Shown here piece after piece: positions 1-44,292 of a DNA stretch of 44,292 nucleotides. The notes beneath the pieces are model-generated. The model had not been told where the DNA came from. It worked only from the letters and a program-made list of their open reading frames with translations, and made no database searches. The stretch is from positions 1-44,292 of the forward strand of contig CAIZGG010000448.1 of the NCBI GenBank assembly GCA_903932425.1, written 5' to 3'. Both the position numbers and the translations under genes were made by a program. Numbering within the stretch: position 1 is the first letter of the stretch; each line of letters begins with the position of its first letter. Source of the stretch: an uncultured beta proteobacterium (lineage in GTDB: Bacteria; Pseudomonadota; Gammaproteobacteria; Burkholderiales; Burkholderiaceae_B).

Positions 1-1109
1 AGACCACCAAACCGCATCGTGATCGCCTGTACTTGAATGTCAGCAGGCGCCGTTTGAATTTTTAAAAATAGTGGCTCATGCGTTTTACTGTTTGTTGTAG
101 CCGCCCGACTTTGTTGCTGAGCAGTGGCTAACCAAGTCTGTCGGATAAAGCGGGAAGGCAAAAACAGTAAGCCACCGATGCCTTGCTTGAACAGGATCAG
201 CGTGAAAGTCAAAATCAAACCGTAAGCAATGAATTGATACTCTGCGAATAGCTGTAATTGTTCAGGCAAGAAGGTGAAGAAGACCGCGCTGATGACTTGA
301 CCGGCGCTTGACCAAAGCCCGCCGACAATTGCTACGACCAAGACCTCGATTGAGCGCGAAATCGCAAAACTTTCTGGGCCTAAGTAACCCACAAGATGCG
401 CGTAAAAGCCGCCAGAGACGCCAGCTAAGAGTCCGCTGAGTGCGTAGGCGAGTTGCTTGGTTTGTCGCCGTGCAATCCCAACACTACCGGCGGCGAGTTC
501 GCTATAGTGCATGACGAATAATGAGCGCCCCAGTCGACTCTGAGAGAAGTTTCTGATGAAAATCATCGAACACGCGGTGATGAGTAACAGCACACGAAAG
601 TAATCGATGGTGCTGAATTTATGGCCCAGGATGATCAAGGTACCTAAGCCCGCAGAAGGTACGCCGCTTAAGCCCATGACGCCACCCGTCAAATCCGTCC
701 ATTCCCGAGCGACTTCCAGAAAAATTTGACCGAAGCCTAGCGTCATCATGGCCAAATAAACTTCTTTGACGCGTCCGGCTGGGTATGACAACAAGTAGGC
801 GATCAGACTCGAAACAATTGCGGCAACGGGTATCGTTAAAAATAGATTTAAACCAAAGGTCTTCGCGATAATCGCACTGCCATACGCACCAATTCCAAAA
901 AATGCAGCATGCCCTAACGAGATCTGTCCCGCCATCCCCGTCAAGACGTTGATGCTTTGAGTGAAGAGAATTGATACGAGCGCAAAGCTGAGAATTTGTA
1001 ACGTTGCTCCGCGCAAGTACGGTGCGCTAAAAAAGACGACCACAAACAGTACAAGCAGTGCCAGTGGATGGGTCGCTAGCTTGGTTAGAAATGTACGCAA
1101 TGTGTTCAT
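1..1109 (-). CDS. livM: Branched-chain amino acid ABC transporter permease LivM, running on into LivG-type ATPase (partial)
   Basis: Inner-membrane permease of a LivFGHMK-type ABC importer for branched-chain amino acids or similar small acids. I translated the frame by hand from ATG at 1109. It carries the LivM signature NVLTGMAGQISLGHAAFFG near residue 55 and hydrophobic segments throughout. The reading frame stays open to the window edge (about 369 codons). After a hydrophilic linker rich in Q, T and S it continues into QVQAITMRFGGL, which resembles the first strand of a LivG ATPase ahead of the Walker A motif. The product is therefore probably a permease-ATPase fusion, known in Betaproteobacteria; the ATPase body lies outside the window. 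The start overlaps the livH stop as ATGA, indicating translational coupling. Permease call very secure; fusion call good but based on few residues. Confidence 0.9.
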   Translation of the reverse strand, partial: MNTLRTFLTKLATHPLALLVLFVVVFFSAPYLRGATLQILSFALVSILFTQSINVLTGMAGQISLGHAAFFGIGAYGSAIIAKTFGLNLFLTIPVAAIVSSLIAYLLSYPAGRVKEVYLAMMTLGFGQIFLEVAREWTDLTGGVMGLSGVPSAGLGTLIILGHKFSTIDYFRVLLLITACSMIFIRNFSQSRLGRSLFVMHYSELAAGSVGIARRQTKQLAYALSGLLAGVSGGFYAHLVGYLGPESFAISRSIEVLVVAIVGGLWSSAGQVISAVFFTFLPEQLQLFAEYQFIAYGLILTFTLILFKQGIGGLLFLPSRFIRQTWLATAQQQSRAATTNSKTHEPLFLKIQTAPADIQVQAITMRFGG

Positions 1110-1990
1110 GCTTTCGAGACCTCCGCACGACCAAAAAAGCCCTCCGGTCGCAAGGCCAGCATTGTGATTAAGAGTGCAAAGGCGATGCCATGTTCGGCCG
1201 CTGTTGAGATATAACCTCCTACGAGCTTGCCAATGATGCCAACGATGATGCCGCCGACGAGCGCGCCCGCCGAGCTGCCCATGCCGCCAAGTACGGCAGC
1301 GACAAAGCCCATGAGCACTAATTCGAATCCAAAGGCCGGATCGACGGTGCCGCTGATTTGTGCTGTGAGAATGCCAGCGATGCCAGCCATGATGCTGGAT
1401 AAAACAAACGAGCCAGAGACGATCAGGTTGACGGGTAGGCCTTGAACGATGGCAAGCTCCATGTCCTGGGCCGTACCTCGAATCGCGGTGCCTAAAACGG
1501 TATAGCGTGTTAAGCCTTCTAAAATAACAATGATCAGAATTGATACAACAAAGATCGAGACGTATTGCAAAGAAATATTTTGACCGCCAATGTCGATCAC
1601 GTCCTGAACCGTGAACAGCACCTCAGGAAACGGAATCGCCTGCGAGCCAAAAAACTTTGACGTGATCCCCTGCAGCAAAATTCCGAAACCGAGCGTGGCA
1701 ATCACCCAGCCCATGCTGCCCGCGGTCTTAAGTGCGGGGCGCACTGCGATGCGCTCAACGATGACGCCAACCACAGCAACGATGGCAATGCCTGCGATGA
1801 CGCCCACCCCGTTGCTGATCCCCTGAGCGGTGAGTAGCGCGGTGGATATCGCGCACAGCATCATGACAGCACCTTGGCCAAAATTAAGCGTTTTGGTTGT
1901 CCAAAACGTTAAATTCAGGCCAACCGCGACGAGTGCGTAGACCGAGCCAACGCAAGCCCCTGCAATCACTAGAGAAAGAAAAAAATCCAT
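1106..1990 (-). CDS. livH: Branched-chain amino acid ABC transporter permease LivH
   Basis: Second membrane-spanning subunit of the liv-type importer, 294 aa, the usual LivH length. It is almost wholly hydrophobic. Family features visible are GSVYALVAVGLNLTFWTTK near the N-terminus, then LNFGQGAVMML, and the cytoplasmic loop region RGTAQDMELAIVQGLPV that in LivH proteins contacts the ATPases. The C-terminus has the glycine-rich LGGMGSSAGALVGGIIVG. I place the start at ATG 1990 because the family begins with a short MDFFL-like leader; a GTG at 2002 would add four residues and has a GCAGG immediately upstream, so it remains possible. It lies between the receptor gene and livM in one operon. Confidence 0.92.
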   Translation of the reverse strand: MDFFLSLVIAGACVGSVYALVAVGLNLTFWTTKTLNFGQGAVMMLCAISTALLTAQGISNGVGVIAGIAIVAVVGVIVERIAVRPALKTAGSMGWVIATLGFGILLQGITSKFFGSQAIPFPEVLFTVQDVIDIGGQNISLQYVSIFVVSILIIVILEGLTRYTVLGTAIRGTAQDMELAIVQGLPVNLIVSGSFVLSSIMAGIAGILTAQISGTVDPAFGFELVLMGFVAAVLGGMGSSAGALVGGIIVGIIGKLVGGYISTAAEHGIAFALLITMLALRPEGFFGRAEVSKA

Positions 1991-2020
1991 GCTGAGGCAC
2001 ACCCTGCAAACGTTGAGATC

Positions 2021-2050
2021 ACCCCATGAGGGGTACGCATTGACTCAATG
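2021..2050 (-). other. Two small inverted repeats between the receptor gene and livH
   Basis: The 78-base gap between the receptor stop and livH holds ACCCC-ATGA-GGGGT (2021-2034) and CATTGA-C-TCAATG (2038-2050). Hairpins in this position after a periplasmic-receptor gene commonly let the receptor be made in excess over the permeases. No T-run follows, so this is a possible mRNA-stability or attenuating element rather than a classic terminator. Confidence 0.4.
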
Positions 2051-2068
2051 ACTGATTAGGTGGCGTCT

Positions 2069-3286
2069 TTACTCAACAACAGGCTTGAGATACAGGGCTC
2101 CGGAGGCCGATTTGTTGATCTCAAATAAACCTAAGTCCTCAGGCTTAAAGGCTTCGTGCAATTCGGCGGTTAAGGTGATGGAAGGAATCGATATGCCAGG
2201 TAGCCCTTTGGTTTGATTGAGTGCTGCGATGACGGCGGCCGGCTCTGTCGATCCTGCGCGTTTAATGGCATCAAGCAGCACCACGGCACAGTCATACGCA
2301 TTACCGACGACAGTCGCCATTGAGATTTGTGGATTTTCGGCGTCAGAACCATACCAGCGATCGGTGCCATGAGCAGCACGATACTGGTCGACAAAGTTTT
2401 GTGCGTAGGCAGGTAAGGGTCTTTTGCCAAAGGCAGCGGGGCTGACCGAACGAGTACCAATTGCCAGATCACCCGCGCCTTCAAGGTAGGGTGCAGTGAC
2501 AGCGCCGGTTGAACCGAACAGAGGCGCTTTCACGTTTGCGCGGCTCATGTTTTTGCGAATGACAGCAAAGTCGGCGCCAAGGCCTACGACCAAGATTGCA
2601 TCGACGTTACTGCGCTGTAAACGCGCGACCTGCGAGGTCATATCTTGACTGCGTTGGTTATAGGACTCGATTTGAACCTTTGCAGCAGGATTGGTGGCAG
2701 CGATCGATTTTTTAACAAGCTCGGCACCTGTTACACCGTAGGCAGTGCTTTCGTGAATGACGCCGATGTTTTTGTACTGTTTGCCTAAGAGCTGACCCAG
2801 TCGAGTGGCTTCAGACTCATTCGTAATCGCCATCGACACGACGTTTTTGCGAGGTGGTTGCTCTTTGCCCTTTGGATAAATCACAGAAGGCGATTGCGCG
2901 AGGGGGTTGCAGGTTGGACGACCGTCGGCTTCAAGCATGTCCATGGTGGCGAGCGAAGGGCCGCTACCGGCCGGTGCGATGATGGCGACGATTTCTTTAT
3001 TGTCCAAAATACGGCGCATGTTTTGCACGGCCTTATCCGGCACTAGCTGATCATCCATGGCTTCGGCGAGCTCAATTTTTTTGCCATTGATCCCACCTTT
3101 TTTATTCCATTCGTCGATGGCAAGTACGACACCGCGGCGATTACCTTCACCAAACTCGTTGAAGGGCCCCGTGAGAGCTGTGGTCATGCCCAACTTGATG
3201 GTTTGCTGCGCCGCAGCGAACGGACTCGCTAAAACTAGTGTCGCGGCGAGTAGGGTCAAACTGCTATAACTTTTAGAAATAGTCAT
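2069..3286 (-). CDS. Branched-chain amino acid-type ABC transporter substrate-binding protein (LivK-like)
   Basis: Periplasmic ligand receptor (Peripla_BP_6 family) that delivers substrate to the LivH/LivM permeases; 405 aa. An Sec signal peptide is visible (basic start, hydrophobic LTLLAATLVLA, AAAQQ cleavage region), followed by the family opening IKLGMTTALTGPFNEFGEG and later VAIIAPAGSGPSLATMD. The start at 3286 is chosen because it is preceded on the minus strand by AAAGGAGACCCAC, a strong ribosome-binding site; the frame is open 11 codons further upstream but would put charged residues before the signal peptide. First gene of the liv unit. The ligand cannot be read from sequence: many of these receptors in Burkholderiales bind aromatic or other carboxylates rather than Leu/Ile/Val. 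Confidence 0.9.
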   Translation of the reverse strand: MTISKSYSSLTLLAATLVLASPFAAAQQTIKLGMTTALTGPFNEFGEGNRRGVVLAIDEWNKKGGINGKKIELAEAMDDQLVPDKAVQNMRRILDNKEIVAIIAPAGSGPSLATMDMLEADGRPTCNPLAQSPSVIYPKGKEQPPRKNVVSMAITNESEATRLGQLLGKQYKNIGVIHESTAYGVTGAELVKKSIAATNPAAKVQIESYNQRSQDMTSQVARLQRSNVDAILVVGLGADFAVIRKNMSRANVKAPLFGSTGAVTAPYLEGAGDLAIGTRSVSPAAFGKRPLPAYAQNFVDQYRAAHGTDRWYGSDAENPQISMATVVGNAYDCAVVLLDAIKRAGSTEPAAVIAALNQTKGLPGISIPSITLTAELHEAFKPEDLGLFEINKSASGALYLKPVVE

Positions 3287-3396
3287 GTGGGTCTCCTTTT
3301 GGTCTCGTATTTCAGTCACATCTGCGGTGACCTAGTTTTTAGTATTTTTGTATTCTGCCTCAAATTTGCGAACCGTGGTGATACTAATTTCTCTGT

Positions 3397-3424
3397 CCCG
3401 CGCCCATAAGCAATTAAGCGCGGG
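3397..3424. promoter_or_regulatory. Inverted repeat in the divergent liv/deacetylase control region
   Basis: CCCGCGC (3397-3403) and GCGCGGG (3418-3424) form a perfect 7-base inverted repeat with 14 bases between, inside the 209-base gap separating two divergently transcribed units. It could be an operator for a dimeric regulator or a leader hairpin. No consensus sigma-70 promoter stands out in the gap. Confidence 0.3.
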
Positions 3425-3495
3425 CAAGAGTCAGAAGAGCATCAGCCGAGTGGTTAAATAGTTGTCACTTCTATTTTTTGGCGAACGAGACCATC

Positions 3496-4395
3496 GTGAA
3501 AGCCTTTTACTCTGATCATTTCGTGTTGCCGTTGCCGGCTGGGCATCGCTTTCCCATGTCCAAGTACCGACTCCTGCGCGACGCGGTGAGTGCAGAAGGT
3601 AATATTGAGTTAAACGAGGCTCCCGCAGCGACCGATACTCAAATTTTGTTGGCTCACGCCCCACGATATTTGCAGGCAGTGATTCGAGGCGAGCTCAGCG
3701 CAAAAGAGCAGCGCGAGATTGGTTTTCCCTGGAGTCCCGAAATGGTTGAGCGCTCACGGCGCTCGGTCGGTGCCACACTCGCGGCCTGTGCTGCGGCAAG
3801 TGTTGACGGGATTTCAGTGAATCTTGCAGGTGGTACGCACCACGCTTATCGCGAGCGTGGCAGCGGCTTTTGTGTATTTAATGATGCAGCGATTGCTGCA
3901 AAGGTTTTACAAAAGTCCAAGACTCCAAGAGCGAAGATTGCGATTGTCGACCTCGATGTTCATCAAGGGGACGGTACCGCAGCGCTCTTTAAAGACGACC
4001 CTACTATTTTTACGCTGTCGTTGCACGGAGAACGCAACTATCCGTTTAACAAGCAACAGAGTTCACTTGACGTACCTCTTATCGATGGTTGCCAGGACGC
4101 ACAGTACCTGGAGGCGCTTGGGCAGGCGTTGGCACAAGTCAGGCAGCGGTTTGAACCTCAGTTTGTGCTTTACCTCGCGGGTGCGGATCCGCATGAGTCA
4201 GATCGGCTGGGGCGGCTAAAGTTAACGAAGGCCGGCATGGCCGAGCGCGACCTGATGGTGATTCGTTACGCGCAGGAACAGCGTTGCCCGATGGCGATTA
4301 TGATGGCTGGCGGGTACAGCACAGAGGTGAATGTCATCGTAGATATTCACCTGCAAACAGTTCGCTTAGCGGCGATGCATTGCAGGCCCGTTTGA
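3496..4395 (+). CDS. Histone deacetylase-family (AcuC/class II-like) amidohydrolase
   Basis: Zinc-dependent deacetylase-fold enzyme, 299 aa, complete. Family landmarks: the paired histidines in GGTHHAY (about 115-116), the metal-site motif VDLDVHQGDGT with D152, D154 and H156, the third ligand D231 in AGADPH, and the C-terminal AGGY with the transition-state Tyr at about 274. These residues suggest an active metal enzyme. Bacterial relatives deacetylate acetoin-utilisation enzymes, acetylpolyamines or other N-acyl compounds; the substrate here is unknown. I chose GTG 3496 because the family begins with a KAFYSDHF-like strand; a TTG at 3478 would add six residues and has no convincing ribosome-binding site. 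It heads the plus-strand unit, 100 bases before the next gene. That gap contains a GCACTA/TAGTGC inverted repeat (4407-4435). Confidence 0.87.
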   Translation: MKAFYSDHFVLPLPAGHRFPMSKYRLLRDAVSAEGNIELNEAPAATDTQILLAHAPRYLQAVIRGELSAKEQREIGFPWSPEMVERSRRSVGATLAACAAASVDGISVNLAGGTHHAYRERGSGFCVFNDAAIAAKVLQKSKTPRAKIAIVDLDVHQGDGTAALFKDDPTIFTLSLHGERNYPFNKQQSSLDVPLIDGCQDAQYLEALGQALAQVRQRFEPQFVLYLAGADPHESDRLGRLKLTKAGMAERDLMVIRYAQEQRCPMAIMMAGGYSTEVNVIVDIHLQTVRLAAMHCRPV

Positions 4396-4495
4396 CGTTC
4401 GATTCGGCACTACACTAGGCTCAATAAAATAGTGCTCTGGTTGCACAGACTAGGTATCACTTTGTCTTGTCGGGCAAGGTTTCAAGGGAGAGAAA

Positions 4496-5425
4496 ATGAA
4501 AATTGCAGTCGTTGGTTCTGGGTTGATTGGTCAGGCTTGGGCAATCGTATTTGCGCGCGGCGGCCACGAGGTCAAAATGTGGGATGGCGATCCTAAGGCA
4601 GTGGCTTTAGCGTTTACCCTAATTGAAAAGCAAGTTGCCGACCTAGAGGCTGCTGGCCTGATTACCGATCCAAAAGGCTTGGTGTCGCGTATTAGCGGCT
4701 GCACGACCCTTGAAGAGGTCTTGCAAGATGTCGATTATGTGCAAGAGAATTTGCCTGAACGCGTTGAGATGAAACTCGAAATCTTCGCAAAGATGGATAA
4801 GCTCGCTGCCCCAACAACTGTTCTCGCAAGTTCGACCTCAAGTATCCCAGCCTCGTCCTTCACCGAAGGCTTGGCTGGGCGCTCGCGTTGCTTGATTGCT
4901 CACCCGGTGAACCCGCCGTACCTGATTCCTGTTGTCGAAATCTGTGGTGCACCCTGGACAGACGCCGCGATTGTGCAAAAAACATGGGATGTCATGCAAA
5001 GTGTGGGTCAAAAGCCCGTAAAAATTCATCGAGAGCTTCGCGGCTTTATCTTGAATCGACTTCAGGGTGCCCTGCTGCGTGAGGCCTTCAGGTTGGTTGA
5101 GCAGGGCTATGTCGATGCCGATGGTCTGGATGTCACGATCCGAGAAGGTCTAGGTTTGCGCTGGTCGTTCATGGGTCCCTTTGAGACCATCGATTTGAAT
5201 GCCCCCGACGGACTGGCAGACTACGCCCATCGCTTTGATGAGATGTATCAGGCGATGTCCACCGAGCAAACGTCAACAGATCATTGGTCTGAAGAGATCA
5301 TCGCCAAACTCGAGGCAGAACGTCGGGCGATTTTGCCAAAAGACCAGTTGATGGCTCGCCGGTTGTGGCGCGATCGTCGGTTGATGGCCTTGGCGGCGCA
5401 TAAAAAAGCGGCCGAGTCTACTTAA
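4496..5425 (+). CDS. Lambda-crystallin-type 3-hydroxyacyl-CoA dehydrogenase family protein (L-gulonate 3-dehydrogenase-like)
   Basis: Cytosolic NAD-dependent dehydrogenase, 309 aa. The N-terminus is a Rossmann fold with GSGLIGQAWA (residues 7-16) and an acidic residue after the second strand (MWDGDP). The family motif ENLPERVEMK and the catalytic-histidine region IAHPVNPPYLIPVVE are present, as is GLGLRWSFMGPFETIDLN in the C-terminal domain. That last motif is closest in my memory to lambda-crystallin/L-gulonate 3-dehydrogenase, with 3-hydroxybutyryl-CoA dehydrogenases as more distant relatives. A GGGAGAG site precedes ATG 4496. It stands 88 bases before the TRAP permease genes, so oxidation of an imported hydroxy acid is a reasonable inference. 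An inverted repeat GAGGCC/GGCCTC (5461-5487) lies in that gap. Confidence 0.82.
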   Translation: MKIAVVGSGLIGQAWAIVFARGGHEVKMWDGDPKAVALAFTLIEKQVADLEAAGLITDPKGLVSRISGCTTLEEVLQDVDYVQENLPERVEMKLEIFAKMDKLAAPTTVLASSTSSIPASSFTEGLAGRSRCLIAHPVNPPYLIPVVEICGAPWTDAAIVQKTWDVMQSVGQKPVKIHRELRGFILNRLQGALLREAFRLVEQGYVDADGLDVTIREGLGLRWSFMGPFETIDLNAPDGLADYAHRFDEMYQAMSTEQTSTDHWSEEIIAKLEAERRAILPKDQLMARRLWRDRRLMALAAHKKAAEST

Positions 5426-5513
5426 AGCCTGACATTTCGTTATGATGACGGACTAGCGCTGAGGCCGTGTTTCTGGCTGTTGGCCTCTTTGCCCTGCGCC
5501 TATCGGAGTTGAA

Positions 5514-6053
5514 ATGAAACAGTTGCTTGTCGCGGCCGGTTTGGTTGACCGGGTAACAGATTTTTTTGCGACCATCGCTAAGTGGGCTGTATTGTTCTGC
5601 ACAGTCATCAGTGCGGGCAATGCGTTTATGCGGTATGCATTTTCGTACAGTTCAAATGGGTGGCTTGAGATTCAGTGGTATCTCTTCGCTGCCTGTGTCA
5701 TGCTCGGTGCAGCCCAAGTCTTGCGCGTCAACGAGCACGTGCGGGTCGATGTGATCTACGGGATCTTGAAAACCCGAAGTCGAGCCTATATCGACCTATT
5801 TGGTTTGATTTTCTTTTTGATGCCAGCCATGACTTTGTTTTTTTATTTGTCATGGCCGCTTTTTGTACAAATGCTCATCTCAGGCGAAGGCTCGCCAAAC
5901 GCCGGGGGCTTGATCCGCTGGCCAGCGATGATGATGTTGCCTCTGGGCTTTGCTTTGATGGTGCTGCAAGGGCTCGCCGAAATCATTAAAAGAGTGGCCT
6001 GGTTGAATAACGTCTACCAGATGGACATGCACTACGAGAGGCCGCTTCAATGA
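5514..6053 (+). CDS. TRAP transporter small permease subunit (DctQ family)
   Basis: Four-helix small membrane subunit of a tripartite ATP-independent periplasmic (TRAP) transporter, 179 aa. Hydrophobic segments are visible around residues 20-45, 52-75, 95-122 and 140-160. The DctQ-typical pattern is seen: an aromatic-rich NGWLEIQWYLFAACVMLGAA, then VRVDVIY after the second helix. It is followed directly by the large subunit with an ATGA overlap (6050-6053), so the two are translationally coupled. No TRAP receptor (DctP) gene is seen beside it or elsewhere in the window, although the usual order is P-Q-M. Confidence 0.88.
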   Translation: MKQLLVAAGLVDRVTDFFATIAKWAVLFCTVISAGNAFMRYAFSYSSNGWLEIQWYLFAACVMLGAAQVLRVNEHVRVDVIYGILKTRSRAYIDLFGLIFFLMPAMTLFFYLSWPLFVQMLISGEGSPNAGGLIRWPAMMMLPLGFALMVLQGLAEIIKRVAWLNNVYQMDMHYERPLQ

Positions 6054-7546
6054 GCATGCAAGATTTCGCTCCCCTGATGTTTGCGGGGTTAATCCTGATC
6101 ATGTTGATTGGGTTTCCGGTTGCCTTTTCGCTTTCAGCGCTTGGATTGTTGAGCGGCTTTATTGCAATTCAGATGGGATGGTTCCCTGCTGCGTTCATGT
6201 ACAACCTGCCGCTCAACATTTTTGGCATCTTATCTAACGACCTGCTGCTGGCCATCCCATTTTTTACCTTGATGGGTGCGGTGCTTGAAAAATGTGGTTT
6301 AGCTGAGGATATGCTCGATTCGATGGGTCAGTTGTTCGGACCGATTCGTGGGGGCTTGGGCTATTCAGTCATTATTGTTGGTTTTGTGCTGGGAGCGATT
6401 ACCGGTACCGTTGCTGGGCAAGTGATCGCGATGGCCATGATTTCGCTGCCTGTCATGATGCGCTATGGCTACAACATGCGTTACGCCACTGGGGTGTTAG
6501 CTGCGTCAGGCACGATTACTCAACTCGTCCCTCCCTCTTTGGTTCTGGTCGTGATGGCGGATCAACTAGGGCGCTCTGTGGGCGACATGTACAAAGGTGC
6601 GTGGGGGCCCTCGATCCTGCAGGTGCTGATTTTTCTGGGTTACACCTTTGTGTTAGCGAAAGTGGCGCCCTCCCAGGTTCCGGGTTTACCGGTGACGGCT
6701 CGAACGCTTCATGGCTGGACACTCTGGAAGAAGTGTCTGCGCGGAATTATTCCTTCGGCCATCCTGATTTTTGCTGTTCTTGGCAGCATGGGTGGTTTAC
6801 CCGGAATGAGTTACGCCATTGCAACGCCGACTGAGGCTGGTGCGATGGGGGCGATGGGAGCCATTATCTTGGCGGCGGTGCATGGTCGTTTGAACTGGCC
6901 GATCATTCGAGATGGCATGACCGGAACGATGCGGATCACCGCGATGGTTGTGTTCATCTTGATTGGCTCGCGTGTTTTTTCTTTGGTATTTCAGGGTGTT
7001 GATGGCGCCTTGTGGATCGAGCACCTTTTATCAGATCTGCCAGGCGGGCAAATTGGTTTCTTGGTTGTCGTCAACGTCTTTGTTTTCTTTTTAGCGTTCT
7101 TCTTAGACTTCTTTGAAATTGCGTTCATTATCCTTCCCATGCTTGCGCCGGTCGCGAATAAGCTCGGCATCGATATGATCTGGTTTGGCGTATTGCTATG
7201 CGTCAACATGCAAACAAGCTTCATGCATCCGCCCTTTGGGTTTGCATTGTTTTATTTGCGTAGCACCGCCGATAGTCTTTTTAAGGCTGGGTCCTTGCCG
7301 GCGAAGGTGCTGTCGCGTGACATTTATTTGGGCTCGATCCCTTGGGTTCTATTGCAACTGATGCTCGTAGCAATCGTGATCGTTTTCCCCCAGACTGTGA
7401 CGGCATTTTTGGATAAGCCTGTGCAAGTTGATCTCAGTACGATCCGTATCGAAATCCCTGAAAATGATTTGCAGCAGCCCGATGCTCAGGGCGAGCAAGA
7501 CACGGTCAATGATTTGATGCGCAGCTTAATGAAAGATAGCAAGTAA
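6050..7546 (+). CDS. TRAP transporter large permease subunit (DctM family) with extended C-terminus
   Basis: Large membrane subunit that forms the substrate and sodium pathway of a TRAP transporter. It shows the family N-terminus LMFAGLILIMLIGFPVAFSL, an inner GAITGTVAGQVIAMAMISLPVM stretch, and SGTITQLVPPSLVLVVMADQ followed by the MHPPFGFALFYLR region near the end of the second half. At 498 aa it is longer than the usual 425-440. The excess is partly a hydrophilic tail of roughly 55 residues rich in Q, D and E after the last membrane span (from about DKPVQVDLSTIRIEIPEN). Substrates of TRAP systems are carboxylates or related acids. It overlaps the small subunit by 4 bases and is followed after 2 bases by the next gene. 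Confidence 0.92.
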   Translation: MSMQDFAPLMFAGLILIMLIGFPVAFSLSALGLLSGFIAIQMGWFPAAFMYNLPLNIFGILSNDLLLAIPFFTLMGAVLEKCGLAEDMLDSMGQLFGPIRGGLGYSVIIVGFVLGAITGTVAGQVIAMAMISLPVMMRYGYNMRYATGVLAASGTITQLVPPSLVLVVMADQLGRSVGDMYKGAWGPSILQVLIFLGYTFVLAKVAPSQVPGLPVTARTLHGWTLWKKCLRGIIPSAILIFAVLGSMGGLPGMSYAIATPTEAGAMGAMGAIILAAVHGRLNWPIIRDGMTGTMRITAMVVFILIGSRVFSLVFQGVDGALWIEHLLSDLPGGQIGFLVVVNVFVFFLAFFLDFFEIAFIILPMLAPVANKLGIDMIWFGVLLCVNMQTSFMHPPFGFALFYLRSTADSLFKAGSLPAKVLSRDIYLGSIPWVLLQLMLVAIVIVFPQTVTAFLDKPVQVDLSTIRIEIPENDLQQPDAQGEQDTVNDLMRSLMKDSK

Positions 7547-7548
7547 AA

Positions 7549-8067
7549 ATGGCTCAGCCGTTGACGGAGTCGGTCGCTAGTCTAGAAACGAGCTCGAAGG
7601 CAGACGAGCAGGTCGCCTTAACGCCGAGCGCCTCAGAAGGCCAGCAATCCTTGTCGCTCGAGGCAGAAGGCCCAGCCTTCACTGTGTTGATTAAGTTATT
7701 GGCCTCTATTTTGGTCGGCGCACTTATCTATTGGGGTGTTCGTGCCTCACGCATGATGGATTGGCATGCCTTCTCGCTTTCGGCGGGGTTAGTATGGGCG
7801 ACTGCCTTAGCGATTGTTCTGGTTGTGTATTACTGGATACTGAGAAGCCGCACTTCGATCAAGGGCGGATTAATCGAACAGACCTGGGTCTGGAAAAAAC
7901 AAGTGAGTGTCGCCCAGATACGTCAGGCAAAATTCATTTATGTGCCAGCGTTAAGTTGGCTGATTGCTCCACGTTTGATTGTTAGCGCCGGGCCTGTCAT
8001 GAGCGTTTTCTACACAGCTGACCCAAGCGTGCAACGTGCTTTTGCCGCACTGATGTTGGGCAGGTAA
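7549..8067 (+). CDS. Two-helix membrane protein with possible PH-like C-terminal domain, unknown function
   Basis: I do not recognise a named family with certainty. The 172-residue protein has a hydrophilic, S/E/Q-rich N-terminal stretch of about 42 residues and two membrane helices (roughly 45-65 and 77-98, the latter ALAIVLVVYYWIL). A C-terminal domain of about 70 residues follows, with alternating strands (TSIKGGLIEQTWVWKKQ ... LIVSAGPVMSVFYTA). This resembles the bacterial PH (YdbS-like) arrangement, in which a short beta domain follows two helices. It starts 2 bases after the TRAP large-subunit stop, so it belongs to the same operon and could be an accessory of the transporter. No strong ribosome-binding site precedes ATG 7549. 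Confidence 0.7.
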   Translation: MAQPLTESVASLETSSKADEQVALTPSASEGQQSLSLEAEGPAFTVLIKLLASILVGALIYWGVRASRMMDWHAFSLSAGLVWATALAIVLVVYYWILRSRTSIKGGLIEQTWVWKKQVSVAQIRQAKFIYVPALSWLIAPRLIVSAGPVMSVFYTADPSVQRAFAALMLGR

Positions 8068-8105
8068 TATACATAAACATCTTTCAAGATCAATAAGGAA
8101 TCATC

Positions 8106-8900
8106 GTGTTTAGATTAGATGGCAAAGTCGCCTTGGTGACCGGTTGCGGCACACTTGGCGAAGGCTGGGGTAACGGAAAAGCGATTTCTGTCGCGTTAGC
8201 CAGACAAGGTGCAAGCATCTTTGGTTCTGACCTGAATATCGAAGCTGCGCAGCAAACTAAAAAAATTATCGAAGACGAGGGTGGTGTTGCACATGTGATG
8301 GCGGGTGATGCGACGCAAGCTGACGAGGTAAAAAAACTTGTTGATGCGTGCATGGCGCAATACGGACGTATCGATATTTTGATTAACAACGTGGGGCGCT
8401 CCGAACCAGGTGACCCAGTGAGTATGAGCGAACAGATCTGGGACGACCAGATGGATATCAACGTAAAAGCTGCGTTCTTAGCTTGTAAGTATGTGCTGCC
8501 GATCATGGAGGCCCAAGGCAAGGGCTCGGTGATTAGCATTTCATCCGTTGCAGGCTTGCGCTACGTTGGAAAACCTCAGGTGGGGTACGCGGCTGGTAAG
8601 GCAGCTTTAATGCAACTCACAAAAACAACCGGTGTTCTGTACGCTGAGCGCGGCGTACGACTGAACTGTGTCGCGCCTGGGCTGGTGTTTACGCCACTCG
8701 TCAAGCGGCTCGCAGACAAATACGCCAAGGGCGACTTCGAAGGGTTTGTGGCTCATCGCCACAAGCAGGTACCCGCCGGCTATATGGGGGATGCTTGGGA
8801 TGTTGCCAATACAGTTGTGTTCTTAGCGAGCGACGAAGCGCGTTACATTACCGGTCAAACAATTGTGGTCGACGGCGGCTTGACCTCGACGACTCCGTAA
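8106..8900 (+). CDS. SDR family oxidoreductase with expanded glycine motif (copy 1)
   Basis: Classical-size short-chain dehydrogenase/reductase, 264 aa, NAD(P)-dependent. The nucleotide-binding turn is not the usual TGxxxGIG but TGCGTLGEGWGNG (residues 12-24), an enlarged glycine-rich loop. The other SDR residues are in place: NNVG at 94-97, Ser in ISISS (about 146), Tyr161 and Lys165 in YAAGK, then the VAPGLVFTPLV loop. An acidic residue follows the second strand (GSDLN), favouring NAD over NADP. The start is GTG 8106, preceded by AAGGA at good spacing. It is followed 21 bases later by a paralogue with the same unusual loop, and the two likely arose by tandem duplication. Probable substrates are hydroxyacyl or cyclic alcohol intermediates of the pathway. 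Confidence 0.9.
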   Translation: MFRLDGKVALVTGCGTLGEGWGNGKAISVALARQGASIFGSDLNIEAAQQTKKIIEDEGGVAHVMAGDATQADEVKKLVDACMAQYGRIDILINNVGRSEPGDPVSMSEQIWDDQMDINVKAAFLACKYVLPIMEAQGKGSVISISSVAGLRYVGKPQVGYAAGKAALMQLTKTTGVLYAERGVRLNCVAPGLVFTPLVKRLADKYAKGDFEGFVAHRHKQVPAGYMGDAWDVANTVVFLASDEARYITGQTIVVDGGLTSTTP

Positions 8901-8921
8901 TCATTTTTTAAAAGACATCGT

Positions 8922-9731
8922 ATGACGCATTCACAGGGCAGGCTCGCGAACAAGGTTGCAATTATTACAGGTGCTGGCTGCGTGGGCCCTGGCTGGGGCA
9001 ACGGCAGGGCGATTGCCATGCGTTTTGCCCAAGAAGGTGCGCGCGTATTCGCTGTAGATAAAGATATGTCAGCCATGACTGACACACTGGCGTTGATTAA
9101 AGAGTTTAACGGTGATGTCACGCCATACGCCTGTGATGTCACGGACAGCAAGGCGATTCAAGGGTTGGTGGCCGCATGTCTTAAGCAATACGGCACAGTA
9201 GATATCCTGGTGAACAACGTGGGTGGTCCAGTGCGTGGTGGCCCAATCGAGCTGAGCGAAGAAAATTGGGATGCGCAGATTGATATCAACCTTAAGACGG
9301 TTTTCTTGATGTGCAAATATGTGATGCCCATCATGGAAGCTAAAGGCGCCGGTTCGATCGTTAATATTTCATCGACGTCAGGGATTCGTTTCTCTGGGGC
9401 ACCGCAAGTGGGCTACGCTGCCGCAAAGGCCGGTGTGATTCAATTTGGTCGCGTTGTTGCTGTTGAGTATGCCAAAAAAGGGATCCGTGTGAATTCGGTA
9501 CTACCAGGCTTGCTGCACACACCACTTGTAGAAGCGGTGCTGGCGGGTGCTCAGGCCGGTGGCGATGCAGAAGGGTTGTTAAAGCGTCGGCAAGCTCGCA
9601 TCCCCATGTCGTTTATGGGTGATGGTCGAGATACTGCCAACGCGGTCTTGTTTTTAGCCTCGGATGAGGCGCGTTTCATTACCGGCACCGAGCTTATTGT
9701 CGACGGTGGCATGAGTGCTAAGTGCGACTAG
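8922..9731 (+). CDS. SDR family oxidoreductase with expanded glycine motif (copy 2)
   Basis: Second short-chain dehydrogenase, 269 aa, colinear with the preceding gene product. It has TGAGCVGPGWGNG at residues 17-29, NNVG at 98-101, Ser in NISS (about 150), and Tyr165 and Lys169 in YAAAK. A PGLLHTPLV substrate loop and a C-terminal TGTELIVDGGMS follow. VDKD after the second strand suggests NAD preference. The pair shares long stretches such as CKYV.PIMEA and ISS.SG(L/I)R, so duplication followed by divergence is clear. Two such enzymes in a row often act on different stereoisomers or successive hydroxyl groups, or form a hetero-oligomer; which applies here is not known. The next start is 32 bases downstream. 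Confidence 0.9.
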   Translation: MTHSQGRLANKVAIITGAGCVGPGWGNGRAIAMRFAQEGARVFAVDKDMSAMTDTLALIKEFNGDVTPYACDVTDSKAIQGLVAACLKQYGTVDILVNNVGGPVRGGPIELSEENWDAQIDINLKTVFLMCKYVMPIMEAKGAGSIVNISSTSGIRFSGAPQVGYAAAKAGVIQFGRVVAVEYAKKGIRVNSVLPGLLHTPLVEAVLAGAQAGGDAEGLLKRRQARIPMSFMGDGRDTANAVLFLASDEARFITGTELIVDGGMSAKCD

Positions 9732-9763
9732 CAAAAAAATTTCATAGAGACTGGAGACTAAAC

Positions 9764-10735
9764 ATGAAAGCAGCTGTATTAACGACTGAAGGATTTCACA
9801 TCACCGAGGCACCAAAGCCAGTCCCAACAGCCGAGCAGGTGTTGGTGCGTGTTCGCGCCGCTGGCTTGAATCGCGCTGACCTTGGTGTGATCGCAGGTGG
9901 CATGCACGGTAACCAAGGCGGTGCTGGCACCGTGCCTGGCCTTGAGTGGGCGGGTGAAGTGGTCGAGCTTGGTGCCAATGTAAAAGGTTTGAAGGTTGGT
10001 GACCGAGTGATGTGTTCTGGGTCGGGCGGTTACGCTGAATATGCCGTCGCTGACTGGGGTCGTGCCATGTCGATTCCGTCTGACTCCATGAGCTTTGAGC
10101 AAGCGACCACCTTGCCCATCGCTGTCACAACGATGCATAACGCCTTAGTCACTGCGGGCGAATTGCGTAAAGGCGAGACCGTACTGATTCAGGGTGCTTC
10201 GTCTGGCGTGGGCTTGATGGCGATGCAGATTGCAAAATTGATGGGCGCTAAGACGGTCATTGGTACATCGTCTAATGCAGAGCGGCGTGCGCAACTTAAA
10301 CAGTTCGGTGCCGATTTTGCGATCGACAATAGTGATCCTCAGTGGCCAAAGCTTGCAACCGAGGCCAATGGCGGCAAGGGCGTTGATCTGATTATTGACC
10401 AATTGTCTGGCAAATTTGGTACCCCTAACATTGAAGCTTGCGCGATTCTTGGTCGAATCGTAAACGTGGGCCGTCTAGCCGGGCGTTTTGCAGAGTTCGA
10501 TTTTGATTTGCACGCACTCAAGCGCATCAAGTACACGGGCGTAACGTTTCGCACGCGTAGCGTCGAAGAGGTGCGCGAGATTACCCGGCTTGCGATGGCA
10601 GACTTGGCTGGCTATTTAAAATCAGGTCAACTCGCCTTGCCAATCGATAGCAGCTACAGCTTTGACAAACTAGCCGATGCCTTTGCGCGCATGCGTGCAA
10701 ATCAGCATTTCGGAAAAATCGTTGTCACGATGTAA
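9764..10735 (+). CDS. Zinc-free MDR-family NADPH:quinone reductase-like oxidoreductase
   Basis: Medium-chain dehydrogenase/reductase, 323 aa, of the quinone oxidoreductase/enoyl reductase branch. An N-terminal GroES-like domain (VPGLEWAGEVVELGANV, then VGDRVMC) is followed by a nucleotide-binding fold with GASSGVGLMAMQIAK at about 140-154. The cysteine- and histidine-rich structural and catalytic zinc sites of alcohol dehydrogenases are absent. Such enzymes reduce quinones or activated C=C bonds with NADPH. The start is ATG 9764, preceded by TGGAGAC; an in-frame upstream codon at 9722 overlapping the SDR gene is rejected. It is followed after 3 bases by an FMN-binding protein gene, consistent with a reductive step in this unit. 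Confidence 0.88.
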   Translation: MKAAVLTTEGFHITEAPKPVPTAEQVLVRVRAAGLNRADLGVIAGGMHGNQGGAGTVPGLEWAGEVVELGANVKGLKVGDRVMCSGSGGYAEYAVADWGRAMSIPSDSMSFEQATTLPIAVTTMHNALVTAGELRKGETVLIQGASSGVGLMAMQIAKLMGAKTVIGTSSNAERRAQLKQFGADFAIDNSDPQWPKLATEANGGKGVDLIIDQLSGKFGTPNIEACAILGRIVNVGRLAGRFAEFDFDLHALKRIKYTGVTFRTRSVEEVREITRLAMADLAGYLKSGQLALPIDSSYSFDKLADAFARMRANQHFGKIVVTM

Positions 10736-10738
10736 TTG

Positions 10739-11350
10739 ATGACCAAGATGATCCAGACCATCGAGCAGTTACGGGGCTTATATCCTCCAGCAAAAGAGCG
10801 TGCCGTTAAAAAACAGTTGTCTGCGCTTGACGGTCACTGTCAGCGCTTTATCGGGCTGTCACCGTTTGTCGTGATCTCGAGTCTCGGCTTGGATCAAATG
10901 CTGGATGCCTCTCCTCGCGGCGGTGCGCCAGGCTTTGCCAAGGTGGTGGATGCCCACACTTTGTTATTGCCCGACTCTCCGGGCAATAACAGGCTGGATA
11001 CTCTTGAAAATATTATTCATACCGGTAAGGTAGGGATGTTGTTTTTGATTCCGGGCATGGACGAAACCTTGCGGGTGAATGGCACGGCAAACTTGTCGAC
11101 TGATGCGAGCGATCTTCAGCAGTGCACGACCGAAGTGCGTGTGCCCAAGCTCGTGATCAAGGTGACGGTCACGCAAGCCTATTTGCACTGCGCAAAAGCG
11201 TTTATGCGCTCAAAGCTGTGGGATCCTCAAAGCCATATCGATCGTGCGCTGATGCCGAGTATGGGCGAGATGGTGACCGAACAAGCTGGGATGAGCACGC
11301 CTGCCGAAACGCAAGAAGAGATGTTGGCGCGCTATCGAGCCGAACTTTAG
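10739..11350 (+). CDS. Pyridoxamine 5'-phosphate oxidase-fold, FMN-binding protein
   Basis: Split-barrel flavoprotein of 203 aa. The signature FVVISSLGLDQMLDASPRGG followed by PGF, and later LLLPDSPGNNRLDTLENI and IHTGKVGMLFLIPG, is characteristic of the PPOX-fold group often annotated as the MSMEG_1061 family. In these proteins FMN is held between strands and the N/R-rich loop. Usual functions are F420- or FMN-linked reductions or general FMN reductase-like activity; the specific role is unknown. The C-terminus carries an amphipathic, E-rich tail. The start is ATG 10739, just after the preceding stop; another in-frame ATG lies at 10748. The next gene follows after 2 bases, so the three genes 9764-12240 are probably cotranslated. 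Confidence 0.82.
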   Translation: MTKMIQTIEQLRGLYPPAKERAVKKQLSALDGHCQRFIGLSPFVVISSLGLDQMLDASPRGGAPGFAKVVDAHTLLLPDSPGNNRLDTLENIIHTGKVGMLFLIPGMDETLRVNGTANLSTDASDLQQCTTEVRVPKLVIKVTVTQAYLHCAKAFMRSKLWDPQSHIDRALMPSMGEMVTEQAGMSTPAETQEEMLARYRAEL

Positions 11351-11352
11351 CG

Positions 11353-12240
11353 ATGTCAATTAAGCATTCAGACATTTCGATTCAGTTTGGTTACGCGACA
11401 GTCTCGCTTGGTCAAATCCACTACGCGCAGGCAGGAGCGCCAGACGCACCACCACTGCTTTTGATGCATGCTGCCGGGCGTTCAAGCAGTTGTTATCGTC
11501 ATATGCTGCCGTTGCTCGCAAAAGATTTCAGAGCGATCGCGATTGATTTGCCGGGCTTCGGGTATTCAGCTCGGATGGCTGGCCATCCGACGATTGATAG
11601 CTTGGCTCTAACGCTGACTGAGTTCATGGATGCGCTTTCGTTGCAGCGTCCCCACATCTTTGGTCTACATACTGGAAACAAAATCGCTGCCGCGCTGGCT
11701 GCAAATTGGCCTGAGCGGGTTGGTGACGTGATCTTGGCGGGGCAAACGCACAGCTTGATCCTCGACATGAAGACGCGTAACGCTGCCTTAGCGCCATACT
11801 GCGAGAAGTATTTTCCAAAGTTTTCCGAAAGCTCAGACGGCTCCCACTTATTGAAAGCCTGGAACATTACACAGGCTGCTGTCGAAGGATTTTGGTGGCC
11901 ACCTGAGTTAGTGAATGCTCAAGCCACTCAGGCTGCAGACCTTGCTCAGGCTGAGGTTCGTGTCCTCGATCATATGCACGGGTGGGAGAGCATCGTCCCT
12001 TTGTATCGGGCAATTTTTGCGTTTGACCTACCCGAGGTCGTCAAACGTATTGAGGCCCGGACGATGGTGTTAGAGCTTTTAACACCGCAAGAAGCGCATT
12101 ACGGCCCCCAAGGCAAGCTCCTGTGTGATCTGATCCCAGGGGCAACACTGGCGCAATTGGAAAATGCAGTAGGCTTGTCGATGGAGTACCGGCCAGGCGA
12201 AATCGTAACGGCTATCCGTAGGTTCTTATGTAGGGTATAG
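11353..12240 (+). CDS. Alpha/beta-hydrolase fold protein lacking the canonical catalytic serine
   Basis: A 295-residue protein with a clear alpha/beta-hydrolase core: LLLMHAAGRSSSCYRHMLPLL (oxyanion-loop region, 36-55), IDLPGFGYSA (64-73) and the nucleophile-elbow strand HIFGLHTGNKIAAALA (101-116). The elbow reads G-L-H-T-G, so His106 occupies the position normally held by Ser, Cys or Asp. The C-terminal region has no GH(F/x) motif for the catalytic histidine (it reads LENAVGLSMEYRPGEI). Either the enzyme uses a different chemistry or it is a non-hydrolytic member of the fold. A longer open frame from 11122 exists but overlaps the FMN-protein gene; ATG 11353 is chosen from family alignment. 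It lies 78 bases before a receptor gene; that gap has a small GCGGA-GGA-TCCGC hairpin (12276-12288). Confidence 0.85.
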   Translation: MSIKHSDISIQFGYATVSLGQIHYAQAGAPDAPPLLLMHAAGRSSSCYRHMLPLLAKDFRAIAIDLPGFGYSARMAGHPTIDSLALTLTEFMDALSLQRPHIFGLHTGNKIAAALAANWPERVGDVILAGQTHSLILDMKTRNAALAPYCEKYFPKFSESSDGSHLLKAWNITQAAVEGFWWPPELVNAQATQAADLAQAEVRVLDHMHGWESIVPLYRAIFAFDLPEVVKRIEARTMVLELLTPQEAHYGPQGKLLCDLIPGATLAQLENAVGLSMEYRPGEIVTAIRRFLCRV

Positions 12241-12318
12241 TTTTTTAAAATCAAACTGATTCAACCCGCCCAAGAGCGGAGGATCCGCAAACAGACATCA
12301 GCGCCGAGGAGGGCAACG

Positions 12319-13299
12319 ATGAGAAACACCTTAGGCCGCGGCGTGCGGTCGTTTTTGCTGGCAGGGTTGTTCGCTTTGACGGCGAGCTGCTTTGCTCAAG
12401 ACTATCCAACAAAGCCCATCCGCTTATTGATACCAGCGCCTCCTGGCGGTGGGACTGATATCTTGGCACGCGTCATGGCGGACCACCTGGTTAAGCAGTT
12501 GGGGCAACCGATCATTTTTGATCATAAGGGGGGCGCAAGCGGCATGATTGCCGTTGAGAATATGCTGCAGGCGCCTGCTGATGGTTATACCCTGCTGATG
12601 GTGTACTCAGGCATCGTGACTGTGAATCAGTCTTTGTACAAAAACATTAAATACGATCCGCTAAAAGATCTGGTTGGCATTGCAAACTTCGCAGAGGTGC
12701 CAAACCTACTCATTGTTCATCCATCTTTTAAAGTCGAGTCAGTCAAGGATTTGCTCGCACAGGCTAAAGCTAAACCCGATGGCATTACCTACGGCTCCTC
12801 GGGTAACGGTGTGTCTAACCACCTGGCGATGGAACTCTTTAAACAAACCGCTGGTATTTCAATGGTCCATATCCCCTACAAGGGGGGCTCACAGGCCATG
12901 GTGGGTTTGATGGGAGGCCAAGTACAGCTGATGTTTAACAATACGCCTGAGGTGTTGCCTCAATTGAACTCGGGCCGACTAAAGGTTTTAGCGATTGCTT
13001 TGCCAGAGCGTTCGCCTTTGATGCCTGACATCCCAACGGTTGCTGAAACAGGTTTGCCAGATTTTAGCATTTCGCTTTGGTACGGTCTGATTGGTCCGAA
13101 GGGCATGCCTCAGCCAATTGTCGAAAAGCTGAATGCTGCGGTGCGCACCTCGTTGGCAGACTCCGAAGTGATCGCAAAATTAGCTAAGCTTGGTTCGCAG
13201 CCGATCATACAAACCACCCAACAGTTTGCCGAAGTGATTAAAAACGATTCAGCCAAATGGGCTGAAGTTATTAAAGCTGGCAATATCAAACCAGACTAA
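12319..13299 (+). CDS. Bug/TctC family tripartite tricarboxylate transporter substrate-binding protein (orphan)
   Basis: Periplasmic receptor, 326 aa, with a signal peptide (basic start, FLLAGLFALTASCFA cleavage region). The Bug family opening follows: YPTKPIRLLIPAPPGGGTDILAR, with the ligand-contacting Asp in GGGTD. Next come the second lobe motifs HIPYKGGSQAMVGLMGG and VKVLAIAL-type strands, and the usual C-terminal helices. A GAGGAGGGCAACG site precedes ATG 12319. No TctA/TctB membrane genes are in this unit, so it either shares the membrane parts of another TTT system or acts as a sensor. The OYE gene follows after 18 bases. The ligand is unknown; the family binds carboxylates such as citrate, nicotinate, amino acids or aromatic acids. 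Confidence 0.9.
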   Translation: MRNTLGRGVRSFLLAGLFALTASCFAQDYPTKPIRLLIPAPPGGGTDILARVMADHLVKQLGQPIIFDHKGGASGMIAVENMLQAPADGYTLLMVYSGIVTVNQSLYKNIKYDPLKDLVGIANFAEVPNLLIVHPSFKVESVKDLLAQAKAKPDGITYGSSGNGVSNHLAMELFKQTAGISMVHIPYKGGSQAMVGLMGGQVQLMFNNTPEVLPQLNSGRLKVLAIALPERSPLMPDIPTVAETGLPDFSISLWYGLIGPKGMPQPIVEKLNAAVRTSLADSEVIAKLAKLGSQPIIQTTQQFAEVIKNDSAKWAEVIKAGNIKPD

Positions 13300-13317
13300 T
13301 TCATTAAAGAGATCAAC

Positions 13318-14487
13318 ATGCAAAGCAAATTATTTTCACCCCTTCAAATTCGTGATGTTGTCATTCGTAATCGCATTGCCTTGTCGCCGATGCTGACCTA
13401 CTCTGCAGTAAATGGTCATGCCAGCGATTGGCATTTTGCGCATTACGCCAAGTACGCTGTCGGTGGCGTCGGTTTGGTGATGGTTGAATCCACCAAGGTT
13501 GACCCGCGTGGATGTACAACGCCATCAGATTTAGGCTTGTGGAAAGATGAGTTTATTCCGCAGATGCAGCGCATCACCTCGTTTGTAAAATCGTACGGTG
13601 CAACGGTTGGTATTCAGTTAGGCCATTCTGGAATCAAGGCGCGTAATTCGGTGCCTTGGAAAGGGCGCGCGCCATTAGATGCAAGTCAAAAGGGCGTGGA
13701 TCACGGTGAGGAGTGGGAACTGATTGGGCCAAGTGCGATCAGCCTGAACTCAAAAGCGGCGTTGCCCAGGGCAATGACGATCAAAGATATTCAAGAGCAA
13801 ATTGAATTTTGGGGCAAAGCCGCTGAGCGTGCCGATCGTGCTGGCTACGATGTATTAGAGTTGCATGGCGCGCATGGTTATTTGACCCATCAGTTTTTGT
13901 CGGCCACCACCAATCTACGCACGGATGAATACGGCGGTACGCCTGAAAAGCGGATGCGTTTCGCGATTGAGGTCGTTGAACGAGTCCGCCAATCATGGCC
14001 ACATAACAAGCCGTTGTTTTACAGAACCTCTGCAGTCGACGAGGTGGGTTGGACGATTGAAGACAGCATCAATTTGGCCAAGGTTCTTAAAGCCAAGGGT
14101 GTAGACGTGTTTGATTGCAGCAGCGGTGGTATGTCAGAAAAATCAGCTGTGCTTTCGCCGGTGAAACCATCGTATGGTTATCAGGTCCCTTACTCAGAAA
14201 AAATCCGCCACGGTGCTGACATCATGACGATGGCTGTTGGGTTGATTATTCACGCAGACCAGGCAGAGAGCATTTTACAAAAGGGTCAGGCCGATATCGT
14301 GGCGATTGGGCGCGAGATGTTGCATAACCCGAACTGGGCGTTGGATGCCGCTAGCAAACTTGGTCAAGATAATCCGTTTGGGACCGTGCCTGATAGCTAT
14401 GCGTATTGGCTTGAGAAGCGAGCCGGTATTGGTTTTGGCGAGCGCAGTTCGACTTGGCTCAAGGGCATTGATGCACCTCATGTCTAA
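13318..14487 (+). CDS. Old Yellow Enzyme-family NADH:flavin oxidoreductase (YqjM-like)
   Basis: FMN-containing TIM-barrel ene-reductase, 389 aa. Visible features are the N-terminal LFSPLQIRDVVIRNRIALSPM, a flavin-binding QLGHSGIKA, the substrate-site histidine pair in ELHGAHGYLTHQFLS (about 181-195), the conserved TNLRTDEYGG, and the phosphate-binding IGREMLHNPNW near the C-terminus. The closest type is YqjM/xenobiotic-reductase. However, the residue after LSPM is Leu, where YqjM has its redox-tuning Cys, so the flavin potential may differ. The likely role is reduction of an alpha,beta-unsaturated carbonyl or CoA-ester. It sits 18 bases after the Bug gene and 75 bases before a CoA-transferase; a hairpin lies in that gap. 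Confidence 0.9.
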   Translation: MQSKLFSPLQIRDVVIRNRIALSPMLTYSAVNGHASDWHFAHYAKYAVGGVGLVMVESTKVDPRGCTTPSDLGLWKDEFIPQMQRITSFVKSYGATVGIQLGHSGIKARNSVPWKGRAPLDASQKGVDHGEEWELIGPSAISLNSKAALPRAMTIKDIQEQIEFWGKAAERADRAGYDVLELHGAHGYLTHQFLSATTNLRTDEYGGTPEKRMRFAIEVVERVRQSWPHNKPLFYRTSAVDEVGWTIEDSINLAKVLKAKGVDVFDCSSGGMSEKSAVLSPVKPSYGYQVPYSEKIRHGADIMTMAVGLIIHADQAESILQKGQADIVAIGREMLHNPNWALDAASKLGQDNPFGTVPDSYAYWLEKRAGIGFGERSSTWLKGIDAPHV

Positions 14488-14502
14488 GCAGAGGTAGTCA
14501 GG

Positions 14503-14527
14503 CACCTCAAGCAGCGTGTTTGAGGTG
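14503..14527 (+). other. Intercistronic hairpin between OYE and CoA-transferase genes
   Basis: CACCTCAA (14503-14510) and TTGAGGTG (14520-14527) make a perfect 8-base stem with a 9-base loop. No T-run follows it, so an mRNA processing or stability element is more likely than an intrinsic terminator. Confidence 0.45.
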
Positions 14528-14562
14528 AGTAGGTCAGTAATCGATAAATGAAAGAGATGTAC

Positions 14563-15798
14563 ATGACAGCACCACTAGCCGGTATTAAAGTTGTTGAAAT
14601 CAGTGTCGCCATGGCAGGCCCGTTTTGCGGCATGCTGTTGGGCGACTATGGCGCAGATGTCGTCAAAATAGAGCGTACGGTCACCGGTGACGATAGCCGT
14701 GTGTGGGCGCCTTACTTTCATGATTCGATGAGTTACTACTACGCCGCGGCAAACCGCAACAAGCGCGGTATGGCGATTGATCTGAAATCGCCCGAAGGTG
14801 TGGCGATTGCGCGCAAGCTGATCGAAGAGGCCGATGTCTTTGTCCATAACTATCGTATGGGCGCCCTCGATCGCTTGGGGCTCGATTACGAAAGTTTATC
14901 GAAGGTGAACCCTCGCCTCGTTTATTGTGCAATCAGTGGCTTTGGTGCCACTGGGCCTTTAAGCCGAGAGCCAGCCAATGACCTGTTCATGCAGGCTTAT
15001 GCAGGATCAATGAGCATCACAGGTGATCCTGAGGGTAGTCCTGCCAAGATGGGCATGTCGGTGGCTGACGTAGGTGCAGGGATGTTCGGTACGATTGGGA
15101 TCATGATGGCGCTCGAGACTCGTCATCGTACAGGCCGTGGGCAGCGTGTCGATACGTCTTTGCTCGAGGGCCATATGTCGATGCTGGCCCAGTTTTTTAC
15201 GCGTTATTTTTCAAGTGGCGAAGTGCCTGGCCCAAGTGGTAGTGGTTCGCTGGGGAGTCCGACCTATCGCGCCTATCAGGCGAGCGATCAGTGGCTTGTG
15301 ATCTCGTCGTTCAATCAACGGATGTGGAAAGGTTTATGCACAGTACTTGAACGACCTGAATGGGTGGATGATCCAAGATTTCTTAATCCAGAGATGCGTT
15401 CGTTGAATCGCCCTCTGTTGATCCAGTTGATCGGTGACATCATCATCACTCAACCTCTCGCGCATTGGCAAGCGCGTCTGATTGAACAAGATGTGCCCTG
15501 TTCACCAGTGAATACGATCGATAAGGTTGTTGCGCAACCTCAAGTGCTAGCGCGCGACATGGTGCACGAGATGGATCTTGACGGTCTAGGCAAAATTGCG
15601 ATGGCGGGCTTGCCAATTAAATTCAGTGACTCGCCAGGTGAAATTCGCTTGCCTCCACCGCGGCTGGGCCAGCATACGGCTGAAGTGATGGCAGGAGCTG
15701 GTTACAGCGCTGAGCAAATTCAAGCACTGGCAGCCCAAGGTACGATCGGGTTAGACCCAGGTTGGGTAAAGGTGCCTAAAGCGAGCTCGTCGGCGTAA
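14563..15798 (+). CDS. CaiB/BaiF (family III) CoA-transferase
   Basis: Transfers CoA between acyl groups without a free acid intermediate; family III. The 411-residue protein shows the family N-terminus GIKVVEISVAMAGPFCGMLLGDYGADV(V)KIE in two parts, the NRNKRG CoA-contact motif (about 64-69), and the catalytic-aspartate segment GMSVADVGAG with Asp169. The start is taken as ATG 14563, preceded by AAAGAGA; a methionine five codons earlier lacks a ribosome-binding site. It is the last gene of the plus-strand unit and converges on the minus-strand operon ending at 15884. The family uses succinyl-CoA, acetyl-CoA or an intermediate as donor. Activation of the acid imported by this unit is the simplest reading. 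Confidence 0.92.
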   Translation: MTAPLAGIKVVEISVAMAGPFCGMLLGDYGADVVKIERTVTGDDSRVWAPYFHDSMSYYYAAANRNKRGMAIDLKSPEGVAIARKLIEEADVFVHNYRMGALDRLGLDYESLSKVNPRLVYCAISGFGATGPLSREPANDLFMQAYAGSMSITGDPEGSPAKMGMSVADVGAGMFGTIGIMMALETRHRTGRGQRVDTSLLEGHMSMLAQFFTRYFSSGEVPGPSGSGSLGSPTYRAYQASDQWLVISSFNQRMWKGLCTVLERPEWVDDPRFLNPEMRSLNRPLLIQLIGDIIITQPLAHWQARLIEQDVPCSPVNTIDKVVAQPQVLARDMVHEMDLDGLGKIAMAGLPIKFSDSPGEIRLPPPRLGQHTAEVMAGAGYSAEQIQALAAQGTIGLDPGWVKVPKASSSA

Positions 15799-15806
15799 GC
15801 CCATCT

Positions 15807-15859
15807 GAGAGTCATTCGGCACCTAAGTGAGTTTCTCGGGCGTCTTTTGAATGACGCTC
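15807..15859. terminator. Possible shared terminator in the convergent gap
   Basis: GAGAGTCATTC (15807-15817) and GAATGACGCTC (15849-15859) pair over 11 bases with one mismatch around a 31-base loop, between two converging units. The loop is long and there is no clear T-run on either strand, so terminator function is tentative. Confidence 0.35.
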
Positions 15860-15883
15860 CAGCTTTCGTACCGAGAGCACACG

Positions 15884-16960
15884 TCAGTCAGCAATAAACC
15901 CAGGGCGTGGCTTTAAACGATTGATAAACACGGGCTGTAAGCCCACGCTCAGTAAGTGTGCCGATGTTGTGGGCAAGCGCTTTGGTTGCCAAGCAGGGTC
16001 TTCGATGTCTTTGGGCCAATTGGGATTCAAAATCGCAGAACGCCCCAAGGCAATCACATCAGCACCAAGGTCTAAGACCTTCTGGGCATCTTTACGATCC
16101 CAGATGTGCCCTGCCGTAAAAAGAGGTAAATCAGCAGGAATCACACGTTTGAAAATATCTAAGGGGTGCTCGGCAGGTCGTTTGATCGACTGCTTAAAGG
16201 CATCCCACAAAGAGATATGTAAAAAATCAATGCCATCGTCGGTGAGCCAGCGCGCAAGTTGCAGGCTTTCATCCAAATCGATGCCGCGTGCGTTGCCTCC
16301 GTCTTCGGGCGAAATCCTGACGCCTACAACAAAGTCGTTAGGGACACGCGCACGCACAGCTTGCATAGTCTTTCGCAAGAGTCGTGCGCGGTTTTCATAT
16401 GAACCACCCCATTGATCGGTGCGGCGATTTTCAGTTGCACTTAAAAACTGTGTAAACAGGTAGCCATGTGCGCCGTGAATTTCAATGCCGTCCATCTTAG
16501 CTGCGTGCGCCCGCTCAGCCGCGCGCGCAAAATCTTCGATGACTTGTTCAAGTTCTTGTTCAGTAGCAGCGCGAGCGCCAGTCGGACCGCCATCACTTGC
16601 GCTGATGGGTTGTCCACCACAGACCGTTTGATCTGCGCGCAAGCCACCATGAAAAATTTGCATCAGAGCCAGACTTTTTCGTTGATGCATTGCATCTGCG
16701 AGCCGAGTCAAACCTGGCAGCTGTGCATCGTCAGAAATGCCTAGCGCACCGGGCCAGCCTTGACCGAGCTTGTTGACATGCGCTGCACACGAAGTGATGG
16801 TGCCAAAGCCACCCTCGGCCCTAAGATTTAACCAATGCAACTCTTCGTCGCTAAGGGTGCCGTCTGCATGACTTTGTGAATTGGTGAGCGCCGCAAGCAC
16901 TAAACGGTTTGGTGCCCAAACACCATTACGAAAACGAAAGGGTTCGAGAAGATTTTTCAT
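15884..16960 (-). CDS. Old Yellow Enzyme-family NADH:flavin oxidoreductase
   Basis: Second OYE-type flavoprotein, 358 aa, last gene of the 12-gene minus-strand run. Family features: PFRFRNGVWAPNRLVLAALT at the N-terminus, MQIFHGGLRA at the flavin/substrate edge, IEIHGAHGYLFTQFLSATEN with the active-site histidines, RRTDQWGGS, and the phosphate-binding IALGRSAILNPNWP. It differs clearly from the copy at 13318 (HGG in place of the HSG loop, and different N-terminal residues). It probably reduces a C=C bond in an enoyl or unsaturated cyclic intermediate. Its start overlaps the TctA stop by 4 bases (ATGA), so transporter and reductase are translationally coupled, which ties the imported compound to a reductive step. 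Confidence 0.9.
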   Translation of the reverse strand: MKNLLEPFRFRNGVWAPNRLVLAALTNSQSHADGTLSDEELHWLNLRAEGGFGTITSCAAHVNKLGQGWPGALGISDDAQLPGLTRLADAMHQRKSLALMQIFHGGLRADQTVCGGQPISASDGGPTGARAATEQELEQVIEDFARAAERAHAAKMDGIEIHGAHGYLFTQFLSATENRRTDQWGGSYENRARLLRKTMQAVRARVPNDFVVGVRISPEDGGNARGIDLDESLQLARWLTDDGIDFLHISLWDAFKQSIKRPAEHPLDIFKRVIPADLPLFTAGHIWDRKDAQKVLDLGADVIALGRSAILNPNWPKDIEDPAWQPKRLPTTSAHLLSVGLQPVFINRLKPRPGFIAD

Positions 16961-18483
16961 TCAGAGCTCTCAGGGATGATTTTTTTGATTTTGATGCCGA
17001 ACAGGCGCGCTGCAAGTTGGCGTAGTGGCTCAAGTAGCATGACTGCGATCACTAAGATCCAAATGACAATCGCGATTGGGCTTGTATAGAAAACCGAGAC
17101 TTCACCTAGACTCATAAACAGTCCCTCGCGCATGTGTTTTTCGATCAAAGGGCCAAGCACAAGACCAACCACCATGGGCGCTAACTGAAATTCAAGCTTA
17201 CGCAAGATGTAACCAATCAACGCTACGACGAGCAACATCCCTACGTCGAGCATACTGTTGCGTACGCTATAGCAGCCGATCGACGCCATCATTAAAATGA
17301 TGGGTAAGAAAATATGATTCGGCACGCGCAGCAAACTTACCCAAACGCTGACCAGTGGCACATTTAAAATGACGAGCATGACATTGCCGACAAGCATCGA
17401 GGCAATGACCCCCCAAAATACTTGAGGATGTGCGGTCATCATCATGGGTCCTGGCTGCACGCCCTGCACCATCATGGCGGCGAGCATCAGGGCAGTCACC
17501 GGACCAAACGGGATGCCGAGTGCCAGTAACGGCACCATCGATGAAGTGGCTGCAGCATTGTTTGCAGTCTCAGGCCCCGCCACGCCTTCAATTGCACCCT
17601 CACCAAGCTCGTGTTTATATTTCGAGACGCCTTTTTCAAGCCGGTAGGCCGCAAAGCTAGCCAGCGTTGCAGAGGGGCCAGGTAGCAGGCCAAAGATAAA
17701 CCCTAAAATTGTCCCTCGTCCAAAGGGTGCAACAGACCGACTCCATTCTTTGCGTGAAGGAAACATATCGCGCAGCTTGACCGGCAATGGCTTGACTTGC
17801 GACTGAAGAGATTCGACGACACTCATGATTTCGGCGATGCCATACAGCCCGACCACAAGCGCTACGAGTTCAACGCCAAGTGTTAAGTCGGCTAAGCCAA
17901 ACGTAAAGCGATCCTGGCCGGTCACCGCCTCTTGGCCGACCGTGCTGAGCATTAGGCCAATCGCCATTGGAAAGATTCCTGCGGCTAATGATCCCCCTGA
18001 AATCCTTGAAAACAATAGCAATCCACCAGCAGTCAAGGCAAAAAACTCTGCGGGTCCGAAGAGCAAACCCACTTCGGCCAGGGCTGGGGCAAAGAGCATC
18101 ACACCTACGACAGAGATCACTCCGCCAATAAAGGAACCAGCGGCCACGATTGTTAAGACCGCACCGGCGCGCCCCTTCTTTGTGAGTTTGTAGCCATCAA
18201 TGCAAGTAATCACAGAGGCCGATTCGCCCGGCATATTGACAAGAATTGCCGTGGTCGAGCCACCGTACATCGCACCATAAAACATACCTGCCATCATGAT
18301 CAGGCCGCTGGTCGGGTCGAGCGAATAGCTCAGCGGTAAGATCATCGCGATGCCCGCTGTCGGTCCTAGACCCGGTAGGACACCGATCAAGGTGCCGGCC
18401 AGCGCACCCACCAACGCAGCCAGCAAGTTGTTGAAGGTAAAGGCAACGCTTAGGCCGTAGAGAATTCCGTCAAGTGCATCCAT
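16957..18483 (-). CDS. tctA: Tripartite tricarboxylate transporter large permease TctA
   Basis: Large membrane subunit of a TTT carrier, 508 aa, roughly 12 hydrophobic segments. The family signatures are clear: [22 protein letters not shown] near residues 31-52 in two parts, MYGGSTTAILVNMPGE (about 72-87), and the repeated-half counterpart FIFGLLPGPSATLASFAAY. With TctB and TctC it forms a sodium- or proton-driven carboxylate importer. Gene order on this strand is tctC-tctB-tctA with gaps of 13 and 22 bases, and the OYE gene overlaps its end. This is one of two complete TTT systems in the window. Confidence 0.95.
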   Translation of the reverse strand: MDALDGILYGLSVAFTFNNLLAALVGALAGTLIGVLPGLGPTAGIAMILPLSYSLDPTSGLIMMAGMFYGAMYGGSTTAILVNMPGESASVITCIDGYKLTKKGRAGAVLTIVAAGSFIGGVISVVGVMLFAPALAEVGLLFGPAEFFALTAGGLLLFSRISGGSLAAGIFPMAIGLMLSTVGQEAVTGQDRFTFGLADLTLGVELVALVVGLYGIAEIMSVVESLQSQVKPLPVKLRDMFPSRKEWSRSVAPFGRGTILGFIFGLLPGPSATLASFAAYRLEKGVSKYKHELGEGAIEGVAGPETANNAAATSSMVPLLALGIPFGPVTALMLAAMMVQGVQPGPMMMTAHPQVFWGVIASMLVGNVMLVILNVPLVSVWVSLLRVPNHIFLPIILMMASIGCYSVRNSMLDVGMLLVVALIGYILRKLEFQLAPMVVGLVLGPLIEKHMREGLFMSLGEVSVFYTSPIAIVIWILVIAVMLLEPLRQLAARLFGIKIKKIIPESSE

Positions 18484-18505
18484 CGAGATCGAGACCTATT
18501 ATTTT

Positions 18506-18979
18506 TTAAAATGAAAGTGCGAAGGAAGGCATCGGCACTTTTAGTAAGTAGATAAAACAAAGATAGATCACACCGGTCATCATTGCGGCATAGATGGCGC
18601 AGCGAGTCCACGATAAGGAAGACAGAAGGCGCATCAAGAGCAGCGCAAAAGCCCAGCTGCTAAGTGAATAACCCAACCAAGGGATTGTGGCAAAGTAGAG
18701 CGCAAGCAGAGCAATCAGTTTGAATAGTCGTGCGCGGTCTTGACCCGCTGGCATGTCGATGCTCTCGGCGCGCGAGGTCTTCCAGCCTTCCCAAATCGTT
18801 GCAATACTGCCAAAACACATCATTGCTCCCACGAGCACTGGAAACAATCCGGCACCTGGAGCATCGAGTTCACCCATTGGAAGTTGTCTCGCCATTGCCA
18901 GATAGCCTGCCGACAGCAAAAGCCCAAACGCCCCAGTTGACAGGTATGCCGTACGTTTTGAAATGGAATGACCAGTCAT
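18506..18979 (-). CDS. tctB: Tripartite tricarboxylate transporter small permease TctB
   Basis: Small four-helix membrane subunit of the TTT carrier, 157 aa. Hydrophobic segments are visible at about 9-29, 44-64, 82-110 and 120-150. The typical TctB region GAGLFPVLVGAMMCFGSIATIWEG and a short C-terminal LKVPMPSFAL are present. The open frame extends back into the preceding tctC, but the family start and the position of the first helix put the real start at ATG 18979, 13 bases after the tctC stop. Sequence is poorly conserved in this family; position between TctC and TctA decides the call. Confidence 0.88.
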   Translation of the reverse strand: MTGHSISKRTAYLSTGAFGLLLSAGYLAMARQLPMGELDAPGAGLFPVLVGAMMCFGSIATIWEGWKTSRAESIDMPAGQDRARLFKLIALLALYFATIPWLGYSLSSWAFALLLMRLLSSLSWTRCAIYAAMMTGVIYLCFIYLLKVPMPSFALSF

Positions 18980-18992
18980 AGGTTGTAGATCT

Positions 18993-19988
18993 TTAGGGTT
19001 TTTGATCGAGCAATTTAAGCAGCTCGGTGAAGGTTTTGGTGTCGCGCACGATTTCTGCCGCGAGCGCTTCCGGACTTTTCGGCTCGAGCGCGTAGCCTTC
19101 TTTGGCAAACGTGGCGTATTCAGGGCTATTGATCACTTGTGCTGAGGCGCTGACCAGCTTGTCGAATACTTCTTTGGGCAAACCTTTCGGTGCCATGACG
19201 TAAAACTGGGCTGACAGCGTCGTCAGGTAGCCTTGGTCGATTGTTGAGGTGGCCTCAGGCACAGGGTCATAGACCCCCTTTTTAAATACAGCCAGCACCC
19301 GGACTTTGCCCGCCTGCACCTGACCCGGAATACCAACGGCGCCGGTAAAAAGCGTTGCCTCAACCCGATTGCCCAATAGTGCTAACAATGCTTCGCCACT
19401 GCCGCCTGTAAACGGAATCGTTCGTAGTTTGAGACCACTATTTTTATTGAACTCTTGAGCGACTAGGTCAGGTACAGTCCGTAAGCCCGAGACAGAGGCG
19501 CGAACCTTGTTGGGATTTTTTTTGACATGGGCGACAAACTCTTCAAAGGTTTGCCAGGGCGCGTCTGCTCGTACTACGAGAATGACCGGCATTTCACCTA
19601 ACTTGGCAATCGGTTGATAGGCCTCAGGCGTTTTGAAGGTCAGGCCCTGATTGACCAAGGGTTGATAGGCCAAAATGCTGTTTGTGCCTAAGCCAATTGT
19701 GTAGCCGTCGGGCTTAGCGCGTGCAATCATTCCAAAGCCGATTGTGCCCGAGCCGCCGGGCTTGTTCTCGACATTGACCTCGACCCCTAAAACTTTTTCA
19801 AGCTGAGCAGCATACTGTCGAGAAATTGGATCAGTTGAGCCAGCGGGCCCATAGGGTACAACAAAGGTAATCGGACGACTTGGGTAAGCTTGAGCCCACA
19901 AGGTGGCGGGCAGATAGCACAGTATGGCCGCAAATATCAGACGCAAGAATCCCGCATATGAGAAGATAGCGCAAGAACAGCGTTGCAT
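18993..19988 (-). CDS. tctC: TTT system substrate-binding protein TctC (Bug family)
   Basis: Periplasmic receptor of the adjacent TctAB carrier, 331 aa. The signal peptide is visible (LRLIFAAILCYLPATLWAQ). Then comes the family opening YPSRPITFVVPYGPAGSTDPISR with the ligand Asp in STD, followed by ENKPGGSGTIGFGM and FTGGSGEALLALLGN. AAGGGATTGCC precedes ATG 19988. It stands 10 bases after the CoA-transferase stop, so uptake and CoA activation are in one transcript. The specific acid is not readable from sequence. Confidence 0.92.
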   Translation of the reverse strand: MQRCSCAIFSYAGFLRLIFAAILCYLPATLWAQAYPSRPITFVVPYGPAGSTDPISRQYAAQLEKVLGVEVNVENKPGGSGTIGFGMIARAKPDGYTIGLGTNSILAYQPLVNQGLTFKTPEAYQPIAKLGEMPVILVVRADAPWQTFEEFVAHVKKNPNKVRASVSGLRTVPDLVAQEFNKNSGLKLRTIPFTGGSGEALLALLGNRVEATLFTGAVGIPGQVQAGKVRVLAVFKKGVYDPVPEATSTIDQGYLTTLSAQFYVMAPKGLPKEVFDKLVSASAQVINSPEYATFAKEGYALEPKSPEALAAEIVRDTKTFTELLKLLDQKP

Positions 19989-19998
19989 GGCAATCCCT

Positions 19999-21354
19999 TT
20001 AACGGTCTACACCCATTATGTTGCGATAGTCTTTGTCTACAGCTGAAAGCGTACCCAAGCGCAGCATCATCTCTGTGTCCATCGTGCCCGAAAGGCCTGG
20101 GTTGGTCGGCAGATCACACACAACTTTATTGGCCTTGATCTCAGCAATCTGCTCTGCCGTCATCCCCAATATGTCGCGTAAGATCGCATCGTTGTCTTCA
20201 CCAAAGCGCGGCCCCGATTTCTTAATGTGCGCATCACGAAAGCGCAGCCGGTAAGGGCGACCGATAATCGGACGTGGGCCAATCGGCGCTGGGTGTTCGA
20301 CGCGCTCATAAAAACCGCGGTGTTGTAGGTGTTCGTTAATGAAAAGGTCTTTACTATTTAAGACTGGGCCGCTAGCGATATCTTGCGCTTGCAAGATAGA
20401 AGTCAACTCAGTGACCTCACGAGAAAGCGTCCAGGCCGATACCAGCGCGTTGATCTCTGAGCGGTGAGTGCGCCTTGCAGCAGCGGTCGCGTAACGTATA
20501 TCTTGTGCGAGTGCAGGCTGACCCATCAGCGCAGCGAGCTTAGCCCAACGTTCATCCGAGTCAACCGTGATCGCAATCCATTGGTCGTTGCCGCTCGCCC
20601 GATATAAATTGCTGGGCACATGTTCCAGGTCTTCATTGCCAATGCGAGGGCGGTCTGTGCCGTCGAACTGCTTTTGAATGAGGGCCTCTGGGATGAGCGA
20701 GAGCCCTAGCTGATACATACCGCAATCGATCCATTGACCTTGCCCAGTCTTGCGCATGTGTACGATCGCAGCCCATAGCGCGTTCATGCCGGCCCAGCAG
20801 GCGATAAAGTCTGGATAAGACTGACCGACTTTCCAGGGCTTATCGCCTGCATAGCCAGTGTAGAAGGTCACCCCCATTGTCGCTTCAAGCGTGGTGCCCT
20901 GACTAGGAAATGCAGACCATGGCCCACTCGAACCATAGCCAGTATTCGATAACATAATGAGTGAGGGTTTAATTTTTTTGAGCTCGTCGTAATTTAAGCC
21001 CCACTTGCGCATCACGCGCGGTGTGTAGTTCTCAAGCACGATGTCACTTTTTCGAACCAGATCGCGAAAGATCTCTTGGCCCTTCTCCTGGCCCAAATCA
21101 AGCGCTAACGAGCGCTTGCCTCGATTGACGACATAGAAAATACCCGAACGATTCCAGGGGTCTTGCGCTGGATCATTATCGAGATAGGGTCCAAAGGCGC
21201 GACCGCGTGTCTGATCAAGTTTGTGTGGTGCTTCAATCTTGATGATTTCGGCGCCTAGATCACTCAAGAGCCCGGCCATATATGGCACGGCAAAGACGTA
21301 TGACAAATCCAGAACGCGAACGCCCTCTAAAGGAAGTTTCTTTTTCTTTTCCAT
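19999..21354 (-). CDS. CaiB/BaiF CoA-transferase, catalytic-Asp-bearing partner of a tandem pair
   Basis: Family III CoA-transferase, 451 aa, longer than its neighbour owing to a C-terminal extension (after DILGMTAEQIAEIKANKV). It has GVRVLDLSYVFAVPYMAG, NRGKRSLALDL and the active-site segment VGQSYPDF with Asp182 at the position that forms the acyl anhydride in this family. It begins 2 bases after the stop of a second CaiB-type gene whose corresponding residue is not Asp. By analogy with BbsEF-type benzylsuccinate CoA-transferase, where two family III subunits form a heteromer, these two probably act together, with this one supplying the catalysis. The heteromer is an inference from gene pairing. 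Confidence 0.9.
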   Translation of the reverse strand: MEKKKKLPLEGVRVLDLSYVFAVPYMAGLLSDLGAEIIKIEAPHKLDQTRGRAFGPYLDNDPAQDPWNRSGIFYVVNRGKRSLALDLGQEKGQEIFRDLVRKSDIVLENYTPRVMRKWGLNYDELKKIKPSLIMLSNTGYGSSGPWSAFPSQGTTLEATMGVTFYTGYAGDKPWKVGQSYPDFIACWAGMNALWAAIVHMRKTGQGQWIDCGMYQLGLSLIPEALIQKQFDGTDRPRIGNEDLEHVPSNLYRASGNDQWIAITVDSDERWAKLAALMGQPALAQDIRYATAAARRTHRSEINALVSAWTLSREVTELTSILQAQDIASGPVLNSKDLFINEHLQHRGFYERVEHPAPIGPRPIIGRPYRLRFRDAHIKKSGPRFGEDNDAILRDILGMTAEQIAEIKANKVVCDLPTNPGLSGTMDTEMMLRLGTLSAVDKDYRNIMGVDR

Positions 21355-21356
21355 GA

Positions 21357-22562
21357 TTAATGTCCTGCCGCTACGGCAACATCAAGGCTTGAAAGTTCGG
21401 CCGCGCTCAGGCCAAGCTGTGTGACTAGAATTTCGTGTCGATGTTCATCGAGCATCGGAGAGCGTCGTCGCACCTTTGTCGGGGTGACAGATAGTTTAGT
21501 AAGCTCTGCCGGAAACTGTAAGTGTGTGTTGGTCGCTGGATGTTCAACTTCAGCGAACACTTGACGTTCGTTTAGATGCTCACAGTTCAGCAAGTCGTCC
21601 GCGCTTTGCACCATGCCAATCAATAGCCTTTTTGAGGCACCGGCCAAGAACACTTCTTTCGCATCACGGTCTTGCACACACTCTTCAAGTAACGCGCGCA
21701 CTTCAGGCACGCGCTTCTCGCGCTGGGGTGGGCTGGCGAATCTGGGCTCACGAAATTCTGGGCGACCAAATAAGTCGGCGAGCGTTTCAAACGGAGCACC
21801 ACCGCCTGTTTGAAACGCCAAAAAGCCCTTGCGTGCAGCAATAGGTTCGCCGGCGAAGGGGTCTTGCACAACAGCTCGGCGACCTTGCACTGCACCTAGG
21901 AAACCGTAATACGACTGGTTCAATACCAGTTCTGAGGCAAGGCATTCATGAATCGATACGTCAACGTGCTCGCCAAATTGATCGGCCTGTGCAGCGCTGT
22001 ACGCCATGGTCGAAGCATAGGCTGCGGTCAACCCCGCGCAGTAGAAGGATTGCGACAGGCCGTGCTTGAGCGGCTCGCGGTCGACTTGTCCGCTAATGGC
22101 CATGATCCCACTCATTGCTTGTAAGGTGAGATCGCTGGCGCGGTAATGCGCATAAGGACCCGTTTGTCCGAAATTCGTGACTGATGTCACAACCAGTGTA
22201 GGGTTCCATTCGAGCAACTGGTCAACGCTATAGCCCCAGCTTTCCAGCCGTCCGGGCTTGAAGCTTTCGATCACTATATCGCTTTGTTCGATCAGCCGGC
22301 GCATAATCGGTCGACTCGACGCTAAGCGCAGGTCAAGTGCAACACTGCGTTTGTTCCAGTTTAGATATTGAAACAGCAGGCTTTGTTCACCTGCGGCGGC
22401 ATCGGTTTTCAATGGCGCAAGATAGCGCGCAAAGTCACCCTTGCCAGGCTGTTCAACTTTAATAACGTCTGCACCATAGTCGCCTAGCAACCGAGCCGCA
22501 AAGGGCCCGGCGATACCATGACTCAGGTCCAGAACGCGGACGCCGTGTAACGCGTGTTGCAT
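21357..22562 (-). CDS. CaiB/BaiF CoA-transferase-like subunit lacking the catalytic Asp
   Basis: Family III CoA-transferase fold, 401 aa. The N-terminal GVRVLDLSHGIAGPFAARLL, the GDYGADVIKVE strand and WNKRSVALDL are all normal. The active-site segment reads HGLSQSFYCAG (about 167-177). Aligned on the flanking G and AG with the other two CaiB genes in this window, Phe173 falls where the catalytic Asp should be. The rest of the protein is full length and shows no frameshift, so this looks like a maintained non-catalytic or regulatory subunit rather than a decaying gene. It is sandwiched between the MaoC-type genes (10-base gap) and the Asp-bearing partner (2-base gap). Confidence 0.88.
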   Translation of the reverse strand: MQHALHGVRVLDLSHGIAGPFAARLLGDYGADVIKVEQPGKGDFARYLAPLKTDAAAGEQSLLFQYLNWNKRSVALDLRLASSRPIMRRLIEQSDIVIESFKPGRLESWGYSVDQLLEWNPTLVVTSVTNFGQTGPYAHYRASDLTLQAMSGIMAISGQVDREPLKHGLSQSFYCAGLTAAYASTMAYSAAQADQFGEHVDVSIHECLASELVLNQSYYGFLGAVQGRRAVVQDPFAGEPIAARKGFLAFQTGGGAPFETLADLFGRPEFREPRFASPPQREKRVPEVRALLEECVQDRDAKEVFLAGASKRLLIGMVQSADDLLNCEHLNERQVFAEVEHPATNTHLQFPAELTKLSVTPTKVRRRSPMLDEHRHEILVTQLGLSAAELSSLDVAVAAGH

Positions 22563-22572
22563 ACGAACCTAC

Positions 22573-23055
22573 TTAGGCTGCTGGTGGAACAAAGGGATAG
22601 GGCACGGGTTGGCCATTTTTGTAAGGTAACGCAACCGTCGCCGTGCCTGGCGTTGACTCTTTGCCCGCATCGTTGATGATGCCTAACTCGATATCAATCA
22701 AGCCATAGCCCGAACCCTCGCGCTTGCCAGTCACACGACCCCAAACGCGCACAGTCTCTTCAACGATGTTCATCGCTCGAAACTGAAAGCTAGCTTTCCA
22801 CGCCCAGCCATTTGGGCCAGCCCAGTCGGCAAGCATTTGCATGACGAACTGCTGCTTGAGTGAACCGTTGATTAGCAGCCCTGGCAGTTTGTCATGTTCC
22901 ATTGCAAAGGGCTTGTCGTAATGAATCTTGTGCCAGTTTTCCATGGCCGCCGACCAACGCATTAAATGTGCCGTCGTCAGAGGGCCTTTTTCAAGACCGG
23001 GGATGTCGGAGCCAATCGCGACATCTTCAAAATTAGGAGTCGTACCGAGTGCCAT
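22573..23055 (-). CDS. MaoC-type acyl-CoA dehydratase/hydratase subunit (C-terminal hot-dog type)
   Basis: Single hot-dog-domain protein, 160 aa. The hydratase-2 region reads RWSAAMENWHKIHYDKPFA (about 29-47), followed by LPGLLINGSLKQQFVMQML. The IHYD histidine of the R-hydratase site is present. The Asp of the usual GDxNPIH motif is replaced by an N-x-H arrangement, as in HTD2/mesaconyl-C4-CoA-hydratase-like relatives. Together with the adjacent protein at 23057-23587 it would make a double hot-dog. It begins 1 base after that gene's stop, with its GGAG ribosome-binding site inside the end of the upstream gene. Likely role: hydration of an enoyl-CoA made by the acyl-CoA dehydrogenases of this run. 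Confidence 0.86.
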   Translation of the reverse strand: MALGTTPNFEDVAIGSDIPGLEKGPLTTAHLMRWSAAMENWHKIHYDKPFAMEHDKLPGLLINGSLKQQFVMQMLADWAGPNGWAWKASFQFRAMNIVEETVRVWGRVTGKREGSGYGLIDIELGIINDAGKESTPGTATVALPYKNGQPVPYPFVPPAA

Positions 23056-23056
23056 A

Positions 23057-23587
23057 TTATTTTCTCCGGATTTGTGTGCGACGGGTGCGGATCAGCAGTT
23101 CACCCTCACCATTTCGAAACTCTGTTTCTGTGACCACTAAGACAATTGGTCCCTTGCTTGTTTCTTTTTCACTGATGTCTGCGTAGCTTGAAGTTTGGCT
23201 AACGGTTTCGCCATGACGGGCATAGCGGAAAAATTCGATTTCTGAGCCGCCGTTTAGTAGCGCATAGCCCTTGAGAGGCTCAAGCGCGGGTAAGCCGCCC
23301 GAACTCGTGGCAGCTACGATGCCATCAAAGTCTGCGTTGCGTGCATTGGCTTGAATTGGATCGGGCACACCGAAGGCGCGTCGTGCGAGGTGTGTCGGAA
23401 ACAGCGGTGGCGCAACAGGTCCGCCATAGCGCGCATTGTTGGCGCAGGGCTTATCAAAGATCGGATCTTCATACATGATCGCTTGCGCGTAACGACGCAC
23501 GGCACCACGTTCAACGGAATCACACGCGATCTCAGTCGTGGATTTCATTCCGATATATTTTTTTAGTGAGTCGGAAAGGGCGGACAT
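23057..23587 (-). CDS. MaoC-type dehydratase N-terminal-domain protein (partner hot-dog subunit)
   Basis: Hot-dog protein of the MaoC_dehydrat_N/FAS1-like group, 176 aa. Features seen are VERGAVRRYAQAIMYEDPIF (about 25-44), then the substrate-tunnel motif ARYGGPVAPPLFPTHLA, and VSQTSSYADISEKETSKGP in the C-terminal half. The catalytic Asp-His motif of R-hydratases is absent, as expected for the non-catalytic half of a two-domain or heteromeric enzyme. Its partner follows 1 base later. Known precedents for such split hydratases are the mycobacterial steroid enzymes ChsH1-ChsH2 and HadAB/HadBC. The gene is 47 bases downstream of the Bug receptor gene. Confidence 0.86.
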   Translation of the reverse strand: MSALSDSLKKYIGMKSTTEIACDSVERGAVRRYAQAIMYEDPIFDKPCANNARYGGPVAPPLFPTHLARRAFGVPDPIQANARNADFDGIVAATSSGGLPALEPLKGYALLNGGSEIEFFRYARHGETVSQTSSYADISEKETSKGPIVLVVTETEFRNGEGELLIRTRRTQIRRK

Positions 23588-23634
23588 TTTTAATCTCCCA
23601 GGGTGGTAAAAGAATGACGTTTGCTGACTTTGGA

Positions 23635-24615
23635 TTAATTCACTTTAACACCGGCGTCTTGCACAATTTTTTGCCAGCGTAATACTTCGCTTCGTACAAA
23701 GGCTTCAAACTCTGGAGTGGGCAGAGGGCGCTCAAGTACGTCTGACCCACTCTTGATCAACCGATCGCGTACGGCGGGGTTGGTCATGACTTTGATGATG
23801 GCGGCGTTCAAACGCTCTATCACTGGCTTAGGCGTGGCCGAAGGCGCACACACACCGTTAAAGCCACTGATGGCAAACCCTTTTACCGTTTCGCCGATCG
23901 TAGGCATCTCAGGCAGTTGGGTCGCGCGTTCAGCCATCACCACGCCAAGCGCTTTGACATGCCCTGATTTTACAAATGGTAAGACTGGTTCAAGCACTGC
24001 AAATGACATCGTGGCACGACCCGCGACGACATCCGCAATGGATGGCGAACTACCTTTGTAGGGGATGTGAAGCATCTCGGTGCCAGTGAGCTTCATGAAA
24101 AGTTCGCCGGCTAAATGACCGGGGCTACCTGTTCCGTATGAGGCAAACGTCAGCTTGCCAGGTTGGGCCTTAGCCAAAGCAATCAGTTCGCTCACACTAT
24201 TCGCAGCAACAGCGGGGTTAACGACCAGTAATAAGCTCGCGCCTAAATGCATTGTGACGTGCGTGAACGCCTTGAGGGTATCGAAGTTCAGTTTGTACAG
24301 ACTAGGGTTGATCGCATGCGCTGTGGTGCAAATCAGTAGCGTATAGCCATCAGCGGGCGAATTCGCGACAAACTCGGTGCCGATAATTGTATTGGCTCCT
24401 CCTTTGTTTTCAACCAATACGGTCTGCCCAAACTCTTCCGTTAATCCTTGAGCCATCACCCGAGCTACGGTATCTGCACCGCCACCCGGAACGTAGGGCA
24501 CTACTAATTTAATCGGACGATTTGGGAAGTTTTGCGCCCAGCCTGTAGAGATCCCTGCGCTGAAAAACGTTGCGCATACGATCAGAAGTGCAACGAGGCG
24601 GGCGCAGGTTCGCAT
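23635..24615 (-). CDS. Bug/TctC family substrate-binding protein
   Basis: Periplasmic receptor, 326 aa, with signal peptide (VALLIVCATFFSAGISTGWA) and the family motifs FPNRPIKLVVPYVPGGGADTVAR, ENKGGANTIIG and HIPYKGSSPSIADVVAG. The ligand Asp in GGAD is present. Its start follows the small YHS-like gene by 3 bases, with the TAAGGC ribosome-binding site lying in the end of that gene. The operon therefore holds two receptors (this one and TctC at 18993) but one TctAB pair, suggesting that two ligands feed one carrier or that this receptor has another role. Confidence 0.9.
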   Translation of the reverse strand: MRTCARLVALLIVCATFFSAGISTGWAQNFPNRPIKLVVPYVPGGGADTVARVMAQGLTEEFGQTVLVENKGGANTIIGTEFVANSPADGYTLLICTTAHAINPSLYKLNFDTLKAFTHVTMHLGASLLLVVNPAVAANSVSELIALAKAQPGKLTFASYGTGSPGHLAGELFMKLTGTEMLHIPYKGSSPSIADVVAGRATMSFAVLEPVLPFVKSGHVKALGVVMAERATQLPEMPTIGETVKGFAISGFNGVCAPSATPKPVIERLNAAIIKVMTNPAVRDRLIKSGSDVLERPLPTPEFEAFVRSEVLRWQKIVQDAGVKVN

Positions 24616-24618
24616 GCT

Positions 24619-24822
24619 TTAAGCCTTAGGCGTTAAGTAGCGTTGTGGGCTGACTGTAAATTTGCTGCGACAGTTCAGCGAGTCAAAGTAATACCAGTTG
24701 CCGTCATGAAATTGGCGAGTCCCTTTAGATGGGTCAATTTCCTTTGCGCCATGGGCGGTTTCACCCGTTTTAGATTCAGCCCCTTCAAGGTCAATCGCTT
24801 TACCGCAGACTAGACATTTCAT
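24619..24822 (-). CDS. Small YHS/TRASH-like metal-binding protein (67 aa)
   Basis: A 67-residue cytosolic protein. It begins with MKCLVCGKAI (Cys3, Cys6), has a mid-region RQFHDGNWYYFDSLNCRSKF (His39, Cys51) and ends with VSPQRYL. The spacing and the aromatic FDS..C..F..(D/S)P..Y pattern match YHS/TRASH domains, small treble-clef-like modules that bind a metal or act as chaperone-like accessory domains. I cannot name a specific family. It is translated between an acyl-CoA dehydrogenase gene and a Bug receptor gene (gaps of 44 and 3 bases), so it is a real, coupled gene despite its size. It may be an accessory factor for one of the multi-subunit enzymes. Confidence 0.75.
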   Translation of the reverse strand: MKCLVCGKAIDLEGAESKTGETAHGAKEIDPSKGTRQFHDGNWYYFDSLNCRSKFTVSPQRYLTPKA

Positions 24823-24866
24823 AGCTCTTATCTCGAAAATAATATTGATGTTTGTAAACCAAGCTC

Positions 24867-26042
24867 TTAGGCTTGCACCGGAACCGGCTGCCCAAGCACG
24901 ACATGACCGGGCATATCTAGCAGCGCATGAGCAATGCGCTCACGGTGCTCGTAGCTAGTGCCTAAGCGCATCGACCAAGCAGTCACCCGCCGCAGCCACA
25001 AGTGCAAATCGAACTCCATCATGAAACCAATACCGCCATGAATGGATTGCGAGTTGCGGCACACTGCAGGGCATTTGTCGTTGCAAAACGCTTTGGCTTG
25101 CGATACTTCAACTTGGGCAGGCATGCCGTTATCCATTTTCCAAAGTGCCTCGTACGCAAGTAGCTCTCCGCCATCGATCCAGATAATCATGTCGGCGCAT
25201 GTATGTTGAATCGATTGAAAGGCACCGATTGGCTGACCAAAGGCTTCGCGAAATTTGGCATGATCGATCGCCATTTCTGCGTCCATGCGGGTGGCACCCA
25301 GCATTTGTGTACACAACAGCACGGTTGCGAGGTCAAGCAGCTCTTGCATAATCGGCCAACCTTCGTTGAGCTGACCGATTAGGTCTGATTTTGCGACACG
25401 AACTTTGTCAAAAATGACTTCGCATTGCTGATCTTTAGCCAGCGTTCGCAGCGGTACATGCGAGATTCCAGCAGCAACGGAGTCGATTAAGAATAATGAA
25501 AGACCGGCGTTAGCTGTTGACGCAGGACTCGTACGGCAAGCAACTAAAATTTTATTCGAGGCTGCAAAATAATCGACAAAAAGCTTCTTGCCTGTAATGA
25601 CAAAGTGTTCACCGTCTGCCGTTGCTGTGGTCTTGACAGTTTCGGGTAAGAAGCGTGGATCCTCTTCAGAGAACGCCCAAGTCAAAATCGTTTTTCCTTG
25701 CGCAACACTAGGCAAGATGGCGTCACGTTGTGCTTGTGTGCCCGCTTTCGCAATGGTCAAAGAGGCGACCGAGGTGCTGTGCAGCGGTATCGGCGCCATC
25801 GCGCGACCAACTTCTTGCATCACCAAGCCAAGATAGGTTAGTGGGAGCGCTTGGCCACCGTACTCTTCAGGCAAACACATGCCCGTCCAGCCCATCTCGG
25901 TGCATTTTGCCCACAACGCGGGTGGATAGCCGACTGGATCCATCTCCATCTGACGCACCAAAGTTGTTGAGCATTCTCCCTCAAGAAACTCTCGGGCGCT
26001 CGAGGCGACTAGCTGCTCTTCTTCGTTTAAAAGTACATCCAT
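24867..26042 (-). CDS. Acyl-CoA dehydrogenase family protein, small-subunit type
   Basis: Flavin-dependent acyl-CoA dehydrogenase fold, 391 aa. The N-terminal helical domain (LLNEEEQLVASSAREFLEG ... WTGMCLPEEYGGQALPL) and the C-terminal SIHGGIGFMMEFDLHLWLRR are typical. The central flavin motif is degenerate (TWAFSEEDPRF in place of FTEPxAGSD). There is no YEG(T/S)-type segment after the LRR region for the usual catalytic Glu (it reads MRLGTSYEHRERIA). This matches the beta-like subunits of heterotetrameric dehydrogenases such as mycobacterial ChsE1-ChsE2. The start ATG 26042 is preceded by AGGAACAGAG. It follows the other dehydrogenase by 60 bases. Confidence 0.9.
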   Translation of the reverse strand: MDVLLNEEEQLVASSAREFLEGECSTTLVRQMEMDPVGYPPALWAKCTEMGWTGMCLPEEYGGQALPLTYLGLVMQEVGRAMAPIPLHSTSVASLTIAKAGTQAQRDAILPSVAQGKTILTWAFSEEDPRFLPETVKTTATADGEHFVITGKKLFVDYFAASNKILVACRTSPASTANAGLSLFLIDSVAAGISHVPLRTLAKDQQCEVIFDKVRVAKSDLIGQLNEGWPIMQELLDLATVLLCTQMLGATRMDAEMAIDHAKFREAFGQPIGAFQSIQHTCADMIIWIDGGELLAYEALWKMDNGMPAQVEVSQAKAFCNDKCPAVCRNSQSIHGGIGFMMEFDLHLWLRRVTAWSMRLGTSYEHRERIAHALLDMPGHVVLGQPVPVQA

Positions 26043-26102
26043 CTCTGTTCCTATGTGTTCTTCAATGACGGTAGGGCTGAACCCGACCGTACGTACGTTT
26101 TC

Positions 26103-27362
26103 TTATTTGGCAGCGGCTTTGGCCCGACGCATCGACGGCAACTCAAGGCCACGCTTCGCAACCTGATCGCGCATGATTTGTACGCTGCCGTGGTTGATAC
26201 CCGACTGAAAGGCCCCCATCGTGTTGTGCGCGAATACGCCTTTTTCAACCGCATGCGGCGAGCCATTGAGTAGCGTGCCATACGCGCCTAACATTTGAGT
26301 AATGGCTTCAGTGGTTCGTACACCATGCTCTGGCGACCACACCTTTTCGGCCGAGCCCTCATAGGTGAAGTTACCGCCGCGCTCAACAATTGACATGCTA
26401 CGCATTGTCATGAGGCGACAGACTTGCGCCTCAGTCCACATCTCGGCGATTTTGTCGCGAATTGCTGGGTTGTTTTTTGGCGCATAGCCACCGAAGTCGT
26501 TTGATTTGACCCAGTTCACGATATCTTCGTCGCGGCGTACCGAGCGCAGGTAGCGAGCAGCGCCAACGCGGTCAAGGTTTAGCCCCATTGAGCCGACACG
26601 CCAGCCTTGATTTTCGCGACCAAGCAAACAAGACTCATGAATTCGAACATTTTCGAAAAACACTTCGTTTGTACGCGCATCACCGTAAGTGGTCCCGCGC
26701 GGCGCGCGTGGATTATTTTGAATCGTCCAAAGGGGGCGCACAGTCAAACCCGGCGTATCCATCGGGAATAGAAAAATTGAGATGCCGTCATGGCGCCCGG
26801 CATCAGGGTCGGTACGTGCCATCAAGTACATGTGTGTCGCGTGATGGGCCGAGGTCGTGTACATCTTTTGGCCGTTAATCACGAAGTGGTCGCCGTCGCG
26901 AATCGCGCGACAGCGCAGTGCGGCCAAATCTGCACCGGCATGCGGTTCGGTAAAGCCTAGTGCGAACGAATATTCCATCTTGATCAGCTTGGGCAGGTAG
27001 TGCTGCTTTTGCTGTTCGGTTCCTACGGCCATGATGGCGGGCGCACCGCTGCCAACCAAGCTAATGGGCAAGCCCGCACGTTGAAACTCTTCTTCGATAA
27101 TATTTTGACTGACTCGATCGCCGTCTGCGCCGCCATACTCTTTGGGGTAGCTATACCCTAGCCAGCCGCGCTCATCGATTTTTTGATAAAGCGCAGTTAC
27201 TAAGGGGCCGCGTTTGCCAGAAAGGCGTTCGCCTTTACCGGCTTCATGCGCCTCTTCGGTCGCATCAAGTTCTGCATACACCTCTGGCGTCATGTGAGTG
27301 CGAATAAAGTCGAGCACATCGTTACGCAACTGCGTCTGCTCTGGGGTATGACCGAAATCCAT
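26103..27362 (-). CDS. Acyl-CoA dehydrogenase family protein, large-subunit type
   Basis: First gene of the 12-gene run, 419 aa. It has the standard three-domain layout: LGYSYPKEYGGADGDRVSQ, flavin-binding FALGFTEPHAGADLAALR (about 133-150), VINGQKMYTTSAHHATHMYL, and a C-terminal segment ending GSVQIMRDQVAKRGLELP. The last segment aligns with the GGTxEIQRNIIAxRxLGLP of actinobacterial-type FadE proteins, so it lacks a Glu at the MCAD-type YEG position. In heterotetrameric homologues the active site is shared between unlike subunits, which fits the adjacent second gene. The start at 27362 is preceded by GGAGAACAGAAAG; an earlier in-frame Met is rejected. Confidence 0.92.
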   Translation of the reverse strand: MDFGHTPEQTQLRNDVLDFIRTHMTPEVYAELDATEEAHEAGKGERLSGKRGPLVTALYQKIDERGWLGYSYPKEYGGADGDRVSQNIIEEEFQRAGLPISLVGSGAPAIMAVGTEQQKQHYLPKLIKMEYSFALGFTEPHAGADLAALRCRAIRDGDHFVINGQKMYTTSAHHATHMYLMARTDPDAGRHDGISIFLFPMDTPGLTVRPLWTIQNNPRAPRGTTYGDARTNEVFFENVRIHESCLLGRENQGWRVGSMGLNLDRVGAARYLRSVRRDEDIVNWVKSNDFGGYAPKNNPAIRDKIAEMWTEAQVCRLMTMRSMSIVERGGNFTYEGSAEKVWSPEHGVRTTEAITQMLGAYGTLLNGSPHAVEKGVFAHNTMGAFQSGINHGSVQIMRDQVAKRGLELPSMRRAKAAAK

Positions 27363-27751
27363 CTTTCTGTTCTCCAAATACATCACGCACTGCGGTGCGC
27401 GCGCTTAAGCTGATTGCACTCGAGTCTTGGCGTAGGGCCAGTGAGACTAGAGGCGGGGCGAATATATTGCGGTGGCCGAGTCAGGCTGTATTTGCTGCAT
27501 GCGCACATTTTTGCGTGCATGAACTCTGTGGGACTCTAGCAGTCATCTGGCGTGAACCAAATTTGTGATCCCTTACGAATGCAAAGCAACTTTGTCTCAA
27601 ACCACTTATTTTTTTAAAACTATTTGTGTTGGATTTATCCTAGCATAAAGGTCTAGCATCAGCACCTCATTTTTACCCGCAGTAAGAGTGGAAAAAGAGG
27701 GTATCAAGAGGCGCCATCGCGAGTAGACTATGGCCGAAAGGGGGGTAAGGC
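27363..27751. promoter_or_regulatory. Divergent control region between the 12-gene run and the Bug-FAH unit
   Basis: A 389-base non-coding stretch with starts facing outward on both sides. It contains an imperfect inverted repeat CATGCGC (27498-27504)/GTGCATG (27515-27521). It also contains a direct repeat CTAGCAT at 27640-27646 and 27653-27659 (period 13), and an A/T-rich run near 27607-27625. On the minus strand a TATATT element lies at 27466-27461 but without a good -35 box. I see no gene in it. It is the obvious place for operators of a regulator encoded elsewhere. Confidence 0.5.
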
Positions 27752-28750
27752 ATGCCGCATCCAAGAAGACTAAGCATTCTCAAAATATGGACTTTTCTGC
27801 TGCTTGAATTATTTGTGGTTAGCGTGCTTGCGCAACCGGCCTACCCAAATCGTACGATCCGTTTGCTTACAGGCTATGCCACGGGTGGCACAACAACGGT
27901 GATCGCGCGCATGGTCGGTCAAAAACTGACCGAAGCCTGGGGTGAGCAGGTCGTGATCGACAATCGCCCAGGTGGTGGGACCATGATTGGTACAGATATC
28001 TTGGCGAAATCGCCACCCGATGGCTATAGCATCATGCTCTCTGGCAGCAGTCACGTTTTGGCGCCATTGTTGTTGAGGGCGCCCTACGATCCGCTGAAAG
28101 ATTTTTCGCCCGTCGCGACCATTGCAACGACCGAGTTGGTCTTGGTGGTGCATCCCTCAGTGCCAGCCGCGACCTATCAAGAATTTATTGCCTACGCGCG
28201 CTCAAAGCCAGGGCAGTTGAACTACGCCACTCCAGCCGCAGGCGGAGAGCAGCATCTTGTCACCGAGCTGTTTAACCTGGCCGCGGGTATTCAGACGCAG
28301 CACATCGCGTACAAGGGCTCGAGTCAGGCACTTATGGCGTTGTTAGGGGGTGAAATCCAGATGTACTTTGCCACGCCCGTTACCGCCACGCCTTACATTC
28401 AAGCGGGCAAGGTTAAAGCGATCGCGATTACCGGAGAGCAACGCTTGGTAACCTTGCCCGCGGTACCAACGTTTGTTGAGTCTGGTTTGTCGGGGTTTTA
28501 TGAGCAAAAGCGGATGCCGTACGGAATTTTGGCACCGGCTGGGACACCACAGCCAATCATTGATAAGCTAGCGCAAGTCATTTCAAATTTTGTTGCGCAG
28601 CCAGATTTTCAGGCCGTGTTGGTGCAACAAGGCTTGGTTCCACACATTACGACGCCAAAGCAGTATGCTGATCTACTCGCAGAAGGCTTGGCAAGTAATG
28701 CGGCAATATTGACTACGCTTAGAAAAGCTAATATCAAATTCGAAAATTAA
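27752..28750 (+). CDS. Bug/TctC family substrate-binding protein with altered ligand motif (orphan)
   Basis: Periplasmic receptor, 332 aa, with a signal peptide (IWTFLLLELFVVSVLAQ) and standard Bug motifs: YPNRTIRLLTGYATGG, DNRPGGGTMIGTDILA, HIAYKGSSQALMALLGG and APAGTPQPIIDKLAQ. In the first ligand loop the sequence is GGTTTVIAR. The Asp that all seven other receptors in this window have (GGTTD, GGGTD, GSTD and so on) is Thr49 here, so ligand recognition is likely different. No TctAB gene adjoins it; the partner gene 18 bases downstream is an FAH-family hydrolase. Confidence 0.9.
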   Translation: MPHPRRLSILKIWTFLLLELFVVSVLAQPAYPNRTIRLLTGYATGGTTTVIARMVGQKLTEAWGEQVVIDNRPGGGTMIGTDILAKSPPDGYSIMLSGSSHVLAPLLLRAPYDPLKDFSPVATIATTELVLVVHPSVPAATYQEFIAYARSKPGQLNYATPAAGGEQHLVTELFNLAAGIQTQHIAYKGSSQALMALLGGEIQMYFATPVTATPYIQAGKVKAIAITGEQRLVTLPAVPTFVESGLSGFYEQKRMPYGILAPAGTPQPIIDKLAQVISNFVAQPDFQAVLVQQGLVPHITTPKQYADLLAEGLASNAAILTTLRKANIKFEN

Positions 28751-28768
28751 TTACGGAGATATCCAAAC

Positions 28769-29698
28769 ATGAAGATTTTATTTTTTAATGATTTCAAACT
28801 TGGCATTTTGAAGGGCGATCAGGTGGTTGATGTCTCTGCTGTCGTGGCAGATATCCCACATTTAGGCCCGCATGATTTGATCAATGGTTTGATCGAACGC
28901 TTTGATGCGTATCGCCCCAAGATCGAAGAGGCCGTTCGTAACGGCACGGGTGTGCCTGTGAGCTCGGTGCGTATTCGTCCACCACTGCCTAAGCCAGGCA
29001 ATATTGATTGCATGGCCGTGAATTACATGGAAGACGGTACGCGCAGTGCACCAGCACCGATCAACGCTTTTCAAAAGGCACCGGGTGCGATTATCGGCCA
29101 TGGTGACACGATGGTGTTGCCTGATGTGGCGGCCAGTGTGTTTGAAGGCGAAGCTGAGATTGCGCTGGTGATTGGCAAACGCGCAACAAATGTGGCCGCT
29201 AAAGATGCGATGAATTATGTCTTTGGGTATGTCAATTTTATTGACGGCTCGGCACGTGGATTAGGCCCAGAGGGCAACGTATTTTTTCAAATGAAATCAC
29301 GCGATACCTTTGCACCCATTGGGCCTTACATCGTCACGGCTGACGAGATCCCCAATCCGCAAAAATTGCAGATTCGCCTTTGGAACAACGGCAAGTTGAT
29401 GCAAGATTTCAACACCGACGACATGGCGCACAATATCCCTCGTTGTATTGAGTGGGTGAGTTCGATCCATACCCTCGAGCCGGGTGACATTGTGGCAACT
29501 GGCACCAATCACCGCGGTCTGAACGCCTTTATGGATGGCGATAAAATTGAGCTTGAGTGTGAAGGGTTGGGGCGTTTAGCGTTCAACATCCGCGACGACT
29601 TAAAGCGTACTTGGGGCCGTCAAACACGGCTCGAGCATGCTGAGGCAAAGTTGCCCGGTGTGCATACGCCACAGTTAAGCGGCAAGTACAAAAAGTAA
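28769..29698 (+). CDS. Fumarylacetoacetate hydrolase (FAH)-family protein
   Basis: Metal-dependent hydrolase/decarboxylase/isomerase fold, 309 aa. An N-terminal small domain (LGILKGDQVVDVS, with PPLPKPGNIDCMAVNY) is followed by the catalytic barrel. The metal-site acids are in FEGEAEIALVIGK (about 125-137) and the Asp in VNFIDGSARG. KSRDTFAPIGPYIVTADEI and GDIVATGTNHRGL complete the family pattern. Relatives hydrolyse fumarylacetoacetate or acylpyruvates, decarboxylate oxaloacetate, or convert 2-hydroxyhepta-2,4-diene-1,7-dioate; sequence does not separate these. A ribosome-binding site ACGGAGATATCCAAAC precedes ATG 28769. It forms a two-gene unit with the Bug receptor and ends before a strong terminator. 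Confidence 0.9.
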   Translation: MKILFFNDFKLGILKGDQVVDVSAVVADIPHLGPHDLINGLIERFDAYRPKIEEAVRNGTGVPVSSVRIRPPLPKPGNIDCMAVNYMEDGTRSAPAPINAFQKAPGAIIGHGDTMVLPDVAASVFEGEAEIALVIGKRATNVAAKDAMNYVFGYVNFIDGSARGLGPEGNVFFQMKSRDTFAPIGPYIVTADEIPNPQKLQIRLWNNGKLMQDFNTDDMAHNIPRCIEWVSSIHTLEPGDIVATGTNHRGLNAFMDGDKIELECEGLGRLAFNIRDDLKRTWGRQTRLEHAEAKLPGVHTPQLSGKYKK

Positions 29699-29743
29699 TT
29701 TTCAGCTGTCTGTGTCGGTTGATTGTTGCAGCCGCTCTTGGGT

Positions 29744-29781
29744 AAAAAAAATACGCCTCAACATGCGAGGCGTATTTTTTT
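29744..29781. terminator. Bidirectional intrinsic terminator
   Basis: TACGCCTC (29752-29759) and GAGGCGTA (29767-29774) form an 8-base stem with a 7-base loop, flanked by a run of A on the left and T on the right. The A/T flanks extend the stem and give a T-run on both strands. It sits between the converging FAH and flavoprotein genes and can serve both. Confidence 0.88.
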
Positions 29782-29792
29782 AAATATTAATT

Positions 29793-29865
29793 AACGCTGT
29801 CTTAACCAACGCTGTCCGCTTGCTCAGACGCTCTCAGGCTGTTCATGCATAAGAGCTCAGGCTGT
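29793..29865. repeat. Two pairs of short direct repeats in the convergent gap
   Basis: AACGCTGTC occurs at 29793-29801 and 29808-29816 (period 15); CTCAGGCTGT occurs at 29833-29842 and 29856-29865 (period 23). All lie between the terminator and the end of the flavoprotein gene. Origin and function are unknown; they may be local duplications. Confidence 0.4.
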
Positions 29866-29882
29866 GAATGAGCTGCGTAGGT

Positions 29883-31361
29883 TTAAGCCAGCGACTTCTC
29901 GGCGACTGCATTGCGGGCCGCGATTCGTCCGAAGGCGAAGCATTCACCGATATTGCCAGTGCCTTGATACAGGTAGCTGTACATCGAGCCTAACTCACCC
30001 GCGCTGTAAAGGCGTGGGATCGGCGTGCCGTCGGGTCGTACGATTTGCGCATGTTTATTACGACGCGGCCCACCTTGCGTATTGAGCATTGAGGGTGAAA
30101 GCTCGACGGCGTAAAAGGGGCCTGCACCGAATGGTGCGAGCATCTTTTCGCGACCAAAGTCGCTATCCGATCCTGCGGCACATTGTGCGTTCCAGCGCGC
30201 TACGGTTTGATCCAAGCTGCCAGCAGGGAGTTTCAGTAAAGTCGCAAGTGCCGCAAGTGTGGGGGCCGTTTTAATCCATCCCTTGGCGAGCTCAGCCCGA
30301 TTATCTTTGCTCCAGGTGTAGCCGCTCATAATTTGAGTCCAGCCGTGTGTCGGCTTGCCGTCATAAATCGGGCCCCCATCAAGCATGGTTTGATCAAAAA
30401 TCATATGCATCGGGCAGGGTGTACGCAAAGCTTGCCACTTACCATTCTGCTCGACTTTGCCATGCCGGGTTTTATATTTCTCGTCGGTAAAACGTTTGCC
30501 ATCGGGGCCGACCACGACCATGCCGCCAACTGGCTCATGTGAAAAATGTAGCGCCATCATCGAGAAGGTCGTTGGATATTCAGGGACCTTTAGCGCCATC
30601 GATGGGCCGGCAAAGTTATTCATGTGCCATAAATCTGCGCCAACTTCCATCGCCATGCGGATTCCATCGCCTTCGTTAAAAGGGCTGCCCGAGGTGTAGC
30701 AGTAAGGCATGCCACTGAGATAGTTGCGAATCATCTCTTGATTGTTCTCAAAGCCACCGCAAGTTAGCACCACTGCCTTTTTGGCTTTAATGTTGATTGG
30801 TTTGCCATTTTGCAAAGCAACCACCCCAATAATTTCTTGTGTTAACGGGTCTTGTATCAAGCGTTGACCTGGGCAGTCAGCGCGTACTTCAATGGGGCGC
30901 GCGCGTACCGCCTGTTCAAGCATCTCCCAGGTTTTTGAATAGCCCAAAATATCGCCATGATGATACTTGTGCACGCATTCAGCGCCAGGCAAATCCGGAA
31001 ACTCAATGCCCGCCGGTTGAAACTGATGCTCTTGGGGGTCGCCACCAATAGAGCTTAACCATTCATTATTTTTACCCATCTCATCTGCCCAGACCTCAAC
31101 CATATCCTGAGGTACCTTGTAGGGGCCAGCCAATGCATTGAAGTAGGTGATCGCAGCCTCGGTCGATGAGGTATTGAGATAGCCTTGTGCTGCGACGCGT
31201 GTATTACCGCCTTCTTGCCCCGCGGGGGCTTTATCCAGCAAGATCACTGAGGCGCCCGCCTCAACTGCGGTGATGGCGGTGGCAGCGCCTGCGCCGCCAA
31301 AGCCTACGACAACGACGTCTGCGACTGCATCCCAGTGTGTGGGTATATTTCTTTGACTCAT
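29883..31361 (-). CDS. FAD-dependent dehydrogenase/reductase of the fumarate reductase flavoprotein family
   Basis: FAD_binding_2 family protein, 492 aa. The dinucleotide fold is at the N-terminus (VVVVGFGGAGAATAITAVEAG, about 16-36 in two parts), followed by LLDKAPAGQEGGNTRVAAQG. Near the C-terminus are LYSAGELGSMYSYLYQGTGN and IGECFAFGRIAARNA, the second FAD-contact region. There is no signal peptide and no covalent-flavin or heme motif, so it is a cytosolic soluble enzyme of the fumarate-reductase/3-ketosteroid-dehydrogenase/tricarballylate-dehydrogenase (TcuA) group. It follows tctB-tctA-tctC on the same strand by 52 bases. By analogy with tcu operons, oxidation of the acid imported by that TTT system is the best guess; the substrate is not established. 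Confidence 0.88.
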   Translation of the reverse strand: MSQRNIPTHWDAVADVVVVGFGGAGAATAITAVEAGASVILLDKAPAGQEGGNTRVAAQGYLNTSSTEAAITYFNALAGPYKVPQDMVEVWADEMGKNNEWLSSIGGDPQEHQFQPAGIEFPDLPGAECVHKYHHGDILGYSKTWEMLEQAVRARPIEVRADCPGQRLIQDPLTQEIIGVVALQNGKPINIKAKKAVVLTCGGFENNQEMIRNYLSGMPYCYTSGSPFNEGDGIRMAMEVGADLWHMNNFAGPSMALKVPEYPTTFSMMALHFSHEPVGGMVVVGPDGKRFTDEKYKTRHGKVEQNGKWQALRTPCPMHMIFDQTMLDGGPIYDGKPTHGWTQIMSGYTWSKDNRAELAKGWIKTAPTLAALATLLKLPAGSLDQTVARWNAQCAAGSDSDFGREKMLAPFGAGPFYAVELSPSMLNTQGGPRRNKHAQIVRPDGTPIPRLYSAGELGSMYSYLYQGTGNIGECFAFGRIAARNAVAEKSLA

Positions 31362-31413
31362 TTCTTTATCCAGTGATTCGATTGCTATGTTGTTCGATAA
31401 CCAATGTATTTGC

Positions 31414-32385
31414 TTACTTCAATAAACCTGCGTCTTTAAAATACTGTGTGTACCATTGAATTTCAGCTGGAAATTTACTGGCGACCGTGGCGCCGTCTTC
31501 ATAGGCGTACGGCAAGTTGTATTTCTCGAGTAGCTGCTTGAATTCGGTTGTTTCAGCGACTTGTTTCAAAGCAGCTTCTAAGGTGGCCGCGATGTCATTT
31601 GGCAAACCGGCTGGTGCCACCACAATCATGCCGCTAGGCGGATTAGTCGGCGGGCAACCGATATCTTTCATTACGGGGATGTCGGGTCGCTTAGGATCGC
31701 GCTCGTCGACGTGAAAAGTCACGAGTTCTCTAAACTGTCCTTGTTCAACCAAGGGCATATGCGACCCAGAGCCTGCAACAAAATCGACGTGTTTACCCAT
31801 CAGGGCGGTGTTTGCTGTTGAACCACCTTTAGTTGGCATATGTTTGAAGACGAGCCCTTTACAGCGCGCAAATGATTCGACACCGATCTGTTGTTGGGTA
31901 TGCGGGCCACTGGACGAGTAGGTCATGCCGGGGTTTTTTTTTGCGTATTCAACAAAGTCATCGACAGTTTTGTATGGTGAATCTGCATTGACCACGAGCC
32001 CGCCAATGTAATAGGTGTATTGCATGAGCGGCCGAAAGCTCTGAGCGTTGTAAGCAAGCTTGACCAGAAGCGGTCGCATCGTGATTGAGCCGACAGATGA
32101 CACGAGCAGGGTATACCCGTCTGGTTTTTTACTGGCGAGTAAGCCGTTCGCAACGGTTGCACCTCCGCCGCCTTTATTTTCAATAGCGACTGGCACGCCG
32201 AGTATTTTCTCAATGCCTTGCGCTAAGGCGCGAGCCGTGATGTCGGTGGTGCCGCCCGCAGCAAAGGCTACGTACATTGTGATGGGTTTATCGGGGTATT
32301 TCGCTATCGCCAGGCCGCTGGCGATCATGCTTGCCGCCGTAAATAGGCTCATTCCTGCGAGGCGAAAACGTTGTCTGAGTTTCAT
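31414..32385 (-). CDS. tctC: TTT system substrate-binding protein TctC (Bug family), cysteine-containing type
   Basis: Periplasmic receptor, 323 aa, with a signal peptide (LAGMSLFTAASMIASGLAIA). Bug motifs: YPDKPITMYVAFAAGGTTDI, ENKGGGGATVANGLLASKK and MPTKGGSTANTALMGKHV. It carries two unusual cysteines (SFARCKGLVFKH and MKDIGCPPTNPPSG) that recur in the orphan receptor at 38028. The start is moved to ATG 32385, preceded by GAAAGGAATTCT; the frame is open six codons further. It belongs with TctA (24-base gap) and TctB. Substrate unknown. Confidence 0.9.
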   Translation of the reverse strand: MKLRQRFRLAGMSLFTAASMIASGLAIAKYPDKPITMYVAFAAGGTTDITARALAQGIEKILGVPVAIENKGGGGATVANGLLASKKPDGYTLLVSSVGSITMRPLLVKLAYNAQSFRPLMQYTYYIGGLVVNADSPYKTVDDFVEYAKKNPGMTYSSSGPHTQQQIGVESFARCKGLVFKHMPTKGGSTANTALMGKHVDFVAGSGSHMPLVEQGQFRELVTFHVDERDPKRPDIPVMKDIGCPPTNPPSGMIVVAPAGLPNDIAATLEAALKQVAETTEFKQLLEKYNLPYAYEDGATVASKFPAEIQWYTQYFKDAGLLK

Positions 32386-32409
32386 AGAATTCCTTTCATA
32401 CAATAATGG

Positions 32410-33924
32410 CTAGGCGTTTTCGTCGGCCGAGGCGACTAACGCACTGCGCTTTTTGCGGATGGCGGGCAGCACTGCGCTAATCAGCAATAATGCCGAAATA
32501 AACAGAAAACCCGCTGCAATCGGGCGACTGACAAAAATCCCCATGCTGCCACTCGAAATAATTAAGGACTGGCGTAATGAGTCTTCAAGGATCGGACTCA
32601 AGACATAAGCCAAGATTAAAGGTGCGGGTTCATAATCAAACTTGCGCATCAGGTAGCCCACAACGCCGAAGAACAGCATCATGTAGAGATCCATTTCGCT
32701 GCCGTTGATGACGTAGGCACCGATCAGCGCAATAAATAGGATCAGCGGAAACAACACTGCGTAGCGCACACGTAGTAAGCGTACCCAAAGGCCGATCAGC
32801 GGCAGGTTTAACACCAACAGCATGGCGTTGCCTAAGTACATGCTGGTCACGGTGCCCCAAAAGAGCTCTGGATTTTTTTCAATCATCAGAGGGCCTGGCG
32901 TAATCCCATGAATCATCAATGCACCGAGCAAAATCCCCATGACTGCGTTGGCGGGGATGCCGAGCGTGAGCAGAGGGATGAAGGCGGCTTGCGCTGCAGC
33001 ATTGTTCGCTGCCTCAGGGCCTGCTACGCCAGCAATTGCGCCATGCCCAAATTTTTCAGGTGTTTTTGAAATTCGTTTTTCTGTTCCGTACGAAATAAAG
33101 GACGCAAGCACCGCACCGCCGCCGGGCAAGATCCCTAATAAGAATCCTGACAGTGAGCCGCGCATGATTGGGGCGAAAGACTCTTTCCAGTCTTCGCGAC
33201 TAGGCAGCAAGTTTTTGACCTGACTGACCACTACGCCTTGCTTGATGGTTCGCTCTACGTTTAGCAAAATTTCAGATACGCCGAACAATCCCATTGAGAG
33301 TGGTGCGATACCGATTCCGTCTAGCAAGTCAGACACGCCGAAGGTGAATCTAGGTAGCCCGGTCATGGTGTCTAAGCCCACGACTCCGGCCAGCACACCG
33401 ACACCCGCCATCATGAGCGACTTGGCCATCGATTTTTGTGCCAGGTAGGTCAAAATCACTAGGCCCATGATCATGAGCGCAAAGTATTCGGGCGGCCCAA
33501 ACTTTAAGGCGATTGAAGCGAGTGGAGGTGCAAGCAGCATCAAGCCAATAATGCCGATTGTGCCCGCGATAAACGAGCCGAAGGCTGCGATGCCTAGGGC
33601 AGGGCCAGCACGCCCTTGAAGCGCCATTTGATGGCCGTCTAGCATGGTGACCACGGACGCGGCCTCTCCGGGGATTCCCACCAGAATCGACGTGGTCGAC
33701 CCCCCATACTGAGCGCCGTAATAAATACCTGACAGCATAATGATTGCCGTCACAGGCGAAATACCAAAAGTAATCGGTAACAAAATTGACATGGCGCCAA
33801 CGGGACCAATCCCAGGCAAAACGCCTATCAGGGTTCCGATCATGACGCCTATAAAGCAAAAGAAAATATTGTGTGGTTGGAATGCCACCGCGAAACCGGT
33901 GATGAGGTTGTCAGCTAAGTCCAT
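32410..33924 (-). CDS. tctA: Tripartite tricarboxylate transporter large permease TctA
   Basis: Large subunit of the second complete TTT carrier, 504 aa, with about 12 hydrophobic segments. Signatures: [41 protein letters not shown] and the second-half [20 protein letters not shown]. It is clearly related to but distinct from the copy at 16957, including different loops and C-terminus ([17 protein letters not shown]). It lies 15 bases after TctB and 24 bases before TctC, giving the order tctB-tctA-tctC-flavoprotein, unlike tctC-tctB-tctA in the other system. Confidence 0.95.
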
Positions 33925-33939
33925 AGGGAGTCGCGCGCC

Positions 33940-34398
33940 TCAGAAGCCAAAAATTCCCGCTGGTAGCGAGATTTTTAAAATAGTTTTGAATAAGACGTAG
34001 GTGCAGCCGATTGCGATGACTGGAATCAGAATTGAGGTTTTCCAACTCAAGCCCTCAAGCCAGCGCATGATAATCAGCAGCAAAATAAAACTACACAAGA
34101 AAAAGCCTAGCGTCTCGAAAGCCAAAATAAACAAAATGATGAGCAGCGAGATGGCGACCGCGCGCCACCAGTTACAGCCAGCCCAAAGATCAGCAACGCG
34201 AGTCTGAGCAGCCGGATCGCCTTTGAATGATTGGATAAATATCAAGAGCGCCATGAGCGCAACAAAGCTACCCGCCACGCAGGTCAAAAATCCCGAGCCA
34301 GGAGCCCCCATTGTGCCTACGCCAAGATCCAGGGCTCCATAGACGGCGGCTGCGCCAAAGAGAAGCCAAAACAGACTGCCGACGCGCTCTGCGTTCAA
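33940..34398 (-). CDS. tctB: Tripartite tricarboxylate transporter small permease TctB
   Basis: Small membrane subunit, 152 aa, with four hydrophobic segments (about 5-25, 36-58, 77-103, 115-145) and the TctB-typical GTMGAPGSGFLTCVAGSFVALMALL. It ends in ISLPAGIFGF, the short hydrophobic tail usual for TctB. It is first in its operon and faces the HMG-CoA-lyase-like unit across a 295-base gap. Sequence conservation is low in this family; gene context decides the call. Confidence 0.88.
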   Translation of the reverse strand: MNAERVGSLFWLLFGAAAVYGALDLGVGTMGAPGSGFLTCVAGSFVALMALLIFIQSFKGDPAAQTRVADLWAGCNWWRAVAISLLIILFILAFETLGFFLCSFILLLIIMRWLEGLSWKTSILIPVIAIGCTYVLFKTILKISLPAGIFGF

Positions 34399-34621
34399 GA
34401 TGTCTCCTTCATTATTTTTGTATTTGAACTGAGCATGGCTGCAAATTAACTGTGCAGTGCACCATTTTTGGCGACTCGTTGATGTTCGCCTTGCTCATGC
34501 TCATATTCGTAGCAATCCTAGGTCTTAGTCCCCGTGTTGTCAACCGTACAACTGACCTTCTTGATTGTGAGCACGATCTCGCAATGTGGCCGTTGTTATC
34601 TCTCGCTATGTGGTAAGAGCG

Positions 34622-34649
34622 TTGACATAAGATTCGCCATAGGTTTAAG
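34622..34649 (+). promoter_or_regulatory. Candidate sigma-70 promoter for the lyase-MmgE/PrpD unit
   Basis: A perfect -35 box TTGACA (34622-34627) is followed after 16 bases by TTTAAG (34644-34649), which matches 4 of 6 positions of the -10 consensus. The predicted start of transcription is about 40 bases before ATG 34694. The rest of the 295-base divergent gap (34399-34693) shows only a small CTGCA/TGCAG dyad (34439-34457). Confidence 0.5.
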
Positions 34650-34693
34650 CTGATTCTCAATATTAATTATTCAAGAGACAACAGGAGTCCACC

Positions 34694-35671
34694 ATGTCAG
34701 ATCTGCCAAAACGCGTACGTATTCTCGAAGAAGGTCCTCGTGAGGGGATGCAAATTGAAAAGGGTCCCATCCCGACACAGCGCAAAATCGATTTGATCGA
34801 TAGCTTGTCAGAAACTGGTCTTGAGCAAATTCAGGTGACTTCGTTTGTGAGTCCGCAGGCCGTGCCACAGATGGCCGATGCGCCAGAAATTGTTGCAGGT
34901 TTTAAGCGTAAGCCTGGCGTGCGTTACACCGGCTTATGGTTAAACGATAAGGGGCTTGAGCGTGCGATCGCTACTCAAAAGCTTGATATTCGTGGTTCGC
35001 TGTCGCTGACCGCCTCTGAGAAATTCTTGCTACGCAATCAAAAACGCACTTTGGCTCAAAATATTGAAGCCGTGCATTCGATGATTGGTATGTTTAAGCA
35101 CTACAACGTCGAGGTCAATCGCGCCAGCATCATGGCAGCCTTTGGCTGTAACTTTGAAGGCGACATTTCGACTGAGCGCGTGCTTGATCTGATCAAAACG
35201 TTTCATGACATTGCTGAGCAGCACAACATTAAGATCGGAACCTTGTCGTTAGCCGACACCATGGCTTGGGCCACACCTGGTTCGATTCGCAGAGTGGTAG
35301 GTGCGGTACGTAACAAGTATCCTGATCTCGCGCTGTCTTTGCACCTGCACGATACGCGCGGCATGGGTATTGCCAATGCCTACGCTGGTATGCAGATGGG
35401 TGTAGAAATTTTTGACGCAGCCGTTGCAGGCTTGGGTGGCTGTCCTTTTGCTTCGCATTCAGGTGCCTCGGGTAACGTCTGTACTGAAGATCTGGTATTC
35501 ATGTGCCACGAGATGGGTATCGAAACTGGCATCGATCTTGAAAAATTGATTGAGTCGGCGCTCTTGGCTGAGCAAGTTGTTGGCCATCCCTTGCCAGGTT
35601 CAGTGAAGATGGGCGGTTCGTTGAACAAACTGCGCCAGAAAGTCAAAGAATCGATGCAAGCTAAAGCCTAA
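34694..35671 (+). CDS. Hydroxymethylglutaryl-CoA lyase-like enzyme (HMGL/DRE-TIM family) with PREG variant
   Basis: Cytosolic TIM-barrel aldol-lyase, 325 aa. The metal/catalytic segment reads ILEEGPREGMQIEKGPIP (10-27). HMG-CoA lyases have GPRDG here, so the metal-ligand Asp is replaced by Glu17. The metal histidines are in SLHLHDTRG (H217, H219), and the active-site Cys250 is in GLGGCPFASHSGASGNVCTED. Fold and catalytic Cys support a lyase that splits a 3-hydroxy-3-methylacyl-CoA-type substrate into an acyl-CoA and a keto acid. Substrate could differ from HMG-CoA given the Asp-to-Glu change. AACAGGAGTCCACC precedes the start. An MmgE/PrpD gene follows after 14 bases. Confidence 0.87.
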   Translation: MSDLPKRVRILEEGPREGMQIEKGPIPTQRKIDLIDSLSETGLEQIQVTSFVSPQAVPQMADAPEIVAGFKRKPGVRYTGLWLNDKGLERAIATQKLDIRGSLSLTASEKFLLRNQKRTLAQNIEAVHSMIGMFKHYNVEVNRASIMAAFGCNFEGDISTERVLDLIKTFHDIAEQHNIKIGTLSLADTMAWATPGSIRRVVGAVRNKYPDLALSLHLHDTRGMGIANAYAGMQMGVEIFDAAVAGLGGCPFASHSGASGNVCTEDLVFMCHEMGIETGIDLEKLIESALLAEQVVGHPLPGSVKMGGSLNKLRQKVKESMQAKA

Positions 35672-35685
35672 GCAAGGACGCCATC

Positions 35686-37050
35686 ATGACCGATATCACC
35701 CGTGAACTTGGTGCGTTTGTTTCAGGTTTAACCTACGACAAAATCCCAAAGGCAGCAGTCGAAGTCATTCACATGGGCTTTGCAGATTGTGTGGGCGTGA
35801 TGCTCGCCGGTCGTGATGAGCCTCCTACTAAAATCTTAAAAGAGGTGCTTGCGCCGCCCGCGGGCACCTCGACATTGATGTTCGGTGCGCAGACTGCGAG
35901 CGCACCTGATGCAGCTTGGATCAATGGTGTCGCCGCGCACGCGTTGGACTTTGATGACGTGGCGATCAAGGGGCACCCGAGTACGATTTTGGTGCCCGCA
36001 ATTATTGCTGAGGCGCAAGCCTTGGGGTCAACCGGGCGTGAGATGGTGACCGCCTACGCGGCAGGCTACGAAGTCTGGGCTGAGTTGGCGCGTCGTGATC
36101 CTGATCACTACCACACCAAAGGTTGGCATCCAACCGGCATCTTGGGCGCGATCGCCTCGGCCGCAGCCTGTGCCTCCTTAAATAAATTGAATCCAGAGCA
36201 GTGCACGATGGCCGTCGCCTTGGGGGCGTCTCAAAGCGCTGGCATTATGGCTAACTTCGGCACGATGACTAAGCCGTTTCATGCAGGGCGTTCGGCACAG
36301 TCAGGGGTCTTGGCTGCGCGGCTTGCGAAGGCAGGCTTCACCTCATCGTTAGACGCGCTCGAACACCCCCAGGGTTTCTTGTCGGCCGTCTCGCCGAATA
36401 ACCGTTTTGACGCCACCTCGCCAGTTGAGGCGGGCAAGATCTGGAAGCTTGCAGTGACTAAACTCTCGGTCAAAAAATATCCGCTTTGCTTCTGCACTCA
36501 CCGTGCGTTAGACGGCATGCTTGATTTGGTTGCTGAAACACCGGTGACGGCAGATCAGATCGAAAGCATTACGGCGCTGACCAGTCGTCGTAACACCAAA
36601 GTCTTGCGTAACCATCAACCTCAAACAGGTCTCGAAGCAAAATTCAGTATGCAATTTGCAATGGCCTCGTGCGTGGTGGCTGGGCGTGCTGGCCTGACTG
36701 AGCTCGTGGATGATTTTGTGATTCGCAAAGACGTGCAAGATTTGATGAAAAAAATCAGTGTTCAGGCTGATGATGCCGAGCATCCGACGATGCCCGGCTA
36801 TTCGCCCTTTGACCAAGTGACGGTCAAATTAAAAAATGGTCAGACCTTGCAAAGTAAAGAAGTTGTGACAGTGCGTGGCGGACCAGATTTTCCGCTGAAT
36901 CGCGAGCAACTCTGGGCTAAGTTTGATGACTGTGCAGCCGTGGGGCATTTTGAAGGCTCAGCCTTGAAATTGTTTGACGCGTTTATGTCGCTTGACCAGG
37001 TCGCGCATGTCAGTGATATTCCCGGCTTGAGTTCGGGCAAAAAGAAGTGA
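35686..37050 (+). CDS. MmgE/PrpD family protein
   Basis: All-helical plus alpha/beta MmgE/PrpD fold, 454 aa, the usual length. Typical segments are the start helix GAFVSGLTYDKIPKAAVEV, NGVAAHALDFDDVAIKGHPS (about 84-103), HPTGILGAIASAAAC, and MTKPFHAGRSAQSGVLAARLA (about 190-210 in two parts). CTHRALDGMLDLV follows in the second half. Characterised members are 2-methylcitrate dehydratase, cis-aconitate decarboxylase and iminodisuccinate-processing enzymes, all acting on polycarboxylates. In this unit it would act next to the lyase-like enzyme, perhaps dehydrating the hydroxy acid before CoA activation or cleavage; order and substrate are inference. Confidence 0.9.
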   Translation: MTDITRELGAFVSGLTYDKIPKAAVEVIHMGFADCVGVMLAGRDEPPTKILKEVLAPPAGTSTLMFGAQTASAPDAAWINGVAAHALDFDDVAIKGHPSTILVPAIIAEAQALGSTGREMVTAYAAGYEVWAELARRDPDHYHTKGWHPTGILGAIASAAACASLNKLNPEQCTMAVALGASQSAGIMANFGTMTKPFHAGRSAQSGVLAARLAKAGFTSSLDALEHPQGFLSAVSPNNRFDATSPVEAGKIWKLAVTKLSVKKYPLCFCTHRALDGMLDLVAETPVTADQIESITALTSRRNTKVLRNHQPQTGLEAKFSMQFAMASCVVAGRAGLTELVDDFVIRKDVQDLMKKISVQADDAEHPTMPGYSPFDQVTVKLKNGQTLQSKEVVTVRGGPDFPLNREQLWAKFDDCAAVGHFEGSALKLFDAFMSLDQVAHVSDIPGLSSGKKK

Positions 37051-37162
37051 GCTGCTGTCATACGCCACACATCACTCGAGAGGCTTGAGTGTGGTGTGCG
37101 TTGAGATGACGAATCCGTTGCGCCTTGCACGGTGTCGTTGGCGCGGCAAGTGAATAAAAAAA

Positions 37163-37188
37163 GGATCGCCGAGGCGATCCATTTTTTT
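37163..37188. terminator. Bidirectional intrinsic terminator
   Basis: GGATCGCC (37163-37170) and GGCGATCC (37173-37180) form a GC-rich hairpin, with a seven-A run before and a seven-T run after, between the converging MmgE/PrpD and hydrolase genes. About 60 bases upstream (near 37064-37098) there is also a longer imperfect stem (ACATCACTC pairing with GAGTGTGGTGT) with no T-run. Confidence 0.88.
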
Positions 37189-37203
37189 GTCTGCTTTGAC
37201 TAA

Positions 37204-37872
37204 TTAGCCAATCAGCTTTCTAAACATCTCAATGGTGCGCTCGCGTGCCAACTTGGCTGATGCTGCGTCATACGAACCGCGTTGATCGCAGTTAAAACCG
37301 TGACCTGCTGGGTAGAAGTAGCTGGTTTCCTTTGGATACGCTGCCGCAACGACTTTAGCTTGCTCAAGCGTAATCGAATGATCGGTTTCGCCAAACTGAA
37401 ACATGACCGGGCACTTTGGTGTTTCTTTCAGAAAGTTAGGAATGGCGCCACCGTAGTAAGGTACAGAGCAGGCTAAGCCATCGACGCGACCAGCTGCCAG
37501 CCAGGCAATTACGCCACCCCAGCAGTAACCAACAATACCGACTTTGCCAGCGCCTTTGCCGTGCTCGATCGCAGCTTTAACGTCAAGCAGCGTGTCGTCA
37601 AAGCTAATTTTTTTCATGAGCTCGACACCAGCACCAATTTCAGGTTGTGTATAGCCTGATTCGTATTTGGTTTGTGCACGATCAAAAAAAGCGGGAGCAA
37701 TGGTGAGATAGCCATCAGCCGCGAAACCATCGGCCACTGAACGAATATGGCTATTTACGCCAAAAATTTCAGGTGCAACGATGACTAAGCCGCGTGGCTT
37801 GCCAGCTGGCTCTGCCACATAGGCGTCAAATTGGTGGCCATCTGAGGCTTTAAGTTGAATGCTTTTACCCAT
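37204..37872 (-). CDS. Dienelactone hydrolase family protein
   Basis: Alpha/beta-hydrolase of the dienelactone hydrolase (carboxymethylenebutenolidase) family, 222 aa, cytosolic. Triad: Cys117 in VGYCWGG, Asp164 in GETDHS and His191 in AGHGFNCD. The conserved Glu36 in VAPEIFGVN that primes the Cys is also present. It could open a lactone formed by ring cleavage of (chloro)aromatic acids or hydrolyse another cyclic ester. The start ATG 37872 is preceded by CAAGGAGATCAGT; the frame is open 24 codons further but without a site. It is a single-gene unit downstream of two orphan receptor genes, with its own promoter candidate. Confidence 0.92.
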   Translation of the reverse strand: MGKSIQLKASDGHQFDAYVAEPAGKPRGLVIVAPEIFGVNSHIRSVADGFAADGYLTIAPAFFDRAQTKYESGYTQPEIGAGVELMKKISFDDTLLDVKAAIEHGKGAGKVGIVGYCWGGVIAWLAAGRVDGLACSVPYYGGAIPNFLKETPKCPVMFQFGETDHSITLEQAKVVAAAYPKETSYFYPAGHGFNCDQRGSYDAASAKLARERTIEMFRKLIG

Positions 37873-37941
37873 ACTGATCTCCTTGAATACGTCTTGCTTG
37901 AATGATTGATTAAACAGAACCTTGCGTGTCGCGAAAGGGGG

Positions 37942-37955
37942 CACTGACGTCTGTG
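37942..37955. promoter_or_regulatory. Near-palindrome downstream of the hydrolase promoter
   Basis: CACTGACGTCTGTG is a 14-base near-palindrome with a perfect GACGTC core and one mismatched pair. It lies about 20 bases inside the predicted transcript of the hydrolase gene, a position where a repressor could block transcription. Confidence 0.35.
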
Positions 37956-37973
37956 ACGCTTTTTGCTGCGCTA

Positions 37974-37979
37974 ATTATA
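37974..37979 (-). promoter_or_regulatory. Candidate -10 box of the dienelactone hydrolase gene
   Basis: On the minus strand a perfect TATAAT stands at 37979-37974, about 100 bases upstream of ATG 37872. A poor -35 (TTGTCG at 38004-37999, 19-base spacing) accompanies it, so strength may depend on an activator. Confidence 0.5.
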
Positions 37980-38027
37980 TGCACAGACGCGGTAAGTTCG
38001 ACAAGACATTGTAAATGCCTGTTGAGG

Positions 38028-39071
38028 CTATTTTAGATCGCCCGTTTTAGTGAAGTAATCTTTATACCAGGCCGTTTCGAGTGCCAAGTCGCGGTTGAGT
38101 GTTTTGCTGTCTTTAAGCTCAAAAGGTAAGTAGTTTTGTTTGAGCATTGCTCTGAACTCAGCCGATTGGGCGATTGTCATAAAAGTGTCTTCAAGCTTTT
38201 TGATAATCGCTGGCGGTGTTCCGGCCCGAACGGTGACGAGCATGCCGCTATTAGGGGGGTTATCCCAGTCGCAGCCAATCTCTTTGAGTGTTCGAACTTC
38301 AGGGAAGTTTTCGTCGCGCATGCTTTGAAATAGCACCAGTTGTCGAAACACTCCGTCAACAACTAAGGGGTTGTGTGATCCTGAGCCCGACGTGAAGTTC
38401 ACATGTTTTCCCATCAACATGGTGTTGGCTTCTGTGCCGCCCTTGGTTGGTACATGTTTAAAATCCAAGCCTTTGCACCGCTTTAGGGCCTCAACGCCCA
38501 TCTGTTGTGAGGTTGTGGCTACACCACCACCACCCGCTGTCGCGAACGACATACCTGGATTCTTTTTTGCTGCCTCAATGAAATCTTCGATGGTCTTCCA
38601 AGGGCTATCTGCAGGTATAACAACAGAACCGTTATGAAAGTAACTATATTGCATGACGCCTACAATATCTGACGTCTTATAACTTACCTTCATGAGGGCC
38701 GGGCGAGTTGTGATCGCGGAAGTTGAGCCAATCAGTACCGTGTAGCCATCTGGCTTTTTTGACACCAGCATGCCTGCGGCAACTGTTCCGCCGCCGCCAC
38801 CTTTGTTATCGATTGTGATGGGTACGCCCAAAATGGGCTCGGCAGCACGGGCAAGGGCGCGAGCGGTAATGTCGGTCGTTGCTCCGGCAGCGTAGGACAC
38901 ATAAAACGTGATTGGTTTGTTCGGATAATTTTGTGCCTGTGCCGTAAATGGCAAGGCAAGGCAAACAGCGCCAGTCAGCGTGCCAACAAACCCTGACCAA
39001 GCGACAAAAGAACCCGGCTTCAAAAAAATTGTCCTTCGTTTAGCCTGTGCGATCAATTCTTTGAAATACAT
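38028..39071 (-). CDS. Bug/TctC family substrate-binding protein, paralogue of the receptor at 31414 (orphan)
   Basis: Periplasmic receptor, 347 aa. It has a longer N-terminal region before the hydrophobic signal core (SGFVGTLTGAVCLALPFTAQA). The mature part YPNKPITFYVSYAAGATTDITAR, then DNKGGGGGTVAAGMLVSKK and VPTKGGTEANTMLMGKHV, is strikingly like the TctC at 31414. It shares both unusual cysteines (ALKRCKGLDFKH and LKEIGCDWDNPP). No membrane subunits adjoin it, so it may use the TctAB of the 32410-34398 system. The start at 39071 is preceded by TGGGGTCTACATC; upstream in-frame codons are possible. Confidence 0.9.
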   Translation of the reverse strand: MYFKELIAQAKRRTIFLKPGSFVAWSGFVGTLTGAVCLALPFTAQAQNYPNKPITFYVSYAAGATTDITARALARAAEPILGVPITIDNKGGGGGTVAAGMLVSKKPDGYTVLIGSTSAITTRPALMKVSYKTSDIVGVMQYSYFHNGSVVIPADSPWKTIEDFIEAAKKNPGMSFATAGGGGVATTSQQMGVEALKRCKGLDFKHVPTKGGTEANTMLMGKHVNFTSGSGSHNPLVVDGVFRQLVLFQSMRDENFPEVRTLKEIGCDWDNPPNSGMLVTVRAGTPPAIIKKLEDTFMTIAQSAEFRAMLKQNYLPFELKDSKTLNRDLALETAWYKDYFTKTGDLK

Positions 39072-39160
39072 GATGTAGACCCCATTTTCATACAACACCG
39101 CTAGACGTTCTGTTATTGACTTAGCACCGACCCTTGCTGGATTCGAGGTTGCAAGGCGCT

Positions 39161-40159
39161 TTACTCTTGAGTCAGCTTAGCCGCCTCAACGGTTTGCTTC
39201 CAATTCGCAATCTCTGAACGCACAAAGGCGTTGAACTCTGCCGGAGAATTACCGCCCGCGACACCACCCATTTCTTTGAAGCGGCTCTGGATGTCAGCGG
39301 TGTTTAAGACTTTGGCTGTCGCAAGTTGCAAACGCTCAACGATCGCCTGAGGCGTTGCCGCCGGGGCAAAAAGACCGAACCAAGCTGTTACCAGCATATT
39401 TGGCACGCCCGCCTCAGCCATGGTCGGGACGTTGGGCAGTTCGGGCGCGCGTACATCGCTCGTCACTGCGAGCGCACGTAGCTTGCCGCCCTTAATCTGC
39501 GCCATCACGCTCGGTGCTGTCGCGATCATAAAAGTGAACTGGTTGCCTAGTAAGGCGCCCGTCGCAGGGCCTGCGCCCTTGTACGGGATGTGCGGCACCT
39601 GAATCCCTGCGCGCTGCATAAACATCTCACCGGATAGATGAGGCGATTGTCCGGCCCCCGCCGAGCCAAAGGAATAGAGACTAGGATCCTTTTTGATCGC
39701 GCTGATCAGCTCTTGCACCGTCGTAAAGGGAGTGCTGCTGTTCACGACCAAGATATTGGGATTTGAGATAACAAGCGTGATTGCGCTGAAGTCCTCAGGC
39801 GTGTAAGGGAGCTTTTTATACAAGCTGTAATTGATTGAATGCGAGCCGATATTTGCCATCATGATCGTATAGCCATCGGGCGCGGCGCGCGCCACATACT
39901 GCGAGCCCAAAATGCCGCCCGCACCGGCCTTGTTTTCAACGACAACGGTTGTGCCGAGTTCAGCGCCAAGTTTTTCGCTAATAATGCGCGCTGCTTGATC
40001 ACCTGTACCGCCTGGCGCGGCGCCCACGATAATTGTGATGGGCTTGTCGGGCCAAGCGGCCGCACAAGGCAGGGCAAGCGCAAGCGCCAGATTGAACGCC
40101 GCGAATGCGCGGGGGGAAAACATTTTATGAAAGGTTCGCAACTTGAGTGCCGGTATCAC
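39161..40159 (-). CDS. Bug/TctC family substrate-binding protein (orphan)
   Basis: Periplasmic receptor, 332 aa, with a signal peptide (AAFNLALALALPCAAA) and the motifs WPDKPITIIVGAAPGGTGDQ, ENKAGAGGILGSQYVAR, HIPYKGAGPATGALLGNQ and VPTMAEAGVPNMLVTAWFG. The ligand Asp in GGTGD is present. GTG 40159 is chosen as start because AGGAGACTGCT lies just before it; an ATG at 40123 is the alternative. It is divergent from the unit at 40333 across 173 bases that include a GCGCA/TGCGC hairpin (40286-40303). It is followed on its own strand, 89 bases later, by another orphan receptor. Confidence 0.9.
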   Translation of the reverse strand: MIPALKLRTFHKMFSPRAFAAFNLALALALPCAAAWPDKPITIIVGAAPGGTGDQAARIISEKLGAELGTTVVVENKAGAGGILGSQYVARAAPDGYTIMMANIGSHSINYSLYKKLPYTPEDFSAITLVISNPNILVVNSSTPFTTVQELISAIKKDPSLYSFGSAGAGQSPHLSGEMFMQRAGIQVPHIPYKGAGPATGALLGNQFTFMIATAPSVMAQIKGGKLRALAVTSDVRAPELPNVPTMAEAGVPNMLVTAWFGLFAPAATPQAIVERLQLATAKVLNTADIQSRFKEMGGVAGGNSPAEFNAFVRSEIANWKQTVEAAKLTQE

Positions 40160-40332
40160 AGCAGTCTCCTAATACTGAATTTATTTTGTTTGTTGTCGCT
40201 TAAGGTTAGCAGGAAATCATCTTCCAATCGTATTTCTTGCTAGACGCAACGGGGCATGATGTCCATAATAAGAGCAAAACACAAAGCGCATGCTGCATTG
40301 CGCCATAAGAATCTAACTTAAGGAGAACAGTC

Positions 40333-40794
40333 GTGGCAACAAAGATAGCAAAGGAAAAAAATTCTGGCTTTACAAAAGTAGGTGACGTCTCGCGTAGAGC
40401 CATTATTGGCGATCAGTATGTGGATGGCATGCTAAAAGAAAAAAATCCGTTCGATCACGAGTGGCAAGAATATTTAAACAATCAACTTTGGGGCCGCACC
40501 TGGGCGCGCGGCATTTTGAGTCATCAGCAACTTAGCCTGGTGAACTTGTCGATGCTGGCAGGCTTGGGTCGAATGGAAGAGTTCGAATTGCATTTTCGAA
40601 TTGCACTGACTCGTACGAAGGTGCCGCTCATTCAATTGCGCGAAATTTTGTTACACATCGGGATGTACTGCGGAGTTCCGATTGGTCGTGATGCCTTTGC
40701 GATTGCGCGACGAGTGTTAAAAGAAGAGCGCGTAGATGTCTCTCAGTTAGACGATATTTCCGTTGAAAAATCACCAAGTAAAAAGAAAAAATAA
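40333..40794 (+). CDS. Carboxymuconolactone decarboxylase family protein (PcaC-like)
   Basis: All-helical CMD-fold protein, 153 aa. It has the core WQEYLNNQLWGRTWARGILS (44-63), then LSMLAGLGRMEEFELHFRIAL and REILLHIGMYCGVPIGRDAF. These match 4-carboxymuconolactone decarboxylase rather than the AhpD peroxidase branch, since the CxxC pair of AhpD is absent. A basic tail (SPSKKKK) ends it. PcaC-type enzymes decarboxylate a lactone in the beta-ketoadipate pathway, but no other pca gene is nearby, so another substrate is possible. GTG start at 40333 after AAGGAGAACAGTC. First gene of a unit with a Bug receptor and FadH. Confidence 0.86.
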   Translation: MATKIAKEKNSGFTKVGDVSRRAIIGDQYVDGMLKEKNPFDHEWQEYLNNQLWGRTWARGILSHQQLSLVNLSMLAGLGRMEEFELHFRIALTRTKVPLIQLREILLHIGMYCGVPIGRDAFAIARRVLKEERVDVSQLDDISVEKSPSKKKK

Positions 40795-40819
40795 ATTTTG
40801 TTTTGGGTGGATGTCAGAC

Positions 40820-41827
40820 ATGACTAATCTCGTACAGCAAATTAGATCTTCCATGATTTTTGGAAAGATCGGGCAACTGATTATGTGTTGCCTGGTGACA
40901 GGATCTTGCACGGTTTATGCACAGGTATTTCCTGTTAAGCCAATTACGTTGGTTGTTCCGTACCAGGCGGGTGGAAGCTCGGACGCGATCGCGCGCTCGA
41001 TGGCGCGCTTAGTTGGTAAAGATCTGGGCCAACAGGTGATTGTCGAGAATAAGGCGGGTGCCGAAGGGATGATCGGCTCGCTTGATGTGATGAAGTCAGC
41101 GCCTGATGGTTATCGAATTCTATTTGGTGGTGCTGGTTCAATGATTGTTGTTCCTGCACTCAGGCGTGCGCCACCCTTTGACCCAGGCACCCAATTTACA
41201 CCTCTTGCAGGTACGATTGATTTTTCGTTTTTTTTATATGTTCATCCCGAGTTACCAGTCAAAAATTTGCAAGAATTTGTCAACTATGCGCGCGCGAACC
41301 CAGGGCAAGTTAATTATGCAACCGGTAATAATCAAGGCTTGCTCACTTTTGCCTATTTGAAAAAAAGTTTAAACCTTGATGTTGTGCAGGTCGCCTATAA
41401 AGGCGAAACGGCCGCCACGGCTGACTTGTTGTCGGGGCGTGTGCAGGCAATGTTTGCAACAACAGCCCCTTTGATGCAAGCCAAAGAAGGGCGACTTAAG
41501 GTACTGGTGACGACGTTGCCCCAACGTACGCCCTTGTTGCCTGAAGTTGCAACGATGAAAGAAAGCGGCTTCTCGGAGTTTCCGTTTTCACCGGCAGGCG
41601 GTTGGCTTGGTATTTTCGGACCTGCAGACATGAATCCAGAAGCGGTTAAGGTGTTGCACCAGTCTTTTGGTAAAGCCCTAGTCACTGCAGAAGTGCAACA
41701 ACAGCTTGCGCAAGCGGGGTTGTCTTATAACCCGATGGGTCTTGAACAGATGGGAGCCTTTGTAAAAACTCAGCGAGATCAGTTTCGGTTTTTGATTCGC
41801 GATCTTGGTATCCCGTTGATTGATTAG
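40820..41827 (+). CDS. Bug/TctC family substrate-binding protein
   Basis: Periplasmic receptor, about 335 aa. A signal peptide (GQLIMCCLVTGSCTVYAQ) is followed by FPVKPITLVVPYQAGGSSDA, ENKAGAEGMIGSLDVMKSA and VQVAYKGETAATADLLSG. The ligand Asp in GGSSD is present. The start is uncertain: ATG 40820 is chosen (GGTGG nearby); 40811 and 40853 are also possible, and an open frame from 40763 overlaps the previous gene. It lies between the CMD-like gene and fadH, 40 bases before the latter, so its ligand is probably degraded through an unsaturated acyl-CoA. Confidence 0.87.
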   Translation: MTNLVQQIRSSMIFGKIGQLIMCCLVTGSCTVYAQVFPVKPITLVVPYQAGGSSDAIARSMARLVGKDLGQQVIVENKAGAEGMIGSLDVMKSAPDGYRILFGGAGSMIVVPALRRAPPFDPGTQFTPLAGTIDFSFFLYVHPELPVKNLQEFVNYARANPGQVNYATGNNQGLLTFAYLKKSLNLDVVQVAYKGETAATADLLSGRVQAMFATTAPLMQAKEGRLKVLVTTLPQRTPLLPEVATMKESGFSEFPFSPAGGWLGIFGPADMNPEAVKVLHQSFGKALVTAEVQQQLAQAGLSYNPMGLEQMGAFVKTQRDQFRFLIRDLGIPLID

Positions 41828-41867
41828 AATCATTGAAAACAATCCTTTTAAAAAGAGTCGGTCTTTC

Positions 41868-43904
41868 ATGTCGCAAATTGCTGAACAGCTGTATCCACTT
41901 TTGCTATCTCCAATCAAGGTGGGCGCACACACGTTACCTAATCGCGTCATCATGGGGTCGCTGCATACGCGACTGGAAAATGAGCCTGATGGTGTTCACC
42001 GTTTAGCTGAGTTTTATGCGGCGCGAGCTCGGGGTGGCGTGGGTTTGGTCGTCACTGGCGGCGTGTCGCCTAATTTTGACGGACGTGTCGAGCAGGGGGC
42101 CTGGGTCCTCGACTCTGCACAGGCGCTCGAGCAACACATTCCCATCGTACAGGCTGTTCATGCAGCTGGTGGCAAGATTGCTTTACAGATTCTTCACACT
42201 GGCATTTATGCTAAGCACGATGAGATCATCGGGCCTAGCGCGCTTCGTTCGGTCATTAACCCGCGCCAGCCACGCGCGTTTACTGTCGAGCAGATTGAAC
42301 AGACCATTGAAGATTTTGTGAACTGTGCGGTACTCGCGCAACAGGCAGGCTATGACGGCATCGAGGTGATGGGCTCTGAGGGTTACCTGATGACGCAGTT
42401 CACCGCTTCGCGTACCAATAAGCGTGACGATGAATGGGGTGGTTCGCTTGAAAACCGCATTCGTTTTCCTGTCGAGGTTGTGCGTCGAACGCGAGAACGT
42501 GTGGGCCCTGGGCTATTGATTATGTATCGCATTTCGGCGATAGATTTGGTTGAGGGAGGCTTAACAGGCGACGAAATTGATCGACTTGCCCAAGCGCTCG
42601 AGCAAGCTGGCGCAGACGTCCTCAACACCGGAATTGGTTGGCATGAGTCAGTTGTACCAACGATCGCAACGAGTGTTCCACGAGCCGCCTTTGCCTTCGC
42701 TGCGGCACGACTTAAAAAGGCGGTATCGATCCCGGTCGTGGCCTCAAATCGCATCAACATGCCCTCGGTTGCCGAAGATATTTTGCAGCAAGGGCAGGCA
42801 GATTTGGTTTCGCTTGCGCGAGCTTTTCTGGCCGATCCAGATTTTGTCGTGAAAGCAGCCACGGGGCGTACTGATGAAATCAATACCTGTATTGGTTGTA
42901 ATCAGGCCTGTTTAGACCATATTTTTACCGACAGGATTGCGTCTTGTTTGGTGAATCCGCAAGCCTGTCACGAAACCGAGTTCACTGCACCGATACCGCA
43001 AAATAAACTGAAGGTTGCAGTGATTGGTGCCGGGCCTGCTGGGCTTGCATGCGCGATTACTGCAGCTGAACGTGGTCATCAGGTTCAGCTATTTGAAGCG
43101 AGTGGCGAAGTTGGAGGGCAATTAAATTTAGCTCGACGTATTCCGGGTAAAGAGCAAGAATTTGCAGAGCTCGTGCGCTACTTCAATAAGCGCTTGATCG
43201 CCACGGGTGTCACTGTCCGTCTTCGGACGCGTGTCGACGCGGCGGATCTTGTCTCTGAGGGGTTTGAGCGCATCGTGATCGCGACGGGGATCAAACCTAG
43301 AACGCCGACTATTGCGGGGATCGAACATGCTAAGGTGGTGAGTTACACCGATGTGATTCTTGGCCGAGTGCAAGTAGGAGAGCGTGTGGCGATTATCGGC
43401 ACCGGGGGCATTGGTCATGATGTCGCAGAGTTGTTGACCTCAGCGCACGCAGGGATACAGTCGGCACAAGATTTTTTGAAGATCTGGGGGGTTGATCCAG
43501 CAATTGGCTCGGCTGGGGGGCTGCAGGCTGCTGTCCCCGAAGACTCTCAACGCAAAGTCGTGATGTTGCAGAGAGGTACAAAAAAGCCCGGGGCGCGTTT
43601 GGGTAAAAGCACGGGCTGGATTCATCGTACCAAGCTCACCAAGCGTGGTGTCACCGCTGTCTCAGGCTGCAGCTATGAAAAAATTGATGATCAAGGTTTG
43701 CACTACAGTGTGAACGGTGAGCCGCATGTGCTAAACGTCGACACGATTGTCTTGTGTGCCGGTCAAGATTCTGAGCAAGAGTTAGTAGCTGGATTGACCG
43801 GAAAAGTCTCGCATTTAAATTTGATAGGAGGCGCGCGCGTGGCAACAGAATTAGATGCGATGCGTGCAATTGATGAGGGTACGCGGCTGGCTTATACGTG
43901 GTAA
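41868..43904 (+). CDS. fadH: 2,4-dienoyl-CoA reductase (NADPH), FadH
   Basis: Iron-sulfur flavoprotein of 678 aa, reducing 2,4-dienoyl-CoA to enoyl-CoA; E. coli FadH is about 672 aa and the colinearity is strong. Domain order: an FMN-binding OYE-like barrel (1-335) with Tyr173 in GSEGYL and His259 in GIGWHES at the catalytic positions. Next are a 4Fe-4S cluster site with Cys341, Cys344, Cys348 and Cys360 (CIGCNQACL), then FAD-binding VIGAGPAGLACA and NADPH-binding AIIGTGGIGHDVAELL domains. The start ATG 41868 replaces a longer open frame from 41820. In this unit it allows degradation of acids with conjugated or even-position double bonds. A terminator follows. Confidence 0.96.
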   Translation: MSQIAEQLYPLLLSPIKVGAHTLPNRVIMGSLHTRLENEPDGVHRLAEFYAARARGGVGLVVTGGVSPNFDGRVEQGAWVLDSAQALEQHIPIVQAVHAAGGKIALQILHTGIYAKHDEIIGPSALRSVINPRQPRAFTVEQIEQTIEDFVNCAVLAQQAGYDGIEVMGSEGYLMTQFTASRTNKRDDEWGGSLENRIRFPVEVVRRTRERVGPGLLIMYRISAIDLVEGGLTGDEIDRLAQALEQAGADVLNTGIGWHESVVPTIATSVPRAAFAFAAARLKKAVSIPVVASNRINMPSVAEDILQQGQADLVSLARAFLADPDFVVKAATGRTDEINTCIGCNQACLDHIFTDRIASCLVNPQACHETEFTAPIPQNKLKVAVIGAGPAGLACAITAAERGHQVQLFEASGEVGGQLNLARRIPGKEQEFAELVRYFNKRLIATGVTVRLRTRVDAADLVSEGFERIVIATGIKPRTPTIAGIEHAKVVSYTDVILGRVQVGERVAIIGTGGIGHDVAELLTSAHAGIQSAQDFLKIWGVDPAIGSAGGLQAAVPEDSQRKVVMLQRGTKKPGARLGKSTGWIHRTKLTKRGVTAVSGCSYEKIDDQGLHYSVNGEPHVLNVDTIVLCAGQDSEQELVAGLTGKVSHLNLIGGARVATELDAMRAIDEGTRLAYTW

Positions 43905-43925
43905 GGCTTGAACGCTAGCAATAAA

Positions 43926-43951
43926 AAACGCCCCGATAAAAAGGGGCGTTT
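43926..43951. terminator. Intrinsic terminator after fadH
   Basis: AAACGCCCC (43926-43934) and GGGGCGTTT (43943-43951) form a 9-base stem with an 8-base loop, followed by CTTATT; the A-rich left flank lets it serve the opposite strand too. Confidence 0.85.
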
Positions 43952-44007
43952 CTTATTGTTCAGACTGCTTGAGGCATGGATGTCAGACACCCACGAGGCT
44001 TAGAAGT

Positions 44008-44039
44008 TCGGGCACATTCACTGAAGTGTTTGTGCCCGA
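44008..44039 (-). terminator. Hairpin just downstream of the ammonium transporter gene
   Basis: TCGGGCACA (44008-44016) and TGTGCCCGA (44031-44039) pair perfectly over 9 bases, with a CACT/AGTG inner pairing in the loop, four bases beyond the amt stop. No T-run follows on the minus strand, so transcription may actually end at the next hairpin (43926-43951). Confidence 0.55.
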
Positions 44040-44043
44040 TTGC

Positions 44044-44292
44044 TTAGTTTTCGTAGGCAGACTCGCCGTGCGAAGTGATATCCAAGCCTTCACGCTCTTG
44101 GTCTTCAGGAACACGCAAACCGAATACGAGGTCTGCAATCTTGAAGGCAATGTAAGACACGACACCCGACCAGACCAGCGTGACTAAGACGCTTTGGCCT
44201 TGAATCAAGAACTGATCCACGATTGAGTATTCTGCTGCAGCGGCGTTCGTCACATAGTCATAGATGCCGGTGCCGCCCAGTTTAGGTGCTGC
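44044..44292 (-). CDS. amt: Ammonium transporter (Amt family), C-terminal fragment at window edge
   Basis: The last 82 codons of an Amt/AmtB-type ammonium channel; the frame is open to the window end. It reads AAPKLGGTGIYDYVTNAAAA, then FLIQGQSVLVTLVWSGVVSY (last membrane helix), IADLVFGLRVPE, and the cytoplasmic tail EREGLDITSHGESAYEN. The LRVPE-x-x-EREGLD(I/L)-x-x-HGE-x-AY tail is the conserved Amt C-terminus that contacts the GlnK/GlnB regulator. Its neighbour is probably a GlnK gene outside the window. It is not functionally linked to the catabolic genes. Convergent with fadH. Confidence 0.93.
   Translation of the reverse strand, partial: AAPKLGGTGIYDYVTNAAAAEYSIVDQFLIQGQSVLVTLVWSGVVSYIAFKIADLVFGLRVPEDQEREGLDITSHGESAYEN

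Follow-up and report, generated by a model that had tools for sequence, protein, structure and literature searches.

Introduction

Hydratases and dehydrogenases with an inert partner subunit are best known from steroid breakdown, in which the inert half provides space for a bulky substrate. In a two-protein MaoC hydratase, one of the partners is inert (PMC11321319). PMC12502768 assigns ChsE1E2, ChsH1H2 and Ltp2 to the igr operon of M. tuberculosis and to ORF40-44 of Comamonas testosteroni, i.e. a two-protein acyl-CoA dehydrogenase (ACAD) and a two-protein MaoC hydratase, followed by a retro-aldol cleavage that replaces the thiolase. The methylsuccinate/itaconate cluster of Pseudomonas and Cupriavidus comprises Ict, Ich, Ccl, Mcd and Msi (PMC12290011). 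In C. necator, a TctC-type binding protein is encoded near this cluster. Ict presumably belongs to the CaiB family, and Ccl is presumably a CitE-type enzyme. Benzylsuccinate CoA-transferase (9fn0), which we take to be the enzyme named BbsEF, consists of two CaiB-family proteins.

Here, we analysed a 44,292-nt stretch of DNA (the window) from a freshwater bacterium of the genus Zwartia (Alcaligenaceae). The gene cluster that it contains probably takes up and degrades a branched organic acid via three enzymes made of two unequal halves each, and the pathway probably ends with a C-C lyase encoded nearby instead of the usual thiolase. By analogy, the cluster appears to be a variant on known kinds, which parallels the methylsuccinate/itaconate pathway step for step and recalls the igr-type steroid side-chain module. 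All five steps of the methylsuccinate/itaconate pathway (CoA-transferase, MaoC-type hydratase, C-C lyase, ACAD and MmgE/PrpD protein) have a family-level counterpart, and the TctC-type protein recurs. In contrast to that pathway, the cluster has two unequal subunits for each of CoA-transferase, ACAD and hydratase, and its lyase resembles HMG-CoA lyase (HMGL) and not citramalyl-CoA lyase. The igr module shares the two-protein ACAD and hydratase and the retro-aldol ending proposed here, but the lyase is of the HMGL type in the present cluster, to which a CaiB pair, an MmgE/PrpD protein and Tct importers are added. The first-pass annotation knew of no operon that joins all three heteromeric classes to a TctCBA importer and an Old Yellow Enzyme, and none of the papers listed by our literature search dealt with all three classes; two of the three, together with an aldolase, are united in igr and ORF40-44 (PMC12502768).

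Architecture of the gene run

Open reading frames and Pfam matches define twelve genes on the minus strand between 15884 and 27386, with intergenic distances of -4 to 60 nt (gaps of 1-60 nt plus a single 4-nt overlap). This bears out the tight run that was first described, in which two diverged neighbouring genes stand for each of the three enzymes dehydrogenase, hydratase and CoA-transferase. Assignments are from Pfam unless stated otherwise:

26103-27386, minus: ACADl, large ACAD subunit (GTG start at 27386 or, as in the first-pass annotation, ATG at 27362); the Asp of LNLDRV is the candidate base
24867-26042, minus: ACADs, small ACAD subunit without recognised catalytic base
24619-24822, minus: YHS-like small protein of 67 amino acids, 3' of ACADs, the twelfth gene (Pfam YHS below cut-off)
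23635-24615, minus: TctC1, TctC-type solute-binding protein
23057-23587, minus: MaoC1, proposed non-catalytic (substrate-side) hydratase subunit (Pfam FAS1_DH_region)
22573-23055, minus: MaoC2, proposed catalytic hydratase subunit (motif, itaconyl-CoA hydratase match, fold)
21357-22562, minus: CaiB1, class III CoA-transferase subunit without catalytic Asp
19999-21354, minus: CaiB2, class III CoA-transferase subunit with catalytic Asp (PDB match 9fn0 chain B)
18993-19988, minus: TctC2, TctC-type solute-binding protein
18506-18979, minus: TctB (ATG start; a possible TTG start at 19108 would overlap TctC2)
16957-18483, minus: TctA
15884-16960, minus: flavin oxidoreductase of the Old Yellow Enzyme (OYE) family, not constant among relatives
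14548-15798, plus: CaiB0, unpaired class III CoA-transferase that has the Asp; convergent to the run
13318-14487, plus: OYE0, OYE-family oxidoreductase
34694-35671, plus: HMGL-like lyase, proposed terminal C-C cleaving enzyme (NCBIfam NF004283)
35686-37050, plus: MmgE/PrpD family protein, which may act on the free acid as isomerase/epimerase
29883-31361, minus: FAD_binding_2 oxidoreductase

The 13-nt gap 5' of TctB depends on the choice of the ATG at 18979 as start. Separate promoters, which would have split the run, left no sign in a consensus scan of 15700-27900: this weak test gave 7 promoter-like matches against a shuffled expectation of 9.0, and 15 terminator-like matches against 14.0. 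TctCBA and the OYE inside the run vary even within Zwartia and are not constant parts. CaiB0 is present at a score of at least 500 bits in 26 of 57 non-Zwartia loci; in other genera, for instance at L110, L121, L124 and L130, its relatives sit 5' of MaoC1-MaoC2, and OYE0 can accompany CaiB0 and the MaoC pair there (e.g. L121 and L124). The FAD_binding_2 gene near the run, whose product has 3-ketosteroid-dehydrogenase matches below cut-off, is also linked in L182 and at locus L102 of Bordetella petrii.

Three predicted pairs of unequal subunits

The paralogues of the pairs are old, with 28% identity between ACADl and ACADs over 228 amino acids, 28% between CaiB1 and CaiB2 over about 400 amino acids, and no significant BLASTP match between MaoC1 and MaoC2. 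The NCBIfam matches of both ACADs and both CaiBs fall far under the curated cut-offs. Three heteromeric enzymes are a well-supported prediction, which draws on the loss of residues, on joint inheritance, on natural fusions and on matches to structures; in each enzyme, the inactivated sister subunit probably shapes a roomier active site for its catalytic partner. Adjacency was counted in the window and 80 loci anchored on MaoC2, with score thresholds.

The CoA-transferase pair combines two CaiB subunits, of which one lacks the catalytic Asp, as in a heteromeric class III CoA-transferase. This residue is present in 0 of 25 CaiB1 rows and in 25 of 26 CaiB2 rows, the exception being the CaiB1 half of a fusion, and it is kept in the single-CaiB controls (CaiB0, 41/41; other CaiBs, 34/34). 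The two genes are adjacent in 22 loci, fused in three, at a contig end in one and never alone; a search of 300 genomes added two fusions, which gives five fused loci in all. A single CaiB1-like copy of 40% identity occurs without CaiB2 (L058/L157; G094). CaiB2 has its best PDB match in chain B of 9fn0, and the alignment shows that the catalytic Asp is missing from chain A as well as from CaiB1; different from 9fn0, identity to which is low, the pair described here also has fused forms. Benzylsuccinate CoA-transferase proper was considered and rejected, because the best match of CaiB1 is 4ed9, another CaiB/BaiF protein, with 9fn0_A only fourth.

In the MaoC pair, one hot-dog subunit has a catalytic motif and the other has none. 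Pfam assigns no family to MaoC2 at E 0.001, and its MaoC-type label derives from the match to itaconyl-CoA hydratase, with whose C-terminal half it aligns, and from fold and structure matches (MaoC-like proteins, the ChsH short chain, (R)-hydratase and HadB). Its motif ENWH[KR]IHYD is conserved. In MaoC1, no His reaches 90% conservation across 35 rows; by profile and by fold it matches HadA and the longer of the two ChsH1-ChsH2 chains, with weak PDB sequence matches (profile E 0.002-0.03) and a model of modest quality (pLDDT 75.5). These comparisons support a predicted unequal pair in which MaoC1 resembles the inert and MaoC2 the catalytic chain of ChsH1-ChsH2. MaoC1 likewise corresponds to HadA of HadAB and to the N-terminal half of the itaconyl-CoA hydratase PaIch, and MaoC2 to HadB and the C-terminal half, but here the two are separate genes in a catabolic cluster and sequence similarity is weak. 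They are adjacent in 73 of 81 loci, at ends in two and not adjacent in six, four of which hold MaoC1 elsewhere in the locus. The searched genome collection contains 215 confirmed relatives of the pair.

ACADl and ACADs are adjacent, diverged genes with a candidate catalytic base in just one product. ACADl has its best PDB matches in Tcur3483, from the two-protein ACAD entry 6wy8, and in 4x28_A; both are presumably steroid-type heteromeric ACADs. Matches of ACADs include Tcur3481 (6wy8_A), the best being another ACAD, 6fah_C; ACADl and ACADs resemble the large and the small chain of 6wy8, respectively. None of the 33 readable ACADs rows carries Glu at the EGT place. ACADl also lacks this Glu; all 31 of its rows keep the Asp of LNLDRV, a position that is Glu (LNHER) in 6wy8_B and 4x28_A. 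The Asp is no proof of a moved base, because an ordinary EGT-type ACAD of the same genome (L003) has Asp at the aligned place, too. Overall, the residues support a predicted unequal-subunit dehydrogenase of the ChsE/6wy8 type. The genes are adjacent in 28 loci, and four single records lie at contig ends; in L135, 664 nt separate the two genes, and in L092 one gene is in pieces. Of the 16 matches from an independent search for ACADl (relatives 69-73% identical), 8 have no ACADs next to them, and ACADl may therefore work alone or pair in trans. The YHS-like gene, which encodes a conserved Cys and scores 25.8 bits against a Pfam cut-off of 30.3, follows ACADs in 16 of 33 loci and in 7 of 8 of a second set that includes the window. 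The attached YHS gene and the solo ACADl copies distinguish this pair from Tcur3483-Tcur3481 and 4x28.

Commonly solitary homologues, which the first-pass annotation had named as evidence against heteromers, are accordingly seen for ACADl but hardly for CaiB1/CaiB2 or MaoC2. Zwartia loci lose the ACAD pair as a unit, and likewise the CaiB pair. Among these loci, which were chosen by MaoC2, those without the ACAD pair (five) or the CaiB pair (three) retain the MaoC pair, and it follows that the three need not occur together. Outside Zwartia, all three co-occur in L097, L103, L179 and L182.

A nearby lyase and the proposed pathway

The missing thiolase, from which it had been supposed that the pathway may finish elsewhere, is best explained by the HMGL-like gene at 34694-35671 beside the MmgE/PrpD gene. 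Both lie outside the run, 7 kb away and on the opposite strand (34.7-37.05 kb). The protein reaches 281.7 bits with NF004283 (cut-off 246) and keeps Arg, two His and Cys in every readable row, as expected for the HMG-CoA lyase family; 53 of 58 rows have Glu instead of the metal-ligand Asp (residue roles from PMC6941031). Among 57 non-Zwartia loci, the gene is found directly 3' of MaoC2 in 22, at 23-58 nt (matched ends), and elsewhere within the locus in 20; one locus has no room, and in 14, some of them short, it was not found at 250 bits. MmgE/PrpD is present at a score of at least 250 bits in 26 of the 57 and not in 31. As both are frequent partners outside the genus, the earlier supposition takes the concrete form of a retro-aldol cleavage of a tertiary 3-hydroxyacyl-CoA.

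In the proposed pathway, TctABC-type carriers would, judged by their family, import the acid, and the MmgE/PrpD protein would by analogy interconvert free-acid isomers. CaiB1-CaiB2 would transfer CoA with the catalytic Asp of CaiB2, as residues and fusions suggest, and ACADl-ACADs would desaturate, with the LNLDRV Asp of ACADl as putative base. MaoC1-MaoC2, with MaoC2 as the catalytic subunit according to fold and motif, would hydrate the substituted carbon to a tertiary 3-hydroxyacyl-CoA, which the HMGL-like enzyme, to which linkage and residues point, would cleave by retro-aldol reaction to acetyl-CoA (or a substituted acetyl-CoA) and a keto acid. No thiolase would be needed, because this cleavage would end the pathway. 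We consider it rather probable that the run is the core of such a thiolase-free, HMGL-terminated pathway with three heteromeric enzymes for a branched carboxylic acid.

Alternative explanations

The strongest competitor, still an unlikely one, accepts the heteromers but sees an ordinary chain-shortening beta-oxidation module for a dicarboxylate, similar to PimC/PimD, with dehydrogenase and thiolase elsewhere and HMGL and MmgE/PrpD as a separate neighbouring pathway. ACADl has pimC_large as best and ACADs pimD_small as third NCBIfam match, both far under cut-offs, and PMC12543098 reports fitness phenotypes on C8-C12 dicarboxylates for a PimCD-similar ACAD pair in a Ralstonia. The distance and orientation of HMGL in the window would fit as well, but its position immediately 3' of MaoC2 in those 22 non-Zwartia loci, its recurrence beside the MaoC pair in L179 and L182, and a total of only four PF00682 matches in the window's own 4.07-Mb assembly speak against this reading.

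Degradation of a steroid- or terpenoid-type side chain or ring, in which an igr-like dehydrogenase-hydratase-aldolase module acts on a polycyclic acid, appears more doubtful still. It would account for the top PDB matches of ACADl, the resemblance of the MaoC proteins to the two ChsH1-ChsH2 chains, and the nearby OYE and FAD_binding_2 proteins, but neither DUF35 nor an Ltp2-type aldolase, a cytochrome P450 or a ring-cleavage dioxygenase is among the Pfam-searched products of the window (part of the open reading frames), and the MaoC2 motif is of the itaconyl-CoA hydratase type. Moreover, Tct importers point to small polycarboxylates.

Tandem-duplicated paralogues acting as separate homomeric enzymes on different intermediates are the least credible option, since solo ACADl copies and a 60-nt ACADl-ACADs gap with room for separate expression are outweighed by CaiB1 and ACADs, which without the usual catalytic residue (25/25 and 33/33 readable rows) could hardly act alone by known mechanisms, by 28% identity, too low for recent duplication, and by the five CaiB1-CaiB2 fusions.

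Substrate and occurrence

For the thiolase-free, lyase-terminated pathway, the substrate would be a branched acid, perhaps of the 2-substituted succinate type, which fits the bulky or branched acid first suggested. As the most likely class, we tentatively propose a 2-substituted succinate larger than methylsuccinate; the pathway logic is more secure than this assignment. A bolder proposal, which we regard as improbable, is a widespread pathway for bulky 2-substituted succinates, in which CoA-transferase, dehydrogenase and hydratase of the methylsuccinate pathway have become catalytic/inert pairs, a Glu-for-Asp HMGL clade performs the cleavage, and the YHS metal-binding protein is a third dehydrogenase component.

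Should the inert halves likewise make room for other branched acids that are degraded by Proteobacteria of fresh water and soil, this would be a second setting for inert-partner enzymes and a chance to ask why three successive enzymes of a pathway come to consist of a catalytic and an inert half each. The cluster moreover suggests functions that can be tested for the MaoC pair with its many relatives, the HMGL-like clade and the MmgE/PrpD proteins. The cluster is seen mainly in Beta- and Alphaproteobacteria.

Organization of the gene run

The window makes up one of the 508 contigs of an assembly whose completeness is estimated at 84%; the source genus is Zwartia (Alcaligenaceae). ORF and Pfam analysis bears out the twelve-gene run described in the first-pass annotation. 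Neighbouring genes are separated by -4 to 60 nt, where the distance before TctB depends on the chosen TctB start. The genes are transcribed in the order ACADl, ACADs (large and small acyl-CoA dehydrogenase), YHS-like, TctC1, MaoC1, MaoC2 (hydratase), CaiB1, CaiB2 (class III CoA-transferase), TctC2, TctB, TctA (importer parts together with TctC1) and OYE (Old Yellow Enzyme-family oxidoreductase). The neighbouring paralogues are old: identity is 28% within the ACADs and within the CaiBs, and MaoC1 and MaoC2 gave no significant BLASTP match to each other. A scan for promoters and terminators across the run gave no clear excess of matches over shuffled expectation.

15884-27386 (-), twelve-gene run
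24619-24822 (-), 67 amino acid YHS-like protein
29883-31361, FAD_binding_2 gene
34694-35671 (+), HMG-CoA-lyase-like gene (HMGL)
35686-37050 (+), MmgE/PrpD gene

A break in the run at a 251-base gap (24616-24866) was rejected, as the gap holds the YHS reading frame. The encoded protein follows ACADs and contains a CxxC motif and one further cysteine. Its GTRQFHDG motif is conserved, also in other families of the order, and a comparison with the PDB returned no credible match (best E 0.14). It may be a metal protein associated with this clade of dehydrogenases. OYE was rejected as the key enzyme, because many Zwartia loci lack it.

The run belongs to a larger acid-degradation island: five TctC-type binding proteins, two TctA/TctB sets, two OYE and three CaiB proteins, a single FAA hydrolase and a single FAD_binding_2 protein are encoded within 22 kb (12319-34398).

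Conservation of the gene pairs

MaoC2 relatives were aligned and a genome collection was scanned; the best 80 of 215 confirmed relatives were examined by mapping profiles of the window genes, with score thresholds, onto the window and the 80 loci. MaoC1 and MaoC2 were adjacent in 73 cases, MaoC2 lay at a contig end in two and the genes were not adjacent in six. In four of these six, among them L108 and L116 with an ACAD gene in between, MaoC1 is present elsewhere in the same locus; in the other two it was not found. CaiB1 and CaiB2 were adjacent in 22 cases, fused in one frame in three, at a contig end in one and alone in none. For ACADl and ACADs, 28 adjacent pairs and four single records at contig ends were found, the exceptions being a gene in pieces (L092) and a pair 664 nt apart (L135).

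Among 17 same-genus loci, which were fetched separately and also selected by MaoC2, the MaoC pair was necessarily sampled through its second member and was found in all 17. The ACAD pair is missing as a unit in five (L045, L046, L047, L049, L051) and the CaiB pair in three (L051, L052, L054); L042 begins only within the run and thus gives no information on the ACADs. In cultured Zwartia hollandica, the locus (L083) has all three pairs.

Because all these loci had been drawn by MaoC2, 300 genomes of the order were searched independently with CaiB1 and with ACADl (E 1e-90). CaiB1 matched in three of the 300 genomes. Besides the window, two hits lie in frames of 888 and 898 amino acids that also contain CaiB2 and thus represent two further fusions (L155, L156). 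A further copy, 40% identical and without CaiB2, lies in L157, a site also covered by L058. ACADl gave 16 matches in seven genomes, window included. ACADs adjoins ACADl in eight of them, seven of which also have the YHS gene, and no ACADs was found within about 1.5 kb of the other eight. Wider stretches around these solo copies (only 8.4 kb for L175) revealed weak ACADs-like matches 6-8 kb away in L174 and one about 10 kb away in L179, which is the ACADs of another, paired copy; no others were found. The motifs LNLDRVG and INHGS are preserved in the solo copies. These occur in six genomes, each of which also has a paired copy. The data count against an obligatory neighbour for ACADl, and the view that the pairs are never separated is rejected for this gene. 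For this one gene they are also the outcome that the first-pass annotation had named as a refutation, homologues commonly occurring alone.

The solo ACADl copies (L174-L181) often adjoin TctC genes. The genome that contains the window holds a second, more distant ACADl-ACADs pair without a YHS gene nearby (L059 on contig C13, 6941-9327; also L171). On contig C331 (L062), a single reading frame of 781 amino acids matches the ACAD C-terminal domain twice and looks like a fused ACAD pair.

Five natural CaiB1-CaiB2 fusions were encountered in total, L155 and L156 and the following three from the MaoC2-drawn loci:

L097:12895-15447, Bordetella petrii
L113:11279-13825, Xenophilus azovorans
L142:2-2359, Ramlibacter

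Since class III CoA-transferases form interlocked dimers, a fused CaiB heterodimer is structurally curious.

Catalytic residues within the pairs

For residue counts, identical C-termini were collapsed first and score thresholds were applied. CaiB1 lacks the catalytic Asp in 25/25 rows (F 16, Y 7, Q 1, L 1), whereas CaiB2 has it in 25/26; the one row without it is the CaiB1 half of a fusion. This Asp, the catalytic residue of the enzyme family, is present in 41/41 and 34/34 rows of single CaiBs used for comparison.

Neither ACAD has a Glu at the usual EGT place, which for ACADs holds in all 33 readable rows (two of the 35 are cut or frame-shifted there). ACADl contains an Asp within LNLDRV in 31/31 rows, at a position where the printed alignments show Glu (LNHER) in 6wy8_B and 4x28_A and where ACADs has no acidic residue. 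This Asp also occurs in a conventional ACAD encoded by the same genome (L003) and is hence only a candidate catalytic base of ACADl.

MaoC2 retains an ENWH[KR]IHYD motif, with the last His and Asp in 85/85 rows; in an alignment with itaconyl-CoA hydratase, this motif falls on NGHRIHYD. In MaoC1, no His is conserved in 90% of the rows (n=35). A joint alignment (A4) set the MaoC1 rows onto the MaoC2 half and was discarded. The two structures were predicted separately, with pLDDT values of 89.5 for MaoC2 and 75.5 for MaoC1. The best match of the MaoC2 model is 4ffu, a MaoC-like protein, and the next is the short chain of ChsH1-ChsH2; its match list also includes (R)-hydratase and HadB. The five best matches of the MaoC1 model all go to the longer ChsH1-ChsH2 chain, followed by PaIch and HadA. 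For MaoC1, the rmsd to the ChsH chains is 5-7 Å, with chains assigned by length, as the deposited chain names in 4w78 and 4wnb disagree. ChsH2 is described as the longer, inert protein that binds the bulky part (PMC11321319).

A linked lyase and the proposed pathway

In the window, the HMGL and MmgE/PrpD genes lie side by side, and in L103 an HMGL-like and an MmgE/PrpD gene come directly after MaoC2. The window lyase scores above the NCBIfam HMG-CoA lyase cut-off. Of 57 loci outside Zwartia, 22 have the lyase beginning within 300 nt after MaoC2 and 20 have it at another place in the locus; at the score threshold it was not found in 14, and one locus has no room for it. It was found in 9/24 Zwartia loci, taken at whatever length each had been fetched, and together with MmgE/PrpD in all three Zwartia genomes in which the locus was extended (L147-L149; 95-98% identity). 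Chance linkage is unlikely, because the genome containing the window has only four PF00682 matches.

With residue roles as outlined for HMG-CoA lyase in PMC6941031, the lyases keep the Arg, both His and the Cys, and Glu replaces the metal-binding Asp in 53/58 rows. Within 48 rows (window and L067-L146), Glu is found in 23/23 lyases directly after MaoC2 and Asp in 5/25 located elsewhere. From the three further HMGL-like genes that this genome holds, the script returned no motif, and they do not serve as a control.

Beyond the observed anatomy of the run, the residue losses and the lyase linkage, we infer the chemistry from substrate to product throughout. The substrate would be a branched acid, perhaps a 2-substituted succinate, which, once imported and epimerised, may be activated and desaturated; hydration would then give a tertiary alcohol, which would be cleaved. 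This order is proposed because of two parallels. Methylsuccinate degradation in Cupriavidus and Pseudomonas, as outlined in PMC12290011, involves a CoA-transferase, hydratase, lyase, ACAD and MmgE/PrpD isomerase; the window has a counterpart for each enzyme, but three are split. Known MmgE/PrpD substrates are described there as sharing a 1,4-dicarboxylate backbone. Steroid side-chain degradation, as outlined in PMC12502768, uses two-protein enzymes in the same dehydrogenase-hydratase-aldolase logic as proposed here.

For every heteromer type of the run a precedent has been described, and one known operon already combines two heteromers with an aldolase. Among the open-licence PMC papers listed by the searches, judged by title or the start of the abstract, none describes the whole module or joins such heteromers to a CaiB pair and a lyase of the HMGL type.

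Outside Zwartia, all three pairs occur together in L097 and L103. L179 and L182 also have all three, there with a CaiB pair and an HMGL that are more distant. The window FAD_binding_2 gene has relatives in L182 (748 bits) and L102 (827 bits). A MaoC-pair relative in L114 belongs to a MAG labelled Chloroflexota, outside Proteobacteria, for which a binning error is possible.

HMGL-like genes also lie beside the MaoC pair in two loci from other families:

L179:9589-10527, HMGL-like gene
L182:3390-4346, HMGL-like gene

The motif script did not find HxHD in the matched part of either gene, and MREGMQ replaces GPREG; both may represent a more distant lyase type.
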